Below, piece after piece: positions 1 to 64,000 of a stretch of 64,000 nucleotides of DNA. The DNA is from Chloracidobacterium validum (lineage in GTDB: Bacteria; Acidobacteriota; Blastocatellia; Chloracidobacteriales; Chloracidobacteriaceae), in assembly GCF_018304825.1 (NCBI RefSeq), contig NZ_CP072649.1, positions 248,001-312,000 on the forward strand, written 5' to 3'. Both the position numbers and the translations under genes were made by a program. Each line of letters starts with the position of its first letter. The first letter of the stretch is position 1. The notes under the pieces were generated by a model. That model was not told the DNA's origin. It did not search any database and saw only the letters and a program-made list of their open reading frames with translations.

Positions 1-1186
1 TGTTGAGGGGATGATTCTTTCGACCTGCAATCGGGTTGAACTGCTTGCCGTGACCCCGCACGAGAGTTCGCAGGGGGTAAGTTGCGTCAAGAAGTTTCTC
101 AAGGCCATTCACCAGAAGTGTGACGGCTACGATGAGCATTTGTACTGCTACACCGATCAGGATGTCGTGCGCCATGTGTTTCGCGTGGCCGCGAGCCTCG
201 ACTCGATGATCCTGGGCGAGCCGCAGATTCTCGGCCAAGTCAAGGAGGCCTATGCCACGGCGCAGGCCCTCAACAAGACCGGAACCCTGCTCAACAAACT
301 CATGCACAGGGCCTTCAGTGTGGCCAAACGGGTTCGGACCGAGACAAAAATTGGCGCGAATGCGATTTCGGTTAGCTACGCGGCGGTTGAACTCGCCCGG
401 CGCATCTTTACCAGCCTCGAAGGGCAAACGGTCATGCTGGTCGGCGCCGGAGAGATGGCCGAACTGGCGGCAACCCACCTGATGAGCGCCGGCGCCAGTC
501 ACATCATCGTGGCCAGCCGGTCGTTCGACAAAGCCGTGCAGTTGGCAACCAAGTTCAATGGGTCGGCCGTGATTTTTGATCGGTTCCGGGAGCGGTTGCC
601 GGAAGCCGATATTCTCATCTTTGCGACGGCCGCCCCGCACTTCGTCGTCCGGGTTGCCGATGTGGCCGCCGCCATGGAGCGGCGGCGGCACCGGCCGATG
701 TTCATTATCGACATTTCCGTGCCACGTAACGTTGACCCGTCCATCAATGACCTGGAGCAAGTCTTTGTCTATGACGTGGATGATCTGCAAGCCGTGGTCG
801 AAAACAACCTGCGTGAGCGCAAGCAGGAAGCTGAACGTGCCAACCGCCTGGTTGAGGAAGAACTGGCGGCATTTGTGGCCGAGTGGCGCATGATGGCGGC
901 CGGACCCTTCATTGCCGCGCTCAATGCCCATCTGGCAGAAGTGGCTCAGTCGGAGTATGAGCGTCATCGCAAGCGGATTGAACGCTTGGGCGGCATGTCG
1001 CCGGAAGTCGAGCAGTATGTGCGCGAGGTCATCCTCACGTCAATTTTGCGGAAATTTGCGCACCCATTGATTGAAAACATCCGTGAATCGGCGGCGCAGG
1101 GCGAGCGAAGCCGGTTATGTGAGACGTTCGGGCTTGATGTGCGCGTCAATACACAAGTCCAGGTGCGCTGGATGCGTTCGGCTTGA
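1..1186 (+). CDS. hemA: Glutamyl-tRNA reductase (5' end cut by window)
   Basis: Reduces glutamyl-tRNA(Glu) to glutamate-1-semialdehyde with NADPH, the first committed step of C5-pathway tetrapyrrole synthesis in the cytoplasm. The reading frame is open to the left window edge (frame 2), and the ATG at 11 is an internal Met: the conserved catalytic-Cys block ILSTCNRVE follows it at once, and in the family this block lies about 40-50 residues from the N-terminus, so roughly 40 codons are missing. The conserved GEPQILGQVKEAY segment, the dinucleotide-binding VGAGEMAEL motif and the helical C-terminal dimerisation region are all present. Its position directly upstream of bchL fits a supply role for bacteriochlorophyll synthesis. 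Family assignment is firm; the true start is outside the window. Confidence 0.96.
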   Translation, partial: VEGMILSTCNRVELLAVTPHESSQGVSCVKKFLKAIHQKCDGYDEHLYCYTDQDVVRHVFRVAASLDSMILGEPQILGQVKEAYATAQALNKTGTLLNKLMHRAFSVAKRVRTETKIGANAISVSYAAVELARRIFTSLEGQTVMLVGAGEMAELAATHLMSAGASHIIVASRSFDKAVQLATKFNGSAVIFDRFRERLPEADILIFATAAPHFVVRVADVAAAMERRRHRPMFIIDISVPRNVDPSINDLEQVFVYDVDDLQAVVENNLRERKQEAERANRLVEEELAAFVAEWRMMAAGPFIAALNAHLAEVAQSEYERHRKRIERLGGMSPEVEQYVREVILTSILRKFAHPLIENIRESAAQGERSRLCETFGLDVRVNTQVQVRWMRSA

Positions 1187-1271
1187 TCCGGTTGTGATGG
1201 AGGGTTGGAAGCGGCCCTTCGTCCCCTAGCGATTGATTTTACCATTCCAACCCCAGGTGAGGTGCTAACTC

Positions 1272-2150
1272 ATGATCGTTTCAATCTATGGTAAAGGCGG
1301 CATTGGCAAATCCACGACCTCCTCCAACATCGCTATCGCCATGGCCAAACGTGGCGCGCGCGTCCTGCAAGTCGGCTGCGATCCCAAGCACGATTCGACC
1401 TTTACGATCACCAAGCGAATGATTCCGACCCTCGTCGAAGTCCTTGAGGAATATGACTACCACCATGAGGAAATCGAGCCGGCGGATGTGATTTTCAAGG
1501 GGAAGATGGGCGTGGACGCGATGGAGTCGGGTGGCCCGGCGGCCGGCGCGGGATGCGGCGGCTATGTCACCGGCGAAGCCGTGAAGTTTTTGCGCGACCA
1601 CAAGCTGATGGATGAATACGACGTGGTGATTTTCGACGTGTTGGGCGATGTGGTCTGTGGCGGGTTTGCCACTCCGCTCAACCATTCAGATTTTGCCTGT
1701 GTCGTGACCGCCAATGATTTTGATTCGCTCTTCGCGGCCAATCGCATCTGCGCCGCCGTGATGGCCAAGACCAAAAATTATCCGATCTATATCGCCGGCC
1801 TCATTGTCAACCGCTGCCCGGATACCGATCACGTCGAACGGTTCTGTGACCGCACCGGGGCGCGGATTGTCGGCCACGTTCCCCAGATTGACGAAATCCG
1901 CCGGTCCCGGCTGGCCGGGGTTTCGATTTTCGAGATGAAACGGGTTGGTGGCATTGCCCTTGCCCAGGATCGGTACCTTGAAATCGCCGATTATCTGCTC
2001 TCCGAGCCGGAGGCCCTGAAAGTCAAGCCGTTAACCGACCGTGAGGTGTTTGAGCATCTGCGGAGCGAGTACATCAACATTAACATCCAGCGTTTCAACG
2101 CCGAGGACTTGGAACTTCTCGAAGACCCATCCTGCTTGGCGCTGAGTTGA
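1272..2150 (+). CDS. bchL: Light-independent protochlorophyllide reductase, Fe-S ATPase subunit BchL
   Basis: NifH-like homodimeric ATPase that passes electrons to the BchN-BchB component during dark reduction of protochlorophyllide. The 292-residue protein has the P-loop GKGGIGKS at residues 8-15, the cluster-ligand Cys in AGCGGYV and the second ligand in DVLGDVVCGGF. The length matches BchL; BchX, the chlorophyllide paralogue, normally has a longer N-terminus. AGGTGAGG lies just upstream of the ATG as a ribosome binding site. BchN and BchB are not in this window. The gene sits 85 bp after hemA, and the following bciB frame opens at its stop. Nitrogenase reductase was considered and rejected because of the surrounding pigment genes and the BchL-type sequence. 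Confidence 0.95.
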   Translation: MIVSIYGKGGIGKSTTSSNIAIAMAKRGARVLQVGCDPKHDSTFTITKRMIPTLVEVLEEYDYHHEEIEPADVIFKGKMGVDAMESGGPAAGAGCGGYVTGEAVKFLRDHKLMDEYDVVIFDVLGDVVCGGFATPLNHSDFACVVTANDFDSLFAANRICAAVMAKTKNYPIYIAGLIVNRCPDTDHVERFCDRTGARIVGHVPQIDEIRRSRLAGVSIFEMKRVGGIALAQDRYLEIADYLLSEPEALKVKPLTDREVFEHLRSEYININIQRFNAEDLELLEDPSCLALS

Positions 2151-2266
2151 TAGCCGCTGCCAAGGCTTGGGAGACACGTGCGCTTGTGACGGCTGAGCCG
2201 GCTGTGGCGGTCAGTGCCGGGAGCGCACCTGGATTTGGCGTTTCATACCTGTTCGGAAAGCACCTT

Positions 2267-3568
2267 ATGGCAACCCCACTGCCCGTCATGAAATTGGAAG
2301 CCACGAAAGCCGAGACCACCGAACGGTTTTCGCGCATCTGCAGCGATTGCGGCATCTGTACGTCCAGCCTGCGGCCGCATGTCAAGGACGCCTGCGCGTT
2401 TTTGGTTCAGAAGTACGACGAACTGGAAATAACCGTCCAGGGTCACGCCCGCAGCGCCGATACGGATGAGCTGTATTTCGGCCCCTACGAAAAGATCTTT
2501 CGTGTCCGAAAAAGGCGGCCGGTGGGTGGGGCGCAGTGGACGGGCGTGGTGACAACCGTCGCCATGCGCGCACTAGAGCGCGGGCTGGTTGAGGGCGTCA
2601 TTCTGACCGGAACCGAGCCGGGAACCCTCAACAAACCGATGCCGGTGCTGGCGCGGACGCCAGAAGACGTCCTGGCCTGTCGCGGCAACAAGTTTGGCTT
2701 GTCGCCAACCCTGGAAAAGATAGATGACGCTATCGCGGCCGGACTCAAGCGCGTCATGGTGGTGGGTACGCCCTGCCAGTTTCATGCACTGCGGGTCATC
2801 GAGCCGACCTTGCCCTTCGACGACCTGTGGTGTCTGGGGATTTTGTGCAGTGACAACACCACGCACGAAAACTACCTGACATTTCTCAAGTCGGTCAGCA
2901 AGTCGCCCGATACAGTCGTGCACATGGAGTTTATGCCGGATTTTCGGCTCTGGATGCGGCATGTCAACGGTGAGGTCGAGAAGCTGAACTTCGTTGAGAT
3001 TCCCATGCACGAAATCGGGCCTGACCTCATCGCCCCTTCGTGCCGGGTTTGTTTCAACTATACGAACTCACTGGCCGATCTCTCCGTCGGGTACATGGGC
3101 GGCGGCATGCCGGACATTCAGTGGCTGCTCGTGCGCAACGCCAAGGGGTGGCGACTGCTCGATCTCATCCGGGACGATGTGGAACTCACCGAGCCAACCG
3201 AAAGCGGTAGCCGAACGCTGGCTCTCAAGGGCTTTTTGTCCCAGCTTGGCAAACCGTACACGAAAGGCGCGCCGCGCCCGGTCAAGAAGCTGATTGCCTT
3301 TCTCCAGCGGCGACTGGGACCGCGTGGACTGGAGTTTGCTCGCACCCGGGTCGAGATGAAGCTTGCGGAAGGACTTTTCACCGTTCGCCGCAAGGCCGGG
3401 CACCGCGAAGCGTTGCTTGTGCCGCGGTACACGTACGCGCCGCTTGCCAAGTACACCTTGCCGGGAGAGACCCAGCCGCCAACGCCACCGGCCAGCACGC
3501 GCCGGCCAGGGCGGCGGACGCCATCCGGCAAGCCACTGAAAACCATGGCCCCGGTCAGCGTTGGCTAA
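2267..3568 (+). CDS. bciB: FrhB-family 8-vinyl reductase, BciB type
   Basis: Member of the F420-hydrogenase beta-subunit (FrhB) family of Fe-S flavoproteins. In phototrophs this family includes BciB, which reduces the C8-vinyl group of divinyl (proto)chlorophyllide with ferredoxin, and the plant 7-hydroxymethyl chlorophyll reductase. The N-terminal Cys cluster CSDCGIC followed by DACAF is visible, as are the family segments GTPCQFHALR and LGILCSDNTTHENY, and further Cys in SCRVCFNYTNSLADLSVGYMG. The frame is open from a TTG at 2147, but the ATG at 2267 has GGAAAG upstream and places the Cys cluster near the N-terminus, giving 433 residues. The last 30 or so residues are a Pro/Arg/Thr-rich tail. 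BciB is preferred over other FrhB functions because of its place between bchL and bchF. Confidence 0.86.
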   Translation: MATPLPVMKLEATKAETTERFSRICSDCGICTSSLRPHVKDACAFLVQKYDELEITVQGHARSADTDELYFGPYEKIFRVRKRRPVGGAQWTGVVTTVAMRALERGLVEGVILTGTEPGTLNKPMPVLARTPEDVLACRGNKFGLSPTLEKIDDAIAAGLKRVMVVGTPCQFHALRVIEPTLPFDDLWCLGILCSDNTTHENYLTFLKSVSKSPDTVVHMEFMPDFRLWMRHVNGEVEKLNFVEIPMHEIGPDLIAPSCRVCFNYTNSLADLSVGYMGGGMPDIQWLLVRNAKGWRLLDLIRDDVELTEPTESGSRTLALKGFLSQLGKPYTKGAPRPVKKLIAFLQRRLGPRGLEFARTRVEMKLAEGLFTVRRKAGHREALLVPRYTYAPLAKYTLPGETQPPTPPASTRRPGRRTPSGKPLKTMAPVSVG

Positions 3569-3607
3569 GGGCCGAATTACTCAGACTCAACGTATGCGGA
3601 GGAAGCC

Positions 3608-4099
3608 GTGTCGACCTACACCCCGGAGCAAATGCTCCGCCGTCAGAAAAGCAAGTGGATGCCAGTACAAGCCTTTTTGGCTCCGGTGCAGTTCGTCATT
3701 TTCTTTTTTAGCTTGGCACTCATTATCTACTTCATCATAACTGGAAATGGCTTTTGGGTTGCTAACATCAGCGTCATGGTGAAGGTATTCGTGCTGTGGG
3801 TGATGGCTGTGACAGGAGCCTTTTGGGAGAAGGATGTCTTTGGTCACTATGCTTTCGCCAAAGAATTCTGGTGGGAAGATTTCTTTTCGACCTTTGTTTT
3901 GATTTCACACACCCTATATGTCATTGGATTTTTCCTGAAGTGGGAAGAAATGACATTAGCTTACGTGGCTCTCGTCGCCTATTTGACCTACTGCATCAAT
4001 GCCTATCAATTTGTGCGCAAGTATGTTGTCAATCGTCGCAAGCTAAAGAGCCATGGCTACACCATTGCAGGCGATATTCCATGGGTATCTGGCTCATAG
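3608..4099 (+). CDS. bchF: 3-vinyl bacteriochlorophyllide hydratase BchF (or BchV)
   Basis: Hydrates the C3-vinyl group to 3-(1-hydroxyethyl), a group needed for self-assembly of chlorosome bacteriochlorophylls. The 163-residue protein has the typical BchF length and layout: four hydrophobic helices, a central FWEKDVFGHYAFA motif, the WEDFFS segment and a C-terminal YCINAYQFVRKY helix. The start is GTG at 3608, with GGAGG a few bases upstream. BchF and its paralogue BchV differ in how they handle alkylated substrates and stereochemistry, and I cannot separate them by eye. The gene lies in a stretch of visibly lower G+C (40-47% in the lines I counted) than the flanking genes. Confidence 0.88.
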   Translation: MSTYTPEQMLRRQKSKWMPVQAFLAPVQFVIFFFSLALIIYFIITGNGFWVANISVMVKVFVLWVMAVTGAFWEKDVFGHYAFAKEFWWEDFFSTFVLISHTLYVIGFFLKWEEMTLAYVALVAYLTYCINAYQFVRKYVVNRRKLKSHGYTIAGDIPWVSGS

Positions 4100-4135
4100 G
4101 AAACCAAAGCATTATCACGGAAAGGCAAATTATCT

Positions 4136-4843
4136 ATGCCCGTGTTGCAAGCCGTCGAAAGACTAGAGCGCTACGCGCCAGGTGGAGCTGATACCGATAC
4201 GCCAAGCTGGAGCCGCGAAGGGGCGATTGTACTCTACTGGCTAGGGGCCTTTGCGCTTGCCTGGTTATTTCGCCTGTCGGAGCCCTTTGCATTCAATGTT
4301 GAGCAAACAATCGGGTCAGTCTGGGGTATCGGTTTACTGATTGCCACGCTTGGTTTCTCGCAGTGGCTTTATGCCCAGGTTGCTATTCACGAAGAACGGC
4401 CTTTCAATGTTATCGGTACACCGATTTTTATCATTGGAAATAGTCTTGGCGAAACCCTGGCATTCTTGCTTGTCTTCAAGCTAGGTACATTCGTTGGAAG
4501 CGGGATCACCTATGCGGCAGGCTTGAGTGGGATTCCTTCTCATCTGATTGTTTTCGGAAGTGGATTTTTTACTTTTCTCATCTACGGTGGAGCCATCCAT
4601 GGTCTGTTCTGGATGCGGATATTTCCTCCACACTTTCGTGAGGATGAGCGTGCGCGAAAGATTAGAAAGTTTCGTCTTTGGTCAGAGACAATGCTCTCAT
4701 TCTCGTGGTGTTTGGTATTTTATGTCTTTGAGGATTTTTGGAGCGTCGTGTTTTTTCACGCCGTTGTGGATACGGTGCTCATGGTGCGCGTGCGTCCTCG
4801 AATTTTCCGTTTTGTCTCCAGTCCGTCTGGCGCTTCGTTGTAA
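4136..4843 (+). CDS. Polytopic membrane protein with CPBP-like motifs; candidate BciC
   Basis: 235 residues with about six hydrophobic segments. Polar residues sit inside hydrophobic stretches in a pattern resembling CPBP/CAAX-type intramembrane enzymes: Glu106 in NSLGETLAF, His155 in GGAIHGLFW, and His208 with Asp212 in FFHAVVDTVL. The double Glu of motif 1 is reduced to one, so this is a divergent member at best. It lies 36 bp after bchF and 83 bp before a B12 radical SAM gene, inside a bacteriochlorophyll c-type cluster. The chlorosome pigment pathway needs a demethoxycarbonylase, BciC, and no other gene here fits that role. BciC is therefore an inference from context and motif pattern; a membrane protease or unrelated pigment-associated protein is also possible. 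Confidence 0.5.
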   Translation: MPVLQAVERLERYAPGGADTDTPSWSREGAIVLYWLGAFALAWLFRLSEPFAFNVEQTIGSVWGIGLLIATLGFSQWLYAQVAIHEERPFNVIGTPIFIIGNSLGETLAFLLVFKLGTFVGSGITYAAGLSGIPSHLIVFGSGFFTFLIYGGAIHGLFWMRIFPPHFREDERARKIRKFRLWSETMLSFSWCLVFYVFEDFWSVVFFHAVVDTVLMVRVRPRIFRFVSSPSGASL

Positions 4844-4926
4844 GTCGTAAAAATGGCAATGTGTCGCTTGCCAGGTCATAAACCCAGGTTTTGATTCATG
4901 CCGCATCGTCAGGAGAAAACATCGCT

Positions 4927-6312
4927 ATGAAAAAGCCCAAGTGCTTATTTGTCAATCCACCGGTTATCGAGAAAGTAGCTGAACGGTTTAGCTTTATCAG
5001 CATGCCGTTGGCTATTCTCTACATTGGCACGTTTATCCAATCACAGGGCTATGACGTGCAATTGTGCGACATGAATGCTGGGCAAGAGCCGGTTTTTAGT
5101 GACGATATTGATATTGTGGGGATTTCCTGCGACACCGTGAAGTACACCGTTGGCATGCGGGTTGCCAAAGCTGCCAAAGCCGCTGGGAAATATGTCGTCA
5201 TGGGCGGAACTCACCCAACGTTCGATGATGAAGCTACACTCCGCTCAGGCTATGTAGATGTCGTCGTGCGGAGTGAAGGGGAGTACCAAATGCTGGAAAT
5301 TGTCCAGCAATTTGAAGCCAATGGCAAAGTTGACCCTTCGACAATTAAGGGTGTGGCCTGGCTTGATGGCGACAAGTTTATCCGCAACCCAGCAATGCCC
5401 TTCATCAAGAACCTCGATAGTTTGCCAATTCCCAACCGCGAACTCCTTGATGTTCCGCGTTATTGGCAGCAGACGCGCTCCTGGTTAGGCAAATTCGCTG
5501 ATCCTGTTTATAACATTTCAGGTTCGCGTGGCTGTCCGTATGATTGCTCATTCTGCATTGTTACTGCTAACTATGGTGCGAAGTGGCGTTATCGTTCCGT
5601 TGATTCGATTATGCAGGAAATCGAAGAAGGATTTTATAAGTACAACTACCGGACATTTTTCTTCACGGATGATATTTTCAATGCCAGTCCCAAGCGCGCC
5701 ATGGCCATTTCCCAAGCCATCATTGATGCCGGACTGGCCGACAAAATCAAGTGGACGGCGCAATGTGTCACGAACATCTTCGTGAAGTTTCCTGAAGTCG
5801 TTGAAATCATGGCCGCGGCCGGTTGCATTGGGGTCATTATGGGAATTGAGTCCATGGACCCAGAGACACTCAAGGACTATAACAAAACTGCGACAAGCGA
5901 CGATAATGCTCAGTGTATTCGCTTACTAAAAAAACACGGCATTGCCTCAATGGCCTCGATCATCATTGGCCATCCAAAAGAGACCCGCGAATCACTTCAA
6001 GCGACCATGAAGTACATGTGCGACCTGAATCCGGAAATGCTTTGGATCAATATCCTGACGCCTTACGTTGGCACGACCATGCGCCGTGAATTTATCCAAT
6101 CTGGAAGGTTATTGCCAAATCTGTCGTGGGAGGATTACGACATTTCGCATGTGACCTTCAAATTGGATCACTTGCAAGCCTGGGAAATTGAAGTTACCCG
6201 CAAAGCCATGACGGCGATGTACTACACCCGGCCCAAGTATCTCCTGGAAAATCTTCCGCGTCTTTTCTTTGGAAAAACACCAACGCCAGTCGTAAAGCAA
6301 GCGGCTTGCTAA
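4927..6312 (+). CDS. B12-binding radical SAM enzyme, probable BChl c peripheral methyltransferase (BchQ/BchR-like)
   Basis: 461 residues: an N-terminal cobalamin-binding-like Rossmann domain (about residues 1-140, with VVMGGTHPTFD) followed by a radical SAM barrel with Cys203-x3-Cys207-x2-Cys210 in GSRGCPYDCSFC and the conserved GIESMDPETL segment. Class B radical SAM enzymes of this architecture include BchE, BchQ (C8 methylation) and BchR (C12 methylation). BchE is encoded elsewhere in the window (25176-26834), so a BchQ or BchR role fits the cluster best; I cannot decide between them. The start is the ATG at 4927, preceded by AGGAGAA; an in-frame ATG at 4891 lacks such a site. The gene shares the low-G+C character of bchF. 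Confidence 0.72.
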   Translation: MKKPKCLFVNPPVIEKVAERFSFISMPLAILYIGTFIQSQGYDVQLCDMNAGQEPVFSDDIDIVGISCDTVKYTVGMRVAKAAKAAGKYVVMGGTHPTFDDEATLRSGYVDVVVRSEGEYQMLEIVQQFEANGKVDPSTIKGVAWLDGDKFIRNPAMPFIKNLDSLPIPNRELLDVPRYWQQTRSWLGKFADPVYNISGSRGCPYDCSFCIVTANYGAKWRYRSVDSIMQEIEEGFYKYNYRTFFFTDDIFNASPKRAMAISQAIIDAGLADKIKWTAQCVTNIFVKFPEVVEIMAAAGCIGVIMGIESMDPETLKDYNKTATSDDNAQCIRLLKKHGIASMASIIIGHPKETRESLQATMKYMCDLNPEMLWINILTPYVGTTMRREFIQSGRLLPNLSWEDYDISHVTFKLDHLQAWEIEVTRKAMTAMYYTRPKYLLENLPRLFFGKTPTPVVKQAAC

Positions 6313-6381
6313 TGATGTTTGAGCCTATGTTGCTCTTGGTTTTCGACATTTTGCACACCTGTAAGGAGACCCCCTGTTGCC

Positions 6382-7800
6382 ATGCCTGTTGTCGTTCAAA
6401 TTCAGCGCCGTAAGAAACTTGGTCGGCACCGTCCCCTGAATATCCAGTTGGTGTTGCCGCGGTACTACAATCCAGAAAAGGGACAGCAGCACAAGCCATT
6501 CATGATCTTCCCAAACATCGTCCTGCCAACACTGGCGGCTATCACGCCCGCGCCCCACAAGGTGACGATCTTGGATGAGAATGTCGAGCCGTTGCACATC
6601 CCGGATGATACTGACTTGGTCGCCATTACGGCTTACACCCGGAATGTCCAGCGGGGCTACCAGATTGCGGACGACTGCCGGGCGCGGGGGATTCCAGTCA
6701 TCATGGGTGGGATTCATGTCAGCTTCATGGTCGAGGAAGCGCTTCAGCACTGCGATTCGGTGATTTCTGGGGAAGGGGAAGCGCTTTGGCCGACCATTCT
6801 CGATGATGTGCAAAATGACGATCTCAAGCCAGTGTACATAGGTGGACAGTCACAGGACTTGAACGAGTTGCCCGTACCGCGCTGGGATCTGCTCAAACTG
6901 GAGCGCTATTTCAAGCCGATTCCCACGCTCAAAATGCCGATCATGAGCATTCAGACGTCGCGGGGCTGTCCGCACAAGTGTGACTTCTGCACCGTGCCGG
7001 TGTTTGCCGGCGGCAAGATGCGCTACCGCGATCCGGGGCATCTGTTGCGTGAAATTGATGCCTACGGCGCCGAGTTTTTCTCGATTGCGGATGACAATCT
7101 CATCGTCAACCCAGACGCCGCAGCCAACCTCTTCAAGACCTTGGCGCAACGCAAGTTGAGCTGGTTTGGATTTTTTGACACCCAAACCCTCAAGCGCCCA
7201 GAGCTGGTTGAGCTGGCGGCCAAGGCTGGTTGCCGTCGAGCCTTTCTCGGCATTGAAAGTATTCACCCGAACGAATTGGCGACGGTGAACAAGAAGTTTA
7301 ACCGACCAGAGAAATACGATGAACTCATCCGGCTTTTCCATCGGAATGGTATTGCCGTGGATGTCGGCATTCTCTTTGGTTTTGAGGACGAGACGATCGA
7401 GAGCACCCTGGAGACGATTGAAGAACTCAAGCGGTGCAATGTCGAAACCGCAATTTTTTCCGTTATGACGCCTTTTCCGGGAACGGCGCTCTACAACCGC
7501 ACCAAGGACAAGTTGCTCCATACCGACTGGGATCGCTACACCGGCGAGGAAGTCGTCTGGGCGCGGGAAGGCACCGATGCCGAAGAAACCCGGCGGCTGC
7601 TTCAGCTTGCTTTTGAGCGGTTTTACTCCGTCTCGTCAATTTACAAGCGCGTGTTGTCGCCGCGCTCCCACGCACAGCGTAAGCTATTGGCGACGATTTC
7701 CAACCTGCGCTTCCGAAGCATCATCAAGCATCGTTTCCCGGAGCCGCTGCCATCGGACTTCCTGCGCAACGCCCGTCAGGCTCGTCCAGCTTATGCCTAA
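6382..7800 (+). CDS. B12-binding radical SAM enzyme, second candidate pigment methyltransferase
   Basis: 472 residues. The N-terminal cobalamin-binding-like domain (DLVAITAYTRN, VIMGGIHVSF, EGEALWPTI) is followed by a radical SAM core with Cys196-x3-Cys200-x2-Cys203 in TSRGCPHKCDFC and FLGIESIHPNEL. The ATG at 6382 follows GTAAGGAGAC at a long spacing; an upstream in-frame start at 6319 would add a Cys-rich segment not expected for the family. It has only the architecture in common with the preceding enzyme; G+C returns to the window norm here. Position at the end of the pigment cluster suggests BchQ or BchR, but this subfamily is also common outside phototrophs, so the role is less certain than that of the preceding gene. 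Confidence 0.62.
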   Translation: MPVVVQIQRRKKLGRHRPLNIQLVLPRYYNPEKGQQHKPFMIFPNIVLPTLAAITPAPHKVTILDENVEPLHIPDDTDLVAITAYTRNVQRGYQIADDCRARGIPVIMGGIHVSFMVEEALQHCDSVISGEGEALWPTILDDVQNDDLKPVYIGGQSQDLNELPVPRWDLLKLERYFKPIPTLKMPIMSIQTSRGCPHKCDFCTVPVFAGGKMRYRDPGHLLREIDAYGAEFFSIADDNLIVNPDAAANLFKTLAQRKLSWFGFFDTQTLKRPELVELAAKAGCRRAFLGIESIHPNELATVNKKFNRPEKYDELIRLFHRNGIAVDVGILFGFEDETIESTLETIEELKRCNVETAIFSVMTPFPGTALYNRTKDKLLHTDWDRYTGEEVVWAREGTDAEETRRLLQLAFERFYSVSSIYKRVLSPRSHAQRKLLATISNLRFRSIIKHRFPEPLPSDFLRNARQARPAYA

Positions 7801-7836
7801 CTGCTGAAGCTGACCGGGCGCGCAACCGCTTTGTGT

Positions 7837-7874
7837 CCCGTCCGCATCCACCAGACGCGGACGGGCTTTTGTTT
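7837..7874 (+). terminator. Rho-independent terminator closing the pigment cluster
   Basis: A perfect 9-bp stem, CCCGTCCGC at 7837-7845 with GCGGACGGG at 7857-7865, an 11-nt loop, then CTTTTGTTT. It begins 36 bp after the second radical SAM gene and ends the + strand cluster before the convergent kdsC gene. Confidence 0.85.
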
Positions 7875-7949
7875 GCTTACCGCGCGACAATCCCTGTCGT
7901 TCAGCGTGGGAAGGCGGTTCCAATCCGGCGCGGAAACCAGGCGAGGCAA

Positions 7950-8474
7950 CTAGGCAAGAAACAAAAACTCGGCGTTCCATTTGTTCTGAGCTTTCAGAAT
8001 GAGTTCGATAACCTCCCGAACGGCGCCGCGTCCGCCCGGACGCTCCGTGACATAGTGTGCGGCTTGCTTGACCTCGGGGACAGCATTGGCAACCGCGACG
8101 GCCAGCCCGACCCGCTGCATCACAGGTACGTCCGGCAGATCATCGCCAATGAAGGCGACGGCCTCGCCGGCCAAGCCATGCGTTGCCAGTAACTCGGCTA
8201 GATAACTCACCTTGTCGCTTGCCGCTTGGCAGAGAAATTCGATGCCCGTTTCGCGGGCGCGCTGCTCAAGCGCGGTTGAGCGCCGACCGGTGATGACGCC
8301 CGTCCGCAGACCGGCCCGCCTAGCAAGCTTGAGACCGTGGCCGTCCTGCGAGTTGAAGGCTTTGAACTCCGTTCCGTCTGGGAGGAGGCAGATGAAGCCT
8401 TCGGTGAGTACGCCATCACAATCCATGAGGAGCAAGCGTATCTGACGCGCGCGTTCATCTATGGCATCGGTCAC
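7950..8474 (-). CDS. kdsC: 3-deoxy-D-manno-octulosonate 8-phosphate phosphatase (KdsC-type HAD)
   Basis: Small HAD-superfamily phosphatase of 174 residues, the usual KdsC size, with no cap domain. It removes phosphate from KDO-8-phosphate for lipopolysaccharide inner-core synthesis. HAD motif I is MDCDGVLTEG near residues 17-26, motif II is TGRRS, and motif IV is FIGDDLPDVPVM. The start is GTG at 8474, with GGAGAA upstream on the - strand. The gene stands alone between the pigment cluster terminator and the SiaC operon. The last residues are hydrophobic (AEFLFLA), which is slightly unusual. A nucleotidase in the same HAD subfamily is the main alternative. Confidence 0.88.
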   Translation of the reverse strand: MTDAIDERARQIRLLLMDCDGVLTEGFICLLPDGTEFKAFNSQDGHGLKLARRAGLRTGVITGRRSTALEQRARETGIEFLCQAASDKVSYLAELLATHGLAGEAVAFIGDDLPDVPVMQRVGLAVAVANAVPEVKQAAHYVTERPGGRGAVREVIELILKAQNKWNAEFLFLA

Positions 8475-8917
8475 GAGTGGTTCTCCACATCTGGCTCATT
8501 TGAACTTGCTTGGACAAAGATAGATGTAAACAAGCGGGACACGGAAGCGGATGGCGGCAGGAGAGCTGGTTGACTTGGTACATGCCTCACCTGCCGACTG
8601 CTTGGCAAGCTGCTGAGCCGTGGCGGCGCGCCCCGGCCGTGGCGCTGGCGAGACGAACTGGCCGGGAGAAAGTTCCGAAGCTGGCCTGCCAGCGGCGAGA
8701 AATCGTGGGTTGCCGTCTAAACAACAGGCTTGGAAGCCCCGGCCGGGAGTGGTATAGTCGTTGAGTATGTCAAACTAGGGCCACCCAAGTTTAGTCAAGC
8801 GTTAGTTGCTGTAAGGTTTAGTCGTGATTGCTTTCCTCGCGTGGATAGTTCACGTTGCGTTCTTGTCCACCCTAGAAAACAACGCTTCCTAAAAGGTTCC
8901 TTAGGGGTTTAGTGGGA
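8475..8917. other. 443-bp intergenic region upstream of siaC
   Basis: No convincing gene. It carries the divergent 5' ends of kdsC and the siaC operon and a good sigma-70-like promoter at 8730-8758. TTTAGTC/TTTAGT elements recur at about 8791, 8817 and 8908, of unknown meaning. No riboswitch motif was recognised. Confidence 0.6.
8730..8758 (+). promoter_or_regulatory. Predicted sigma-70-type promoter for the siaC operon
   Basis: TTGGAA (8730-8735), a 17-nt spacer, then TATAGT (8753-8758) preceded by TGG, giving an extended -10. Transcription would start near 8765, leaving a leader of about 150 nt before siaC. Prediction from sequence only. Confidence 0.5.
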
Positions 8918-9292
8918 ATGAACAACTTGATAGTTGAGGCAACCAAAGTGACGCCAAAGGTGCATTTCGATGCGGCGACTGGCGTGCTTGAAATTAGTGG
9001 AGATTCCTATCCTGAGCATTCACTACAGTTTTACCAGCCCGTGTTTCGGTGGTTGGATGATTTCATTCAGCGGACGACGACACCGATTACGTTTCATTTC
9101 AAGTTGTCATATTTCAACACCAGCTCCTCAAAGTGCATCCTCAACATTTTGGAACGGCTTGAAGATGCTAACCGGAGTGGCCGACAAGTAAGTCTGCATT
9201 GGCACTATCGTGAAGATGACGAGGATATTCGGGAAAGTGGTGAAGAATTCGCTGAGGATTTGAGCCTCACCTTCCAGTTTATCAAGCATTGA
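8918..9292 (+). CDS. siaC: SiaC-family regulatory phosphoprotein (DUF1987)
   Basis: In Pseudomonas aeruginosa SiaC is an anti-anti-sigma-like protein that, when unphosphorylated, binds and activates the diguanylate cyclase SiaD; SiaB phosphorylates it and SiaA dephosphorylates it. This 124-residue protein has the family start MNNLIVEATKVTP, the GDSYPEHSLQFYQP segment and the phosphosite loop YFNTSSSK with Thr68, at the position known to be phosphorylated in SiaC. The ATG at 8918 is preferred to the GTG at 8912, because AGGGG at about 8903 is then properly spaced. It is first in an operon with a GGEEF protein, a SiaB protein and a histidine kinase. No SiaA-type phosphatase is visible in the window. 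Confidence 0.9.
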   Translation: MNNLIVEATKVTPKVHFDAATGVLEISGDSYPEHSLQFYQPVFRWLDDFIQRTTTPITFHFKLSYFNTSSSKCILNILERLEDANRSGRQVSLHWHYREDDEDIRESGEEFAEDLSLTFQFIKH

Positions 9293-9343
9293 TAACCCCT
9301 TCCGTGACGGTTTGGGTGAATAGATGACCGCACGCGGTTCTGG

Positions 9344-10174
9344 TTGAAGCTCGTGGCAACTGAAGCGACAAGCAAGCGCAATGCCGAAGCGATTTACGCG
9401 GATGAAGAAGCCATTGCAACCGAGGCGGCGCGAATCGCCGAGGACCCGACCGTCGCTCCCGACGTCTTGCGGAGTCATTACCGATTTTTAGCGCAGAAGT
9501 ACCATCACGCCGTCCGGCAGCTTGTCAAGCTAACGCACGTCAGCGATGTGTTTCAGAGCAAGCTACTGCGTGTGCAGGAAGAACTCGAACGACGAAACAC
9601 GCAGCTTGAACTGGCGCAGACCCATTTGGAGCAGGCCAACCAAGCGCTGCATCGGTTGTCTTATCTGGATGCCTTGACCGGCGTGGCCAATCGGCGGCAT
9701 TTTGACGAATATCTCGATCAAGAATGGCGCCGCGCGTTGCGCAAGCAAGCACCGCTTTCACTGGTGATCCTGGATGTTGACTACTTTAAGCGGCTCAATG
9801 ACCTGGCTGGACACCAGTACGGCGATGAGTGCCTCAGACAGGTGGGAGAGACCTTGTTGGCGAGCATCCGACGGGCAGGCGACCTTGCGGCACGTTATGG
9901 TGGAGAAGAGTTCGCCATCGTCTTACCAGATGCCCAAACGGACTGGTTGATGATGTTTGCTGAGGAGGTGCGTCTGGCGATTGCCGGCTTGCGCATCCCC
10001 CACGAGGCCTCACCATACGGTGTTTTGACGGTGAGTGTGGGGGCCGCAACGGTGGTTGTTTCGGAGCAGCACGTCGTTACTGATCTCGTCGCAGCGGCGG
10101 ATAAAGCCCTCTACTCGGCGAAAGAAGCCGGACGAAACCGGGTTTCACTCGCGCCCATCTTTTCTGCGAGATGA
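9344..10174 (+). CDS. Diguanylate cyclase, SiaD-like (GGEEF)
   Basis: 276 residues. An N-terminal helical stalk (residues about 35-105, with SHYRFLAQKYHHAVRQLVKL and a coiled coil of Leu/Gln/Glu) leads into a GGDEF domain with the signature GGEEF at 186-190 and an inhibitory-site RAGD at 177-180, exactly five residues before it. An active cyclase with product inhibition is expected. The stalk corresponds to the region of SiaD that binds SiaC, and the neighbouring siaC and siaB genes support this. The start is probably TTG at 9344 or GTG at 9353; no ATG or strong ribosome binding site exists, since an in-frame stop lies at 9317. Cytoplasmic, with no membrane segment. Confidence 0.85.
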   Translation: MKLVATEATSKRNAEAIYADEEAIATEAARIAEDPTVAPDVLRSHYRFLAQKYHHAVRQLVKLTHVSDVFQSKLLRVQEELERRNTQLELAQTHLEQANQALHRLSYLDALTGVANRRHFDEYLDQEWRRALRKQAPLSLVILDVDYFKRLNDLAGHQYGDECLRQVGETLLASIRRAGDLAARYGGEEFAIVLPDAQTDWLMMFAEEVRLAIAGLRIPHEASPYGVLTVSVGAATVVVSEQHVVTDLVAAADKALYSAKEAGRNRVSLAPIFSAR

Positions 10175-10210
10175 GGGGATGACCCGTTTGGTGTTAACTC
10201 TGGAGGCATA

Positions 10211-10774
10211 ATGATGGCGGAAGACTTATTCCGGCTCTACCAGGACATGAGTCAGCGCAAAATTTGGCTGGCCTTCAAAGGCGCAATTTCTCAAGATGTC
10301 CTCGTCGAGCTTGGTACCCTACTCAAAAACAAGTCGGTCTTTGACCGTAAGGTGAAAAAGGTCTTCGCCATTTTCATCGAGATGACCCAGAACATCCTGC
10401 ATTACTCAGCCGAGACCGAGACCGTTCCCTTTGGGACCAATGGCGCGGCGCAACCGGTGGGGGTTGGGGTCGTGGTCGTTTCTGAGTCAGCGGACGACTA
10501 CTCGGTTTCGGCCGGCAACGTTGTCACGCCGGAGCAAATGGTCTATTTGCGTGAGCAGTGTGAGCGCATCCATAACTCAGACGCCGTCCAGCTCAAGCAG
10601 TATTACGATGAACGGCTCAAAGCTGACCAGTCACTAGCTGGAAGCAAAGGCGCTGGGCTGGGGTTGATTGACATCGCGCGCAAGGCAGACTTCCCACTGG
10701 ACTATGACATGCGTTTGATTGCTGATGGACGAGCCTTCTTTGTGTTGACGGCACGCATTGCCAAGACGCTTTAG
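10211..10774 (+). CDS. siaB: SiaB-family protein kinase (DUF6272)
   Basis: 187 residues resembling SiaB, a GHKL-fold kinase that phosphorylates SiaC and so lowers cyclase activity. It shows an N-box-like IEMTQNILHYSAE and a Gly-rich ATP-lid region GSKGAGLGLIDIARKA. There is no phosphoacceptor His domain, consistent with a Ser/Thr-type anti-sigma-like kinase. TGGAGG at 10201-10206 is closer to ideal spacing for the second ATG at 10214 than for the one at 10211. It lies 36 bp after the cyclase gene. Family identity is good from context plus motifs. Confidence 0.85.
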   Translation: MMAEDLFRLYQDMSQRKIWLAFKGAISQDVLVELGTLLKNKSVFDRKVKKVFAIFIEMTQNILHYSAETETVPFGTNGAAQPVGVGVVVVSESADDYSVSAGNVVTPEQMVYLREQCERIHNSDAVQLKQYYDERLKADQSLAGSKGAGLGLIDIARKADFPLDYDMRLIADGRAFFVLTARIAKTL

Positions 10775-10810
10775 TATTAGTGCTTTAGTATTAGTAAACG
10801 CTTTAGTATC
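10768..10810 (+). repeat. Short triple direct repeat at the siaB 3' end
   Basis: The element GCTTTAGTATTAGT occurs at 10769-10782 and again at 10782-10795, with a shortened copy GCTTTAGTAT at 10800-10809. The first copy contains the siaB stop codon. Its role is unknown; slippage-type duplication is likely. Confidence 0.6.
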
Positions 10811-10880
10811 TGCGGCCTCCAGTTCAAACCAAGCCCATTGCTCACGGGCGTACCCTTGCCAACGTACACTCCAGATCACC

Positions 10881-11912
10881 ATGGCGCGAGACTCAAACCA
10901 TGCCAATGCGCTTGAACTCTTTGCTGAAGAGCGTGAGCTGGTCGCCGCCGCGCGAGAAGTGGTTCAGCGCGAAGACCTCTCGGCGCAGGAGTGGCAAGCG
11001 CACTACGCAAAGCTTCTCAACCGGTATGAAACCCTGCTCCGTCAAGCCGTCAAGATCACGGGGTCGGGAGATGCTATTCAGAGCCGTCTGATTCGGACGC
11101 AGGCCCAACTCGACGCGCGCAATGCCGAGTTGCGTAACGCCAATGATCGGTTGCGTGAGCTGGACCGCGTCAAGGCGGCATTCACCGCCATGCTCGTTCA
11201 CGACCTGAAGTCGCCGTTGAGTGTCGTCAAGGCAACCTTGGAGCTGCTCGCCGACGACCCAAGTATCAGTGCCGGTCCCTATACCCAACTGGTGACTGCC
11301 GCCGGCCACAGCACCGAGACCATGCTCACCCTCATCAATGAGATGCTCGATGTCGCGCGCTCGGAAAGCCAGGAAATCACGCTTGAAAGTCGGCGACTTG
11401 ACCTGCGCGCCTGCTTGACCGGGTTGGTCGAAGAAGTCCGAGCCACCGCGCATGCCAAGCAAATCCAGGTGATGCTGGACTGCGACGTGGTTCCTCCGGT
11501 GCTTGGTGATTGGTCGAAGCTTCAGCGCGTTCTGACCAACCTGACGTCGAATGCCATCAAATTCACCCCATCTGGCGGCACGCTGACACTGAGTTGTCGA
11601 GCCGAAGTCAGCGCCGAAAACCCACACCAGATGCTGGTTGTCATTCGCGTCGCCGATACCGGGGAGGGCATTCCTGAAGACGATCTGCCCCACATCTTTG
11701 ATCCCTACCGCCAAGTTCAGTCTTCCAAAAAGAAGAGTCTGGGCGTTGGGTTAGGCCTGGCTATTGCCAAGCGCATCACGGAAGCGCACGGCGGCACGAT
11801 TTCGGTTGAAAGTCAGGTGGGACAAGGCACCTGCTTCACCATTGCCCTGCCGGCTGTTCCCGTCGCGGCCCGGCGGACGCCAGTCGCCGGCTCGCGCCTG
11901 CCCAAAGCCTGA
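10881..11912 (+). CDS. Soluble sensor histidine kinase with SiaD-like N-terminal stalk
   Basis: 343 residues. The N-terminal part (about 30-95) closely parallels that of the neighbouring cyclase: HYAKLLNRYETLLRQAVKIT, then QSRLIRTQAQLDARNAEL. It is followed by a HisKA domain with His107 in LVHDLKSPLSVVK and an HATPase_c domain with N-box LTSNAIKFTP, G1 ADTGEGIP and G2 GVGLGLAIAKR. No transmembrane segment or PAS domain is seen, so the stalk is the likely input. The ATG at 10881 is chosen because the stretch upstream of it (open from 10758) is low-complexity and unlike the family; no clear ribosome binding site is visible. No response regulator gene is adjacent. I infer that SiaC may bind this kinase as it binds SiaD. 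Confidence 0.85.
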   Translation: MARDSNHANALELFAEERELVAAAREVVQREDLSAQEWQAHYAKLLNRYETLLRQAVKITGSGDAIQSRLIRTQAQLDARNAELRNANDRLRELDRVKAAFTAMLVHDLKSPLSVVKATLELLADDPSISAGPYTQLVTAAGHSTETMLTLINEMLDVARSESQEITLESRRLDLRACLTGLVEEVRATAHAKQIQVMLDCDVVPPVLGDWSKLQRVLTNLTSNAIKFTPSGGTLTLSCRAEVSAENPHQMLVVIRVADTGEGIPEDDLPHIFDPYRQVQSSKKKSLGVGLGLAIAKRITEAHGGTISVESQVGQGTCFTIALPAVPVAARRTPVAGSRLPKA

Positions 11913-11964
11913 CCCCACCGCCTAACCGACCACAGGCGCGTCACCCCAAATCGCCAATCCCAGG

Positions 11965-11993
11965 TTTTCGCCCGTCCCTGACATTGGTATAGT
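11965..11993 (+). promoter_or_regulatory. Possible extended -10 promoter before the BamD-like gene
   Basis: TGGTATAGT at 11985-11993 repeats the extended -10 seen before siaC. The -35 region (about 11965-11970) is poor, so this is tentative. It lies about 130 bp before the chosen start at 12123. Confidence 0.3.
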
Positions 11994-12122
11994 CAGGTGG
12001 TGTCAGGCGTGTCCCGCAGCTTAGGCTTGCGGTGGCTGTCCATCCGACGGGTTCTCGCCGACGCTCACCTAGTCCGCCTCGGTAGGGCAGGTTTGGAGCT
12101 AATTGTTGGAGCTAATTGGTTG

Positions 12123-12716
12123 ATGTTGCGTACCGTTCTCATGCTATGTGCTTGGCTGTCGCTCTGTGCTGGGCAAGCGTCGGCGCTGACGATGGCCCGC
12201 GCCGGCCAATCGCCCCAGAAACCCAAGGCGACTTCTGATCCGGTCGTTCCCGATGAAGCTGGCGATCAGTCCGAAGATCAAGCGGAAGCCGATGACCCCC
12301 GCCGTTTCGGGACGCGCGACCCGCTCCTGGAGAAACGCGCCCGGAAGAATATCGAAGTCGCGGAGTTCTATGCTCGCCAGAAAAACTTTCGGGCTTCGAT
12401 CAACCGGTTGGTGGAAATTTATGAAGTCTATCCCCAGTTCACGCGCTTTGACCGGATTCTGTTCTTGCTTGGCAAGTACCACCTTGGTCAGCGCCGGCTG
12501 TGTGAGGATGAGTCAAAGCGCCTTTTGAAACAAAACCAGGCGGAGGCCGCGCAGCTCAAGTCGGAAGAAGCCCGCACCAATGACGCCGAAGCCCGACGGT
12601 ACTTTTCAGAGTTGATCGAGCGTTTCCCAGAAAGTGATCTGGTCAAGGATGCGCGGAAGGAGCTTGATCGGCTTCCATCGCTTTCGATGACGGATGAAAA
12701 GCGCTCACCGTCATGA
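12123..12716 (+). CDS. BamD-like TPR protein, exported
   Basis: 197 residues with a signal peptide (MLRTVLMLCAWLSLCAGQASA) and TPR-like helices: EVAEFYARQKNFRASINRLVEIYEVYP and YFSELIERFPESDLVKDARKEL. This pairing is typical of outer-membrane assembly lipoproteins of the BamD/YfiO family, which work with BamA in the periplasm. There is a Cys in the signal peptide but no clean lipobox, so lipid anchoring is uncertain. The frame is open from 11997, but the ATG at 12123 gives a proper signal sequence. Between the signal and the TPRs is an acidic, Pro-rich linker. A divergent TPR protein of another function cannot be excluded. Confidence 0.65.
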   Translation: MLRTVLMLCAWLSLCAGQASALTMARAGQSPQKPKATSDPVVPDEAGDQSEDQAEADDPRRFGTRDPLLEKRARKNIEVAEFYARQKNFRASINRLVEIYEVYPQFTRFDRILFLLGKYHLGQRRLCEDESKRLLKQNQAEAAQLKSEEARTNDAEARRYFSELIERFPESDLVKDARKELDRLPSLSMTDEKRSPS

Positions 12717-12749
12717 CGCGGACTTATCCACCATTATCAATACCATACC

Positions 12750-13784
12750 ATGACTGAAGTTCTTCGCATCTGGCCGCAAGCGGGCGTGCCGGGTAGTCTC
12801 ATCATCATTGAATGTCGGGGGTTTGACGCATCAGATTACGCGGCGTGCGATGTGTTGTTTGGCGAGACGCCAGGGCGCATCGTGGGCGCGTCGCCAGACC
12901 GGTTGCTCGTTGCCGTGCCGGATGAACTCACCGAACGTGACCGATTCACCGGCGTGCAACTGGTATCCGCCGGAAAGACGAGTGCGCGCGTGCCATTTTT
13001 TGTGGCTGAACGCCTCGCGGAAAATCTCCATCCCGTCGCCAATCCCGCTTACGATCCAGAAACGGGAGCAATTTTCACGACCATTTCCGGCGCGCGGGGC
13101 AAGAAAGTCGAAGTTTCTGTCTGGCGCATTGGCCCGGATGGCAAGGCCGCCCCCTTCCTTGACAACATCATGAATCCGACCGGCATGACGGTTGACCGTG
13201 AGGGGACGCTCTACATTACGAGTCGCCATGACGGGACGCTGTATCGGGTTTCGCCGTTTCGTGAGGTCGTGCCCTTTGCTGAAAACCTCGGCATTGCCAC
13301 TGGGTTGGCCATTGACCGGAGCGGCAACCTGTTTGTTGGGGACCGGCAGGGAACGATTTACCGCGTAACCCCCCTGGGTGATGTGACGCCGCACGCGCGA
13401 TTGGAACCGAGCATGGCGGCCTATCACCTGGCGTTTGCGCCGGATGGCAATCTTTATGTCACCGCGCCCACGGCCGCCGGCACCCGTGAGGCCATTTACC
13501 GGGTTACGCCGATGGGCAAGGTTGAGCCGTGGTTCGTTGGCCTCGGCCGCCCTCAGGGCTTGGCTTTTGATCAAGCTGGCAATGCTTACGTTTGCGCGAG
13601 TCTCGATGGACTGCGGGGCGTGATCAAAATTACGCCCGATGCGCAAGAGGCGGAGCTGTTCATTGCCGGAATGCGGCTGGTCGGTCTGGTCTTTGATGAC
13701 AAAGGCACCGTCATTCTGGCTTCCAATCACGAGATTTATCGTGTTTCGCTTGGGGTTGTCGGCTACGATCCCAATCGGGCCTGA
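12750..13784 (+). CDS. IPT/TIG plus NHL/SMP-30-like beta-propeller protein
   Basis: 344 residues. The first 90 or so look like an IPT/TIG immunoglobulin fold (GVPGSLIIIECRGF...VAVPDEL), and the rest is a beta-propeller with repeated blades such as NPTGMTVDREGTLYITSR, IATGLAIDRSGNLFVGDR and RPQGLAFDQAGNAYVCAS. Such proteins bind ligands or act as lactonases; no catalytic set was recognised, so the substrate is unknown. No signal peptide is seen at the chosen ATG. It follows the BamD-like gene by 33 bp and precedes a membrane protease by 24 bp, so the three may be cotranscribed. Confidence 0.7.
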   Translation: MTEVLRIWPQAGVPGSLIIIECRGFDASDYAACDVLFGETPGRIVGASPDRLLVAVPDELTERDRFTGVQLVSAGKTSARVPFFVAERLAENLHPVANPAYDPETGAIFTTISGARGKKVEVSVWRIGPDGKAAPFLDNIMNPTGMTVDREGTLYITSRHDGTLYRVSPFREVVPFAENLGIATGLAIDRSGNLFVGDRQGTIYRVTPLGDVTPHARLEPSMAAYHLAFAPDGNLYVTAPTAAGTREAIYRVTPMGKVEPWFVGLGRPQGLAFDQAGNAYVCASLDGLRGVIKITPDAQEAELFIAGMRLVGLVFDDKGTVILASNHEIYRVSLGVVGYDPNRA

Positions 13785-13808
13785 TGCCTAAGTTTTCTGA
13801 GGGGCAAC

Positions 13809-14519
13809 ATGCGAGACATTCACGTTGGCACCGTCGTTCTTGGCTTTGTCGCTTTTCTTTTTTCGCTCTGTGTTCATGAGTTTGCCCATGCCTGGACTTC
13901 CGAACGGTTTGGGGATGACACCGGGCGCTACCAGGGGCGCATTACCCTCGATCCGCGTGCGCACATTGACCCGATTGGCTCCATCCTGTTTCCACTCATT
14001 GGACTGCTCGGTGGCGGCTTCATCTTTGGCTGGGCGAAGCCCGTTGAGGTCAACCCCAGTCGCTGGAAGAATAAAGTCATTGCCAACATTGCCGTTTCAG
14101 CAGCCGGACCCCTGAGCAACTTGTTGCTTGCGCTTGGCGCGGCCGTGGTGATCAAGCTTCTGATTGTGAGCGGCGGCGTTGGTCGGGCGGATGCGCTCAG
14201 CCTGTTCACCGGCCGGGAGCTAACCGATCCCCAGGCGCTCTTCGGGCTGGCTGAACCACTGTTAATTTTTCTGCGGATGATGATTATCATCAACCTGCTC
14301 CTCGCAATTTTCAATATGATCCCAATCCCGCCCTTGGATGGGAGCCATATTTTGTCCAGCATCTTGAGCGTGGTGAGTGTTCCGTTGATGGAGGCCTACG
14401 AGAGCCTGCGCCCCTATGGCTTTTTTATCATCCTCATCGCGGCATTCACCGGTCTTTTATCAATGATCTACTTGCCGCTGATGCGCATATTCCTGGCGCT
14501 GCTGTTTACATTGCTCTGA
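13809..14519 (+). CDS. Site-2-protease family membrane metalloprotease (M50)
   Basis: 236 residues and five or six hydrophobic helices. The zinc-binding HEFAH motif is in the first helix, and the partner motif NMIPIPPLDGSH supplies the third ligand Asp. The short form without a PDZ domain matches the M50B/YwhC-like group, whose substrates are mostly unknown. A GAGGGGCAAC sequence precedes the ATG. It probably acts within the inner membrane on small membrane-anchored proteins or signal-peptide remnants; no obvious anti-sigma substrate is encoded nearby. Confidence 0.88.
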   Translation: MRDIHVGTVVLGFVAFLFSLCVHEFAHAWTSERFGDDTGRYQGRITLDPRAHIDPIGSILFPLIGLLGGGFIFGWAKPVEVNPSRWKNKVIANIAVSAAGPLSNLLLALGAAVVIKLLIVSGGVGRADALSLFTGRELTDPQALFGLAEPLLIFLRMMIIINLLLAIFNMIPIPPLDGSHILSSILSVVSVPLMEAYESLRPYGFFIILIAAFTGLLSMIYLPLMRIFLALLFTLL

Positions 14520-14596
14520 GAGCATCTGACTGGCGGTCTTCGCTGGCGGCTGGACTGAGCGTAATTGGCTGGCATGAGTGCCTTGGAAGGAGCGAG

Positions 14597-15382
14597 ATGA
14601 TCAACCCATCAACGGCTGGGTCGCCGGCTGAGCCTCTGAGTCCAGAGCCCGTTCCTGGGGACTACCGCATCCGCCTTGAAGTGTTTGAAGGCCCGCTGGA
14701 TTTACTGCTCTATCTCATCAAGCGCCATGAGCTGGACATTACCGACATTCCAATGGCGCGGATCACGGCGGAATATCTGGCTTATATCCAGGCGCTCCGC
14801 GAGTTGGATTTTGACGTTGCGGGTGAGTTCCTCGTCATGGCTGCCACCCTGATTCATATCAAGTCGCGGATGCTGCTGCCCGCAACGGCCGAGGCAGCGG
14901 CTGACTCGCCGGGAGAAGACCCGCGGGCAACGTTGGTCCGCCAGCTTATGGAGCATCAACGTTATCGCGCTGCGGCTGAAGAACTTTGGGTTCGCTACGA
15001 AATCGAGCAGGGCGTTTACCTGCGCCCGTCCCTGGACAAGGCGGCTGCCGAAGAAGTCAATGTTACGGTTTTTGACTTGCTTGAAACCTTCAAGCGGATT
15101 CTGGATCGCCGGCGGCAACAGCTTGAGCTGGCTATCGCCCAGGATACGGTGACGCAAGCCCGTAAGCTGGCTGAATTGCGCGCGCTGCTCGCTGAATGCC
15201 CGCGCCTCAACGCCGCACGGCTTTTCGAGGCGGCCCGCACCAAGCGGGAGATGGTTTGCTTGTTTCTGGCCATCCTGGAGCTGCTGCGCGAAGGGTTCGC
15301 GCGCTTTAGCCAGCTTGAAACCTTTGGCGATATTCATTTGGAAGCCATAGGCTCCAGTGAGGAAACGGTTTGCGTCCCATGA
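14597..15382 (+). CDS. scpA: Segregation and condensation protein A
   Basis: Kleisin subunit that bridges the SMC heads and works with ScpB in chromosome condensation. The 261-residue protein shows the conserved N-terminal block FEGPLDLLLYLIKRHELDITDIPMA and the IKSRMLLP segment, with a C-terminal winged-helix-like end. GGAAGGAGCGAG precedes the ATG. Its stop overlaps the scpB start as ATGA (15379-15382), indicating translational coupling. SMC itself is not in the window. Confidence 0.93.
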   Translation: MINPSTAGSPAEPLSPEPVPGDYRIRLEVFEGPLDLLLYLIKRHELDITDIPMARITAEYLAYIQALRELDFDVAGEFLVMAATLIHIKSRMLLPATAEAAADSPGEDPRATLVRQLMEHQRYRAAAEELWVRYEIEQGVYLRPSLDKAAAEEVNVTVFDLLETFKRILDRRRQQLELAIAQDTVTQARKLAELRALLAECPRLNAARLFEAARTKREMVCLFLAILELLREGFARFSQLETFGDIHLEAIGSSEETVCVP

Positions 15383-15912
15383 CCCTGGAAACTTTGAAGG
15401 CGATTTTGGAAACTTTGATCTACACCGCGGATGAGCCGCTGACCCGCAAGCAGCTTGGCGAACTGCTCCCTGAAGCAAGCCCTGACGCTATCGAGGTTGC
15501 ATTGGCTGCGTTGGTGGCTGACTATGCAAACCGTGGGCTGGTGTTACGCGAAATTGCCGGTGGGTGGCAGATTGCGACCCGCCCGGAACTGAGCGAGTAC
15601 GTGCGCCGCTACCATCGCTCACGGCCATCTGCGCGGTTGTCGTTGGCGGCGCTCGAAACCTTGGCCGTGATTGCCTACAAACAGCCGGTGACGGTTCCTG
15701 AGATTCTCGAAATTCGTGGCGTGAGTTCTTCTTCGGCGATCAAGACCTTGCTTGACCGAAAGCTCATCACGCCCAAAGGGCGTAAGGAGTGTGTCGGGCG
15801 TCCGATTCTGTACGGCACATCGAAAGAGTTTCTCTTGCAGTTTGGGCTGAGGGACTTGAGTGTGTTACCTAGTCTAGAAGACCTATCTGAACTTGACGCT
15901 CCGGCTTCCTGA
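15379..15912 (+). CDS. scpB: Segregation and condensation protein B
   Basis: Winged-helix dimer that partners ScpA in the SMC complex. 177 residues begin MTLETLKAILETLIY; the conserved SLAALETLAVIAYKQPVTVPEI, EIRGVSSSSAIKTL and GRPILYGTSKEFL segments are present. The ATG at 15379 overlaps the scpA stop and is favoured over a TTG nine bases upstream. Confidence 0.93.
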   Translation: MTLETLKAILETLIYTADEPLTRKQLGELLPEASPDAIEVALAALVADYANRGLVLREIAGGWQIATRPELSEYVRRYHRSRPSARLSLAALETLAVIAYKQPVTVPEILEIRGVSSSSAIKTLLDRKLITPKGRKECVGRPILYGTSKEFLLQFGLRDLSVLPSLEDLSELDAPAS

Positions 15913-15968
15913 GGAGCGTCACTCATCAGGGCCTGGAATGTGCCGACACTGCCGCAGGACGGTTCCAC

Positions 15969-16568
15969 ATGGAAACAACGATGTCTGAGAAAAGATTACT
16001 AATGACGGTGTTGATGTCGCCAGACATGGCCAACTTTTCGGGCCACGTTCACGGCGGCGCGATGCTCCGGCTCCTCGACCAAGTGGCTTATGCCTGCGCC
16101 TCCCGTTACTCTGGAAGCTACGTCGTCACGGTGTCGGTGGACCAGGTGATGTTTCGTGAGCCAGTTCATGTGGGAGAGCTGGTGACGTTTCGGGCGTCGG
16201 TCAATTACACGGGAACGACGTCGATGGAAATCGGCATCCGTGTCGAGGCGGAAAACATTCGTGAGCGCACGTCGCGGCACGTTATGACGTGCTATTTCAC
16301 GATGGTGGCGGTTGACGAACAGGGCCGGCCACGGAAAATTCCGCCTGTTTCGGTGGAAACCGAAGATGACAAGCGCCGCTGGGCGGCCGCCCAGCTCCGC
16401 CGGCAGTATCGCCGGGAAATCGAGCGGCATAGCCTGGAAATCCGCCAACATCCACAAGATTTGATGCAGGAGATGCTTGAATCTCACGCCGTCGCCCGCC
16501 ATGTCGCCGAACGGCTTGGGAGCTTGCCCATGGGAGAGCAGGCCGGGCCTCGAGGAACGGATTCGTAA
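15969..16568 (+). CDS. Hotdog-fold acyl-CoA thioesterase (YciA/BACH-like)
   Basis: 199 residues with the acyl-CoA thioesterase pattern: MSPDMANFSGHVHGGAML (substrate loop with the catalytic-region Asp/Asn), LLDQVAYACASRY, and VGELVTFRASVNYTGTTSMEI. It hydrolyses acyl-CoA to free acid and CoA in the cytoplasm; chain preference is not evident. The C-terminal 55 residues form a charged helical extension beyond the hotdog domain. Start ATG at 15969 or, with five fewer residues, MSEKRLL at 15981. It lies 6 bp before rluB. Confidence 0.85.
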   Translation: METTMSEKRLLMTVLMSPDMANFSGHVHGGAMLRLLDQVAYACASRYSGSYVVTVSVDQVMFREPVHVGELVTFRASVNYTGTTSMEIGIRVEAENIRERTSRHVMTCYFTMVAVDEQGRPRKIPPVSVETEDDKRRWAAAQLRRQYRREIERHSLEIRQHPQDLMQEMLESHAVARHVAERLGSLPMGEQAGPRGTDS

Positions 16569-16574
16569 CAGATT

Positions 16575-17621
16575 ATGCTCGAGCGGTTGCAAAAAATTAT
16601 CGCCGCGGCCGGGCTGGCGTCGCGCCGTGAATCCGAGAACTGGATTCAGAGCGGGTTGGTGACGGTCAACGGGCGTGTCGTGGATACGTTGGGGGCCAAG
16701 GCCGACCCCGACCACGACGCCATCAAGGTCAAAGGCAAGCTCATCAACCCCCAACTCGCCGGCCGGAAGCTGGTGTATTACTTGCTCAATAAGCCAAAGG
16801 GCTACTTGTCCAGCCTGTCCGACCCTGAGCAGCGTCCATTGGTGACCAGCCTGCTGCCGAAAGATGCGCCACGGGTGCATCCGGTCGGGCGGCTCGATTT
16901 CAATACGGAAGGCCTGCTTATTCTGACCAACGATGGCGCGCTGACCAACCTCGTGACCAAAGCCGGCGACCACTGCCCAAAGGTCTATCACGTCAAGGTC
17001 AAGGGAAGCCCAAGCCCTGACCAGCTCGAGCGTCTGCACCGTGGCCTGACGATTGACGGCGAGTTTTACCAAATTGCCCGCCTGACGCCCATCAACCACA
17101 CGGATCACGACAACACCTGGTACGAACTCGTGCTGCACGAGGGCAAAAACAACCAGATTCGACGGATGTTCGACGCCATCGGGCACTCCGTCGTCAAACT
17201 GCGGCGCGTGGCCATCGGGCATCTGACGGACGCCGGTCTGCCGGTTGGCGCGGTGCGGGAGTTGACCGAAGCCGAGGTGCGCCGCTTTTTCTCGAAGCGC
17301 AAGATCGCGCCCCGCGTGACGACGCGCAAACTCGGTAAGCCGCGCCCGACCGGAGAAGCCAAGTCCCGTCAACGCGACCGGCTGGCGGCCACCATTGGTA
17401 AAACCCTTGGCAAACCGGTCCGGTCCACTGAACCAACGCCGCGCCGCGCATCGAACTCGGCTGCAACGGGTACGCGAAGCGAGAAAGCTGCTGCTACGCC
17501 GGGCGTTACGTCCCGCAGGTCTCCAACAACCGGCGTGCGGCGGGTGCGCCAGACGCCATCGCGTTCGGCAAAAACCGCCTCTCGCAAGACAACCTCCCAG
17601 AAGCCACGGAGAAGGTCATGA
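16575..17621 (+). CDS. rluB: 23S rRNA pseudouridine synthase, RluB/RsuA family
   Basis: 348 residues. An S4 RNA-binding domain (LQKIIAAAGLASRRESENWI, VTVNGRVV) is followed by the synthase core with catalytic Asp in VGRLDFNTEGLLILTNDG and the motif GKNNQIRRMFDAIGHSVVKLRR. The last 100 residues are a basic Arg/Thr/Ser-rich tail, commonly seen in RluB-like proteins and probably RNA-binding. RluB (helix 89 of 23S rRNA) is favoured, but RluE/RluF/RsuA relatives are possible. The stop overlaps the next gene by 4 bases (ATGA). Confidence 0.88.
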   Translation: MLERLQKIIAAAGLASRRESENWIQSGLVTVNGRVVDTLGAKADPDHDAIKVKGKLINPQLAGRKLVYYLLNKPKGYLSSLSDPEQRPLVTSLLPKDAPRVHPVGRLDFNTEGLLILTNDGALTNLVTKAGDHCPKVYHVKVKGSPSPDQLERLHRGLTIDGEFYQIARLTPINHTDHDNTWYELVLHEGKNNQIRRMFDAIGHSVVKLRRVAIGHLTDAGLPVGAVRELTEAEVRRFFSKRKIAPRVTTRKLGKPRPTGEAKSRQRDRLAATIGKTLGKPVRSTEPTPRRASNSAATGTRSEKAAATPGVTSRRSPTTGVRRVRQTPSRSAKTASRKTTSQKPRRRS

Positions 17622-18964
17622 TGCTGCCAAGCCCCGAAGACCTTGCAATTTGTTCGCTGGGTGAGTGTCGTTTTCCATCCCCACTCCAGCTTGGCGCCGC
17701 ATCGGGTGAGTACCACGGCGATTTCATGTCGGACGCTGCCAAGGTGCGCTTTCACGTCGAACTGGAAAACCTGGATACTCGTCCAGATGACTTGTTTTTC
17801 GAGCGCGCTGGCCCACGCGAGCGGCTCTTCTTCGACCCGGCCACCGTCCGGGCCGCGATTGTCACCTGTGGCGGGTTGTGTCCGGGCATCAATAACGTCA
17901 TCCGGTCGGTTTTCCTGACGCTCAAGTACAACTACGGCGTCCCGGAGGTTTACGGCATCCGGTATGGCTACCGGGGATTGAATCCAGCCCACGGAGATGG
18001 ATTCATTCCGATGACCCATGAGCTGGTGGAAAACATTCACCTGCACGGGGGGACGTTCCTGGGTTCGTCGCGTGGTCCGCAGCCGGTGGAGGTCATGCTC
18101 GACACCCTCACTGCGCGGCGCATTGATATGCTGTTTTGCGTCGGTGGCGACGGAACCCAGCGGGGCGCGGATGCGCTGTCGCAAGCCGCGCGCGCACGGG
18201 GCTTGCCAATGGCCGTCGTGGGCATTCCGAAAACGATAGACAACGACATCCCTTACGTGTTCCGCTCGTTTGGCTACGGCACGGCCGTTGAAAAGGCGCG
18301 CGAGGTGATTGCCGGCGCGCATGCCGAGGCCAAGGGCGCGCCCAACGGCATCGTCATCGTCAAGCTGATGGGGCGCAATGCCGGCTTCATCGCCGCCGGT
18401 GCTACCACCGCCAGTCAGGAAGTCAACTTTGCCTTCATTCCAGAGCTACCCTTCGACCTCGATCCGCCCAACGGCTTTCTTGCACATCTGGAAAAGCGCG
18501 TGCGTGACCGCGGCCACGCCGTGGTAGTGGTCGCAGAAGGCGCCGGTCAACACCTGTTTGGCAATTTACCGGTGGAGCGTGATGCCTCTGGCAACATCAA
18601 GCACCACGACATTGGGGTGTATTTGCGCGACCGCGTCATCGCCTACTTCCGCGACCGCCAGATCGAAGCCAACGTCAAGTACATCGATCCGAGCTACCTT
18701 ATTCGGAGCGTCCCCGCCAACTGTGACGACGCCCAGTTGAGCGACCGCTTTGCCCGCTACGCCGTGCATGCGGCCATGGCTGGAAAGACCGATTTGCTAA
18801 TCGGTTACTGGCACGGGCTGTTCGTCCACGTGCCCATGCGCTTGGTGACGAGCCACAAAAAACAGCTCTCCCCAAAAAGTAGTCTCTGGCTATCCGTCCT
18901 GGCCGCAACCGGGCAGCCGGCGCTGATGGTCAATCCCCCCACGTCGGACGCTGGACCCGCATGA
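17618..18964 (+). CDS. pfkA: 6-phosphofructokinase, ATP-dependent type
   Basis: Phosphorylates fructose-6-phosphate in glycolysis. 448 residues, the long PfkA-family group. Visible motifs: [15 protein letters not shown] (nucleotide site), [19 protein letters not shown] with the catalytic Asp region, and [11 protein letters not shown]. The Gly in GGDGT, rather than the Asp of GGDD, predicts ATP rather than pyrophosphate as donor; that is inference from family knowledge. GGAGAAGG precedes the ATG at 17618, which overlaps the rluB stop. The stop in turn overlaps pyrD as ATGA, so rluB, pfkA and pyrD form a coupled string. Confidence 0.88.
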
Positions 18965-19875
18965 GCGACTCGCCCCTGGCCGTAACCATTGCCGGGCTGA
19001 CCTTCAAAAATCCGGTCATACCGGCCAGTGGAACCTTTGGCTATGGGTTGGAGTTCCTGCCATTTTTTGACCTGTCACGGTTGGGTGGGTTTTGCACGAA
19101 GGGCTTGTCACCGTCGCCGCTCAAAGGCAATCCACCGCCGCGGATCGTCGAGACCCCGGCCGGGATGCTCAACGCGATCGGCCTGCAAAATGTCGGCGTC
19201 CGCGCGTTTGTCGCGGAGAAGCTACCCCACCTGCGCGCCTATGACACCCACGTGATTGCCAATGTCTTTGGTTTCTCCGTAGAAGATTTTTTGGAGGTGG
19301 TCGCCGCGCTCAATGATGCGGAAGGCGTCGCCGCGTACGAACTCAACATTTCCTGCCCAAACGTCAAGGAAGGCGGGACGCAGTTCGGCAACGATCCGGT
19401 CCAGGCGGCGCGCGTCACGGAAGCGGTCAAGCGCCTGGCGCGCCGGCCGGTGATTGTGAAGCTGTCGCCCAATGCGCCCAGCATCGTCGAGGTCGCCCGC
19501 GCCGTCGAACAGGCCGGTGCCGATGCCGTGTCGCTGATCAACACCTTCGTCGGGTTGGCAATTGATGTCCATACCCACCGACCACGCCTGGGGTTCATGA
19601 CCGGCGGACTGTCGGGGCCGGCCATTCGTCCGCTGGCCGTTCGGATGGTGTATGAGGTGTCGCAGGCCGTGCGCATTCCACGCATCGGCATGGGCGGGAT
19701 TGCCACCTGGATGGATGCTCTGGAGTTTATCCTGGCCGGGGCAACGGCCGTCCAAATCGGGACGATCAACTACACCGAGCCGCAGGCGGCCTTGCAGATC
19801 ATTGACGGCCTGGGAGCCTATTGCCGCGAGCGCGCGACAACGATTGCGGCGCTGGTCGGTGCGTTCAGGCCGTAG
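18961..19875 (+). CDS. pyrD: Dihydroorotate dehydrogenase, class 1B catalytic subunit
   Basis: Flavoprotein oxidising dihydroorotate to orotate in pyrimidine synthesis. 304 residues with the class 1 catalytic Cys in [27 protein letters not shown] near the N-terminus, KLSPNAP, and the FMN phosphate-binding [19 protein letters not shown]. Class 1B enzymes use NAD through a PyrK subunit, which is not in this window. ATGA overlap with the phosphofructokinase gene. Convergent with metH, with a 69-bp gap. Confidence 0.92.
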
Positions 19876-19898
19876 AAACCCAGTTTCGCTCCCGCGCC

Positions 19899-19929
19899 GC
19901 GCCACCAGACCAGAAGCGCCACCAGACCA
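19899..19929. repeat. Tandem 14-bp repeat between pyrD and metH
   Basis: GCGCCACCAGACCA at 19899-19912 and again at 19916-19929, a 17-bp period, in the short gap between the convergent genes pyrD and metH. Significance unknown; no hairpin terminator is evident here. Confidence 0.6.
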
Positions 19930-19944
19930 AGCCAAAACACCCCG

Positions 19945-22900
19945 TCAGCCCGCTGAAGCCTCCTCGTAGCCCAGGTTGGGGCGCAGCCACCGTTCGGCTT
20001 CGGCAACCGACCATCCCTTGCGGGCAGCGTAATCTTCAATTTGGTCGCGTCCTAGCCAGCCGACGGCAAAGTAGTGGGCCTCAGGATGGGCGAAGTACAG
20101 CCCACTCACCGAACTGGCCGGCTGCATGGCGCAGCTTTCCGTCAACCGAACGCCGGCGTTTTCCTCCGCGCCCAACAGCGCGAACAGTGTCCGTTTTTCC
20201 GTGTGGTCCGGCGAGGCCGGGTATCCCGGCGCGGGGCGAATGCCGCGGTAGCGTTCCCGAATGAGGTCGTCACGGCTGAGGTTTTCGGTCCGGCCGTAGC
20301 CCCACAGGTCGCGGACGCGCTTATGGGCCAGCTCGGCAAAGGCTTCCGCCAGTCGGTCGGCCAGGGCCTTGGCCAGGATTGAACCGTAGTCGTCATGGTC
20401 GGCGTCAAACGCCGCGCAAAGTTCATCCAGACCCAGCCCGGCCGTCACGGCAAATCCTCCAACGTAGTCGGCAACGCCGGTGTCCTTCGGGGCGACGAAA
20501 TCCGCCAGCGCGACGTTCGGCTTGCCGTCCGTGCGTTCGACTTGCTGGCGTAGCGTATGAAAGAGCGCCAGTGTCTCGGTTCGGCTTTCATCGGCGTAGA
20601 GTTCGATGTCGTCGCCGACGGCGTTGGCCGGAAAGAGACCGATGACGCCCCGTGGGTGGAGTAGCTTGTCCGCGATGATCCGTTCCAGCAGGCGCTGGGC
20701 ATCGTCGAAGAGTTCGCGCGCGCGTTCGCCCATCACCGGGTCATCGAAGATTTTGGGATAGCGCCCGCGCAGTTCCCAGGTGTGGAAAAACGGCGACCAG
20801 TCAATGTACGGCACGAGCGCATCCAGCGTCACGTCATCGAGCGTCAGGATGCCGAGCTGTTCCGGGACGGCCACGGTTTCCGCGTCAAAACGCAGTCGGG
20901 GGCCCCGCGCCCGGGCTTCGGCCAGGGACAGCAGGCGCTTGCGGTCGAGTTTTGCCTGATGCTCGGCGCGGAGCGTGGCTTGTTCGTCGGCGTTGTGGGC
21001 GGCGAAGTCGGCACGCTGGTCGCGGCTGGTCAACGCGCCGACGACGCCCACCGCCCGCGAGGCATCGAGCACATGAACGGTCGTCCCGCAGTAAGCCGGC
21101 GCAATCTTGACAGCCGTATGCAGCTTTGAAGTCGTCGCGCCGCCGATGAGGAGCGGCAGATCAAATCCCTGCTCGGTCATCGTCTTGGCCACATGAACCA
21201 TCTCGTCCAGTGAGGGCGTAATCAGGCCGCTCAGCCCGATGACATCCACCTGGTGTTCGCGCGCCTTGGCCAAAATGACATCGCAGGGCTGCATCACGCC
21301 CAGATCAATCACGTCGTAGTTGTTGCACCCCAGAACGACGCCAACGATGTTTTTGCCGATGTCATGAACGTCGCCCTTGACCGTGGCGAGCAGGACTTTC
21401 TTGCGCGCGCCGTGGCCATTGGTGGCTGTTTTTTTCTCGGCTTCGAGGTAGGGCAGCAGGACGGCGACGGCCTTTTTCATCACCCGCGCCGACTTGACGA
21501 CCTGGGGCAGGAACATCTTGCCCGCGCCGAACAGGTCGCCGACGACGTTCATGCCATCCATGAGCGGCCCTTCGATGACGGCGAGCGGCGCGCCGTACTT
21601 TTGGCGCGCTTCTTCGACGTCGGCTTCGATGTAGTCGGCGTTGCCCTTGATGAGCGCCTGCTTGAGCCGTTCTTCGACGCTGGCGTGCCGCCACGCTTCA
21701 TCCTTGACGGTCGTTTTGCCCGCGCTTTTGACCGAATCGGCAAAGGCCAGGAGCCGTTCGGTGGCGTCCGGGCGACGGTTGAGAACGACATCCTCGACGA
21801 GTTCGAGCAGGTCGGGCGGAATCTCGTCATAGACGGCCAGTTGCCCGGCATTGACGATCCCCATGTCCATCCCGGCCCGGATGGCGTGGTAGAGAAAGAC
21901 CGAATGCATGGCTTCGCGGACGACGTTGTTGCCCCGAAAGGCGAACGACAAGTTGCTCACCCCGCCCGAAACCTTACATCCCGGCAGGGTTTGCTTGATG
22001 ACCCGCGTTGCCTCGATGAAGTCCACCGCGTAGTTGGCGTGCTCTTCGATGCCGGTGGCAATGGCGAGAATGTTCGGGTCGAAGATGATGTCTTCCGGCG
22101 GGAAACCAACCTGTTCGGTAAGAATGCGGTAAGCGCGGGTACAGATTTCGATCTTGCGCGCCGCGGTGTCGGCTTGCCCAACCTCATCGAACGCCATGAC
22201 GACCACGGCCGCCCCATAACGGCGGATGAGGCGGGCCTGTTCGATGAACACCGCTTCGCCTTCCTTGAGGCTGATCGAGTTGACCACACACTTGCCCTGC
22301 ACACACTTCAGCCCGGCCTCGATGACGTGAAACTTCGAGCTGTCAATCATGATCGGGACGCGCGCGATGTCGGGGTCTGAAACGACCAGATTCAAAAAGC
22401 GCGTCATGGCGCTGACGGCATCGAGCATGCCTTCGTCCATGTTGACGTCAATCACCTGCGCCCCGTTGGACACTTGTTGACGGGCAACCGCCAGCGCGTC
22501 TTCGTAGCGTTCGGCGCGAATCAACTCGGCAAACTTGGCCGAGCCGGTGACGTTGGTGCGCTCGCCAATGTTGACGAAGTTGGTTTCGGGCCGAATGACC
22601 AGGGCTTCCAATCCGCTCAGGCGGGTGTAGCGTTCTGGCGTCGGCCGGACGCGCGGCGCACATCCGGCAACGGCGGCGGCAATGGCGGCAATGTGCTTGG
22701 GGGTCGTCCCACAGCAGCCACCGACAATGTTGAGCCAGCCGTGGCGGGCAAAGTCACGCAGCAGTTCACCCATGATGTCGGGCGTTTGGTCAAAGCCGCC
22801 AAAGACGTTGGGCAGTCCGGCGTTTGGGTAGCAAACCAGGTAAAACGGGGATTTTTCCGCCAGTTCTTCGACATGGGGGCGCATTTCCGCCGCGCCGAAA

Positions 22901-23646
22901 CCACAGTTCATGCCGAGCGCCAGCAACGGCGCATGCTGCACCGAGATGAGGAAGGCTTCGACCGTCTGCCCGGAAAGCGTGCGTCCACTGGCGTCGGCGA
23001 CGGTGACGGAAGCGATGACCGGCACCCGCTTCCCGCGTCGCTCAAACACCTCCTCGATGGCAAAGAGCGCCGCCTTGAGGTTGAGCGTGTCGAAGGTGGT
23101 TTCTGGCAACAGTAGGTCAGCCCCACCGTCAAGCAGACCTTCAGCCTGTTCGGCATAGGCGCTCACGAGTTCATCGAAGGTGGTGCCCCGCGCGCCGGGG
23201 TCGTTGACATCCGGCGAGATGGAAGCCGTTTTGTTGGTCGGCCCAAGCGCCCCGGCGACAAAGCGGGGGCGTGAGGGGTCGTTTGCCAGAAAGGCGTCCA
23301 CGGCGCGGCGCGCGCACTGGGCCGCGGCGAAGTTGAGTTCGTAGGCCAGATGCTCCAGGCCATAATCCGCCTGGGAAATCCGCTGGGCATTGAAACTGTT
23401 GGTTTCGATGATGTCCGCGCCGGCCGCGAGGTAAGCCAGGTGAATGGCCTCGATGATGTCGGGCCGGGTCAGGCACAACAGGTCGTTGTTGCCTTTGAGG
23501 TCATGGCTGTGATCCGCAAATCGTTCGCCGCGATAGTCGGCTTCCTGGAGCTTGTAAGACTGGATCATCGTCCCCATGGCGCCGTCGAGGACGAGAATGC
23601 GTTCACGTAGGATTTGTTCGAGCAAATGAGCAGGTGAATGGATCAT
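19945..23646 (-). CDS. metH: Cobalamin-dependent methionine synthase
   Basis: Transfers a methyl group from 5-methyltetrahydrofolate to homocysteine via methylcobalamin. At 1233 residues all four modules are present: homocysteine domain ([13 protein letters not shown] at the start; zinc Cys pair in [14 protein letters not shown]), folate domain ([16 protein letters not shown]), cobalamin cap and domain ([27 protein letters not shown] with the axial His), and the SAM reactivation domain ([19 protein letters not shown]). No cobalamin or SAM riboswitch was found upstream. It supplies methionine, hence SAM, for the many radical SAM enzymes in this window. Two large hairpins separate it from hemN. 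Confidence 0.96.
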
Positions 23647-23717
23647 GAAGTGAAATTACGCCGGCAGCGCATAAAGCAACCTAGGGCTGAGGGAAGGCGT
23701 AGTCTAACCGCTTGTGC

Positions 23718-23758
23718 CGGGGACGACTAGTCTGATTGTCCGACTTGGATCGTCCCCG
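23718..23758. other. Inverted repeat in the hemN-metH gap
   Basis: CGGGGACGA (23718-23726) pairs with TCGTCCCCG (23750-23758), and inside the loop AGTC/GACT can extend the structure. It lies 72-112 bp before metH on the - strand, where a leader structure or operator could sit. No T-run follows on either strand. Confidence 0.55.
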
Positions 23759-23817
23759 ACCAGCCCGCGGGCCGGGCCGTGAAGGTCATGGTTGGCGTGA
23801 TGGATGTGCAACCCACG

Positions 23818-23851
23818 CGGCCGGCCCAGAGCCAGGACGCTGGGCCGGCCG
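23818..23851 (-). terminator. Strong hairpin just after hemN; possible terminator
   Basis: A perfect 12-bp stem, CGGCCGGCCCAG (23818-23829) with CTGGGCCGGCCG (23840-23851), loop of 10 nt, starting 9 bp past the hemN stop. No U-tract follows, so it may be an RNA-stabilising hairpin or a non-canonical terminator rather than a standard intrinsic one. Confidence 0.5.
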
Positions 23852-23860
23852 TGGCGCCGG

Positions 23861-25213
23861 TCAAAGTGTTTTGGAGAAGACCGGTTGCGATGTGCCAGGT
23901 TTCAGGTAGGCATCCAGTGTCATGCAGATATTGCGGACAAACGGTCGTCCCACCGCCGTCACCACAAGCCGGTCGGCTGTGTAGTCAACCAATCCGTCTG
24001 CTTCCATGTCTTGGAAGTGCGCCGCATGGGCGTCGAACGCTTCCCCAAGGGTTGCCAGTGGAAGCTCCATGTTGCACATCAAATGACTGATGGCGGCGCG
24101 GCGACGCTGGTCATCCGGGGTGAGCCGGTGGCCGCGCGCGATGGGCAATTCGCCCTGATCGAGCGTCGTCTGATAGCGCCCCAGTTTGGCGTCATTCTGC
24201 GCGTAAAACCCGGTCAACTCACTGATGCCGCTCATCCCAAACGCAATCAGGTTGGATGCCGGCCGCAGCGTGTAGCCCATGAAGTTTCGGTGCAGTCGGC
24301 GTTCCTGGACTGCGACGGCCAGTTCATCGCCTTGTCGGGCAAAGTGATCCATGCCCACCCAGACGTAGTCGTGGCTGGTCAATCGCTGCCGTGCTTCGTC
24401 AAACAGCGCAAATCGGGTCAGGACATCCGGTAGGTCTTCCGTTCGGATGTGGCGTTGCTTGGGGCGCAGCTTGGGGACATGCGCGTAGTTGAACAGGGCT
24501 ACCCGGTCTGGCTGCATCGCCAGGACGGCCTGCACCGTCTGCCGGAAGGTTTCACTGGTCTGGAGTGGCAAGCCATAGACCAAGTCCAGGTTGATGCTTT
24601 CAAAGCCCACGTCCCGGCAGGCCGCGTAGATGCTTTTCGTGAGCGCCTCCGGTTGATGCCGTCCGATCGCTTGTTGAACCTGCGGGTCAACGTCTTGTAC
24701 GCCCAGACTAATGCGGCGGAAACCAAGCGACCGGATGTGTTGGAGTTGAGCCAACGAGGCAATCCGCGGATCAATCTCGATGGACATCTCACCGCGCCAG
24801 TCCAGATCAAATGCATCGCCGAGCAACTGCACGAGCCGTTCCATCTGACGCGCGGTTAGCGTGTTCGGCGTTCCGCCGCCCCAGTGCATCTGGACGACCC
24901 GCCGTCCACGACCGAGGAGGTCCACCACCAGATTGATTTCCCGCGCTACCCGGTCAAGGTAAGCATCCACGACTTCGGTCTTACTGGTGACGGCGTTGTT
25001 GCATCCGCAGTAATGGCAGGCCATCGCGCAAAAAGGCAAGTGCACGTACAAGCACAGGTCTTGCGCATCGGGCGTTTCCGACAACTCACGAAGCGCCGTT
25101 TGGTAGTCCGTCGCCCCAAACCGGTCACTCCAGACCGGAACCGTGGGGTAACTCGTATAGCGTGGCCCGGGGCGGCTATATTTTTGCAAGAGGCTTTCGA
25201 TCTTCGTCGTCAT
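23861..25213 (-). CDS. hemN: Oxygen-independent coproporphyrinogen III dehydrogenase
   Basis: Radical SAM enzyme converting coproporphyrinogen III to protoporphyrinogen IX without oxygen. 450 residues. The HemN-specific four-Cys motif is Cys62-x3-Cys66-x2-Cys69-x-Cys71 in HLPFCAMACHYCGCN, and the N-terminal RYTSYPTVP and MHWGGGTPNTL segments are present. These mark true HemN rather than HemW-type homologues. AGAAGGGAG upstream supports the ATG at 25213 rather than an in-frame start at 25240. The gene begins inside the 3' end of bchE (38-bp overlap), so the two are surely cotranscribed: both are anaerobic-type tetrapyrrole enzymes. Confidence 0.93.
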   Translation of the reverse strand: MTTKIESLLQKYSRPGPRYTSYPTVPVWSDRFGATDYQTALRELSETPDAQDLCLYVHLPFCAMACHYCGCNNAVTSKTEVVDAYLDRVAREINLVVDLLGRGRRVVQMHWGGGTPNTLTARQMERLVQLLGDAFDLDWRGEMSIEIDPRIASLAQLQHIRSLGFRRISLGVQDVDPQVQQAIGRHQPEALTKSIYAACRDVGFESINLDLVYGLPLQTSETFRQTVQAVLAMQPDRVALFNYAHVPKLRPKQRHIRTEDLPDVLTRFALFDEARQRLTSHDYVWVGMDHFARQGDELAVAVQERRLHRNFMGYTLRPASNLIAFGMSGISELTGFYAQNDAKLGRYQTTLDQGELPIARGHRLTPDDQRRRAAISHLMCNMELPLATLGEAFDAHAAHFQDMEADGLVDYTADRLVVTAVGRPFVRNICMTLDAYLKPGTSQPVFSKTL

Positions 25214-26834
25214 CGGGATGCTCCCTTCTGCCAATCGCAACCAGAGGCTCCGGCGTCAGGTGCGCCTCGCGCGGGCCGCCACACGCCGAGATCGAACCCA
25301 GGTAGTTCACATCTGCGCGTGTGGGTGAGGCCTCATCATCGAGCGCTGCCAGTTGCTCACGGCTGTACACTCTGGATTCATCGAAGCCAAGGTCAACCTC
25401 AACCCCAAGCCCTTTCCGTTTGACGCGCCCAATGTCATAGAACCGTTTGGTCGCCGTCATTTTGACGAAGGCTTTGAGACAGCCCAGCATGTACTTGCGC
25501 TTGAACGAATCCCGAATGAAGGGGTATTCCAGAAAAGCTTTCCGACTGTAGAACTTGCCGTACATCTTGAGCACGCCTTTGAGGACGTCTTCGCGTTCCA
25601 TGTCATCGGGTTGCATGATGGGGGTCACGAAGTTGTAGCGCGAGTAATCGCGGACTTCGACGCGGTCCTTGAGTTCCTCGAAGAGTTCGGAGAAGGGCCA
25701 GGGCGTGTACATGTTCCAGTTGGCCATGTCTGGGTTCCAGTCCAGGGCCAAGCGGTAGGTTTCCTGAAGCGTTTCGGGCGTTTCGTTCTCTAGCCCCATG
25801 ATGAACTGCGCTTCGGCTACCATGCCGTTGTCTTTGAGGAGTTGGATGGCGCGTTTGTTTTCCTGAATGGTCGTTTCTTTGCGGAAGCGGTTGAGGTTCA
25901 TCTGGGTGGCGGCTTCTGTGCCGAGCGATACGTGGACCAGCCCGGCCTTGCGATAGAGCGGCAGCAGGTGGGCGTCGCGCAGGATGTCGGTCACGCGCGT
26001 GTTGATGCCCCAGTGGACATCGAGTTTGCGCGCAATCAGGGCTTCACACAGCGCGACGAACTTCTTCTGGTTGATGGTGGGTTCTTCGTCGGCCAGGATG
26101 AAAAAGCCCACTTGGTGGTCTGTGACAAGCGTTTCGATTTCATCCACAAATTTTTCTGGCGAGCGGGTCCGATACTTCCGCCAGAACTTCCACTGCGAGC
26201 AGAACCGACAGGTAAACGGGCAGCCCCGGGCAAAGTTCGGCACGGCAACCCGAACGTTGAGTGGAAGGTAGATGTACTGGCTCCAGTCCAGTACGCTCCA
26301 GTCGGGGGTTAGGGAATCCAGGTCGGCAATGGGCGGATGGGCCGGGGTGGCAATGACATTGCCCTCATCGCTCCGAAAGGCGAGTCCACGAATGTCGTGG
26401 CGCTGCCGGCGGTCATCACCGGCTTCGATGGCGCGCAGGAGGTTGACGATAATTTCTTCGCCTTCGCCGCGCACGATGTAGTCAATCCACGGGGCTTCGG
26501 CGAGCACTTGACCATACATGAAGCTCGGATGAATGCCACCTAAGATCGTGATGGTAGAAGGGTTGATGTCCTTGACCAGCTTGAGGGTGGACTGCGCCTT
26601 GTAAATCATCGGCGTAATCGCCGTCGCCATCACCACGTCGGGCTGATTGGCGCGGATGAGATGTTCCAAGGCTTCGTCGGTGAGATCGAGCGCCATGGCA
26701 TCCACGAAGCGGTAGTTTGTGTAGCCGGCGTGCCGCAGCGCTCCGCCAATGTAGGGGGCCCAGCTTGGCGGCCAGTTCCCGGCAATTTCTGCGCCGCCGC
26801 AGTGGTAATTCGGTTGAATCATCAGAATCTTCAT
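25176..26834 (-). CDS. bchE: Anaerobic Mg-protoporphyrin IX monomethyl ester cyclase BchE
   Basis: B12-dependent radical SAM enzyme that forms the isocyclic ring E of (bacterio)chlorophylls using water-derived oxygen. 552 residues. The N-terminus MKILMIQPNYHCGGAEIAGN is the characteristic BchE start, followed by the cobalamin-type domain (ITILGGIHPSFMYGQVL) and the radical SAM site Cys205-x3-Cys209-x2-Cys212 in FARGCPFTCRFCSQWKFW. The EEPTINQKKF and NFVTPIMQPD segments are also BchE-like. The frame is open upstream to 27278 but the ATG at 26834 has TGAGGA upstream and gives the family N-terminus. It lies apart from the bchL cluster. The aerobic cyclase AcsF is not seen in this window. Confidence 0.95.
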   Translation of the reverse strand: MKILMIQPNYHCGGAEIAGNWPPSWAPYIGGALRHAGYTNYRFVDAMALDLTDEALEHLIRANQPDVVMATAITPMIYKAQSTLKLVKDINPSTITILGGIHPSFMYGQVLAEAPWIDYIVRGEGEEIIVNLLRAIEAGDDRRQRHDIRGLAFRSDEGNVIATPAHPPIADLDSLTPDWSVLDWSQYIYLPLNVRVAVPNFARGCPFTCRFCSQWKFWRKYRTRSPEKFVDEIETLVTDHQVGFFILADEEPTINQKKFVALCEALIARKLDVHWGINTRVTDILRDAHLLPLYRKAGLVHVSLGTEAATQMNLNRFRKETTIQENKRAIQLLKDNGMVAEAQFIMGLENETPETLQETYRLALDWNPDMANWNMYTPWPFSELFEELKDRVEVRDYSRYNFVTPIMQPDDMEREDVLKGVLKMYGKFYSRKAFLEYPFIRDSFKRKYMLGCLKAFVKMTATKRFYDIGRVKRKGLGVEVDLGFDESRVYSREQLAALDDEASPTRADVNYLGSISACGGPREAHLTPEPLVAIGRREHPDDDEDRKPLAKI

Positions 26835-27181
26835 AAAAATTGCGTCCTCAGCGCCGTGGTGTACCAGCCAGGGCCTGGTGTGGGGACGTTTGGAAAAAGC
26901 AAGGCCGGCGCCCTCTTGCTTCCAAGGTACAGCGCCGTGCCCCTCAAGTGTGAGATTTTTCACGGTCTTTTTAGGTGCTGGGAACCCAAGCGAGACGCAC
27001 CCTAGTGTCCCGGCGGCACTTCCGATGACCGGCAACCACCGCTTGGCAGTCGCACCCCCGCCATGCAGGATTGGAAAATCAGCCACATCGTGATTAATCG
27101 AACCGGTCGCGCGCCGGCGGCCCTGGGGTTGCCAAGCATCCGGCTGAATGGCGCGCTCAAGTGAAGGGAAAGGCAGCGGTT
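26835..27181. other. 347-bp divergent intergenic region, bchE and the ATPase module
   Basis: No gene supported. It must hold the promoter of bchE (-) and probably that of the three-gene module (+). A dyad occurs at 26890-26925. TTGCC/GGCAA-type words are scattered, but I cannot assign -35/-10 elements with confidence. Confidence 0.5.
26890..26925. promoter_or_regulatory. Imperfect inverted repeat upstream of bchE
   Basis: TTGGAAAAAGCAAG (26890-26903) opposes CTTGCTTCCAA (26915-26925): 11 paired positions with three extra A in one arm and an 11-nt centre. It lies 56-91 bp upstream of the bchE start, where an operator for a redox or light regulator could lie. Function is inference. Confidence 0.35.
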
Positions 27182-28942
27182 GTGTCTGAGGGAACCTACA
27201 AAAGCCGTTTGCGGGATTGTTTTGGAAAGGACTGGTGCGACCAGGTTCTGACCGGTGACTACCGTCCGGCCATACCACTGTCCCTTCAGGACGTGGACAT
27301 CACGGCCGTGCTGCCGACGGTTTTTTACATGATTCGCTCCGTCCAACGGCGCGGCAAGGGACGCTTTACCAGCGTTTTTGGCGCTGACCCGACGGTGGGG
27401 CGGCTGGCTGCCGATTTGGCGCGGACGGCACATTTCAAAGGCTTTGACGCACCGCCAGCACAGGACGTGCTGAGTGACCTGCTCCTGGGCTTTTGCCTTG
27501 AAAATCGCAACCGCTCTGAACGCAAGACCGAACCTGTCCGGCGGGCGCTGCCCACGCACTACTTTGCCGCCTGGCTTGACCTGCCGGAGAAAAGCGTTGA
27601 CCTGCGCTACATACCGGAAACGCTGGTGGCCATGCTGGCCGGACAATCTGGCCCCTGGGTGGAACCTTCCGCCCCCGATGACCCAACCCCCTTTCCGGTT
27701 GGGCGACGATTTCAAGAAAATCTGCTCCTCAAGCCCTTTCTGCGGGGCGTCCTCCCGGCCGATCTGCCGCGTAACCTGCCGGATCGGTTTGATGAGGTCA
27801 CTTCGGTGACACTGCCCGAATGGCTCATGATCCGGCTGGCAGAGCGGCTGGAGCAGCCCCCACAATCACTGGGCAGCCGGGAGGGTGGCGCGCGCATTCC
27901 CAACCAGCAACCGTTGGCGTGTGTCCACAACCCACTGCGGGATGACCTGGCCGTTTTCATCGCCGCCTATGGCGAGACCATGCCGCGTGGCGTCCTGATT
28001 GGCATGCTCGAAAGCGCGTTGGCAGTCGGTTTGACGACCATGCTGACCAGCACGGCCGAGGCGCTTGGCTGCTGGGCGCAGGACGGGCGTTTGCCACAGA
28101 AGCAGCCACGGCATTGTCCGCTGTTGCTCGATGCTTCCAACGGGCGCGACCGTGAGCTGGCGCGCGCGGCAGAAAAAATCTTTGCCGAGCAAAGCAAGCG
28201 TTTGGAGTGCGTCCCGGTCATCCTGATGGCGCTGCGATTGCTCGACTACGAAGCTGAACGCCGATTGCCGGCCCATGACCCCCTACCGGCGGCGACGCCC
28301 CACGGCGACGCGCGCCTCACCTGCCTGGGCGACCTGCTCTATGCGCGCCATCCGGCTTCCCAAACCGTGCTCGCGGCCCTGGTCAGCAAAGCCGAAACGG
28401 TAGCTGCCATCTGGCCGGAGCCCTCCGCCAAGTTGGCGACGGCCCTGCGAGACCGGCGTCCGGCCGCCGAAATCGTGCTGGCGTTGGCGCAGGTGCTGAC
28501 CGAACTCCGCGGGCGCAAGCAGGCCGGCAAATGGTTTGAGCTGTTGGATAGCTGCGCGTTGTGCGACGACCCACGCGGATTGGTCATCAAGTCGGGGACA
28601 GCGCGCAGCGGCCGCACCCGACGTGACATCCGGCGCGGCAGTCTTCCCGATGCCACACTGGATTACCTGGCCCACCTGTGGTTGGCACACCAGGCTCGGT
28701 CGGCAGCGGCAACGCTAAAAGGATTTTGGATGTGGTTGCCGAGCCGCTATGGTTTTCATGTGACCGATCCGCCGCTGCCCGGTGTGACGCTGGCGGATGC
28801 CTTGCTGAGAAACAATCAACAGTACTTGGAAAACCGCCTGCGCGACTTGGGGCTGCTGGTCAGCGTCAGTGACGCCGAGGCGATGAAGCGCTTGCAGCCG
28901 CGTTTTCCGATCAAGCCAATGCCTCATGAGACCGTTTCATGA
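27182..28942 (+). CDS. Unrecognised 586-residue protein, first gene of the ATPase/nuclease module
   Basis: I do not recognise a family. The protein starts MSEGTYKSRLRDCFGKDWCDQ if the GTG at 27182, preceded by AAGGGAAAGG, is used; an earlier GTG at 27161 lacks a ribosome binding site. It is soluble, rich in Arg, Leu and Ala, without P-loop, signal peptide or membrane helix. A CALCDDP motif around residue 455 and a basic stretch SGTARSGRTRRDIRRG follow each other near the C-terminus, suggesting possible nucleic-acid contact. It lies 38 bp upstream of the large ATPase gene and is surely cotranscribed. By position it could play the role of DptG in Dnd-type restriction modules, but it is longer and I see no sequence evidence for that. 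Confidence 0.6.
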   Translation: MSEGTYKSRLRDCFGKDWCDQVLTGDYRPAIPLSLQDVDITAVLPTVFYMIRSVQRRGKGRFTSVFGADPTVGRLAADLARTAHFKGFDAPPAQDVLSDLLLGFCLENRNRSERKTEPVRRALPTHYFAAWLDLPEKSVDLRYIPETLVAMLAGQSGPWVEPSAPDDPTPFPVGRRFQENLLLKPFLRGVLPADLPRNLPDRFDEVTSVTLPEWLMIRLAERLEQPPQSLGSREGGARIPNQQPLACVHNPLRDDLAVFIAAYGETMPRGVLIGMLESALAVGLTTMLTSTAEALGCWAQDGRLPQKQPRHCPLLLDASNGRDRELARAAEKIFAEQSKRLECVPVILMALRLLDYEAERRLPAHDPLPAATPHGDARLTCLGDLLYARHPASQTVLAALVSKAETVAAIWPEPSAKLATALRDRRPAAEIVLALAQVLTELRGRKQAGKWFELLDSCALCDDPRGLVIKSGTARSGRTRRDIRRGSLPDATLDYLAHLWLAHQARSAAATLKGFWMWLPSRYGFHVTDPPLPGVTLADALLRNNQQYLENRLRDLGLLVSVSDAEAMKRLQPRFPIKPMPHETVS

Positions 28943-28980
28943 GACCAAAATACGCAACCAAAGCATAACGAGATGGTGAC

Positions 28981-31900
28981 GTGCGGAATTTTTTGACCGA
29001 TACGGCCGATTGGACACAAGGCGATCACGTGCACTTTCTTGCCGCGGCGTTTGGCAAGCTGCTCGGCAAAGCTAGACCAGGGACGGTGGTCTATGTCCGC
29101 GATGCTGCGCCAGACATCATCCGCCGGCTCCCGCAGGATACGTACTTCACCGACACGCTCAGGGCGAAGGGCTGGCAGGTGTACCGGGTGGCCGCGCGGG
29201 CCGATGAAGCCCTCAATACCATCACGTCCGACCAGGCCGTGGCGCAGCGCGAAGCCAAGGGGACGGCCACCCTGCTGCTGGTCGAGCGGAACGAAGCCGG
29301 TCCTGGCATGGATGGCATCTACAGTGCCGGGCGGGAAATCCAGGAAGACAAACTCCTCGATGAAGCCTGCCACCAGGCGCTACAGTCGGTTGCCTCGCCC
29401 CCGCAACGCGCCTTCCTGCGCGCGCTGCTCAAGGATACCCAAACCCGTCTGTCCCATCGCTCACGCTGGCTGGCCTTCGATTTTTTGGCCCGTGTGGTGA
29501 AACGGCCGGAAGATTGGGGAGCACACCTGTGGCTCCTCGGGCGCTGGCCCGTGGTGAGTCAAGACCTCCCATCCCAAAGCACGAAACAAGCCGCGCTCCA
29601 CCGCGCCGAACAAGCGGCACGGTTGGTCACCGATCTCTTTGGCGCGGCGGCGCTCCGCCGGCCCCTGGCCGAGCGTTTGGCGCGGGCGCGCGTCCAGACG
29701 AAAACCGAAGCCGAACGGCAAGCGCTACAGGCGTTTCTGGAAGCCCACCAGGCCGAGCCGACGGATGTTGTGCTCAAGCGTCTGCGCGACCGGCCCGAAT
29801 TCTGGCTGGGCAGGATCGAGACGGCCTCGGTCGCGGAACACCTCACCGACCTGACGCTCTCGCCCTGGCGCGCGGCGCGTGGCTCATCGCCGTTCAAGTG
29901 GTCGGGTCTGAACCAGGACCCGGAAACGCAAGCGCTGGTTTGGCCGATCCACCCCAATGCCGAAAACACTGCCGCCCTTCAGGTCAAGTGGAAAACCACC
30001 CCGGCGGAACTTCCTCCCGGCAGCGTGACCTACCACCTCGCCTTGGTTGATGCCAACGGCGCCGCCCTGTTTGAAACCGAGCTGACCCATGCCGGTAAAA
30101 ACGAAGAGAAGTTTACGCTCACGGCCGAAGACCTCCCCAATGGTGGCGAGGGACTGGACTGCACGGCGCGCCTGGTGCTCACGGCGACGCAGGAGCACAC
30201 GACAATCACGCGCGAGACCGAGTGGTTTACCATTCGCGCCGGCGAGGTCGGCGCCGATGCGGCCACATCGCAGTCCCGCCGGTGGGTCCGCGCCTTCAGC
30301 GAAGGCTTGATCGAACTCGACAGCCCGGCACAGGTTGCCGCCCGGTGGGAACACCCGGCCCTTGCGGAGTCTGACGCCGTCATCACGCTGGAGATGGACA
30401 AGTCGCGCAGCTATGGCCTGCGCTATCCGGCGCTCTTTGCCGCCGTTGAGCGCGCCTGGGCCGATTTGGCCTCCCCGGTAGTCCGGTGGACGCTCACCGT
30501 CCGCGAGTCAGGTTTCTGGCGGGGAACCGTCTCCCCGGTCAACCTCGTGCCTGGGATGGAAACCCCACTTCACCTCTGGCAGCGCGTGCACGAGGCCACG
30601 AGCAAACTCGTTCAACACGTCCAAAAGGTGAAATTGAACGGTCTGACCTATGTTGAGCCGAGTCCGCAGGCAGAGGTCATCGGCGCGTACCTTGACGCCT
30701 GGTGTGACTTGCTGGCCGTGGGCGAGCCGGAACTGGCGCTGGTGAGCACCGTTGCCGTCAGTGATGGCCGCCGGGTCCGTGGCCTCATCGTCCTGCCTAC
30801 GCATCCCTTGCGCCTGGCCTGGCATGCCGCCTACGACGCCCTGCTCCTCCACGCCCGTTTCCAGGAACAGGTGGCGCCCAAGACGCTGGTCCGCGAACTC
30901 CGCTGCCTCGACGGCATGTGGTTTCCGGCCTGGTTGCCGGGCGTGGAAGCCTCTCCGGCCTTCGTCTTTGCCGATACGCTTGGTTTTCATGCGGCGGCGC
31001 TGGTGCCCGAAGATGACCCGGAGCCACGGGTGACGACCACGCTACTGGCGCGGGCTTTGGAAAACTGTGAGAAGCCGGATGACCGACACCTGCCGAGGAC
31101 GCTGGCTGACCGCGCCGTCACCTTGCTGGGCGATGAACTTCGGGCCTACGCAGCCGGCCATCCCTACCAAAAACTGCTCCACATTCACGCACTTCGCGCC
31201 GGCGACGGACAAACAGTGACCCGGGCCCTGGGGCAAGCGCGGCGGTCAATCATGGCGGTGACGACTCCGGCGACCGATGACGACGACGATACGGAGACAC
31301 CTGACAACCAACCCCCGGCCTTCGTCCTGCACTTGCATGCCTCACCAACGGACAGCCCACTGGCCGGACAGTTTTTGCGCCAGCTCACCCTCCGCCGCCG
31401 CCTGCGTGGGGCGTCCACCGTGCCGAGCGAAGACCGGTGGGTCAGCGAGACGACGCGCTACCACCACGGCGTCACGCAGCCCAACCTGCAATGGATTCAG
31501 TCGGCGTCTCCGCTCCCGGAGACGCCGGGGCATGTGGGCATCCTATTTGACCTGTTGACGTCCCAAGTACGGACCGGCGCACCGCCCCCGAACCTGCCAC
31601 CGGCCGGAGTTTGCGGACTGCTATCCAGGTTGTGCCGGGTGTACTATCCCGGCCCGGTGCCCCGGTGGGAGGCGTTCCTGCCGGATTTCAGCCGCGCCAC
31701 GGCGCATCCGGCCGACGCGCCGCACACCGTCCGGTTGTGTGCCTTGCAGTCCGGTCTTGGTCGCCTCGTGGCGCGTTACTTGCACCTGGAAAACGGTTCG
31801 GCATGCCTGACGACCACGCTTTCCGAAACGCGCCAAGCTGAACTACGGCACATGCACGAATGCTGCGACTGGGTCGTGACGCTCGACCATTTTGCCGGCG

Positions 31901-33966
31901 TCGAGTACTTCGACCATCCCCACGCCCACAGCGATGTCTATGCAGCGCATGTCATTGATTGTGTGCCGGACCGCGATGACGTTGCCGACTTGCGGCTGGT
32001 GGCTTCAACGGCGCTCATTGCCGAAGTCGAGGCGCTCCTGGCCGAACTTGCCAAGCGCGCAGGGTGCGCGTTGGACGCCAGGACGGCGCCGTTCCTTTTG
32101 GCGCGGCTGAAGGAAATCAGCCGCCGCCTGCCCATTCGCCTGGCCGGGGCCGAACCCCCGGCGGAAGAGCTGCTGGCCCTGGCGGCGGCCGGCGCGTACT
32201 GCCGAGCGGCCGAACCGGATGATCCCTGTTGGGTTGCGCTGCGCAATGGCGTGCTCATCCCCGTGGATGACATCCCCGACCTGCTTCCTGAGCCACGGCT
32301 GCGCCGGAGCGCGGCCGTGCCGGAGCGCCGGGCCGACTTTCTCTACGTCACGGGGCATCCGTCCGGGCAGCTTGTCGTTCGCTTCATTGAAGTCAAATAC
32401 CGCAGGGCATTTGAAGCGTTTTCGCCAGAGCAGGTAAATCAGCTCCTCGACGAGATTCGGGCGCAGGTCGAAGCCACGCGCAAAGGCTTCCTCAAGCAGT
32501 ACCTTGACCCAGCGCTCCCGCCCACGCTGCGTCTCCTGCGGCTGGCGCGCCTGGCCCTGGTCGTGCAGTCCTATGCCGACAAAGCCCGGCGTCACCACCT
32601 GGAACCGGCCGGCTACGACGCGCTCTACGCGGCCTGCCATGGGTTGTTGGAAGGGCGTGGTGACGTGGTGGTTGCCGCCGAGGAGGAGGACCGCGGCTGG
32701 GTCTGCTCGCCGAGTTTTGCGGGACCCACCCCGCTGGAAGTGTCGCGGGCCGGTTGGCCGGTGAGAACCTTTCGGTTCGGCTTGCCGGCCCTGGATGTTC
32801 CCGACCAGGAAGATAACCACCCAGAAGACAGCCATCAGGCAGACCACCCAGAAGACAACTCAAAAAACGGCGCAGTGGGGGTGGGCGGCCCACCCGCCGA
32901 GCCACTTCCGCCTGGTGACGTTGAGCCGGCTATCGTGCTCGGCCGCAGCCGGGCCGGCCACCCGGTGTCTTGGAAGCTCACCATCAAGGGTAATCCGCAC
33001 CTGTTGGTGGTCGGTCTGCCCGGTATGGGGAAAACGACGTGCCTGCTCAATATCTGCGCGCAGATGCACCGGCAGCGAGTTTGTCCGCTGGTCTTTTCCT
33101 ATCACCAGGATTTCGATGAAAAGCTCCAGTCCAGAATTCCCGCCGTGGATTTGCTCGAAGTCGGACGCCTGAGCTTCAACCCGCTGGCCGTGACGACGGT
33201 GGAGCATCCACGGGCTTACGTGGATGTGGCCGGGGCCACGCGCGACATTTTCGCGGCCATGTATCCCGACCTCGGCGACCTGCAACTCGGCGCGCTCCGC
33301 CGCGCCATCGTGGAAAGCTTTGAGGAACGGGGGTGGAGCACGGAGCGAGTCGGCGAGACGCCACCGTTCGGGCGCTTCGTTGAACTACTCCGCCAAAAAG
33401 CCAGGCAGGATGCGAGCTTGCGCCGGCTTTTGACGCGCCTGGATGAACTGGAAGACTATGGCTTTTTCAAGCCACCGCCGACCGAGCCGGCGCGCGACCT
33501 GTGGCAACGGACGGCTCCGGTCGTGGTGTGCTTGCACCGCGAGCAAAGCGAGGTCGTGCAGTCGGCCTTTGCCATGCTGGTGCTCTACCAGCTTTACAAG
33601 GATATGTTCCGGCGCGGCGTGCAGTCGCGGATCACGCATGCCATCATGTTTGATGAAGCGCACCGCGCCCGCCGGCTGAAGCTCATTCCAACCGTGGCGA
33701 AAGAGTGTCGGAAATACGGCATTTCGCTGGTGTTGGCCTCGCAGGAAGCGCGGGATTTCGATCCTAGTGTGTTTTCCGCCGTCGGCAGTCAGCTCGTGCT
33801 GCGCGTCAACGAGGCAGATGCCAAGGCGCTGGTGCGCAATATGACGGCAACCGGACAAGCGCGCTCGGTCGTGGACCAGATCAAGTCCATGCCCAAATTC
33901 CAGGCGCTCTATTTCAGCGAACAGGCCGCACCACAGTATTGTCACTTGCTCGCCGATGCCGATTGA
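28981..33966 (+). CDS. 1661-residue DptH-like protein: PD-(D/E)XK-like domain plus HerA-type ATPase
   Basis: The C-terminal 350 residues form a HerA/VirB4-type ATPase: an approach segment ILGRSRAGHPVSWKLTIKG, Walker A GLPGMGKT at 1345-1352, Walker B with Asp1558-Glu1559 in IMFDEAHRA, and a sensor-like LVLASQEARDF. Before it, Asp1119 in RRADFLYV with Glu1137 and Lys1139 in RFIEVKYR fits a PD-(D/E)XK nuclease core. A D/H/P-rich linker joins the two. The first 1100 residues are not recognised except RGLIVLPTHPLRLAWHAAYD near 600-620, like segments in DNA phosphorothioation restriction protein DptH, which also has a HerA-type C-terminus. Start is GTG at 28981. A defence role in DNA cleavage or translocation is inferred. 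No dndBCDE genes are nearby. Confidence 0.68.
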   Translation: MRNFLTDTADWTQGDHVHFLAAAFGKLLGKARPGTVVYVRDAAPDIIRRLPQDTYFTDTLRAKGWQVYRVAARADEALNTITSDQAVAQREAKGTATLLLVERNEAGPGMDGIYSAGREIQEDKLLDEACHQALQSVASPPQRAFLRALLKDTQTRLSHRSRWLAFDFLARVVKRPEDWGAHLWLLGRWPVVSQDLPSQSTKQAALHRAEQAARLVTDLFGAAALRRPLAERLARARVQTKTEAERQALQAFLEAHQAEPTDVVLKRLRDRPEFWLGRIETASVAEHLTDLTLSPWRAARGSSPFKWSGLNQDPETQALVWPIHPNAENTAALQVKWKTTPAELPPGSVTYHLALVDANGAALFETELTHAGKNEEKFTLTAEDLPNGGEGLDCTARLVLTATQEHTTITRETEWFTIRAGEVGADAATSQSRRWVRAFSEGLIELDSPAQVAARWEHPALAESDAVITLEMDKSRSYGLRYPALFAAVERAWADLASPVVRWTLTVRESGFWRGTVSPVNLVPGMETPLHLWQRVHEATSKLVQHVQKVKLNGLTYVEPSPQAEVIGAYLDAWCDLLAVGEPELALVSTVAVSDGRRVRGLIVLPTHPLRLAWHAAYDALLLHARFQEQVAPKTLVRELRCLDGMWFPAWLPGVEASPAFVFADTLGFHAAALVPEDDPEPRVTTTLLARALENCEKPDDRHLPRTLADRAVTLLGDELRAYAAGHPYQKLLHIHALRAGDGQTVTRALGQARRSIMAVTTPATDDDDDTETPDNQPPAFVLHLHASPTDSPLAGQFLRQLTLRRRLRGASTVPSEDRWVSETTRYHHGVTQPNLQWIQSASPLPETPGHVGILFDLLTSQVRTGAPPPNLPPAGVCGLLSRLCRVYYPGPVPRWEAFLPDFSRATAHPADAPHTVRLCALQSGLGRLVARYLHLENGSACLTTTLSETRQAELRHMHECCDWVVTLDHFAGVEYFDHPHAHSDVYAAHVIDCVPDRDDVADLRLVASTALIAEVEALLAELAKRAGCALDARTAPFLLARLKEISRRLPIRLAGAEPPAEELLALAAAGAYCRAAEPDDPCWVALRNGVLIPVDDIPDLLPEPRLRRSAAVPERRADFLYVTGHPSGQLVVRFIEVKYRRAFEAFSPEQVNQLLDEIRAQVEATRKGFLKQYLDPALPPTLRLLRLARLALVVQSYADKARRHHLEPAGYDALYAACHGLLEGRGDVVVAAEEEDRGWVCSPSFAGPTPLEVSRAGWPVRTFRFGLPALDVPDQEDNHPEDSHQADHPEDNSKNGAVGVGGPPAEPLPPGDVEPAIVLGRSRAGHPVSWKLTIKGNPHLLVVGLPGMGKTTCLLNICAQMHRQRVCPLVFSYHQDFDEKLQSRIPAVDLLEVGRLSFNPLAVTTVEHPRAYVDVAGATRDIFAAMYPDLGDLQLGALRRAIVESFEERGWSTERVGETPPFGRFVELLRQKARQDASLRRLLTRLDELEDYGFFKPPPTEPARDLWQRTAPVVVCLHREQSEVVQSAFAMLVLYQLYKDMFRRGVQSRITHAIMFDEAHRARRLKLIPTVAKECRKYGISLVLASQEARDFDPSVFSAVGSQLVLRVNEADAKALVRNMTATGQARSVVDQIKSMPKFQALYFSEQAAPQYCHLLADAD
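32806..32870 (+). repeat. Internal short repeats in the linker of the large ATPase
   Basis: The words ACCACCCAGAAGACA recur at about 32815 and 32842, encoding a D/H/P/E-rich stretch (HPEDSHQADHPEDN). This looks like replication slippage that lengthens a flexible linker between the nuclease-like and ATPase domains. Confidence 0.6.
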
Positions 33967-34055
33967 CACGCCGGCGCGTCCGGGACATCCACATGGGGGC
34001 AGGTTGGGTCTATGGCCGAGCGTTGGTTTCAGATAGCCAAAGTGGTGGGGAAGTC

Positions 34056-35792
34056 ATGACCGTAGAGCGTCGCCCACGCCGCCTGGAATGGCTGCGTGAC
34101 GTGCAAAAGGCCTATCCCGGTTCGCGCCGTGGGAACATCGAGACCCACGGACTCGATAGCGACTTTGCCCGCCAGACCTACGTGGCGACGGGGCTGGAAT
34201 CCCAGCTCCTGGATGCCGTCACCGGTCGGCGTTTCCGGCTCATCATCCTGTGCGGCAATGCTGGCGATGGTAAAACCGCGCTGCTGCAAAACCTGGCCGG
34301 CCGGCTTGGCCTTGGGAACACTCGGCGGCAGGGCGGCCCGGTCGAGTATCGGCTGGCCGATGGGCTGCGGGTGCGGTTCAACCTCGATGGGTCGGCGGCC
34401 TGGGAGGAAGGGTCTTCTGATCTCTTGCTGGATCAGTTCTTGGCGCCTTTTGTCAACGGGCCACCGTCCGAAGACATCGTTCACTTGCTGGCCATCAACG
34501 ATGGACGGCTGTTGAGTTGGCTGGGCCGGGGACGGGAAGCCACACCCCTCGCCCGGTCCCTACTCCGCCGGCTGGACGGCAATGGAACGGATGACGCCCC
34601 ACACATTGGGTTGTTCCATCTCAACCGCCGTTCGCTCGTCGGCGAGTTTGACGCCACCGGACAGCTCACCACCGGGTTTCTGGATGCCTTGCTCGATCAG
34701 CTCTACGGAAGCGCCGACGCGGCCACGATGTGGCAGAAGTGCGGCACCTGTGTGGCCCAGCCGCATTGTCCCGTGTTTCGGGCCGCAACGTACTTTGGGC
34801 CGGATAACCTGCCGGGGCGGGTAGCGGCGCCCAAGCAGCAACATGCCCGCCACCAACTGTACCGTGCCCTACAGGCTGTTCATCAGCTTGGCAAGTTGCA
34901 TCTGACGATCCGCGACCTCCGGGGTACGCTGGTTTACATCCTCTTCGGAACCGCCTCCTGTGACGCTCACTGCAAGGGAAAGCCGTATCCGCCGTACTGG
35001 GATCGGGTCTTTGACGCGCAAACGCCGGATCGGCAGGGCGAACTCCTCGCGGCCCTGACGGTCTTTGATCCGGCCCGGGAGGCGGATGCCCGACTCGATC
35101 GCTATTTGCTGGCCAGCCAGCGCCAGCGGCGTCCAAATCTTGCCGGAGCGCGGCGGCAGGCCTACTTTGAGTTGCTGCCGGAAACGGTGGCGCAGATTGG
35201 TGGCAAAACCGCCTACCTGGGGCTGGCGCGCGGACGGCATCTCGACTTGCTACAGCAGGTTCCCTTGCTGTCCGACGCGGAGCGGAGGTCCGTGGTGCAG
35301 CGGCTGGGGCGGGGTCTATCCAAAGCGGAACTGTTACCACCGCTTGCCTACGCGAAAACAGACAGCCTTCCCTTTCGGATTCATCCACGCACGCCGACCG
35401 ATACGGTGTTCTGGATCGAAACGCGGCTAGATGCGTTTGCCGTGGAGGCAGCTTGGCTGGACGTGGGGGGACTGGGGCCTGACCGGCGTGGCCTGCCCCA
35501 CGAAGCTTTTCTCGCGCATCGCAATGCGCGGGGACAGACCGCCCGGCTGCGGCTGACGGCTGATCTCTTTCACGTCCTGCTCGAGCTGGAGCGCGGGTAT
35601 CAGTTGAGCGCGGCGACGCTGGATGAAACCTTTGCGCACCTGGCGCTCTTCATCGAGCAGATCATCCAGAATCACGACGGCGACTGGTATGCTTGGCATC
35701 CAACCCAGGAAGATCGGGTGTACCGACTCAGGTTGACCACTCGTGACTTGGGCCACGGATTTCACCAAGTCTTGACCGTTGTCCCGGACTGA
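34056..35792 (+). CDS. DptF-like P-loop ATPase, third gene of the module
   Basis: 578 residues. The Walker A motif LCGNAGDGKTALL (GNAGDGKT at 67-74) matches the type seen in DptF, an ATPase of phosphorothioation-dependent restriction. A Cys cluster CGTCVAQPHCPVF at about 230-242 and a later SCDAHCKGK suggest a zinc site. A likely Walker B region is HLLAINDGRLLSWL. The ATG at 34056 is preceded by GGGGAAG; the frame is open further upstream but without support. It starts 89 bp after the large ATPase, and no gene follows on the + strand for 10 kb, so the module ends here. AAA+/STAND NTPases of other defence systems remain an alternative. Confidence 0.65.
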   Translation: MTVERRPRRLEWLRDVQKAYPGSRRGNIETHGLDSDFARQTYVATGLESQLLDAVTGRRFRLIILCGNAGDGKTALLQNLAGRLGLGNTRRQGGPVEYRLADGLRVRFNLDGSAAWEEGSSDLLLDQFLAPFVNGPPSEDIVHLLAINDGRLLSWLGRGREATPLARSLLRRLDGNGTDDAPHIGLFHLNRRSLVGEFDATGQLTTGFLDALLDQLYGSADAATMWQKCGTCVAQPHCPVFRAATYFGPDNLPGRVAAPKQQHARHQLYRALQAVHQLGKLHLTIRDLRGTLVYILFGTASCDAHCKGKPYPPYWDRVFDAQTPDRQGELLAALTVFDPAREADARLDRYLLASQRQRRPNLAGARRQAYFELLPETVAQIGGKTAYLGLARGRHLDLLQQVPLLSDAERRSVVQRLGRGLSKAELLPPLAYAKTDSLPFRIHPRTPTDTVFWIETRLDAFAVEAAWLDVGGLGPDRRGLPHEAFLAHRNARGQTARLRLTADLFHVLLELERGYQLSAATLDETFAHLALFIEQIIQNHDGDWYAWHPTQEDRVYRLRLTTRDLGHGFHQVLTVVPD

Positions 35793-35892
35793 GAGCAGCT
35801 ATGGTTAGGTGGCTACTGCAACGCGGGTCGCCCTTGCGTGCTGCAATCAACCGTTCGCCGGAGGCCTTTTGTGGCTGTGGCTTGCTGGCGCG

Positions 35893-37062
35893 CTACTCCC
35901 GGACAAAGCGGTACTTGATATCCATGGTTGTCGTAACGGGGCGTCCGTCTTCCTGAGCCGGTGTAAATTTGATGCTGCGTGCCGCCCGAAGGGCCTCTTC
36001 ATCGAGGCCGCCACCCAAGCCGGACACCAGCCTCACCTCGCCAATGCGACCATCCGCCCGAAACTCAACCTGGACAACCACGATGCCGGTCAGGTTTCGC
36101 GCCGCGGCCTCACTCGTATAGCGCGGCTTGTCCTGTGACAGCAGGACGACACCGGTGCGCACCTTGGGCGCGGCCGCGCCAGCGGCATCTGTCGTCGGCG
36201 CTGGGCGGACGGTGGATGGCACGGCCAGCGGTGGGCGTTCGGGCGGTCTGGGAAGCGCCGTCGCGGGTGGGGTTGGTTCTGGTAAGTCCGTTGCCGCCGG
36301 CGGCAAGGCTTCGGTCGTTGTGGCCGGACCAAGCGGGCGCGCCATCTCGCCTTCGATTCGCCGGACGGCCGCCGCTGCCAGCGGGCGAAGGTTCGGGTCA
36401 TCGCCACCGACCAAGGCCCTGAGCGCCGGTAGCGCCGGCGCCGCATAGCCGCCGAGCCGGCCAAGCGCGGTCACCGCCGCCTGGCGAACCTCGTGGTTCG
36501 TATCAGTGGTCAGTCGCACGAGCGGCGTCACGCCCGGAAGCGCCGCCGAGCCAAGCGCCCCCAAGGCCAGGGCTGCCGCCCGGCGCAGTTGCACATCGCT
36601 GCTGCGGGTAGCCTCAACCAAGGCTGCCACGGCGTCCGCCTGGCTGGTCTTCATCAGACCAAGCACCACGGCTGCCGTGACGCGGTTGGGTTCATCAACA
36701 TCCCGAACCATCGCCGTCAGCGTTGGCACGGCCGCCAGGCCCGGCGAGCCAATGAAGACCAGCGTCCACATGGCCTGCTCGGCGACCCGTGGGTCCTCAT
36801 CCCGCAGCGCCTTGACCAGTTCCGCAGCGGCGGGCGCTGCCGCCGCGCCCAACTTGCGGAGGGTCAGCGCGGCGCGCAGGCGGGTTTCGACGTCATCGTC
36901 CACGAGCTGCGCCGCCAGTTGCGGCACGGTCAACGTTTGTCCCGAAGCCTTCTCCGCCGGCGACTGCCCGCCGGCGACCAAGCTGACCATTAGCAGCCAA
37001 CCCGTTGCCGCCACCGCCGCCACCGCCGTTGTCACGATTCGGCGTCCAAGACCTCGCATCAT
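35893..37062 (-). CDS. HEAT-repeat protein with C-terminal TonB domain
   Basis: 389 residues: signal peptide or anchor (AAVAATGWLLMVSLVAGG), about five HEAT-like repeats with the pattern DDVETRLRAALTLRKLG, DPRVAEQAMWTLVFIG and NHEVRQAAVTALGRLGG, a Pro/Thr-rich linker, and a TonB_C-type end (TGIVVVQVEFRADGRIGEVRLVSGLGGGLDEEALRAARSIKFTPA). TonB_C domains contact outer-membrane receptors. The HEAT repeats would then be a periplasmic scaffold. This domain order is unusual for energy transducers, which usually have a Pro/Lys spacer only. The start ATG overlaps the stop of the SCP2 gene (ATGA), so they are translationally coupled. Confidence 0.78.
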   Translation of the reverse strand: MMRGLGRRIVTTAVAAVAATGWLLMVSLVAGGQSPAEKASGQTLTVPQLAAQLVDDDVETRLRAALTLRKLGAAAAPAAAELVKALRDEDPRVAEQAMWTLVFIGSPGLAAVPTLTAMVRDVDEPNRVTAAVVLGLMKTSQADAVAALVEATRSSDVQLRRAAALALGALGSAALPGVTPLVRLTTDTNHEVRQAAVTALGRLGGYAAPALPALRALVGGDDPNLRPLAAAAVRRIEGEMARPLGPATTTEALPPAATDLPEPTPPATALPRPPERPPLAVPSTVRPAPTTDAAGAAAPKVRTGVVLLSQDKPRYTSEAAARNLTGIVVVQVEFRADGRIGEVRLVSGLGGGLDEEALRAARSIKFTPAQEDGRPVTTTMDIKYRFVRE

Positions 37063-37388
37063 GATTTGGAAAAAGCGGCGATAAAGGCTTTCAAAGCCTG
37101 GGGATCATTCGACTTGATGCGGCCGGCAAAGAAGTCGCCCGCGCCGGGCTTGTATTCGCCCCGCCACATTTGCAGGAAGAGCTCAGCCGAGGTTTTCAGC
37201 ACCACATCCGCCTGGTCGGTCACTTTGCCCTTTGTCACCTGACATGCGGTGGCATCGAGCGTCACCGTCCACTTTTCATCATCGAGTGAAAAGTAAAAGG
37301 TCGTCGGTTTGGCATAGGCCCCGGCGCGGTATGTTTTTTCGAGTCCATTGAAGATTGCCGCAATCGGCGACGTGGGCTTGGCAGGCAT
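37059..37388 (-). CDS. SCP2 sterol-binding-domain protein
   Basis: 109-residue single SCP2 domain: TFYFSLDDEKWTVTLDATACQVTKGKVTDQADVVLKTSAELFLQMWRGEYKPGAGDFFAGRIK. Bacterial stand-alone SCP2 proteins bind hydrophobic ligands such as lipids or quinones; the ligand is unknown here, though a hopanoid-like lipid is conceivable. The start at 37388 has GGGGG upstream. It follows moaA by 23 bp and is coupled to the HEAT-TonB gene. Confidence 0.82.
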   Translation of the reverse strand: MPAKPTSPIAAIFNGLEKTYRAGAYAKPTTFYFSLDDEKWTVTLDATACQVTKGKVTDQADVVLKTSAELFLQMWRGEYKPGAGDFFAGRIKSNDPQALKAFIAAFSKS

Positions 37389-37411
37389 CGGAACCCCCTG
37401 TTCCTTGGCAG

Positions 37412-38437
37412 TTACCCGCCAATGCACGACATCGTTCGACTCGGCGGGATGAAATCCGGTTCGTTGATCCGGTGGCCAGCCTCTTTCTTGGCGACGGCGG
37501 CCAGGACAAGGTTGCCCAAGTCGCGCTCGTCCGCGCCGGCGCGCAGGGCATCGCGTAAATCATACTCGACGACCGAAAAAAGGCACGTCCGAAGTTTGCC
37601 GTCGGCCGTGAGGCGCAGGCGGCTGCACGCGCCGCAGAACGGCTCCGTCACCGGGGCAATGATCCCGATTTCCCCCGGCGCACCGTCGGCGAAGCGGTAC
37701 CGGCGCGCCGTCTCGCTCGCCGGCTGCCCGGCAACGGGCAACAGTGGATACCGCGCCTGAAGACGGGCGTGAACTTCGCGCCCCGGAACGACCAACTCGC
37801 GCCGCCATTCGCCCGGACCGTCCAAGGGCATGTACTCGATGAAGCGCATGCTGACGTTCCACGCGCGCGCAAAGTCGGCGAAGGCTTCGATTTCATCGTC
37901 GTTGACGCCCCGGATGAGCACGCAGTTGACGCGCACCGGCGTCAGGCCATAGCGGTGCGCCAAGTCAATGGCGCGCAGCACCCGGTCGAGCGCCTTCACC
38001 CGCGTCAGTCGGTAGAAGGTATCCTCCCGGAGGGAGTCGAGGCTGATCGTGATGCGATTCAGCCCGGCTTCGGCCAGCGCGGCGGCATAGTGCTCAAACC
38101 GATAGCCGTTGGTCGTGAGCGCCAAATCCCGTAGTCCCGGCAGCCGCCGCAGTTCGCGTGCGAGCGTCACGACATCGTCGCGCAGCAGGGCTTCGCCGCC
38201 GGTGATCCGCAGTTTCTCGATGCCTAGACGGACAAACACCCGCGCCAGCGTCAGAATTTCATCCGGCGTCAACAACTCATCCGCCGTTTTCCACACAACG
38301 CCCTCGGCCGGCATGCAGTACGTGCAGCGAAAGTTGCACCGGTCGGTAATGGAAATGCGCAGGTCACGGATGACGCGCCCATGCGCATCCCGCAGCGCGG
38401 GATGCAGGTGGACGGCGCTCGTGTGGGCATAGGTCAT
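37412..38437 (-). CDS. moaA: GTP 3',8-cyclase
   Basis: Radical SAM enzyme starting molybdenum cofactor synthesis from GTP. 341 residues. The N-terminal cluster uses Cys34-x3-Cys38-x2-Cys41 in TDRCNFRCTYCM; the second cluster is bound by CGACSRLRLTADGKLRTC; the C-terminus ends in IGG, giving the essential Gly-Gly tail. LRITGGEALLRDD is the SAM-binding region. No other moa or moe gene is present in the window. It appears first in a string with the SCP2 and HEAT-TonB genes. Confidence 0.95.
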   Translation of the reverse strand: MTYAHTSAVHLHPALRDAHGRVIRDLRISITDRCNFRCTYCMPAEGVVWKTADELLTPDEILTLARVFVRLGIEKLRITGGEALLRDDVVTLARELRRLPGLRDLALTTNGYRFEHYAAALAEAGLNRITISLDSLREDTFYRLTRVKALDRVLRAIDLAHRYGLTPVRVNCVLIRGVNDDEIEAFADFARAWNVSMRFIEYMPLDGPGEWRRELVVPGREVHARLQARYPLLPVAGQPASETARRYRFADGAPGEIGIIAPVTEPFCGACSRLRLTADGKLRTCLFSVVEYDLRDALRAGADERDLGNLVLAAVAKKEAGHRINEPDFIPPSRTMSCIGG

Positions 38438-38522
38438 GACGACAATCGGCCTTTCTCGAAACCGAGCTTGCCCGCAAGCCTAATGGTTCTGCCAGGCGTG
38501 TGAAATGCCATCTGCCGTGGCG

Positions 38523-39548
38523 TCAGCCGTCCTCACGGTAGATGCCGACAAACAGTCGCCCGTCCGGGCCGATGCTGGCCCGATGCATGCCCGGCGAGTT
38601 GAAGGGCATCGTAATGTTGCCCGCGCGGTCAAGGGCGACGAGTCCGCCCATGCCACCCATGGCGACGAGTTTCTTCATGACGACTTCTTCGGCCGCTTGT
38701 TGGAGTGACCAGCCCTTGTAGGCCACCAAAGCGGCAATGTCGTGCGCCACGACCGACCGAATGAAATACTCGCCATGTCCGGTGCACGAAACCGCGCAGG
38801 TGGCGTTATCAGCATAGGTTCCCGCCCCGATGATCGGGGCATCGCCAACCCGCCCGAAACGCTTGTTGCTCATGCCCCCGGTGGAAGTTCCGGCGGCCAG
38901 ATTGCCTTGCGCGTCGAGCGCCACGGCACCCACCGTGCCGAACTTGCCCTGGAATGGAAGAGCCTGAGCGACTTTCTTGCGTTTGGCTTCTTCGGCCTTG
39001 AGCTTTTCGAGTTCGCGCCGACCTTCTTCCGTTCCGAAGTACTTGGGTGAAACCAGCGTCAAGCCCTGTTCGGCGGCAAAGGCTTCGGCCCCGACCCCGG
39101 TCATCAGAACATGTGGCGAGCGTTCCATCACGGCCCGTGCGGCCCGGATGGGGTTCTTGATGCGCTTGACGCCGGCCACGGCGCCGGCGGCGCGGTTGGC
39201 GCCGTTCATGATCGAGGCGTCGAGTTCACATGTTCCGGTGTTGGTAAACACCGCGCCCTTGCCGGCGTTGAAGACGCCGGAGTCCTCCATCAGCACAATG
39301 GCCGTGACGACGGCATCCAGCGCCGAACCGCCACGCTTTAGGACGTTATGTCCCGCCGTAACGGCCTCGGTCAGTTTCAGCCGGAAGAGCGCCTCACGCT
39401 CGGCCGACATGGCTTGTTTCTCGATGACGCCGGCCCCGCCGTGAATGGCAAAGGCAATGGGTGGCGACTGCGCGCCGCGGACGACCAGCGTGGCGGCGCC
39501 GGTAAAGGTTGTGGTCAGAAAAGCGCGTCGTGACCAGGCACGATTCAT
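38523..39548 (-). CDS. Isoaspartyl peptidase/L-asparaginase, Tat-exported
   Basis: 341 residues of the Ntn-hydrolase asparaginase family. The precursor self-cleaves before the nucleophile Thr in GKFGTVGAVALDAQGNLAAGTSTGG. IHGGAGVIEK and DASIMNG are family segments, and the substrate-binding RFGRVGDAPIIGAGTYAD is intact. The N-terminus SRRAFLTTTFTGAATLVV is a twin-arginine signal, so the enzyme is probably periplasmic and takes part in peptide or Asn scavenging. An Lys/Glu-rich segment just before the cleavage site is the usual linker. Confidence 0.92.
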   Translation of the reverse strand: MNRAWSRRAFLTTTFTGAATLVVRGAQSPPIAFAIHGGAGVIEKQAMSAEREALFRLKLTEAVTAGHNVLKRGGSALDAVVTAIVLMEDSGVFNAGKGAVFTNTGTCELDASIMNGANRAAGAVAGVKRIKNPIRAARAVMERSPHVLMTGVGAEAFAAEQGLTLVSPKYFGTEEGRRELEKLKAEEAKRKKVAQALPFQGKFGTVGAVALDAQGNLAAGTSTGGMSNKRFGRVGDAPIIGAGTYADNATCAVSCTGHGEYFIRSVVAHDIAALVAYKGWSLQQAAEEVVMKKLVAMGGMGGLVALDRAGNITMPFNSPGMHRASIGPDGRLFVGIYREDG

Positions 39549-39563
39549 CGGTGAGGTAGTTCC

Positions 39564-40499
39564 TTACGCGGGGATGGATGCCAACCAGGGCATGAAATCG
39601 TCGGGAAGCGCCGTCCGTAGGTGAAGCCGTCGCTGCTCAATCGGATGCTCAAGCTCCAGTTCGGCGGCGTGGAGGAGGTGGCGTGACGCGCGGCGACCGG
39701 TTTCGGCAAAGAGACGTTCATTCAAATGACGACCATAAACCATGTCGCCGACGATTGGATAGCCCAGATGGGCCGCATGGATCCGCAACTGGTGCGTGCG
39801 ACCGGTGAGCGGCTGAAAGCGCGCCAGCGACACCTGAGCAGTTTGGCGCGGGATGGTAAAGCGGGTTTGCGCCGGTTTGCCGTCGGGCAAAATGCGCCAG
39901 CGCGGCCACAAAAAGGGCGCGCGTCCAATCGGCGCGTCAATGAGGCCGTGGCTCTCCGTCACCTGCCCGATGAGAAGCGCCAAGTACGTCTTGGCTATCT
40001 CGCCGGTTTGAAACAGTGGCGCGAAGGCGCGCGCGCCGCGTTCGTTTTTTGCCACCATCACGATGCCTGAGGTGTCGCGGTCAAGTCGGTGGAGGAGCAT
40101 CGGACGGTTCTGGCCGGTGAAGGCCGGATGTGCCAGCAGGGCATTGAGCAGCGTTCCGGCGCGTTCCTTGGGGGTTGGATGTGTGAGCATTCCGGCCGGC
40201 TTGGCGACGACCAGCAGGAAGTCATCCTCATGCAAAATGGGCAGGGTAAAGGCTTCAACTGGGACGCGCACCTGGCGCGGTGCCACCAGTCGCCACCGGA
40301 CGCGGTCCCCCGCCCGTAGTCGCCACCCGGCGGTGCGCGTCTGTGTGTTGACCACAATCTGTCCTTCGGCAACGGCCCGGCGAATGGCCGCCAGCGGCCA
40401 GTCACCGACTTGGGCGCGCACAAACTCATCGAGCCGCTGCCGGTGAGCCGCTGGCGGGACAATAACTTCAGCTTCCACGGGAACGTCGTTTACCGCCAC
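39564..40499 (-). CDS. RluA-family pseudouridine synthase
   Basis: 311 residues with a short S4-like N-terminal region and a catalytic core carrying Asp in MLLHRLDRDTSGIVMVAKN, plus PLTGRTHQLRIHAAHLGYPIVGD and KPAGMLTHP. It isomerises uridines in rRNA or tRNA; which site is unknown (RluC/RluD/RluA types are not distinguishable here). The ATG at 40499 lies inside the 3' end of the protease gene (10-bp overlap). Confidence 0.9.
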   Translation of the reverse strand: MAVNDVPVEAEVIVPPAAHRQRLDEFVRAQVGDWPLAAIRRAVAEGQIVVNTQTRTAGWRLRAGDRVRWRLVAPRQVRVPVEAFTLPILHEDDFLLVVAKPAGMLTHPTPKERAGTLLNALLAHPAFTGQNRPMLLHRLDRDTSGIVMVAKNERGARAFAPLFQTGEIAKTYLALLIGQVTESHGLIDAPIGRAPFLWPRWRILPDGKPAQTRFTIPRQTAQVSLARFQPLTGRTHQLRIHAAHLGYPIVGDMVYGRHLNERLFAETGRRASRHLLHAAELELEHPIEQRRLHLRTALPDDFMPWLASIPA

Positions 40500-42997
40500 T
40501 TGCCAACCACCGGTCGGTCGGTCGTCAGACCGTAGTTGATGGGTGGCGGGAGCGGTCCAGAGACGTTCGCATTGCTGAGGAAAAACTGCGCCGATGTCCC
40601 GCTGATGCGGAACACGCCAATGCTGTCCGCGCCGTTGCCGTCCCAGTCGCCCGCCAACGGCGTGTCCCCCGCTGCGCCAAACGTCGCCGTGATGTCCGGC
40701 AGTCCGGGGCCGTTGCTGTTGCGCAAGAAAAAGGTGCCGTTGCGATAGACGCCGATGGTGTCAATCCGGTCACCGTTCCAGTCGCCGACAATCGGCAAGT
40801 CATCGCTCCCACCGTAGTCAAAGACGATGTCTGGCGGCCCCGACGTGTTGCTGTTACGCAGGAAGAAGCGCCCTTGGCGAAACACCCCGACGGTGGCAAT
40901 CCCGTCGCCATTCCAGTCGCCAGCAAGGGGAATGTCGCTCGGCAGCGTGCCGGAGATGACGATGATTGGGAGATCGGCAAAGCCGGCCGTGTTGCTGTTG
41001 CGCAGGAAGAACTGCCCATTGCGGAAAATGCCGACCGTGTCCACGCCATCGCCGTTCCAGTCGCCGATGACGGGGACATCCGCTGGGAGTCCATAGAAGA
41101 AATCCGTGTCGGCAAAGCCCGGCGTATTGCTGAAGCGCAGGTAGAAGAAGCCGTTGGATGGGCGGAACATCCCAACCGTCGTGGCCGGCGGCGGCGGCGC
41201 GCCGCCGGTGACATTGAGCGTCATCTGGTAGGTATTGCGCGTGTCATTGAATAGAAAAACCCGCAGGAAAAACACATTGTTCGGTCCGGTATTGGTGAAA
41301 TCAATCGTTTCACTGTTGTTGGTTGAGGCTGAAATAGCAACGGGCTGGGCTTCCTGGTTGCGATACAGCTCCAGGTCAATGTCGCCAAAGTTGTGCGTGA
41401 AGGCGACCGTCGCCGTGATGCGCGCCCCGGTGGTCGCCTGAACGGCGTACCAGTCTTCTGCCACCTGCTTGACGACCAGATTGTTGGCGTTGACCGGTAA
41501 GGTGACGAAGTTGGCAGTGGCGCGAGTGTCGTTTGGCTCAAAGCTGTCGTCTGAGCCGCCATCCAGGAAGTTGTTGATGCTCGGCGCAAAGGCAGAAAAT
41601 TTACCGTAGTTGTCAAAGAGTTGACTGGGTGGGACACCGCAGGCGGCCGGGCCGCAACTTAAGACACCGATGAGAAAACTACCTTGGCTGGTGGTGTACC
41701 AGATGCCCGAACCGCTCGATCCCGGTTCGGTGACGCCCTGATTCCAGTTGATCTGGTAGCCGCCCTGCAACCCGGTGCCCCCACCACAGTTGGTATTTTG
41801 TCCGGCAATCACGCCCAGCGACCGCCGCAGGAATGACAGTTGTGGACTTGAGATGGGCGTTCCACCGTCTGGATGGTGGAGCGCGAAGACATTCGTGCCG
41901 TTAGGTCGCGGGTTCGTATCCCAGCCGGCATGAAACAGGTTGCGTGGGATCACGCCGAGAATTTCGAGCAAGGTATGGTCGCTCGGCGCATTGGTTTGAA
42001 GCAGGGTCGCGCCGGTCGGTGACCGAAAGAAACCACTGCTGACCACGCCGCTGTTGCAAGCCGTGGTCCGGTAAAACCAAAAGGCCTGGACGCTCTGGGC
42101 CTCGGACGGTGCGCTGACACAGTGATTGGCCGTAAGGAAAAACGGCGCGAAGTCGCCGTTGCGCGTGGTGAGGACGGTCCCGGTGCAAACGGAAGTTCCT
42201 TGGCTAGTCTGGAAGGCGATTCGGGCAACGCCGTCTTTTTCTGGCTCGGGTCCGCACATGGCATCGAGATTGCACGCGCCGGCTTCGGGCCATCCCGCTG
42301 CGACTTTACCGGTGGCCGAAACGGTCGGTGGCAATGGACTATCCCAAATATGGCTCACTTCGCCGATCCGAAAGGCTGGCGCCCCGCCGGCAGGCGTAAG
42401 CCACTCCACCACGACCGTATCGCCGGCTAGGACATCCGTCCAGAACTCACCGCTGCCGAAGGGTCCACGTTCCCGATAGGGACCGGATACCCAGTCGTCG
42501 GCCACACCATAGACATAGACTTCAGCCCCCGGCGGCAGATTGACTTCCGTGAAGTGCAGCCGGAGCGCCGCGGCCCGTGGCGACACAAGCACCGCAGCGT
42601 AGCCTGTCAGTTCTGCGGCGGTTTGCTTCGAGCGCAGGACACCGAGCCGCTGCGCGGTGGCGAGCCAGTCGGGTGACACCGCGCGGTTGGCCCCAATCTG
42701 ATTGGGAGCAATGACCAGCCCTTCCGGCGTAAAAGCCGACAGCCGATGGGCTTGCTTGGCGACGTCGGCTGCGGACAGGCGTTCGCCACGCAGCCGCAGA
42801 CTCGGCGGCGCAACCGGACGATACATGTTTTCACCGCGATTGGCCGCCGGGAGCTGAACGGCTAGCCAGTCGGTCGGTTGGTTCGTCGTGGAGGATTCAG
42901 CGGTGGATTGGGAGTCCGTCGGATGCGGCGACCAGCCAAAGAACATCAGACCAAAGACAACACCCAGGATGCCCCAACGATACCTCAGTAACGACAT
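40490..42997 (-). CDS. Secreted trypsin-like serine protease with PPC and propeller-type repeats
   Basis: 835 residues. The N-terminal signal sequence (RYRWGILGVVFGLMFFGWS) is followed by a lysyl-endopeptidase-like catalytic domain with triad candidates His292 (LTANHCVSAP), Asp340 (DHTLLEI) and Ser428 (EPGSSGSGIWY). A bacterial pre-peptidase C-terminal-like domain (SFEPNDTRATANF...) follows, and the C-terminus has five repeats of 45-48 residues around PVIGDWNGDGVDTVGIFR and FFLRNSN, typical of FG-GAP/VCBS-like beta-propeller blades with Ca-binding Asp/Asn. Predicted extracellular protease; the repeats may bind ligand or surface. Confidence 0.88.
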   Translation of the reverse strand: MSLLRYRWGILGVVFGLMFFGWSPHPTDSQSTAESSTTNQPTDWLAVQLPAANRGENMYRPVAPPSLRLRGERLSAADVAKQAHRLSAFTPEGLVIAPNQIGANRAVSPDWLATAQRLGVLRSKQTAAELTGYAAVLVSPRAAALRLHFTEVNLPPGAEVYVYGVADDWVSGPYRERGPFGSGEFWTDVLAGDTVVVEWLTPAGGAPAFRIGEVSHIWDSPLPPTVSATGKVAAGWPEAGACNLDAMCGPEPEKDGVARIAFQTSQGTSVCTGTVLTTRNGDFAPFFLTANHCVSAPSEAQSVQAFWFYRTTACNSGVVSSGFFRSPTGATLLQTNAPSDHTLLEILGVIPRNLFHAGWDTNPRPNGTNVFALHHPDGGTPISSPQLSFLRRSLGVIAGQNTNCGGGTGLQGGYQINWNQGVTEPGSSGSGIWYTTSQGSFLIGVLSCGPAACGVPPSQLFDNYGKFSAFAPSINNFLDGGSDDSFEPNDTRATANFVTLPVNANNLVVKQVAEDWYAVQATTGARITATVAFTHNFGDIDLELYRNQEAQPVAISASTNNSETIDFTNTGPNNVFFLRVFLFNDTRNTYQMTLNVTGGAPPPPATTVGMFRPSNGFFYLRFSNTPGFADTDFFYGLPADVPVIGDWNGDGVDTVGIFRNGQFFLRNSNTAGFADLPIIVISGTLPSDIPLAGDWNGDGIATVGVFRQGRFFLRNSNTSGPPDIVFDYGGSDDLPIVGDWNGDRIDTIGVYRNGTFFLRNSNGPGLPDITATFGAAGDTPLAGDWDGNGADSIGVFRISGTSAQFFLSNANVSGPLPPPINYGLTTDRPVVGKWR

Positions 42998-43080
42998 AAT
43001 GACTTCCTTTCCATTTTCGTGGAAATGCCTGGCGTGCGTTTAGCGGACTTGCGGTCTGGCGTTATGCGCGCCCGGCTTTT

Positions 43081-44097
43081 TTATTCAGACGGGGCTGCCG
43101 TCAATCGCGCGGCAATGGCTTCCGTGAACTCGGTGGTCGTTGCCGTGCCGCCCAGGTCCGGCGTCTTGATTTGGTCTTCGCCCAGGACCGCAAACAAGGC
43201 GGCCTCGATACGCTCGGCCGATTCTACTTCGTCAATATAGCGCAGCATCATCGTGGCGCTCAAAATCAGCGCGGTTGGGTTGGCCAGCCCGCGCCCGGCA
43301 ATGTCCGGCGCGCTGCCGTGAACCGCCTCGAAGACGGCAATCCCGTCCCCGATGTTCGCCCCCGGCACGACGCCGAGACCGCCGACGAGTCCGGTGGCCA
43401 GGTCGGAAAGAATGTCGCCATACAGGTTTTCCATCAGCAACACGTCATAGCGTTCCGGTTGCATGACGAGCTGCATGCACATGTTGTCCACGATTTTTTC
43501 TTCGGGCTGCACTTCCGGGTAGTGCTGGACGACCTTGCGGAAACAGTCGAGGAACAACCCGTCTGATAGTTTCATGATATTGGCTTTGTGGACCACGGTG
43601 ACTTTCTTGCGTCCGCGCTTGCGGGCGTAGTCGCAGGCGAACCGGGCGATGCGCGTCGAGGCGCGTTCGGTGATGACCTTGAGGCTTTCAACCACGCCCG
43701 GCACGACGACGTGCTCCAGCCCGGAATACAGGTCTTCGGTGTTTTCGCGCACCACGACCAAATCCACGTTGTCATAGCGGGTCTTGACGCCGGGAATGGT
43801 TTTGACCGGGCGGATGTTGGCGTACAGATCGAGCGCCTTGCGTAGTCCGACGTTGACGCTGGTAAACCCACTGCCAACCGGTGTCGTTACCGGGCCCTTG
43901 AGCGCCACGCGGGTTCGGCGGATGGAAGACAACAACGCATCGGGAATCGTCGTGCCATGTTCGGCCAGCGCCTGCGCGCCGGCGGGAAAGCGTTCCCAGG
44001 TAATATCCACGCCGGCCGCGCTCAAGACGCGCAAGGTGGCCGCCGTGACTTCCGGGCCAATGCCGTCGCCCGGAATCAGGGTAATCAGGTGTTTCAT
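43081..44097 (-). CDS. NAD-type isocitrate dehydrogenase (IDH/IPMDH family)
   Basis: 338 residues. Substrate-binding segment TPVGSGFTSVNVGLRKALDLYANIRP is isocitrate dehydrogenase-like, and the metal site MENLYGDILSDLATGLVGGLGVVPGANIGD is intact. The length and the coenzyme-binding area (VHGSAPDIAGRGLANP) resemble the NAD-dependent or Thermus-type enzymes of the TCA cycle. Isopropylmalate or homoisocitrate dehydrogenase is the alternative, less likely because of the Ser-rich substrate loop. AAAGGTGA lies upstream of the ATG. Confidence 0.85.
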   Translation of the reverse strand: MKHLITLIPGDGIGPEVTAATLRVLSAAGVDITWERFPAGAQALAEHGTTIPDALLSSIRRTRVALKGPVTTPVGSGFTSVNVGLRKALDLYANIRPVKTIPGVKTRYDNVDLVVVRENTEDLYSGLEHVVVPGVVESLKVITERASTRIARFACDYARKRGRKKVTVVHKANIMKLSDGLFLDCFRKVVQHYPEVQPEEKIVDNMCMQLVMQPERYDVLLMENLYGDILSDLATGLVGGLGVVPGANIGDGIAVFEAVHGSAPDIAGRGLANPTALILSATMMLRYIDEVESAERIEAALFAVLGEDQIKTPDLGGTATTTEFTEAIAARLTAAPSE

Positions 44098-44244
44098 GGG
44101 TTATTCACCTTTGGCTGGGTTGGCAAACGCGAAGGTGACTTTGGCGTAAATTTCCATTGGTGGCAACCGACCGGGAGGCGCGAGCCGCCTTGGACTTCAC
44201 GCCTAGCCAAGTGCCGTCAAATGGCCTTTTTTTGAAAGGGAATT

Positions 44245-44652
44245 TTACTTTGGCGGCGGCTCTGAGCGCGACGCGGAAGGCGCGAGGACGTAGCGTTCCG
44301 GGCCGAGGCGTTCAAGGCGGCCAGCCGCGACTTCTTGCTCTAGCCACCGGCGCGTTTGGGTGGCACTCAGTGGTGTGCGGTCTTCGATCATTTGCGCCGT
44401 AATCACGCCGTGTTCGGCCGACAAGCGCGGCAACCACCGTGCCGCTTCGGCTTCGCCCCGCCGTCGCCGTTGGGCATTGGCTATTTCGATCATGGCCGTC
44501 CCGCCGAGAAAGGCCACGATCCCACCCACCAGCATGCCGGCCACGAGCGCCCAGTTGCGGTTCGGTTGGAAAGCGTCATAGAGCGCGAGGAACGCCACGA
44601 CCAGGCCGCCCAGCACAAGGAACGTCGAACATCCATAGCGCAGGAAGTTCAT
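44245..44652 (-). CDS. Small two-helix membrane protein with charged C-terminal domain
   Basis: 135 residues: two hydrophobic helices (FLVLGGLVVAFLALYDAF and LVAGMLVGGIVAFLGGTAMI) followed by a basic RRRRGEAEAARW segment and a helix-turn-helix-like end (LSATQTRRWLEQEVAAGRLERLGPERYVL) suggestive of a winged helix. I do not recognise a family. It lies 25 bp from the DedA gene, probably in the same transcript. Confidence 0.55.
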   Translation of the reverse strand: MNFLRYGCSTFLVLGGLVVAFLALYDAFQPNRNWALVAGMLVGGIVAFLGGTAMIEIANAQRRRRGEAEAARWLPRLSAEHGVITAQMIEDRTPLSATQTRRWLEQEVAAGRLERLGPERYVLAPSASRSEPPPK

Positions 44653-44677
44653 AGACTAAGGCCCGGCGCGTGTCAGA

Positions 44678-45376
44678 TCAGGCGTCTTGGGCGCGGATGT
44701 CAGGCGACAGGCTGGCTTGCGGCGCTGCCCCGGCCGGCCGGCGCAGAACGTACCACCGAACCAACAGGTAAGCGCCGAGGATGGCGACCAGCGCCCCGAC
44801 CCCAAGGAAAAACCAGCCCGTGTGTTGCTGAAGCATGCTCATCGCTTCACTGCCATAGCGCATGCTCAGATAGGCGAGTGTTCCGTAGCGCAGGGCGCGT
44901 CCGATGAACAGCCCCAAAAACAGGCGACCCTGATGAAACTCCAAAAGCCCGGCGCAGATGACGAAGGGCTTGAAGGGAAACGGCGGCGGCATGACGGCCG
45001 CGGCCGCCAAGGCTGCGATGTCGTAGCGCCGAATCAGGGCTTCGATGCGGGCCTGGCGTTCCGGCGACAGTCGCCGCGCCAATAGGCTTCGCCCCATGAA
45101 ACGTTGGCGCAGCCGGCGCACCAGCCAATAGACCGTCATGCACCCCAGTGACGAACCAACCGCGGCAACCGCCGCCGCCCACCACCACCAAACCGCGCCT
45201 TGCGCGCAGAGGAGGGCCAGCGTGGCGTCTGGTATGGGGGTCAGCGGAATGACGGAATCCACGTAAGCCAGTAGCAGCACCCCAAACAAACCAAATCCCG
45301 CCAGCCAGGCGCCGAAAAGTTGGAGTTTGCCTAAAAGAACTTTCCAAAACGGCGCGGAAACACTGGCGAGCATCAT
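44678..45376 (-). CDS. DedA/YqaA-type VTT-domain membrane protein
   Basis: 232 residues with a conserved VTT/DedA-like core: LLLAYVDSVIPLTPIPDATLALLC, GSSLGCMTVYWLVRRLRQRF, and MPPPFPFKPFVICAGLLEFHQGRLFLGLFIGRALRYGTLAYL, where the Arg and Pro-rich loop are characteristic. Such proteins act in membrane lipid flipping or envelope homeostasis in the inner membrane. It lies downstream of tRNA-Pro, 41 bp away on the same strand. Confidence 0.8.
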   Translation of the reverse strand: MMLASVSAPFWKVLLGKLQLFGAWLAGFGLFGVLLLAYVDSVIPLTPIPDATLALLCAQGAVWWWWAAAVAAVGSSLGCMTVYWLVRRLRQRFMGRSLLARRLSPERQARIEALIRRYDIAALAAAAVMPPPFPFKPFVICAGLLEFHQGRLFLGLFIGRALRYGTLAYLSMRYGSEAMSMLQQHTGWFFLGVGALVAILGAYLLVRWYVLRRPAGAAPQASLSPDIRAQDA

Positions 45377-45417
45377 TGGGTACTACTTGAAAACTTGAAC
45401 GCCTGCCATAGCGAAGG

Positions 45418-45494
45418 TGGTCGGGGCGGCAAGATTTGAACTTGCGACCCTTCGCTCCCAAAGCGAATGCTCTACCAGGCTGAGCCACGCCCCG
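45418..45494 (-). tRNA. tRNA-Pro (anticodon TGG)
   Basis: On the - strand: acceptor CGGGGCG (45494-45488) pairs with CGCCCCG (45428-45422), a D-arm GCTCAGCCTGGTAGAGC, an anticodon stem TTCGC/GCGAA with loop TTTGGGA (anticodon TGG), and a T-arm GCAAG TTCAAAT CTTGC. The discriminator is A at 45421, and the CCA tail is encoded at 45420-45418. Confidence 0.97.
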
Positions 45495-45496
45495 AC

Positions 45497-45786
45497 GTAC
45501 CTCTGTTGGTAATGAACTTGGGCGCGCAAGTCAAGTCATTGCATTCCGGCTCCAGGGCAACAGCCTTGATAACGGCGAAAAAATCGCCAAAAAGCTCAAC
45601 CACGAGCCAACCTCAACCAAAAATGGTGGACACTCGCGCCGCTGCACGATTGAATGCGAAGAAAAGCATTGAATACACGGCTCCAGATACACGGCTCCTG
45701 GCGCTGCCACACCTCACACCCCTGAAGCCTCACGCTGGACTTGGGCGGTTCGGTCGGAGCATCATTGACGCGGTTACCTTCGTCTT
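45497..45786. other. 290-bp intergenic region between tRNA-Pro and a hypothetical gene
   Basis: No gene seen. It contains a direct repeat ATACACGGCTCC at 45673-45684 and 45687-45698, and GGCGAAAAAATCGCC near 45577, a small palindrome-like hairpin. No transposon end or riboswitch recognised. Confidence 0.55.
45506..45534 (-). promoter_or_regulatory. Possible tRNA-Pro promoter
   Basis: On the - strand TTGACT (45534-45529) is followed after 17 nt by a weak -10, TACCAA (45511-45506). A start about 7 nt later would fall just before the tRNA 5' end. The -35 is good and the -10 poor. Confidence 0.3.
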
Positions 45787-46425
45787 ATGGACTGGACGAC
45801 TTCCCCTGACGCCTTTATCGAACGCTGCATGCTGGCCATCGGTGGACGAGTCGCGCTGCACGGCGCGCGGACGGTGCTGATGCATATTCGTCGCACCTTG
45901 GTCAACCCATCGGAAACAGTTGAACTTGAAGTCCTCCGTGCCTTTGGCGGGCGCATCCGGGTGGTTGAGCGCCATGCGGATGGCAAAACGCGCGTGCTCA
46001 TCATCAACGGCTTTGCCGGCTGCCTCATCCAGGACGGGCAAGCCGGGCCGCTGGCGGCGCTTGAACTGGAAACCATCAAGCGGCGTGTCCGGCTTTATCC
46101 GCGCAACTTTCTGGCCCATGCTGAAGAGTATGATTACACCGGCCCGTTCCCCGACCGGGATGCCGATGGCGAATCAGTCTGGCGGCTTGATTTGGTTTCT
46201 GAGGAGGTGCGCTATGGATTCGACGCCGCGCACTTCCAGTGTCGTTTCCTCGAAGACTCCCACCTGGGCGAGCGCATCACCTACAGCGACTATGCCGCCA
46301 CGGATGGTATTCTGACGGCGCGCCGGGAACGGTGTTGGCGGAATGGGCAACTTAGTTATGAGGATGTGATCTCATACCTGGCGTTCAACGTCCCCTGTGA
46401 TGACGCCGACTTTCTAGCCTCGTAA
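45787..46425 (+). CDS. Hypothetical protein, 212 residues
   Basis: No family recognised. It has no signal peptide and alternates beta-strand-like segments (ETVELEVLRAFGGRIRVVERHADGKTRVLIINGFAGCLIQDG) with a charged, tyrosine-rich middle (YDYTGPFPDRDADGESVWRLDLVSEEVRYGFDAAHFQCRF). The strand pattern and the phrase SEEVRYGFDAAHFQCRFLEDS loosely recall LolA-like outer membrane lipoprotein-carrier folds, but this is weak. The start ATG has no clear ribosome binding site. It precedes another hypothetical gene by 35 bp. Confidence 0.6.
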   Translation: MDWTTSPDAFIERCMLAIGGRVALHGARTVLMHIRRTLVNPSETVELEVLRAFGGRIRVVERHADGKTRVLIINGFAGCLIQDGQAGPLAALELETIKRRVRLYPRNFLAHAEEYDYTGPFPDRDADGESVWRLDLVSEEVRYGFDAAHFQCRFLEDSHLGERITYSDYAATDGILTARRERCWRNGQLSYEDVISYLAFNVPCDDADFLAS

Positions 46426-46460
46426 TTCTCGTAATTTGTGGTTGGTGAAGGCTTTGACCT

Positions 46461-47234
46461 ATGACTTGCGATTGGCAATGTGCGCAGCTTTTGGTGTATC
46501 GCTGGACTCGGCTTGGTCTGGCATTGTTGGCAATCCTGTTTCTCGTCACGAACGATGCGGCGGTGGCACAACGTCGCAAGCCTCCGCGCCGGCCAGCGCC
46601 CCAGCCGGTCAGCCCAATGGTCGGCAAGGATGTCCGCATCATGCGCACCGATGGACTGGAAATCGTCGGCAAGCTGGTCAAGTTGGACTTACAAGGTGTG
46701 ACCTATCTCAACGCCGGTGGCGAGCAGGCCACGATTGCGTTGAAAAGTATTTCCGTTCTGACCTTTGGCGAACCCATCAAGCGGATTGACAAGCGCTTTG
46801 TGAATGATGCCCGTCAAGCTCTGGATGCGCTTGGTCGAGTCAACACCTTGGTCAACGGCAATCCAACGTTTAGCCAATATGACGCGCTCGTGATTGACGC
46901 GCGCGTTGCCGTGGAGGCGTTCCTGTCGAAGTACGACGACTATGACGATCAGTCAGACTTCTTTGACGACGTGCGCGGGGTGTTGCGCAGCTACGAACTG
47001 GTTCGTCCCCTATGGGCGACGATGCAGGGGGCCGATCGCCGCATCTCGCTCGCCGAGTCTGCGCCGGAGTTGGCGCCAATTCTTCGGATGTATCCCAACC
47101 TACGCGCCACGGAATACAACCAGAACGGCCGCTATCCGACCGACAAGGTGATTGCGTACGTGTGGAACCGGACGGCCCAGCGGCTGCGGGGCGTGCGGGC
47201 CCAGCTTGACCAACTCGCTTCAAAGGCTGGTTAG
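46461..47234 (+). CDS. Hypothetical exported protein, 257 residues
   Basis: An N-terminal hydrophobic segment (LGLALLAILFLVTNDAAVA) suggests a signal peptide. A GTG at 46494 would give a shorter, cleaner signal and may be the true start. A basic Pro-rich linker is followed by a small beta-barrel-like segment (GKDVRIMRTDGLEIVGKLVKLDLQGVTYL) resembling an Sm-like fold, then a helical domain. No enzyme motif is seen. The terminator at 47451-47479 probably ends this transcript. Confidence 0.6.
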   Translation: MTCDWQCAQLLVYRWTRLGLALLAILFLVTNDAAVAQRRKPPRRPAPQPVSPMVGKDVRIMRTDGLEIVGKLVKLDLQGVTYLNAGGEQATIALKSISVLTFGEPIKRIDKRFVNDARQALDALGRVNTLVNGNPTFSQYDALVIDARVAVEAFLSKYDDYDDQSDFFDDVRGVLRSYELVRPLWATMQGADRRISLAESAPELAPILRMYPNLRATEYNQNGRYPTDKVIAYVWNRTAQRLRGVRAQLDQLASKAG

Positions 47235-47450
47235 CGCGCGCTACCGGGCGTCAACCAACCGGATGTGGTGGGCGCGGACGCGCTCCTCGCCTTGTCCACG
47301 ACCGGCAACGTTTGGTCGTCAAAAAAAATCCGGAACTTTTTTAGAAAGTCACAGTGTAATCTGTCTTGCAGGCGGTCTCGGCTTTAGCTCTTGCCCGGCA
47401 AGAGTGGCTGCGGCCACCTGTGGCGTAGTGTACATTCCTCCTCTCTGCTT

Positions 47451-47479
47451 CGCGGTGGACCCCTCCACCGCGTTTTTTT
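47451..47479 (+). terminator. Rho-independent terminator
   Basis: CGCGGTGGA (47451-47459) pairs with TCCACCGCG (47464-47472) around a CCCC loop, followed by seven T. It ends the + strand hypothetical gene pair. The rest of the 280-bp gap upstream shows nothing else clear. Confidence 0.9.
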
Positions 47480-47515
47480 GTCCGAGCTTGCTTTTAGAGA
47501 GGCCACCGACGCGCC

Positions 47516-48223
47516 GTGCCAAGCCACCTGCCTGAGCCACAAGCTACCTCGTCCTTGCGTGATTTTCGTCCGGCGCTGGCTTTTCCAGCGTTGACGCCCT
47601 GGTTTGACGCGGTGGCGAAAGTCGCCATCCGGGATGATGTGCTCAAGCGTCGTTTGTCCGCTCTGCTGCCCCTGGAACCGGGACAATCCGTTTTGGACGT
47701 TGGATGCGGAACAGGCACGCTGTTGCTCCACTTGCATGAGCGCCAGCCCCAAGCGCGACTGTTTGGCGTGGACGCCGATCCGGTTGCCCTAGCAATTGCC
47801 GAACAGAAGGGACGGCGGGCCGGGGTTGCCTGGTCGCTCACCCGCGCTTCCGCGACCGAGTTGCCCTTTCCCGACGGCCAGTTTGAGGTGGTGGTCACGT
47901 CGCTGGTCTTCCACCACCTGACGACACCCCAAAAGCAGCGCGCGTTGCGCGAAATCCGGCGCGTCCTGAACCCGCGCGGCCGGCTCCTCCTGGCTGATTA
48001 CGGCGCGCCGCAGACTTGGCTGGAAGCGCTGGCTTTCTTGCCGGTTCGCCTGTTTGACGGCTTCGACGTCACGGAAGCCAATGTGCAGGGTCAGCTTCCC
48101 GACCAGATGCGCCAGAGCGGATTTGCCACGGTCGAATGTCGCGCTGAGCTTCCAACCGCCTTTGGCTATATCACGGCCTGGCAAGCGCAGCCGGCGCCCC
48201 CAGCCGAGCCTATGCCGGCTTGA
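47516..48223 (+). CDS. Class I SAM-dependent methyltransferase
   Basis: 235 residues with SAM-binding motif I VLDVGCGTGTLLLHL, acidic loop FGVDADPVAL, and motif LPFPDGQFEVVVTSLVFHHL, the UbiE/methyltransferase-11 pattern. The substrate is not evident. Start GTG at 47516. Its 3' end overlaps the convergent methyltransferase gene by 14 bp. Confidence 0.82.
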   Translation: MPSHLPEPQATSSLRDFRPALAFPALTPWFDAVAKVAIRDDVLKRRLSALLPLEPGQSVLDVGCGTGTLLLHLHERQPQARLFGVDADPVALAIAEQKGRRAGVAWSLTRASATELPFPDGQFEVVVTSLVFHHLTTPQKQRALREIRRVLNPRGRLLLADYGAPQTWLEALAFLPVRLFDGFDVTEANVQGQLPDQMRQSGFATVECRAELPTAFGYITAWQAQPAPPAEPMPA

Positions 48224-49022
48224 CGCCGGTGATGATGGCGTAGCCCAGTTCGCCCCGCCCGATCGCGTCGGCTGCGCTCTGGACAACCTGCTTCGCCTTG
48301 GGGAAATCCACATCCGGCAGGTCGAGCTTTTTCAGCGCGACCATCAATTCCGCCCCTAAGAGCTTGGCCCGGACGCTGGCGACCATATCGCCGAGCGCCG
48401 CATCGTGTGGCTCGACGACGCCCGGCGCAAACCCGGCAGCCGTGAGCAGGTTCGTGTAATCCTCCACCGGCTGCGCATCGGCAATGCAGGCAACCCACGC
48501 AAGCAAGGTCGCCAGCTCGGGCGCCAATGGACCCCGGCGCGTCAAATCACTCAGCCCAACGCGCCCGCCCGGCTTGAGCACCCGGAAAAATTCGCGCGCC
48601 GCCTGCGGTTTGTTTGGAAAGGTGCAATAGGCGCACTCGCACACGATGGCATCAAAGCTGGCTTCGGGAAGGTCCAACTGCTCGGCGTCACCGACCACGA
48701 AGCGGACTCGTTCGGCCAGCCCCTGCGCGGCAGCCGCTTCGTTTGCCAGCCGAACGTTTTCCGCGCCAAAGTCCACGCCAACCACGTCGCAGCCAAAGGT
48801 TGCCGCCAAGTGCAGCGCGCTGGTGCCGCGCCCGGCGGCAACGTCCAGAACCCGGGTGGTGGCATCCAACCCGATGACACTTCCCAACCGTTTGGTAAGC
48901 GCCAGCCCACCCGGATGAAATGAATCACCGAAGAGAAAGCGCACCACATCGCTTTCGTAAAACTGCGCGCAGCAGGACTTGACCGTTTCCGGGGCCGTGG
49001 GTTCTCCCACAAGGGTATTCAT
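48210..49022 (-). CDS. Class I methyltransferase coupled to the Tes-like gene
   Basis: 270 residues. Motif I is VLDVAAGRGTSALHLA, then VGVDFGAENVRLA and LPEASFDAIVCECAYCTFPN. The N-terminal Cys pair in VKSCCAQFYESDVVRFLFGDSFHPGG is a feature of a subfamily often annotated as arsenite methyltransferase-like, but ArsM-type Cys residues are not all evident. Its ATG overlaps the stop of the tetraether-synthase-like gene (ATGA), so both products are probably made together. A lipid-related methylation role is inference only. Confidence 0.75.
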   Translation of the reverse strand: MNTLVGEPTAPETVKSCCAQFYESDVVRFLFGDSFHPGGLALTKRLGSVIGLDATTRVLDVAAGRGTSALHLAATFGCDVVGVDFGAENVRLANEAAAAQGLAERVRFVVGDAEQLDLPEASFDAIVCECAYCTFPNKPQAAREFFRVLKPGGRVGLSDLTRRGPLAPELATLLAWVACIADAQPVEDYTNLLTAAGFAPGVVEPHDAALGDMVASVRAKLLGAELMVALKKLDLPDVDFPKAKQVVQSAADAIGRGELGYAIITGVKPA

Positions 49023-50581
49023 GCTTTTGACTCCTGGCTAAAGGAAAACGTGACCGGACGCACCTGGAATGGTTTGCCTTCCTTGCGCGCCAGCTTGCGC
49101 TCCCACTCGATGGCTTCGAGTTGCTCGCGGGCCTGCTGGCGGTAACCAATCGTATTGTAGGCGCAGAATGGAACCTGCTTGCCGCCCGGCAGCAGAAATT
49201 CCTTGCAGCACTTCATGAGGTTCTTCTGATTGAACGTGTAGGGATCCATGAAGTCCTGCAGCATGATCATCTTCATTTTGTCCGCAATTTCGCCGATGCT
49301 CAGCGACTCAAACCCACAGGCCTGGCAGGACATCTGAAGGTCCTTGGCAGATTTGGCGGTTCCCGGCGCGGTCGAGGACGACCACAGCCCTTCGAGCGCG
49401 ATTTTGATCTCGGCGCTGTAATCCGGCATGACCTTGTTCGTGATGTAGTCCAGGTAGTCATAGACGTTGACGACGCGCGGCAGTGGGGTCACCGTGCCGT
49501 TCTCGACAAAGGCATAGGTCACGGAGTTGCAGGTCGGGAAACAGCACGGCACGGGGACGAAGTCGCTTTTGCGGAAGAGGCCGTCGGTTTGGTGCTCGAT
49601 CATGGTCAGAATGTCGGGAATCGTCATGCGCTGAAGTGGATCGTGCGCCATGTGGCGTCCGGCGTGAAATGCCGGTTGAAAGTTCACGCCGCGCACGGCC
49701 GGGTGCTCCATGGCAAATTTGACAATCCGTCCGACTTCGTGGTCGTTGACCCCGCGCTCGATGGCCGGCACCAGCACCGCCGTCAGTCCCTTTTCCGCCA
49801 AACGGTCGAGCGCGCGAATTTTCTCTTCGAGAATATCCGGCTCGCCCCGAATGGTGCGGTAGGTCTCCCGGTCAAAACCATCGAATTGGAAGTAAAGCGC
49901 CGGCTGGATTTGGGCCAGTTCATCGAGAAATGCATCGTCACGGGCGATGCGCTTGCCGTTCGTGTTGAGCATCACCAAGTTGATGGGCCGCTTCTGGGCC
50001 TCGCGCAGAAAGTCCAGAATCTGCGGGTGAACGGTTGGCTCGCCACCCGAAAACTGCACGACTTCGGCCCGCCCTTCGGCGCGGACAAAATCATCCAGGA
50101 TGGACTGCACTTCTTCGAGCGTGAGACTGAAGCCCGGTCCGGCTTCCGCGAAGCACAGCGGACAATCCATGTTGCACACGCTGTTGACCTCGATGATGCC
50201 CAGGCAGGTATGCTGTTGGTGGTCAGGACACAAGCCGCAATCGTGCGGACAGCCTTCGACGACCTCACTGTTGAAGTGCAACGGAATGGTGCCGGGCTTG
50301 TTGTAGCGAACGTTGGTGATGTAAGCCTGCGCGTCGGCGTAAATCAGCGATTCGTAAAGCTTGCCCTTGGCGCGTTCGCAGTCACAGCGCTTCCGCATGA
50401 TGACCTTGCCATCTCGAACGACAATGTGGGCGTCCACGACCTTGGTGCATTCGGGGCAAATGCTGCGGGTGAGTTCCAAAAACACATAGTCGGCATCCCG
50501 CTTGCGGGGTGGCTCTGGCGGCGAAACGGTGGAGGTGGCCGCGTCGGGCACGGCTTCAAGGACGCTGGTGGTGTCACTCAT
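49019..50581 (-). CDS. Radical SAM protein resembling tetraether lipid synthase (Tes)
   Basis: 520 residues. N-terminal CPEC (42-45) and CDC (66-68) suggest a rubredoxin-like or extra cluster site, then GCPHDCGLC (Cys111, 115, 118) with Cys126, then the radical SAM site Cys136-x3-Cys140-x2-Cys143 in NSVCNMDCPLCFAEAG. Further Cys occur in CCFPTC, MSCQACGF and MKCCKEF. This multi-Cys layout is that of Tes, the archaeal enzyme joining lipid tails into membrane-spanning tetraethers, and its bacterial relatives. Acidobacteria make membrane-spanning iso-diabolic acid and branched GDGT lipids, so such a role is plausible. The ATG at 50581 with CGGAG upstream is favoured over the longer frame. Other members of this radical SAM family have unknown functions. 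Confidence 0.75.
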   Translation of the reverse strand: MSDTTSVLEAVPDAATSTVSPPEPPRKRDADYVFLELTRSICPECTKVVDAHIVVRDGKVIMRKRCDCERAKGKLYESLIYADAQAYITNVRYNKPGTIPLHFNSEVVEGCPHDCGLCPDHQQHTCLGIIEVNSVCNMDCPLCFAEAGPGFSLTLEEVQSILDDFVRAEGRAEVVQFSGGEPTVHPQILDFLREAQKRPINLVMLNTNGKRIARDDAFLDELAQIQPALYFQFDGFDRETYRTIRGEPDILEEKIRALDRLAEKGLTAVLVPAIERGVNDHEVGRIVKFAMEHPAVRGVNFQPAFHAGRHMAHDPLQRMTIPDILTMIEHQTDGLFRKSDFVPVPCCFPTCNSVTYAFVENGTVTPLPRVVNVYDYLDYITNKVMPDYSAEIKIALEGLWSSSTAPGTAKSAKDLQMSCQACGFESLSIGEIADKMKMIMLQDFMDPYTFNQKNLMKCCKEFLLPGGKQVPFCAYNTIGYRQQAREQLEAIEWERKLARKEGKPFQVRPVTFSFSQESKA

Positions 50582-50782
50582 AGGGGATACTCCGGTGGAT
50601 ATATTCGGTTGATGGGGCGCGCCCGGCCCAGGCCCCGCTGAGACTTGGTCGGACCTAAAACGCTTCCAACGCTTGGGGTTATGGTGCGCAGACTGAACGG
50701 TGACGGCATATGGAACTACGTGACGTGGTCGTTGGCGGACAACCGGATGCGGCCATCTTGCCGGCAAGGCTCCCGGTAAAAT

Positions 50783-52189
50783 TCAGCGCATGATTTTCGA
50801 CAGGCTCTGGATGACTTTTCCGGCTGTGCCGGTCAGGAAGTTTTCCACGGCGACACCGGCGGCGAGCTGCTGGGCTGCCGTTGAATAGGTTGGATAGGCA
50901 TGGATGGCATTTGCCACATCCGTGACCTTGAGCCGGTGGTTGAGCGCCAGCGTAAACTCCGTGATGGCTTCCCCGGCGCGCGGCGCGACCATCGTTGCCC
51001 CAAGCAGTGTGCCGTCACCGCGCGAAAGCACCTTGAGAAAGCCGGCGGTATCGTTGTCACAAACCGCCCGGTCGGTGCGGTCCATGGCCCACCGGTTGAC
51101 CTTGATGGCGTCGCCATGTTTGGCGCGGGCCGCGGCTTCGGTCAGTCCGACATGGGCAACTTCCGGGTCGGTGAAGGTCACCCACGGCACGATATCCGTG
51201 AATCCACTGGTGCTGCCGAGTAACAGCGCATTTCGCGCGGCAAGAAAGGCTTGCCAGCCGGCAAAATGGGTGAACTGGTGTCCACCCAGGACATCCCCTG
51301 CGGCAAAGATATGCTTGACGTTGGTGCGCAAATTGGTGTCCACCGGAATGCCATGGGCGTCGGCTTGAACGCCGGCCTTGTCGAGATCGAGGCCGGCGAC
51401 ACTCGGACGCCGCCCGGCAGCAATGAACAAAACATCGCCCTCCGCGACACCAGCTTCGCTTTCAACGCGAATGAGGCCGTTCTGGCGCGCCACAGTGCGC
51501 GCGCGGCCCGCCACGAACCGCATGCCTTCCTGCCCAAAAACCGTTCGGAGCGTTTGGTCCACTTCAGGTTCTTCCTTGGGTAGCAGCCGCGCCGCCACGA
51601 GCGTGACCTGCGAACCCAGCCGCTGAAAAGCCTGCGCCAGTTCGCAGCCAATGGGTCCGCCGCCGACCACAATCATCTGTTCGGGCAGTTCATCCAGGTC
51701 GAAGATGGTTTCATAGGTCAGAAAGGGCACGGCGTCGAGTCCGCGCAGATCAGGCGGCGACGGCCGCGCGCCGGTGCAGATGAGAAAGTACTTCGCCGTC
51801 AACACGCGGTCGCCGGCCGCGAGCGTTTGGGCGTCGAGAAATCGTCCCGGGGCCAGGATGACCTCGATGCCGTTGCGCTGAAGTTCCTCCGGCGCTTCGT
51901 GAGCGTAAACACTGCCGATGACGCCCTGCACGTAGGCCCGGACCCGCGCCATGTCGGTTCGGGGTGGCTCGGCCACGATGCCATACTGGCTTGCCTGACG
52001 CACTTCGTGGGCAATTTTGGCTGCCTTGAGCAGAGCTTTGCTCGGCACGCAGCCCGTCCAAGTACAGTCGCCGCCAATGCGGTGTTTTTCAACCAAGGCG
52101 ACTTTGGCACCGAGTTGCGCGGCAAACCCTGCCGCCGTCAGCCCGCCTGACCCGGCGCCGATGATGACGATGTCGAACCGTTCGGTCAT
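50783..52189 (-). CDS. FAD-dependent pyridine nucleotide-disulfide oxidoreductase
   Basis: 468 residues: FAD-binding VIIGAGSGGLTAA, redox-active CxxxxC in GGDCTWTGCVPSKALL, NAD(P)-binding IVVGGGPIGCELAQ, and C-terminal dimerisation region with the HAYPTYS signature (in place of the His-Pro of lipoamide dehydrogenase). This group is often annotated as mercuric reductase-like, but no N-terminal heavy-metal domain or C-terminal Cys pair is seen, so mercury reduction is unlikely. It is probably a thiol reductase of unknown substrate. Start ATG at 52189. It lies 202 bp upstream of the Tes-like gene, on the same strand. Confidence 0.82.
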   Translation of the reverse strand: MTERFDIVIIGAGSGGLTAAGFAAQLGAKVALVEKHRIGGDCTWTGCVPSKALLKAAKIAHEVRQASQYGIVAEPPRTDMARVRAYVQGVIGSVYAHEAPEELQRNGIEVILAPGRFLDAQTLAAGDRVLTAKYFLICTGARPSPPDLRGLDAVPFLTYETIFDLDELPEQMIVVGGGPIGCELAQAFQRLGSQVTLVAARLLPKEEPEVDQTLRTVFGQEGMRFVAGRARTVARQNGLIRVESEAGVAEGDVLFIAAGRRPSVAGLDLDKAGVQADAHGIPVDTNLRTNVKHIFAAGDVLGGHQFTHFAGWQAFLAARNALLLGSTSGFTDIVPWVTFTDPEVAHVGLTEAAARAKHGDAIKVNRWAMDRTDRAVCDNDTAGFLKVLSRGDGTLLGATMVAPRAGEAITEFTLALNHRLKVTDVANAIHAYPTYSTAAQQLAAGVAVENFLTGTAGKVIQSLSKIMR

Positions 52190-52573
52190 AGGTGTCACCC
52201 GCTCACAGCGCGTCGGTCAAGGCTATGCGCCGAGGCGGTGGGTAGCGAAAAATGCCGGCAACCAAAACAAGTGTAACTTGGCGCACAAAACTTGGCACGC
52301 AAAAAGTTGTCCTGGCAAAAGCTTATGCCACCGGCTTTGGCGCCGTGCCAGCCACTGCTCACGATGCCGGGCAGCCCCTACGAACTGGTCCGTCTTCTGC
52401 TTTACGCGCCGTGGCCAGTCCACGGATGAGGTCAACTGCGATTGGAAAGCAGGGTTTGTTTGCTGTATGCCGTCGCCTGGGCATCGAGAGCGCGTTGCGC
52501 GGCAGCCAGACGCCGTGTAGTGTCCAGTCGCCCGTCAAGCGTATGCGGCTACTTGGTTGGTGATGTTGACGCC
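52190..52573. other. 384-bp intergenic region, divergent oxidoreductase and mqnC genes
   Basis: No gene supported: open frames here have no family resemblance and lack a ribosome binding site. Near 52277-52312 the words ACTTGGCGCACAAA and ACTTGGCACGCAAAA form an imperfect direct repeat. No promoter was confidently identified. Confidence 0.5.
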
Positions 52574-53668
52574 ATGAGTGACTTTTCAACCCGACTCGAA
52601 CGCCTCTACCAGGGCGAACGCCCGCCGGCAAGTGAATGGCTGGATGTGATTTACCACGCGCCGCTCGAGGCGTTGCTGGACTGGGCCGACCGCCTGCGGG
52701 CGGACCTGCACCCAGACAATGTGGTGACCTACATTATTGACCGGAATGTGAACTACTCGAACGTCTGCACGTCGGTGTGTACGTTTTGCGCTTTTTATCG
52801 CAAACCCGGCGACCCGGAAGGGTATGTCCACGACTACGAAACGCTCTTTCGCAAGGTGGAAGAAACGCTGGCGCTCGGAGGGAGCGGCATTCTCATGCAG
52901 GGTGGGCTGCATCCCGACCTCAAGCTGGACTGGTACGAGGAACTCCTGCGCCAGTTCAAAGCCCGCTACCGGATTCATCTGCACTGTTTTTCACCGCCGG
53001 AAATCCTCAACTTCAGCCGTGTCAATGGGCTTTCGGTGCGCGAGGTGCTTCAGCGCCTGCGGGCGGCCGGGCTGGATTCGATTCCGGGCGGCGGCGGCGA
53101 AATTCTGGTGGATGAAATCCGCATGCGCCGCCGAACCGAGTGCACCAGCCAGGAGTGGCTTTCGATTATGGCAACCGCGCATGAGCTGGGCATCCCGACG
53201 ACGGCGACGATGATGTACGGCATGGGCGAAACCGACCTGCACCGGCTGGAGCATCTGCGCAAACTCTACGAGCTACAGGAACGGACCCACGGCTTCATCG
53301 CGTTCATTCCCTGGACGCTTCAGCCGGATAGCGTTCCGATTGGAAAGATCTTTCCCGACCGCATCGCGCCGGAAATCTATCTGCGGTGGTTTGCGGCCGC
53401 GCGGCTGTACCTGCGCAATATCCCCAACCTTCAGGTTTCCTGGTTGACGCAGGGGTTTGACGTTGCCCGCCGGGCGCTGCGGGGCGGCGCCAACGACATG
53501 GGCAGCATCATGATCGAGGAAAATGTGGTTTCGGCGGCCGGGGCAAAGTACCGCGCCGACGAGGCGCGCCTAGTTAGCGTGATCCGGGAAGCCGGTTTTA
53601 TCCCCTGCAAGCGAAATGCGGCGTACCAGCGCCTCGAAACGCCGGTCCTGGCCGGAGCTGCTGCCTAG
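52574..53668 (+). CDS. mqnC: Cyclic dehypoxanthinyl futalosine synthase
   Basis: Radical SAM enzyme of the futalosine pathway to menaquinone. 364 residues with Cys65-x3-Cys69-x2-Cys72 in [16 protein letters not shown] and the MqnC segments [20 protein letters not shown] and [12 protein letters not shown]. These residues separate it from MqnE and CofH. The ATG at 52574 gives the usual family length; the open frame further upstream is Arg-rich and unrelated. It implies menaquinone made by the futalosine route rather than the Men pathway. Confidence 0.92.
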
Positions 53669-53702
53669 CGTGGAGACTGATACCGGGAAGTGAGGGGAGT
53701 CG

Positions 53703-54776
53703 TTGGCCAATCCGGTGTGGACGAACATCGTTCAGTTTTTTGGGAAACGCTACATAGACATCTTCGTCGTCCTGGGCTGGGCAGTCATTACCTGGTTGCT
53801 GGTCTTGCTGCTGACACGCGCCATCCGCTCGCTGGTGCGCCGGGTGGCGGCCGACATCGAGCCGGCATACACTGCGCTGCGGCATCCAGTCCGGGTTTTT
53901 CTCTGGCTGCTCCTGCTCCCGCTTGGGCAGGACCTAGTTGAACTCCCTAGAACCGTTCAGAATCGCATCGAAGCTGGCTTTGGCATCGCGCTGACGCTGG
54001 TTGCGCTGTGGCTTGGGTTCGAGCTGGTCGCGGTGGCATCGGAGATCGCGCTTCAGCGGCTTGCCACCGATGGCACGGAGGAGCAGCGCCGCCGTTCGGC
54101 CGCAACGCGCATCGCCATTTTGCAGCGGCTGGTTCAGATGGCCATCGTCATCATCGGCGCGGCGCTGTTTTTGATGCAGTTTCAGGTCGTGCGGACGATT
54201 GGGGTGTCGTTGCTGGCTTCGGCCGGGATCGTCGGCGTCGTCGTCGGCATTGCCGCCCAGAAGACCATCGGCAACTTTGTCGCCGGGATTCAAATTGCCA
54301 TTACCCAGCCCATTCGAGTGGGCGACACGGTCATCGTCGAAAACGAGTACGGCGAGATTGAGGAGCTGACCTTCACCTTTGTCGTGGTGCGTCTGTGGGA
54401 CAAGCGGCAGCTCATTCTGCCGGTGTCCTACTTTCTGGAGCGTCCCTTCCAAAACTGGACGCGCTACACCCCCGAACTCATCGGCATGGTGTTCGTGCAG
54501 GCCGATTTTGGCGTCCCACTGGATGCCATGCGCGCCGAGTTGCAGCGGCTATGCGAGGACGACCCAAACTGGAACGCCCAGGTATGTCGGCTGATTATCC
54601 ATGAAGTCAACGAACGTGCCCTTGTCCTACGTGCCACCATGTCGGCCAACGAACCGGCGAAGTTGTTCGATCTGCGGGTCAACGTGCGCGAAGGTCTCGT
54701 GCGCTGGTTGGCGACGACGGAAAACGGCCGTTACTTGCCCCGCCTTCGGCACACCGAGCGGCTGGAGGAGAACTGA
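53703..54776 (+). CDS. Mechanosensitive channel of the MscS family
   Basis: 357 residues with about four membrane segments and the MscS pore helix region SAGIVGVVVGIAAQKTIGNFVAGIQIAITQPIRVGDTVIVENEYGEIEELTFTFVVVRLWDKRQLILPVSYFLERPFQNWTR. The Ala/Gly-rich pore-lining stretch and the beta domain are typical. It opens under membrane tension. The start is TTG at 53703 with GAGGGGAG upstream. It lies 34 bp after mqnC. Confidence 0.9.
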   Translation: MANPVWTNIVQFFGKRYIDIFVVLGWAVITWLLVLLLTRAIRSLVRRVAADIEPAYTALRHPVRVFLWLLLLPLGQDLVELPRTVQNRIEAGFGIALTLVALWLGFELVAVASEIALQRLATDGTEEQRRRSAATRIAILQRLVQMAIVIIGAALFLMQFQVVRTIGVSLLASAGIVGVVVGIAAQKTIGNFVAGIQIAITQPIRVGDTVIVENEYGEIEELTFTFVVVRLWDKRQLILPVSYFLERPFQNWTRYTPELIGMVFVQADFGVPLDAMRAELQRLCEDDPNWNAQVCRLIIHEVNERALVLRATMSANEPAKLFDLRVNVREGLVRWLATTENGRYLPRLRHTERLEEN

Positions 54777-54851
54777 CATGGGCGGATGGAAGGTTCCAGT
54801 CCGCGCTGCCGAACAGAGAACTCGCCGTCCCACGGTATCCCACCGCCGCGT

Positions 54852-55631
54852 TCACACCAGCCAGCCGATGTCTGGATGATAGACGCGCCCCAGAATGCGC
54901 CCTTCCAAGCTGCGGTGGCGCTGGTGGTCGTGCATGCGGCGGACGACAGCATTGGGGGGGGTAAACCCATACGACAGCGACTGCCGCCGCACGTAGTACG
55001 TCCCAAACACGGCCGGGACAAAGACAATCAGCCGTCCGTCATCAGCCAAGTGGAGAAACAACTCCCAATCTTCGTTGCTGTTGATGCTCGGCTCGGTCTG
55101 AAGTCCGCCGCATTGCAGGAGCTGGCGCGCGTCGCACAGGCTGCACATGTCGGTTTCATTCATATGGAACACCGCTGACCGATAGACGACGTTTGACGTT
55201 AGCGCCCTGACACGCCCATCTTCCTTGACAATCAGATTGCCATAGACCACGGCCGCTCCGGTTTCCCGGATGGCGCGCCAAAACAGCCACAGGTTGGCGC
55301 CCTGGAGGATATTGTCGGCGTCGAGCCAGCAAATGTACCGGTAACGCGCCATCTGCAAAATTCGATTGCGGGCCGCCGCCGGTCCCTGCTGGTGGGGTTG
55401 AAATGACACCCGCAGGGGCAGGTCGCTCAACCAAGCGGATGCCTGGGCGAGCCATTCAACCGAGCCATCCCGCGAGGCGTCATCCACGACGATGAGTTCA
55501 CCGGGCACACCCCGGGTGGCCAGCGTCTGGAGCGCCTGGCGGGCCGAGTTCACGCTGCGCGGCAAAAACAGGCGGTGATTCCAGTTCGCCATGCCAATGG
55601 TGATGCCGTCCGCTTTGTGAAGCCAAGTCAT
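54852..55631 (-). CDS. Family 2 glycosyltransferase, downstream copy
   Basis: 259 residues of GT-A type: NHRLFLPRSVNSARQAL near the start, VVDDASRDGS (nucleotide-sugar binding) and the DXD-like WLDADNILQ. The C-terminus EGRILGRVYHPDIGWLV is almost the same as in the next gene. The ATG at 55631 overlaps the upstream gene's stop as ATGA. It is last of four genes transcribed leftwards and probably acts on a surface polysaccharide; the sugar is unknown. Confidence 0.82.
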   Translation of the reverse strand: MTWLHKADGITIGMANWNHRLFLPRSVNSARQALQTLATRGVPGELIVVDDASRDGSVEWLAQASAWLSDLPLRVSFQPHQQGPAAARNRILQMARYRYICWLDADNILQGANLWLFWRAIRETGAAVVYGNLIVKEDGRVRALTSNVVYRSAVFHMNETDMCSLCDARQLLQCGGLQTEPSINSNEDWELFLHLADDGRLIVFVPAVFGTYYVRRQSLSYGFTPPNAVVRRMHDHQRHRSLEGRILGRVYHPDIGWLV

Positions 55632-56398
55632 GCCAGCCACCCCAGGTCAGGATGGTACATCCGCCCGATCAGCCGTCCCTCGCGGCTGCGGAGTTCATCC
55701 TGGTCAAAGACTCGGCGCACCCGATGCGCCAACGACTCCGGCGCCACCGTATGCAGTGAGCCGGGCAGGCGGTAGTAGTACCCAAACACGGCCGGCACGA
55801 AGACAATCAAGGCCTCACGGGTCAGAAGGCGCAGCATCAGCTCCCAGTCTTCGAGCAGTCCGCGGGTGGTTTGATAGCCGCCGGCCGCCAGCGCGGCGGT
55901 CACGTCGAGCAGGGCAAAGCTGTCCACGTAATTTTGCCGATACACCCGCGACTGGAGCGCCTCGTTGGAAAGCAGCTCGGCCTCGGTCTCGCCCAGCACG
56001 AGCAGGTTCCCATAGGTCAGTGCCGCGTTGGTTTCGCATGCCGCGCGGTAAAACAACCCAAGATTTTCCGGTTCGAGCGCGTTGTCGGCGTCCAGCAGGC
56101 AGGCATGGCGGTAGGCGGCGTGCATCAGCCCGACATTGCGTGCCGCGCCGAGTCCGCTGTTTTTCCCCAGCCACACCACGCGCACCGTCAGGTCAGGGTA
56201 GTGCGCCGCCAGATTGAGCAAGTACTTCTGCGAGCCATCCCGTGAAGCATCATCCACCACGAGCAGTTCGCCAGAAATCCCGACCGTCTGGAGTCGGCGC
56301 AGACCGGCCACGGCTGACCGCAGCGCGCGGGGCAGACAAAAACGGTGATTCCAGTTCGGCACGAGGACGGAAACCCCGGCCCGTTTTTCCATCGCCAT
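55628..56398 (-). CDS. Family 2 glycosyltransferase, upstream copy
   Basis: 256 residues. VLVPNWNHRFCLPRALRSAVAGL, VVDDASRDGSQKYLL and LLDADNALEPEN correspond to the GT2 nucleotide- and metal-binding regions, and EDWELMLRLL is the acceptor-side EDW motif. The ending EGRLIGRMYHPDLGWLA is shared with the downstream gene, so the two are paralogues from a tandem duplication. Start ATG at 56398 with GGGAG upstream, only 2 bp after the preceding stop. Confidence 0.82.
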   Translation of the reverse strand: MAMEKRAGVSVLVPNWNHRFCLPRALRSAVAGLRRLQTVGISGELLVVDDASRDGSQKYLLNLAAHYPDLTVRVVWLGKNSGLGAARNVGLMHAAYRHACLLDADNALEPENLGLFYRAACETNAALTYGNLLVLGETEAELLSNEALQSRVYRQNYVDSFALLDVTAALAAGGYQTTRGLLEDWELMLRLLTREALIVFVPAVFGYYYRLPGSLHTVAPESLAHRVRRVFDQDELRSREGRLIGRMYHPDLGWLA

Positions 56399-56400
56399 GT

Positions 56401-57321
56401 TCACTCCCACCACAGCGTAGCAAACGCCTTGCCCAGCGTGGGCTGCGCCAGCAGTTGGTCACACAACGCGGTGATGCGTTCCGCTGCCCAAGTGGGCGTT
56501 CCCGTCCGGCGCAGCTCTTCGACATCGGTCAGCACGCACCCAAGATGGCGCAGGCGGCTGGCATGGCGCGCATCCAACTTGACCGGGCACGCCCCAGAGA
56601 GCAGGGCATCCAGGACACGAAACGACTCAAAGTAGGGATGGGCATGGTGTGAAGTCCAGATGTAAAACCGGCTTTGACGCAGCACACGCGCCAGTCGGGC
56701 GCGATCGAGCCGCCCGCGGTCGGCGCGAACCTGGAACGGCTCGCCCGGCGGTAAAAACGCAAAGCCATGCGGCTGCCAGTCGGCCAATGCCGCCACCAGC
56801 GCCGCGCGCTCCGGCGTCAGCGCCCCGACGACCGCCCAGGGAAGTGGCCGCGCCGCAAACGTTTCGGGACGGACTGCCCTGACCTGGGCCAGCACAGCCT
56901 GTTCGGCTTGGGTCGGCGCGTAGTGTAGGAACCGGTACTTGGCCGCGACGGCCGGCAGTGGCGTCTGGGGCTGCCACCCGACATCAATGATGGCCGTCCA
57001 GTCGGGACCGTCGAGCTGGCGCTCAAACCAGACGACGCTTACGCATTCCGCCGCCACCAGCGCCCGTTCTGGAACGCTATTGACCTTTGACATAAACGCG
57101 GCCACCTCAGCCGGTGATAGCCGTGGATCGTGGATGGTTTCCACCCAGTTGACGACCACGACGCGCGGCGCGGGCGTGGCCCGGAGCCAGTCCGGTCCAT
57201 CCCAGAGGCGCGTCCGTGCGCGATGGACTTCCGGCAAGTCTCCCCACAGGCGCTCGGCCAGATCGGTGTAAAACCAGTCGGTCGCCCGACTACAGATGAT
57301 GTCGGTGTCAACCGTGGGCAT
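56401..57321 (-). CDS. Putative glycosyltransferase with CgeB/GT1-like C-terminus
   Basis: 306 residues. Start MPTVDTDIICSRATDWFYTDLAERLWGDLPE. The C-terminal motif FYIWTSHHAHPYFESFRVLDALLSGACPVKLD matches the acceptor/donor-site region of GT-B enzymes in the CgeB/GT1 group. It is a paralogue of the following gene, with which it overlaps by 14 bp. The donor sugar and acceptor are unknown. Start chosen by similarity to that paralogue. Confidence 0.65.
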   Translation of the reverse strand: MPTVDTDIICSRATDWFYTDLAERLWGDLPEVHRARTRLWDGPDWLRATPAPRVVVVNWVETIHDPRLSPAEVAAFMSKVNSVPERALVAAECVSVVWFERQLDGPDWTAIIDVGWQPQTPLPAVAAKYRFLHYAPTQAEQAVLAQVRAVRPETFAARPLPWAVVGALTPERAALVAALADWQPHGFAFLPPGEPFQVRADRGRLDRARLARVLRQSRFYIWTSHHAHPYFESFRVLDALLSGACPVKLDARHASRLRHLGCVLTDVEELRRTGTPTWAAERITALCDQLLAQPTLGKAFATLWWE

Positions 57322-58246
57322 GGCTGTTGGGTGTGCCTCCAGAAGCAATCGCGGCAAAAGCCGCGCCGAGCGTGGGACGGGCCAGCGCCGCTTCATAAGC
57401 CGCTCTGAGCAGCGCCGTCCAGCCCTGGCTTTCCAGCGCCGCCGCAAGCGCCTTCAGGGACGGGAACACGCCGGGCGCACCGGAAAAATGCGCCGCGTGG
57501 TCAGGATCAATCTTGACCGGCAGGGCGCCATGCCGGAGCGCGTCGTGAACGCGAAACGTTTCAAAGTAGGGAAATGGGTGCTGGGCGCGCCAGATATAAA
57601 GTGGCGTCCGGCGGAGCACCCGCGCCAGCCCAGCTTCGGTCAGCCGTCCGCTGCCCGGTCGCGCCGGCCCGGCGTCGGTCAGCAAGACAAATCCACCGGG
57701 ACGCCAGTGGACGAGTTCGTGGGCAAACGCCACGCGCGCCGGTGTCCGCATGCCGACAAAAGCCCAGGGGATGGGGCGGGCGGCCGGGTCGTCCGGCGTT
57801 TCGTCCAACGCCGCGCGCCGGCGCTCCATGGCTTCCTGCTCGGCGCGCGTCGCTACCGTGCCGAGGACGTGATAGGGTAGGCCCCGGTACCGCTCCGGTA
57901 GTGGATAGCCAAACCACCCGACTTCGATGAGTTCTGTCCAGGCAATGCCTTCGGCAAATTGCTTCTCAAACCACTCGGTGCCGACACACTCAGCCGAAAG
58001 CAGGGTTCGGCGCGGAATGTCGGCCAGGCGCGCGCAGAGGTCGGTTACTCCCCTGCCAAGTTGCGGTTCGCGGACAACTTCTTCCCAGTTGACAACCACG
58101 ACATGGTCATGCGGGGTGTCATCCAGCCACGCCACGACGTTACACAACCGTGTCTGAGCGCGGAGAGCTTCCGGCAAGTCGGCATAGAGCCGCCGGGCGA
58201 AGTCGGCGTGGTACCAGTTGTTGGTGTGGCTGTAAATGATGTCCAT
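57308..58246 (-). CDS. Putative glycosyltransferase, first gene of the four-gene set
   Basis: 312 residues starting MDIIYSHTNNWYHADFARRLYADLPEALRAQTRL, clearly homologous to the neighbour (ADLPEALRAQTRL against GDLPEVHRARTRL). The motif YIWRAQHPFPYFETFRVHDALRHGALPVKID marks a GT-B-type C-terminus. The ATG at 58246 lies close to the divergent TonB receptor start, so promoters must overlap in this tight 22-bp interval or lie inside the coding regions. Confidence 0.65.
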   Translation of the reverse strand: MDIIYSHTNNWYHADFARRLYADLPEALRAQTRLCNVVAWLDDTPHDHVVVVNWEEVVREPQLGRGVTDLCARLADIPRRTLLSAECVGTEWFEKQFAEGIAWTELIEVGWFGYPLPERYRGLPYHVLGTVATRAEQEAMERRRAALDETPDDPAARPIPWAFVGMRTPARVAFAHELVHWRPGGFVLLTDAGPARPGSGRLTEAGLARVLRRTPLYIWRAQHPFPYFETFRVHDALRHGALPVKIDPDHAAHFSGAPGVFPSLKALAAALESQGWTALLRAAYEAALARPTLGAAFAAIASGGTPNSHAHG

Positions 58247-58268
58247 AGCGGTGGAGGCATGCGGATCA

Positions 58269-61200
58269 GTGCAGGCTTGGAAACGCTTGATGTTCTTGCT
58301 CTTGCTGGCCGTCTTTCCGGTTGGCCCGGTGACGCCGGCGCAATCAACCCTGGCGACGCTGACCGGGAGCGTGCTCGATGACAACCAGTTGCCGGTTACC
58401 GGCGCAACGGTGGTGATTCACGATACGCGGCGCAACCGCATTCGGGAAGTCAGCTCGGATGCGCAGGGGCGCTATGCGTTCACGGCGCTCGAACCGACGA
58501 CCTACCGTGTCACCGCGCGTCACCCGACCCTGGGCGTGGCCGTTGAAACCTCGGTGACGGTGCAGCTTGGCGAGCAGCGCCATCTGCCGTTGGTGCTGTT
58601 GCCGGCGGCGACCTTTGACACCGAAGTGCGCGCCGAGCCGGTCGAACTCGAAACCACGCGCGCCGGCCAGAGCCGGACGGTCGGTGAACGCGACATTCAA
58701 ACGCTTCCGCTGCCCGGACGCAACTTCGTGGATTTGGTCAAGCTTTCGCCGGGCGTGACCCCAGGGCGCGAAAACGTCGGCGGCGGCCCGTTCAAGGAGC
58801 CGGACATCGGCGTTGGGGCAGCGGCGGCCCCGCGCATTGCTTTCGGTGGACAGACCGAACTCAACACCCTGCTGCAACTCGACGGTCTGGATCACGTCCA
58901 GACCGTTACCGGTCTGCCCCGCGCCACCCCTTCGACCGAGGCCGTCGAGGCGTTTCGCGTCAGCAACGCCACCTTTGAAAGCGAGTACGGACGGTCGCTC
59001 GGCGGCTTTGTCAACATCTTGACGAAGTCGGGAACGAATCACCTGCACGGCAGCCTGTATGGCTATGCGATCAACGACGCCGTCAACGCCCGTCCGCTAC
59101 TGACCGGCGCGCGGTCGGTACTCCGCCAGCATCAGTTTGGCGCGACCCTGGGTGGGCCGTTGCAGCGCGACCGCTGGTTTTTCTTCGCCAGCTATGAAGG
59201 CCAGCGGCGGGCCGAGTCGAATCGCTTTTCCCAGGTGATTCTGTCCAACTTGGCTGCCATCAACGTTGTTCGGCGGCATTACGGGTTGACGCCGGAGACC
59301 GTTGACCAACTGCGCACCGGCGACTACGACCTGGGTTTTGGGCGCGTGGACTGGCGGCCGGATGACCGTCAATCGCTGGCGCTGCGGGCCACGGCGCTGG
59401 CCGGCACGGCGCGGGGGTTTCTGGGCGGCGGCGGGCGCGCCTCCCCAACCTCGACCACGGCGCGGGACAACCAAACCACCGACGTAACGTTGAGCGCGAC
59501 CTATGCCATAGCCTTCACGCCGATGCAGGTGGGCGAGTTACGCGGGCAGTGGGCGCGGCGCGATTTCAGGTTTCGTCCGCGTTTCGCCGAACCGGCGCTG
59601 GAACTGCCCAACCTCATCGTGATGGGCAAAAGCACGTCGGACGTGGACAGCTACTGCGAAGACCGCCTTCAGGTGGCCGGGGCGTTGACGCAGTTGAAGG
59701 GAAGGCACACCATCAAGGTCGGCGGTGACTGGTCGCGGCTGGACGACGCCGCGCGGTGGGATTTGTTCTATCCGGCCCGCATCATTTTTGGCGGGCTGCT
59801 TCCGGCCTTGCTCAATCAAACCCCGGACGGTCAGCCCAACCCACAGCCAAGTACCTTCTGGTTTCCATTCGTCACCGGCGCCGCCACAGCGCCGCCCATT
59901 CCCTTTCCGTTTACGCGCCCGGTGCCGGACGCGCTGTTGCCGAATGTGCAAACCCGGCTCAGCCATGCCCAGTACGGACTGTTTGGACAGGATCAGTGGC
60001 AGGCCACCCCGTCCCTGACCGTCACCTTCGGCCTGCGGTACGACGTCGAGACCTACCCGCGCCGCTTTTTTGACCGGCGGGATTGGAACAACCTCCAGCC
60101 CCGGGTTGGGGTGGCCTGGGGGTTCGGAGGCGGTCGCGGCGTCCTGCGGGCCGGTTACGGCGTGTTTACCGACCGGATTGCTTCCAGCGTAGGGCAGGTG
60201 ATCTTCGGCGCCGAGTGGATTTCACGCGGCGATGTGGCGACGGCGCCGCAGCTCTTTGCCGAGGTCGCGCGTTTTCCAGGGCGCTTCCGCCAGGCAACCA
60301 TCAGTGGCCCCCCATCGGCGACATCGCCGATCGGCGCGGCGCAGGCGGCGGATATTTTCCTGCGCGGGACGCCGGGCGCTCCGGCGGGTTACGGCGTTGC
60401 GGTCGGCAGCGCGCTGCCGCCAGGGACGTTGCCACTGCCGACGGCGGAAAGCGGCGCAACGGCCAGCTTCGCCGACAATCTGAGCCGCCGCTTGCGCAAC
60501 CCCTATGCCCAGCATCTGGCGGCGGGCGTCGAGTATGTCTGGCAGGGGGTGACGTGGTCGGCGTCGTACTTGCGCGTGCTGGCGTTGAAGCTGCCCGGTC
60601 ATACGGGCAACCTCAATGCTTTTCAAACGGGGACGCTGCCGACGGGCAAGCCCGTTCTGGCCGGGCGACGCTTTGCCGAACTGGGACACTTTTTCGTGAC
60701 CGACAATCTCGGGACGAGTGGTTATCATGGTGGTTTCTTTGCCGCCCACCGCGCCTGGCGGCGTGGGTGGTCGTTGTCGGTCGCGCACACGTGGTCAAAA
60801 ACGCTCACGACGGTGGATGCCGTCAACAACCTGGCCGATTACCCGGAAGGGCTGACGCTGGAGCGGTTTCTTTCGCGCCAGCATGCGACGCATCGGTTGG
60901 CGGCGACGCTGTCCGGCGAGACGCCGCGCCAAGCCGGATGGCTGGGGGGCTGGCAGGGCGCTGTGGTGCTGGCGTTGGAAAGTGGGCGTCCGTTCAACGT
61001 TTTTGCCGGCGGCGATTTCAACGGCGATGGCAACCCGAACAGTGATCGGCCTGGACTACTGCCGCGCAACAGCTTTCGCGGGCCGGGTTTCGCCTCGGTG
61101 GACGTCCGGCTTGGGCGCAGCTTACTGTTGAGCGAGCGCCTCCATCTGGACATCACGCTGGATGTGTTCAACGCGGCCAATCGGGTCAACATCCGTGACT

Positions 61201-61322
61201 TGAACCTAGCGTATGGTGGTACGCGCCTGGACGTTCCACCGAATCCATCGCTTCAGTTTGGCGCGCCGCGGGATGTGTTCGGCGCGCGCCAACTTCAGAT
61301 CGGCGTCAAGTTGCGGTTCTAG
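58269..61322 (+). CDS. TonB-dependent receptor with carboxypeptidase-regulatory-like N-domain
   Basis: About 1017 residues. A signal peptide (KRLMFLLLLAVFPVGPVTPAQ) is followed by a CarboxypepD_reg/CNA-B-like domain (LTGSVLDDNQLPVTGATVVIHDT...RYAFTALEPTTYRV), a plug-like region (PGRNFVDLVKLSPGVTPG) and a long outer-membrane beta-barrel ending in LQIGVKLRF, with a terminal Phe. This architecture is very common in Acidobacteria, mostly of unknown ligand. GTG at 58269 with GGAGG at 58253-58257 is the best start; 58236 and 58290 are alternatives. It is transcribed divergently from the glycosyltransferase genes and may serve uptake of large substrates. Confidence 0.85.
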   Translation: MQAWKRLMFLLLLAVFPVGPVTPAQSTLATLTGSVLDDNQLPVTGATVVIHDTRRNRIREVSSDAQGRYAFTALEPTTYRVTARHPTLGVAVETSVTVQLGEQRHLPLVLLPAATFDTEVRAEPVELETTRAGQSRTVGERDIQTLPLPGRNFVDLVKLSPGVTPGRENVGGGPFKEPDIGVGAAAAPRIAFGGQTELNTLLQLDGLDHVQTVTGLPRATPSTEAVEAFRVSNATFESEYGRSLGGFVNILTKSGTNHLHGSLYGYAINDAVNARPLLTGARSVLRQHQFGATLGGPLQRDRWFFFASYEGQRRAESNRFSQVILSNLAAINVVRRHYGLTPETVDQLRTGDYDLGFGRVDWRPDDRQSLALRATALAGTARGFLGGGGRASPTSTTARDNQTTDVTLSATYAIAFTPMQVGELRGQWARRDFRFRPRFAEPALELPNLIVMGKSTSDVDSYCEDRLQVAGALTQLKGRHTIKVGGDWSRLDDAARWDLFYPARIIFGGLLPALLNQTPDGQPNPQPSTFWFPFVTGAATAPPIPFPFTRPVPDALLPNVQTRLSHAQYGLFGQDQWQATPSLTVTFGLRYDVETYPRRFFDRRDWNNLQPRVGVAWGFGGGRGVLRAGYGVFTDRIASSVGQVIFGAEWISRGDVATAPQLFAEVARFPGRFRQATISGPPSATSPIGAAQAADIFLRGTPGAPAGYGVAVGSALPPGTLPLPTAESGATASFADNLSRRLRNPYAQHLAAGVEYVWQGVTWSASYLRVLALKLPGHTGNLNAFQTGTLPTGKPVLAGRRFAELGHFFVTDNLGTSGYHGGFFAAHRAWRRGWSLSVAHTWSKTLTTVDAVNNLADYPEGLTLERFLSRQHATHRLAATLSGETPRQAGWLGGWQGAVVLALESGRPFNVFAGGDFNGDGNPNSDRPGLLPRNSFRGPGFASVDVRLGRSLLLSERLHLDITLDVFNAANRVNIRDLNLAYGGTRLDVPPNPSLQFGAPRDVFGARQLQIGVKLRF

Positions 61323-61460
61323 GTCGGCGTATGCAAAAAGCGGCTATTTCCTAGATAAATGTTGGGTAAGTGCGTTGGCTGACTTGCGGTCAGCGAAAAA
61401 ATCGTCAATCTTGGCGGAAATGACTCGTCTTGTGGCTGTGTTGAAAGGAGTAGTGGGCGC

Positions 61461-62093
61461 GTGAAATTACGAAAGACTTGGCGATGGGGACGGCACGGCC
61501 TCTGGGCATTGCTCGTCTGCGTGAGCTTGACGCTATCCTTACAAGCCCAGCAAGACGGTGGAACGCGCCCGATTCGGGCGACGGCTGTGCATACGGTCGT
61601 GGGCGGACGGGTGCGTCTTCAGTTCTCCGACGCTTTCCGGGGAGCGCTCCGGCGCGCACATATCGCCTACGATGCCGTCGGCGCTTCGACGACGGAAGGC
61701 GATGCCGTCCTGCTGCCGGTGGCCGACGGCCTCTTTGACTTGGCTTCGGGACGCGGCACGGTAGTCTGGCGCGGCGGGCTGGCGCTTGAAACCCCCAAGG
61801 CGGATGTTGACCTCCGCGGCTTTCGCATGGACACGGTTGGCCGTTTGCCCCTGCTGTGGACGACCTTGGTGGTCGAAGGCGAACTGGCCGATACCTTCCC
61901 GCTCTGCACGGTCGCCTTGCCGACGACGCAACTGCCTGCCCGACTGATTGGTGGGCGGGTGCTGACGCTCCGCGATGTGGAACTCCGACTGACAGCGGAA
62001 GGCGCGGCCTGCCTCAATCGGCTTTCGGCGTCAGAACGGTTTGCGTCGGGGCAAGTCGTTGGGCTGGCCAACATCATTGCCATTGTCGAGTAG
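61461..62093 (+). CDS. Secreted protein of unknown function
   Basis: 210 residues. Signal peptide GLWALLVCVSLTLSLQAQ, then a beta-rich mature part (TAVHTVVGGRVRLQFSDAF, VVWRGGLALETPKADVDLRGFRMDT) with a repeated 'VDLRGF' style resembling secreted beta-sandwich or haem-binding-type proteins. No family recognised. The start is GTG at 61461 with AAGGAG upstream. It is followed by hpnA after 29 bp and may share the transcript. Confidence 0.6.
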   Translation: MKLRKTWRWGRHGLWALLVCVSLTLSLQAQQDGGTRPIRATAVHTVVGGRVRLQFSDAFRGALRRAHIAYDAVGASTTEGDAVLLPVADGLFDLASGRGTVVWRGGLALETPKADVDLRGFRMDTVGRLPLLWTTLVVEGELADTFPLCTVALPTTQLPARLIGGRVLTLRDVELRLTAEGAACLNRLSASERFASGQVVGLANIIAIVE

Positions 62094-62122
62094 TGGTTGC
62101 CACCTACCATCACGGCGCGACC

Positions 62123-63109
62123 ATGAAAGTTTTTCTTACGGGAGGCACGGGATTTGTCGGCGCAAGCGTGCTGCGTGAACTGCTATCCGGCGGTGCGGAA
62201 GTCCGGGCTTTGGCCCGGCGCAACGGCGACCGACGCAATCTGGAAGGCCTGGTATTTGACCTCGTCGAGGGCGATCTGGACGATCCGGCGCTCCTGACCC
62301 GCGCCATGGAAGGCTGTGAGTGGGTTTTCCATGTCGCCGCCCACTACAGCCTGCTGCGTCGTGACCGAGACGCCATCTATCGCGCCAATGTCGAGGGAAC
62401 GCGGCATATCCTGCAAGCGGCCCGCGCGGCCGGCGTCAAGCGCGTGGTTCACACCAGCTCGGTGGCGGCAATCGGCGTCCCGCCGGATGGCGCGGTTGCC
62501 GATGAGACCTTTCAAACCACGGTCGAGGAACTCGTCAGCGACTATAAAAAGTCGAAGTTTTTATCTGAGCAACTGGCGCGTCAGGCCGCCCGTGAGGGGC
62601 TGCCGGTCATCATCGTCAACCCCAGCACGCCAATTGGCCCCTACGACGTCAAGCCGACGCCGACGGGCGAGATTGTGCTGCGTTTCTTGCAGGGGCGCAT
62701 GCCGGCCTATGTGGACACGGGCATGAACCTGATTCACGTCCGCGACGTTGCCATTGGGCATCTGCGCGCTGCGGAAAAGGGACGGGTGGGCGAGCGGTAC
62801 ATCCTGGGCTGTCAAAACCTGACGCTCAAGGCCATTCTGGATTTGCTATCTGCCATCACGGGACTGCCGGCCCCAAAGCGCAAGCTTCCACACTGGCTAC
62901 CGATCGTCGTGGGCGCGGTGGATGAGTTTGTGATCAGTCGTCTGACCGGACGCTCACCCACGGTGGCGTTGGATTCGGCGCGCATGGCCGCCCATGCGAT
63001 GTATTACGATGCCACGCGCGCCGTCACGTACCTTGGGCTGCCGCAGACGCCGATTGAGACGGCGCTCCGCGATGCCGTCACCTGGTTCCGCGACCATGGC
63101 TACGTTTGA
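62123..63109 (+). CDS. hpnA: NAD-dependent epimerase, HpnA type (hopanoid-associated)
   Basis: 328-residue extended short-chain dehydrogenase: GGTGFVGASVLREL (NAD site), catalytic Tyr in VSDYKKSKFLSE (YxxxK), and HTSSVAAIG. HpnA proteins, usually near hopanoid genes, share VNPSTPIGPYDVKPTPTGEIVL, present here. No squalene-hopene cyclase is in the window. HpnA substrate is unproven in general. Start ATG at 62123 by family length. Overlaps the next gene by 14 bp. Confidence 0.85.
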   Translation: MKVFLTGGTGFVGASVLRELLSGGAEVRALARRNGDRRNLEGLVFDLVEGDLDDPALLTRAMEGCEWVFHVAAHYSLLRRDRDAIYRANVEGTRHILQAARAAGVKRVVHTSSVAAIGVPPDGAVADETFQTTVEELVSDYKKSKFLSEQLARQAAREGLPVIIVNPSTPIGPYDVKPTPTGEIVLRFLQGRMPAYVDTGMNLIHVRDVAIGHLRAAEKGRVGERYILGCQNLTLKAILDLLSAITGLPAPKRKLPHWLPIVVGAVDEFVISRLTGRSPTVALDSARMAAHAMYYDATRAVTYLGLPQTPIETALRDAVTWFRDHGYV

Positions 63110-63857
63110 CGCCCCTTCGTTGCCAAGCGGCGCTGGCACGGCTTGGCTTGGCGTCCGTGAGGTGACGGTGCCGATGTTGCCGTCCGCCTCTGACCTGGCC
63201 GTGCGGGTGCGGGGCTGGCTGGAGCCTGCGCTGTGCGCGCGGTGGGTGGCAAGCGTGTACGCGGCGCGGGAACACTGGGTTGAGGCCTTTGGCGGCTTGC
63301 AATTTTCGTTGGGACGCGCCTGGTACACCGACCTCGAGATGGGCCGTGAAGCGGACTACTTCGCGGAAGCGGCCGAACGCAATGCCCTGGTCGAGCGTTA
63401 CGCGCCAGGGCTTCAGCGCCGGATGCGACAGCTTGCCCGGGCCGTTGTCGGGCGGCCGGTCATCCAGCGGGAAGGCTGGTGCGGGGCCGGGATTCACATT
63501 TTCCCGGCGGGGAGCTGGGTTGCCCAGCAGGGCGGCGAGATTCACTTTGACACGGAAGGGCTGTTGCCGGAACAGCTTGCCGAACAGACACCGGCGCTCA
63601 CCCTGGTGGTGATGCTCCAACCACCGGTGGACGGCGGAGGGCTTCGGCTCTGGGAAGCGCGCTTCGAAGGTGATGAAACCCCGTCACCGGCGCAGTTGGC
63701 GCGGCCGAGCCAAAGCATTGCCTACGGCGTGGGCGATGCCTTGATCTTCGACAGTTACCGCCTGCACTGGATCGAACCTTTTACCGGCGATCGTGACCGC
63801 ATTTCCGTGACCCTGCATGTGGTTCAGACCGGTCCGGTTTGGGAGAGCTGGTTTTAG
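63096..63857 (+). CDS. 2-oxoglutarate/Fe(II)-type oxygenase-like protein
   Basis: 253 residues. The iron-binding triad fits His150-x-Asp152 in GGEIHFDTEG with a distal His in YRLHWIEPFTG, and an Arg for 2-oxoglutarate in DRDRISVTLH. It has the length and jelly-roll look of the prolyl-4-hydroxylase-like superfamily; the substrate is unknown. The ATG at 63096 overlaps the hpnA stop region, implying coexpression, which hints at a linked lipid or sugar modification. Confidence 0.68.
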   Translation: MATFDAPSLPSGAGTAWLGVREVTVPMLPSASDLAVRVRGWLEPALCARWVASVYAAREHWVEAFGGLQFSLGRAWYTDLEMGREADYFAEAAERNALVERYAPGLQRRMRQLARAVVGRPVIQREGWCGAGIHIFPAGSWVAQQGGEIHFDTEGLLPEQLAEQTPALTLVVMLQPPVDGGGLRLWEARFEGDETPSPAQLARPSQSIAYGVGDALIFDSYRLHWIEPFTGDRDRISVTLHVVQTGPVWESWF

Positions 63858-63883
63858 AGCGTGTTCTGAAACACCCTGAACGT

Positions 63884-63933
63884 AGGCCTGCCGGCGGCCG
63901 TCTGGTCAGTTCTGCCGGCGGCACGGCAGGCCT
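63884..63933. repeat. Inverted repeat near the right window edge
   Basis: AGGCCTGCCG (63884-63893) opposes CGGCAGGCCT (63924-63933), with TGCCGGCGGC duplicated at 63889-63898 and 63913-63922. A small GTGTT/AACAC stem lies at 63861-63874. It might be a terminator-like or transposon-end structure; the sequence beyond the window would decide. No gene is seen from 63858 to 64000. Confidence 0.45.
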
Positions 63934-64000
63934 GTGCCTTGCTGGTGGGAGCCCGGCGTTGATGTGTGGCGCTCGGATGGGGGCGTCCGTTTCGCCGCTG

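What the first reader, a model, noticed from the sequence alone, without database searches (positions are those of the whole stretch)
27182..35792. Three-gene ATPase/nuclease module that looks like an orphan Dpt-type defence system
An unrecognised 586-residue protein, a 1661-residue protein with PD-(D/E)XK-like and HerA-type ATPase parts, and a GNAGDGKT P-loop protein form a co-oriented operon with gaps of 38 and 89 bp. The last two resemble DptH and DptF of phosphorothioation-linked restriction, but no dndBCDE modification genes or DptG are in the 64 kb. A stand-alone nuclease-translocase system with different self/non-self recognition is therefore possible. The set sits between unrelated housekeeping genes like an inserted block.
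Basis: partly seen in the sequence, partly recalled or inferred. Interest (0 to 1): 0.88.

Follow-up and report, generated by a model that had tools for sequence, protein, structure and literature searches.

The report
Stand-alone, rearranged DndFGH-type defence module
These three genes form a complete set of the DNA-cutting machine that some bacteria pair with sulfur-marked DNA, here kept by a genus of phototrophic bacteria in which no gene for the known sulfur-marking chemistry was found, so it probably tells friend from foe in another way.

Summary
The host belongs to the Chloracidobacterium genus. All 7 held genomes of it keep the module wholly or in part, and 0 of 7 have a PAPS-reductase-superfamily gene (DndC/SspD type; 14 of 14 controls do), so known phosphorothioate chemistry is not the self-mark. 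A survey gave 54 loci in about 18 phyla, mostly ordered F-G-H with NERD-kinase F; the G-H-F order with a bare F was seen only in Chloracidobacterium. Stand-alone DndFGH and NERD-kinase F were published in 2024, so the concept is not new; this permuted, reduced variant is. Between two close genomes H residues 1-900 are the most divergent of 15 segments, while G and the rest of H are about 98% identical. Best reading: a restriction machine that is unmarked or methylation-gated.

The parts
27182..28942 (+). G subunit (DndG/DptG/SspG homologue, 586 aa)
   Evidence: AF2 model pLDDT 90.9; VIA-align rank 1 = 7exx 'structure of DndG', Z 18.2, rmsd 6.2, 404 aligned of 440, next Z 3.5; of 48 family members 38 hit a PADLOC SspG model (E up to 0.1, best 3e-10) and 48 hit NCBIfam MAD7 (E up to 0.01). 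P0001 itself is below the MAD7 cut-off (99.8 vs 410 bits) and has no direct SspG hit.
28981..33966 (+). H subunit (DndH/DptH-type, 1661 aa)
   Evidence: PADLOC DndH E 1.5e-20 over 1316-1650 only; PDB 7es4 DptH C-terminus E 8e-11; domain folds from a model of residues 100-1299.
29833..30252 (+). H residues ~285-424: beta-sandwich/Ig-like domain
   Evidence: VIA-align matches to macroglobulin-, complement- and GH2-type beta-sandwiches, Z about 8.
31015..32019 (+). H residues ~679-1013: SAM-methyltransferase fold without the amino-MTase catalytic motif
   Evidence: Best Z 11.1 (1jqd, a small-molecule MTase); adenine-DNA MTase M.BseCI Z 8.3 at rank 29; [DNS]PP[YFW] in 0 of 34 H rows.
32335..32397 (+). 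H PD-(D/E)XK-like REase core: D1119 ... E1137-x-K1139
   Evidence: D in 31, E in 30 and K in 30 of 34 aligned H proteins.
32926..33930 (+). H residues 1316-1650: HerA/FtsK translocase ATPase
   Evidence: PADLOC DndH, mad8 and HerA hits; Walker A at 1345, DEAH at 1558-1561, ASQ at 1586-1588.
34056..35792 (+). F subunit (DndF/SspF-type P-loop protein, 578 aa, no N-terminal effector domains)
   Evidence: PADLOC SspF E 4.1e-13, DndF E 1e-5; its profile matches the C-terminal part of NERD-kinase-F proteins.
34254..34286 (+). F Walker A GNAGDGKTALL
   Evidence: Position; GN[AP]GDGKT in 46 of 46 F proteins over 900 aa.
34488..34511 (+). F 'ND' motif (LAINDGRL)
   Evidence: Position; an ND motif is described for DndF (PMC10853773 section 20); a loose pattern finds it in 33 of 46 F proteins over 900 aa.

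Best explanation
A complete DndFGH/SspFGH-superfamily restriction module (order G-H-F) that works as a stand-alone anti-invader DNA nuclease-translocase, without phosphorothioation. Inferred mechanism: G (DNA-binding, by its match to DndG) and the N-terminal part of H (beta-sandwich and dead-methyltransferase parts) pick out invading DNA; F binds a nucleotide and gates the complex; the HerA/FtsK motor of H moves the DNA and the H REase nicks or cuts it. Shown here: family identity of the three proteins, intact catalytic motifs, purifying selection, no detectable PT genes in the genus, higher divergence of the N-terminal part of H. Inferred: anti-phage or anti-plasmid function, gating by F, and how self DNA is spared (most likely no covalent self-mark, or a methyl mark made by a separate host methylase).
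For: G = DndG fold and SspG/MAD7 family. H = REase + HerA best matching DptH + MTase fold + beta-sandwich, as listed for DndH. F = SspF/DndF. All three genes linked in 46 of 56 survey loci, two of three in the other 10. No PT genes: DndC none in own genome, PF01507 0 of 7 genus genomes with 14 of 14 controls positive and 4 of 4 DndC proteins detected by it, DndD over cut-off 0 of 7. In 50 genomes with relatives DndC is over cut-off in 8. Defence context: type I-G CRISPR genes next to the triplet in G005 (PADLOC) and, at 91-94% nucleotide identity, in G001; SIR2 and type ISP genes near it on one Rhizobium plasmid, two DNA MTases on another. G001 vs G005: H codons 1-900 86.6% nucleotide identity, rest of H 98.4%, G 98.8%. 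Window vs G005: the three proteins 56-63% identical, six compared neighbours 77-94%.
Against: No activity data. Retention in 7 of 7 genomes is unusual for a defence gene and could fit a housekeeping role. Tested DndFGH and SspFGH damage hosts that lack PT (passages of PMC8092258), so a PT-free FGH must behave differently. H outside the motor has no direct match to DndH models, and Foldseek alone found no significant fold match for G or H. The REase residues are kept in 30-31 of 34, not all. The window copy's neighbours are housekeeping genes. The 900-residue boundary in the G001/G005 comparison was chosen after seeing the profile, and the flanks also vary, 91-98% by segment with dips to 80%. 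8 of 50 genomes with relatives do have DndC.
Confidence: 0.7

Rival explanations
1. Methylation-gated variant: the FGH machine spares self DNA because a host N6/N4 DNA methyltransferase encoded elsewhere marks the chromosome, as presumably in MADS, where G- and HerA-like proteins accompany methylation.
For: Two orthologous N6/N4 MTases occur in 7 of 7 genus genomes (88-93% and 75-82% identical to the window genome's), and in G004 one lies about 5 kb from the triplet remnant; G is homologous to MAD7 in 48 of 48 members, the HerA part of H matches mad8, and the F proteins of G012, L062 and L076 match mad6; a Rhizobium plasmid has two DNA MTases directly downstream.
Against: In the complete genomes G000, G001 and G005 both MTases are on C1 and the triplet on C2; an amino-MTase motif was seen near only 8 of 56 survey loci, not all confirmed as MTases; orphan MTases are common (recalled).
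Confidence: 0.3
2. Domesticated housekeeping role (chromosome or plasmid segregation, DNA repair) rather than defence.
For: Present at least in part in 7 of 7 genus genomes, one left-flank gene shared by three complete genomes, dN/dS 0.16-0.30.
Against: Nuclease residues kept; the module is much more divergent than compared neighbours; G004 has lost most of H; relatives sit on plasmids beside SIR2, R-M and MTase genes.
Confidence: 0.12
3. Canonical PT-dependent Dnd or Ssp restriction arm whose modification genes lie elsewhere in the genome.
For: The subunits are homologous to those of PT systems.
Against: PF01507 0 of 7 genomes with 14 of 14 controls; DndC model none in own genome; DndD over cut-off 0 of 7.
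Confidence: 0.03
4. A partial or degenerate MADS system.
For: MAD7 match over nearly the full length of G, E 2e-28.
Against: 99.8 bits against a cut-off of 410; 0 of 396 Acidobacteriota genomes over that cut-off; H has a long REase-bearing N-terminal part, whereas the PADLOC mad8 model has 314 positions; window F matches SspF and no mad6.
Confidence: 0.04

Closest known systems
DndFGH (DptFGH)
   Same: Three subunits; G with DndG fold; H with beta-sandwich, dead MTase fold, REase and HerA/FtsK; F with Walker A and ND motif; stand-alone occurrence already described (PMC10853773).
   Different: Order G-H-F; F lacks any N-terminal domain; H N-terminal region too divergent for DndH models; no PT genes detected in the genome or genus.
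NERD-kinase DndF subset of DndFGH (PMC10853773, section 20)
   Same: Same lineage: of 7 relatives' F proteins scanned, NERD is over cut-off in 7 and Pkinase in 6, with G and H homologous to the window's.
   Different: Window F lacks the ~740 N-terminal residues; no NERD-kinase protein was found in the genus (matches are to the kinase stretch, one to residues 313-418, none to the NERD part).
SspFGH
   Same: SspG models hit 38 of 48 G homologues; SspF models hit window F.
   Different: SspFGH pairs with SspBCD PT modification (PMC8092258 passages); none here.
MADS (mad6, mad7, mad8)
   Same: MAD7 is a homologue of G; mad8 matches the HerA part of H; mad6 matches relatives' F.
   Different: Below the MAD7 cut-off; no methylase among the nine neighbours scanned.

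Membership tests
DndFGH/SspFGH superfamily | G subunit with the DndG fold | tested here: met
   7exx Z 18.2, 404 aligned; SspG hits in 38 of 48 homologues
DndFGH/SspFGH superfamily | H with C-terminal HerA/FtsK ATPase of DptH type | tested here: met
   DndH E 1.5e-20; 7es4 E 8e-11
DndFGH/SspFGH superfamily | H with REase after an inactive MTase fold and beta-sandwich | tested here: met
   MTase fold Z up to 11.1, beta-sandwich Z about 8 (DNA-MTase kinship itself not settled); D/E/K in 30-31 of 34 and no amino-MTase motif in 34 of 34
DndFGH/SspFGH superfamily | H N-terminal inactive SWI2/SNF2 P-loop domain, HTH and TRDs | tested here: inconclusive
   Residues 1-99 not modelled; listed rows barely test these parts
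DndFGH/SspFGH superfamily | F with P-loop, ND motif and lid | tested here: met
   SspF/DndF hits and both motifs; lid not modelled
NCBIfam DptF/DptG/DptH equivalogs | Score over the curated cut-off | tested here: not met
   DptF 12.5 bits against 50; no DptG or DptH model listed at E up to 1
PT-linked Dnd or Ssp restriction-modification | DndC/SspD-type PAPS-reductase-superfamily enzyme in the genome | tested here: not met
   PF01507 0 of 7 genomes, 14 of 14 controls; TIGR03183 none in own genome
PT-linked Dnd restriction-modification | DndD | tested here: not met
   TIGR03185 over cut-off 0 of 7; one weak 18-bit match in G003
MADS | MAD7 over curated cut-off | tested here: not met
   99.8 vs 410 bits
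MADS | Linked methylase and mad1-mad5 | tested here: inconclusive
   Nine neighbours of the window triplet show no methylase in Pfam; mad1-5 models were not searched
Any anti-phage system | Protection against phage or plasmid | not testable with these tools
   Needs experiment

The most novel reading that the evidence does not exclude
A PT-independent FGH restriction machine with its own self/non-self logic: recognition is set by an exchangeable N-terminal part of H (swapped between strains much as specificity subunits are), and self DNA is spared either by a host methyl mark or because the machine is switched on only by infection cues sensed by F; Chloracidobacterium carries a minimal form without the NERD-kinase effector, showing that part to be dispensable.
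Probability: 0.35. Interest if true: 0.7.

Novelty: new variant of a known kind. Interest (0 to 1): 0.47.

Why it matters
Tested FGH modules harm cells that lack phosphorothioate marks, so a genus that keeps FGH while no gene of the known PT chemistry can be found in it is a natural experiment on how such machines spare self. The bare G-H-F form (8.6 kb, no extra effector) is the simplest one seen here and a good object for testing whether FGH is a stand-alone defence, as proposed in 2024. The homology of G to both SspG and MAD7 also ties parts of the Dnd, Ssp and MADS restriction arms together.

Tried and rejected
Foldseek alone gave no significant PDB match for G (best E 0.71) or for H 100-1299 (best E 4.6e-3); only the VIA-align second look found DndG for G. 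Sequence profile of G against PDB: one irrelevant hit, E 2.2. Sequence profile of F against PDB: no relevant hit. Pfam on the three window proteins: nothing for G, weak generic P-loop hits for F, TrwB and other P-loop hits for H. A fourth operon member was considered because an FMO-like gene follows the triplet in G001, G003, G005 and G006, but it lies elsewhere in G000 and G004 and has homologues in all 7 genomes, so it was not taken as a part. A NERD-kinase gene elsewhere in the genus: 17-27 matches per genome, to the kinase stretch but for one. Viral contigs: 73 pattern matches, no relative confirmed. True MADS in Acidobacteriota: 0 of 396 over cut-off. Recurrent neighbours: of 367 flank ORFs two clusters reach 3 of 56 loci, none more. 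Promoter/terminator scan: no excess over shuffles. Literature on a MADS-DndG link: searches listed none in the open-licence library; the original MADS paper was not seen (recalled). Literature on Chloracidobacterium defence: nothing specific in the 12 listed. Organism: G003, same genus as the window's genome, has a contig of the same length (143849) as L040, titled Chloracidobacterium sp. CP2_5A; the window genome itself is unnamed.
Full report
WHAT IS THERE. The window holds three co-oriented genes at 27182-28942, 28981-33966 and 34056-35792, with 38 and 89 bp between them. Their starts agree with those of most aligned congeners. They are under purifying selection (dN/dS 0.16-0.30 in nine comparisons; dS is about 1 or more in six of the nine, so those ratios are rough).

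WHAT THE PROTEINS ARE. Protein 1 was called unrecognised. With 48 sequences in its alignment the AF2 model reaches pLDDT 90.9. Foldseek finds nothing significant, but VIA-align puts 7exx, the structure of DndG, first at Z 18.2 with 404 residues aligned of 440 and rmsd 6.2; the next row has Z 3.5. A PADLOC SspG model hits 38 of 48 members (E up to 0.1, best 3e-10) and NCBIfam MAD7 hits 48 of 48. It is the G subunit. Protein 2 matches DndH (E 1.5e-20) and mad8 (1.3e-18) over its HerA part, and its profile finds the DptH C-terminus 7es4 first in the PDB (E 8e-11). A model of residues 100-1299 (pLDDT 84.2) shows a beta-sandwich at about 285-424 and a methyltransferase fold at about 679-1013 (best rows are small-molecule MTases, Z up to 11.1; DNA adenine MTase M.BseCI Z 8.3). 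The amino-MTase motif is missing from 34 of 34 rows, and D1119, E1137 and K1139 are kept in 31, 30 and 30 of 34. This is the DndH layout of PMC10853773 section 21 (read), though the N-terminal SWI2/SNF2, HTH and TRD parts were not settled here. Protein 3 hits SspF (4.1e-13) and DndF (1e-5) and keeps the Walker A and ND motifs given for DndF in section 20. The curated NCBIfam Dpt models are not reached (DptF 12.5 bits against 50; DptG and DptH not listed).

WHERE ELSE IT OCCURS. A genome-contig scan with the G alignment gave 54 loci in about 18 phylum-level groups by record titles (mostly MAGs, so binning errors are possible); two Rhizobium plasmids add two. In Acidobacteriota it is rare: 4 of 396 genomes with the G profile, three of them of this genus. 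In the 56 loci the order is F-G-H in 44, G-H-F in 2, and two of the three genes in 10 (F and G 3, G and H 4, F and H 3), at least partly through contig ends or my simple ORF picking. F is about 1300-1350 aa in most; of 7 scanned, NERD is over cut-off in 7 and Pkinase in 6. The G-H-F order with a short F is seen only in the Chloracidobacterium group: window, G001, G003, G005, G006 and, with a broken G and H, G004; G002 is cut by its contig end. L040, L041 and L059 are the same contigs as those of G003, G002 and G004 by length, so they are not extra cases. In a G tree the five Chloracidobacterium rows form one clade (100/100) on a long stem of 0.8 changes per column, which suggests one rearrangement. 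Three loci carry two or three tandem G genes (L044, L067, L076).

NO PHOSPHOROTHIOATION. In the window's genome there is no DndC match. The PAPS-reductase superfamily PF01507, to which DndC and SspD belong (passages of PMC12839542), has 0 matches in 7 genus genomes (one of them only 85% complete), against 14 of 14 control genomes; PF01507 does detect DndC (4 of 4). DndD is over cut-off in 0 of 7. Among 50 genomes with relatives (50 of the 54 loci were given), DndC is over cut-off in 8 and matches at any level in 16; in the three cases where both lie on contig C1 the distance is at least about 220 kb (contig identity checked by length for two). No SGG.DS[ST] motif occurs in 956 kb of the 56 loci, while 4 of 4 DndC proteins carry SGGKDS. 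So this lineage of FGH is usually not linked to known PT genes, and in Chloracidobacterium none were found.

CONTEXT AND HISTORY. All 7 held genus genomes have a match to H: five over nearly the whole length, G002 cut by its contig end, and G004 with only the last ~245 residues beside a shortened G. In G005 type I-G CRISPR effector genes (PADLOC) stand between the shared left-flank gene and the triplet; G001 has the same genes at 91-94% nucleotide identity; they are absent there in the window. The immediate left neighbour of the window triplet (25176-27278) has a homologue in G001 but little of it in G005. The FMO gene and its followers that lie downstream in G001 and G005 sit inverted at C2 776-785 kb in the window's genome, so the right edge is a rearrangement junction. 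Window versus G005, the three proteins are 56-63% identical and six compared neighbours 77-94%. Between G001 and G005, H codons 1-900 are 86.6% identical, the rest of H 98.4%, G 98.8% and F 95.1%; H 1-900 is the lowest of 15 segments. The boundary was chosen after seeing the profile, the other segments span 91-99%, and a neighbouring gene has 250-base dips to 80%. Across 15 pairs of H the segment 430-560 is the least conserved or tied in 14 of those eight segments' comparisons. I read this as replacement or fast change of a recognition part: suggestive, not proof.

HOW IT PROBABLY WORKS. By family knowledge, G and H bind DNA, F gates by nucleotide, HerA moves DNA and the REase cuts. Passages of PMC8092258 say SspFGH targets non-PT DNA and harms PT-lacking hosts, as unrestrained DndFGH does. 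A PT-free FGH therefore needs another safeguard. Two N6/N4 MTases are conserved in 7 of 7 genomes and could supply one; PMC10853773 section 25 proposes instead recognition plus infection signals without an inbuilt mark. I favour the latter slightly, as the MTases are on the other replicon in the three complete genomes, though in G004 one lies about 5 kb from the triplet remnant.

NOVELTY. Stand-alone DndFGH and NERD-kinase F are in print (PMC10853773: abstract, sections 19-22 and 25 and find passages seen; PMC12839542 and PMC8092258: passages only). Not found in the searches made (listings and the passages named, open-licence PMC only): the G-H-F permuted bare form, its genus-wide presence where PT genes are absent, and the G-MAD7-SspG link. 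Supplements of PMC10853773, which may list Chloracidobacterium, could not be read. Hence a new variant of a known kind, of moderate interest.

Noticed in passing
L015:6899-14600 (G005) and the matching stretch of G001: Type I-G CRISPR effector genes (cas3g, cas8g, cas7g, cas5/6g) directly upstream of the triplet in two congeners, absent at that spot in the window.
   Followed up: partly
L024:8921-11145 (G004; also L059:9809-12033): G is shortened and H is reduced to its last ~245 residues, ORFs abutting: an internal deletion or an assembly artefact in a MAG; F looks intact.
   Followed up: partly
L044:8094-11800, L067:1385-4989, L076:6299-11803: Two or three tandem G genes between F and H (nearly alike in L044, diverged in L067 and L076), perhaps alternative recognition subunits.
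   Followed up: no
L063:12303-12737 and loci L071, L072: A 144-aa ORF and its relatives sit near the gap of about 1 kb between G and H in three loci; unidentified.
   Followed up: no
L025 (G012), F at 5529-8552: A more distant F-G-H set from the same order whose F hits mad6 at 2.5e-68 and whose G hits mad7 and SspG, a possible bridge between MADS and Ssp/Dnd arms.
   Followed up: partly
L016:6915-8396, L020:6168-7502, L021:11888-13228: FMO-like flavin monooxygenase gene follows F (3 and 12 bp gaps in G003 and G006) but is elsewhere in G000 and G004; in G001 it is split over two ORFs.
   Followed up: yes
L131 and L139 (window genome C1:1055391-1056041 and C1:653252-654130): Two N6/N4 DNA methyltransferases conserved in all 7 genus genomes.
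   Followed up: partly
L015:2-3961: 1320-aa ORF in the left flank of G005 made of many diverged tandem repeats (multiple blastn pieces at 74-81%).
   Followed up: no
window 19945-27000: Left neighbours of the triplet: B12-dependent methionine synthase and two radical-SAM proteins, one with a B12-binding domain.
   Followed up: no
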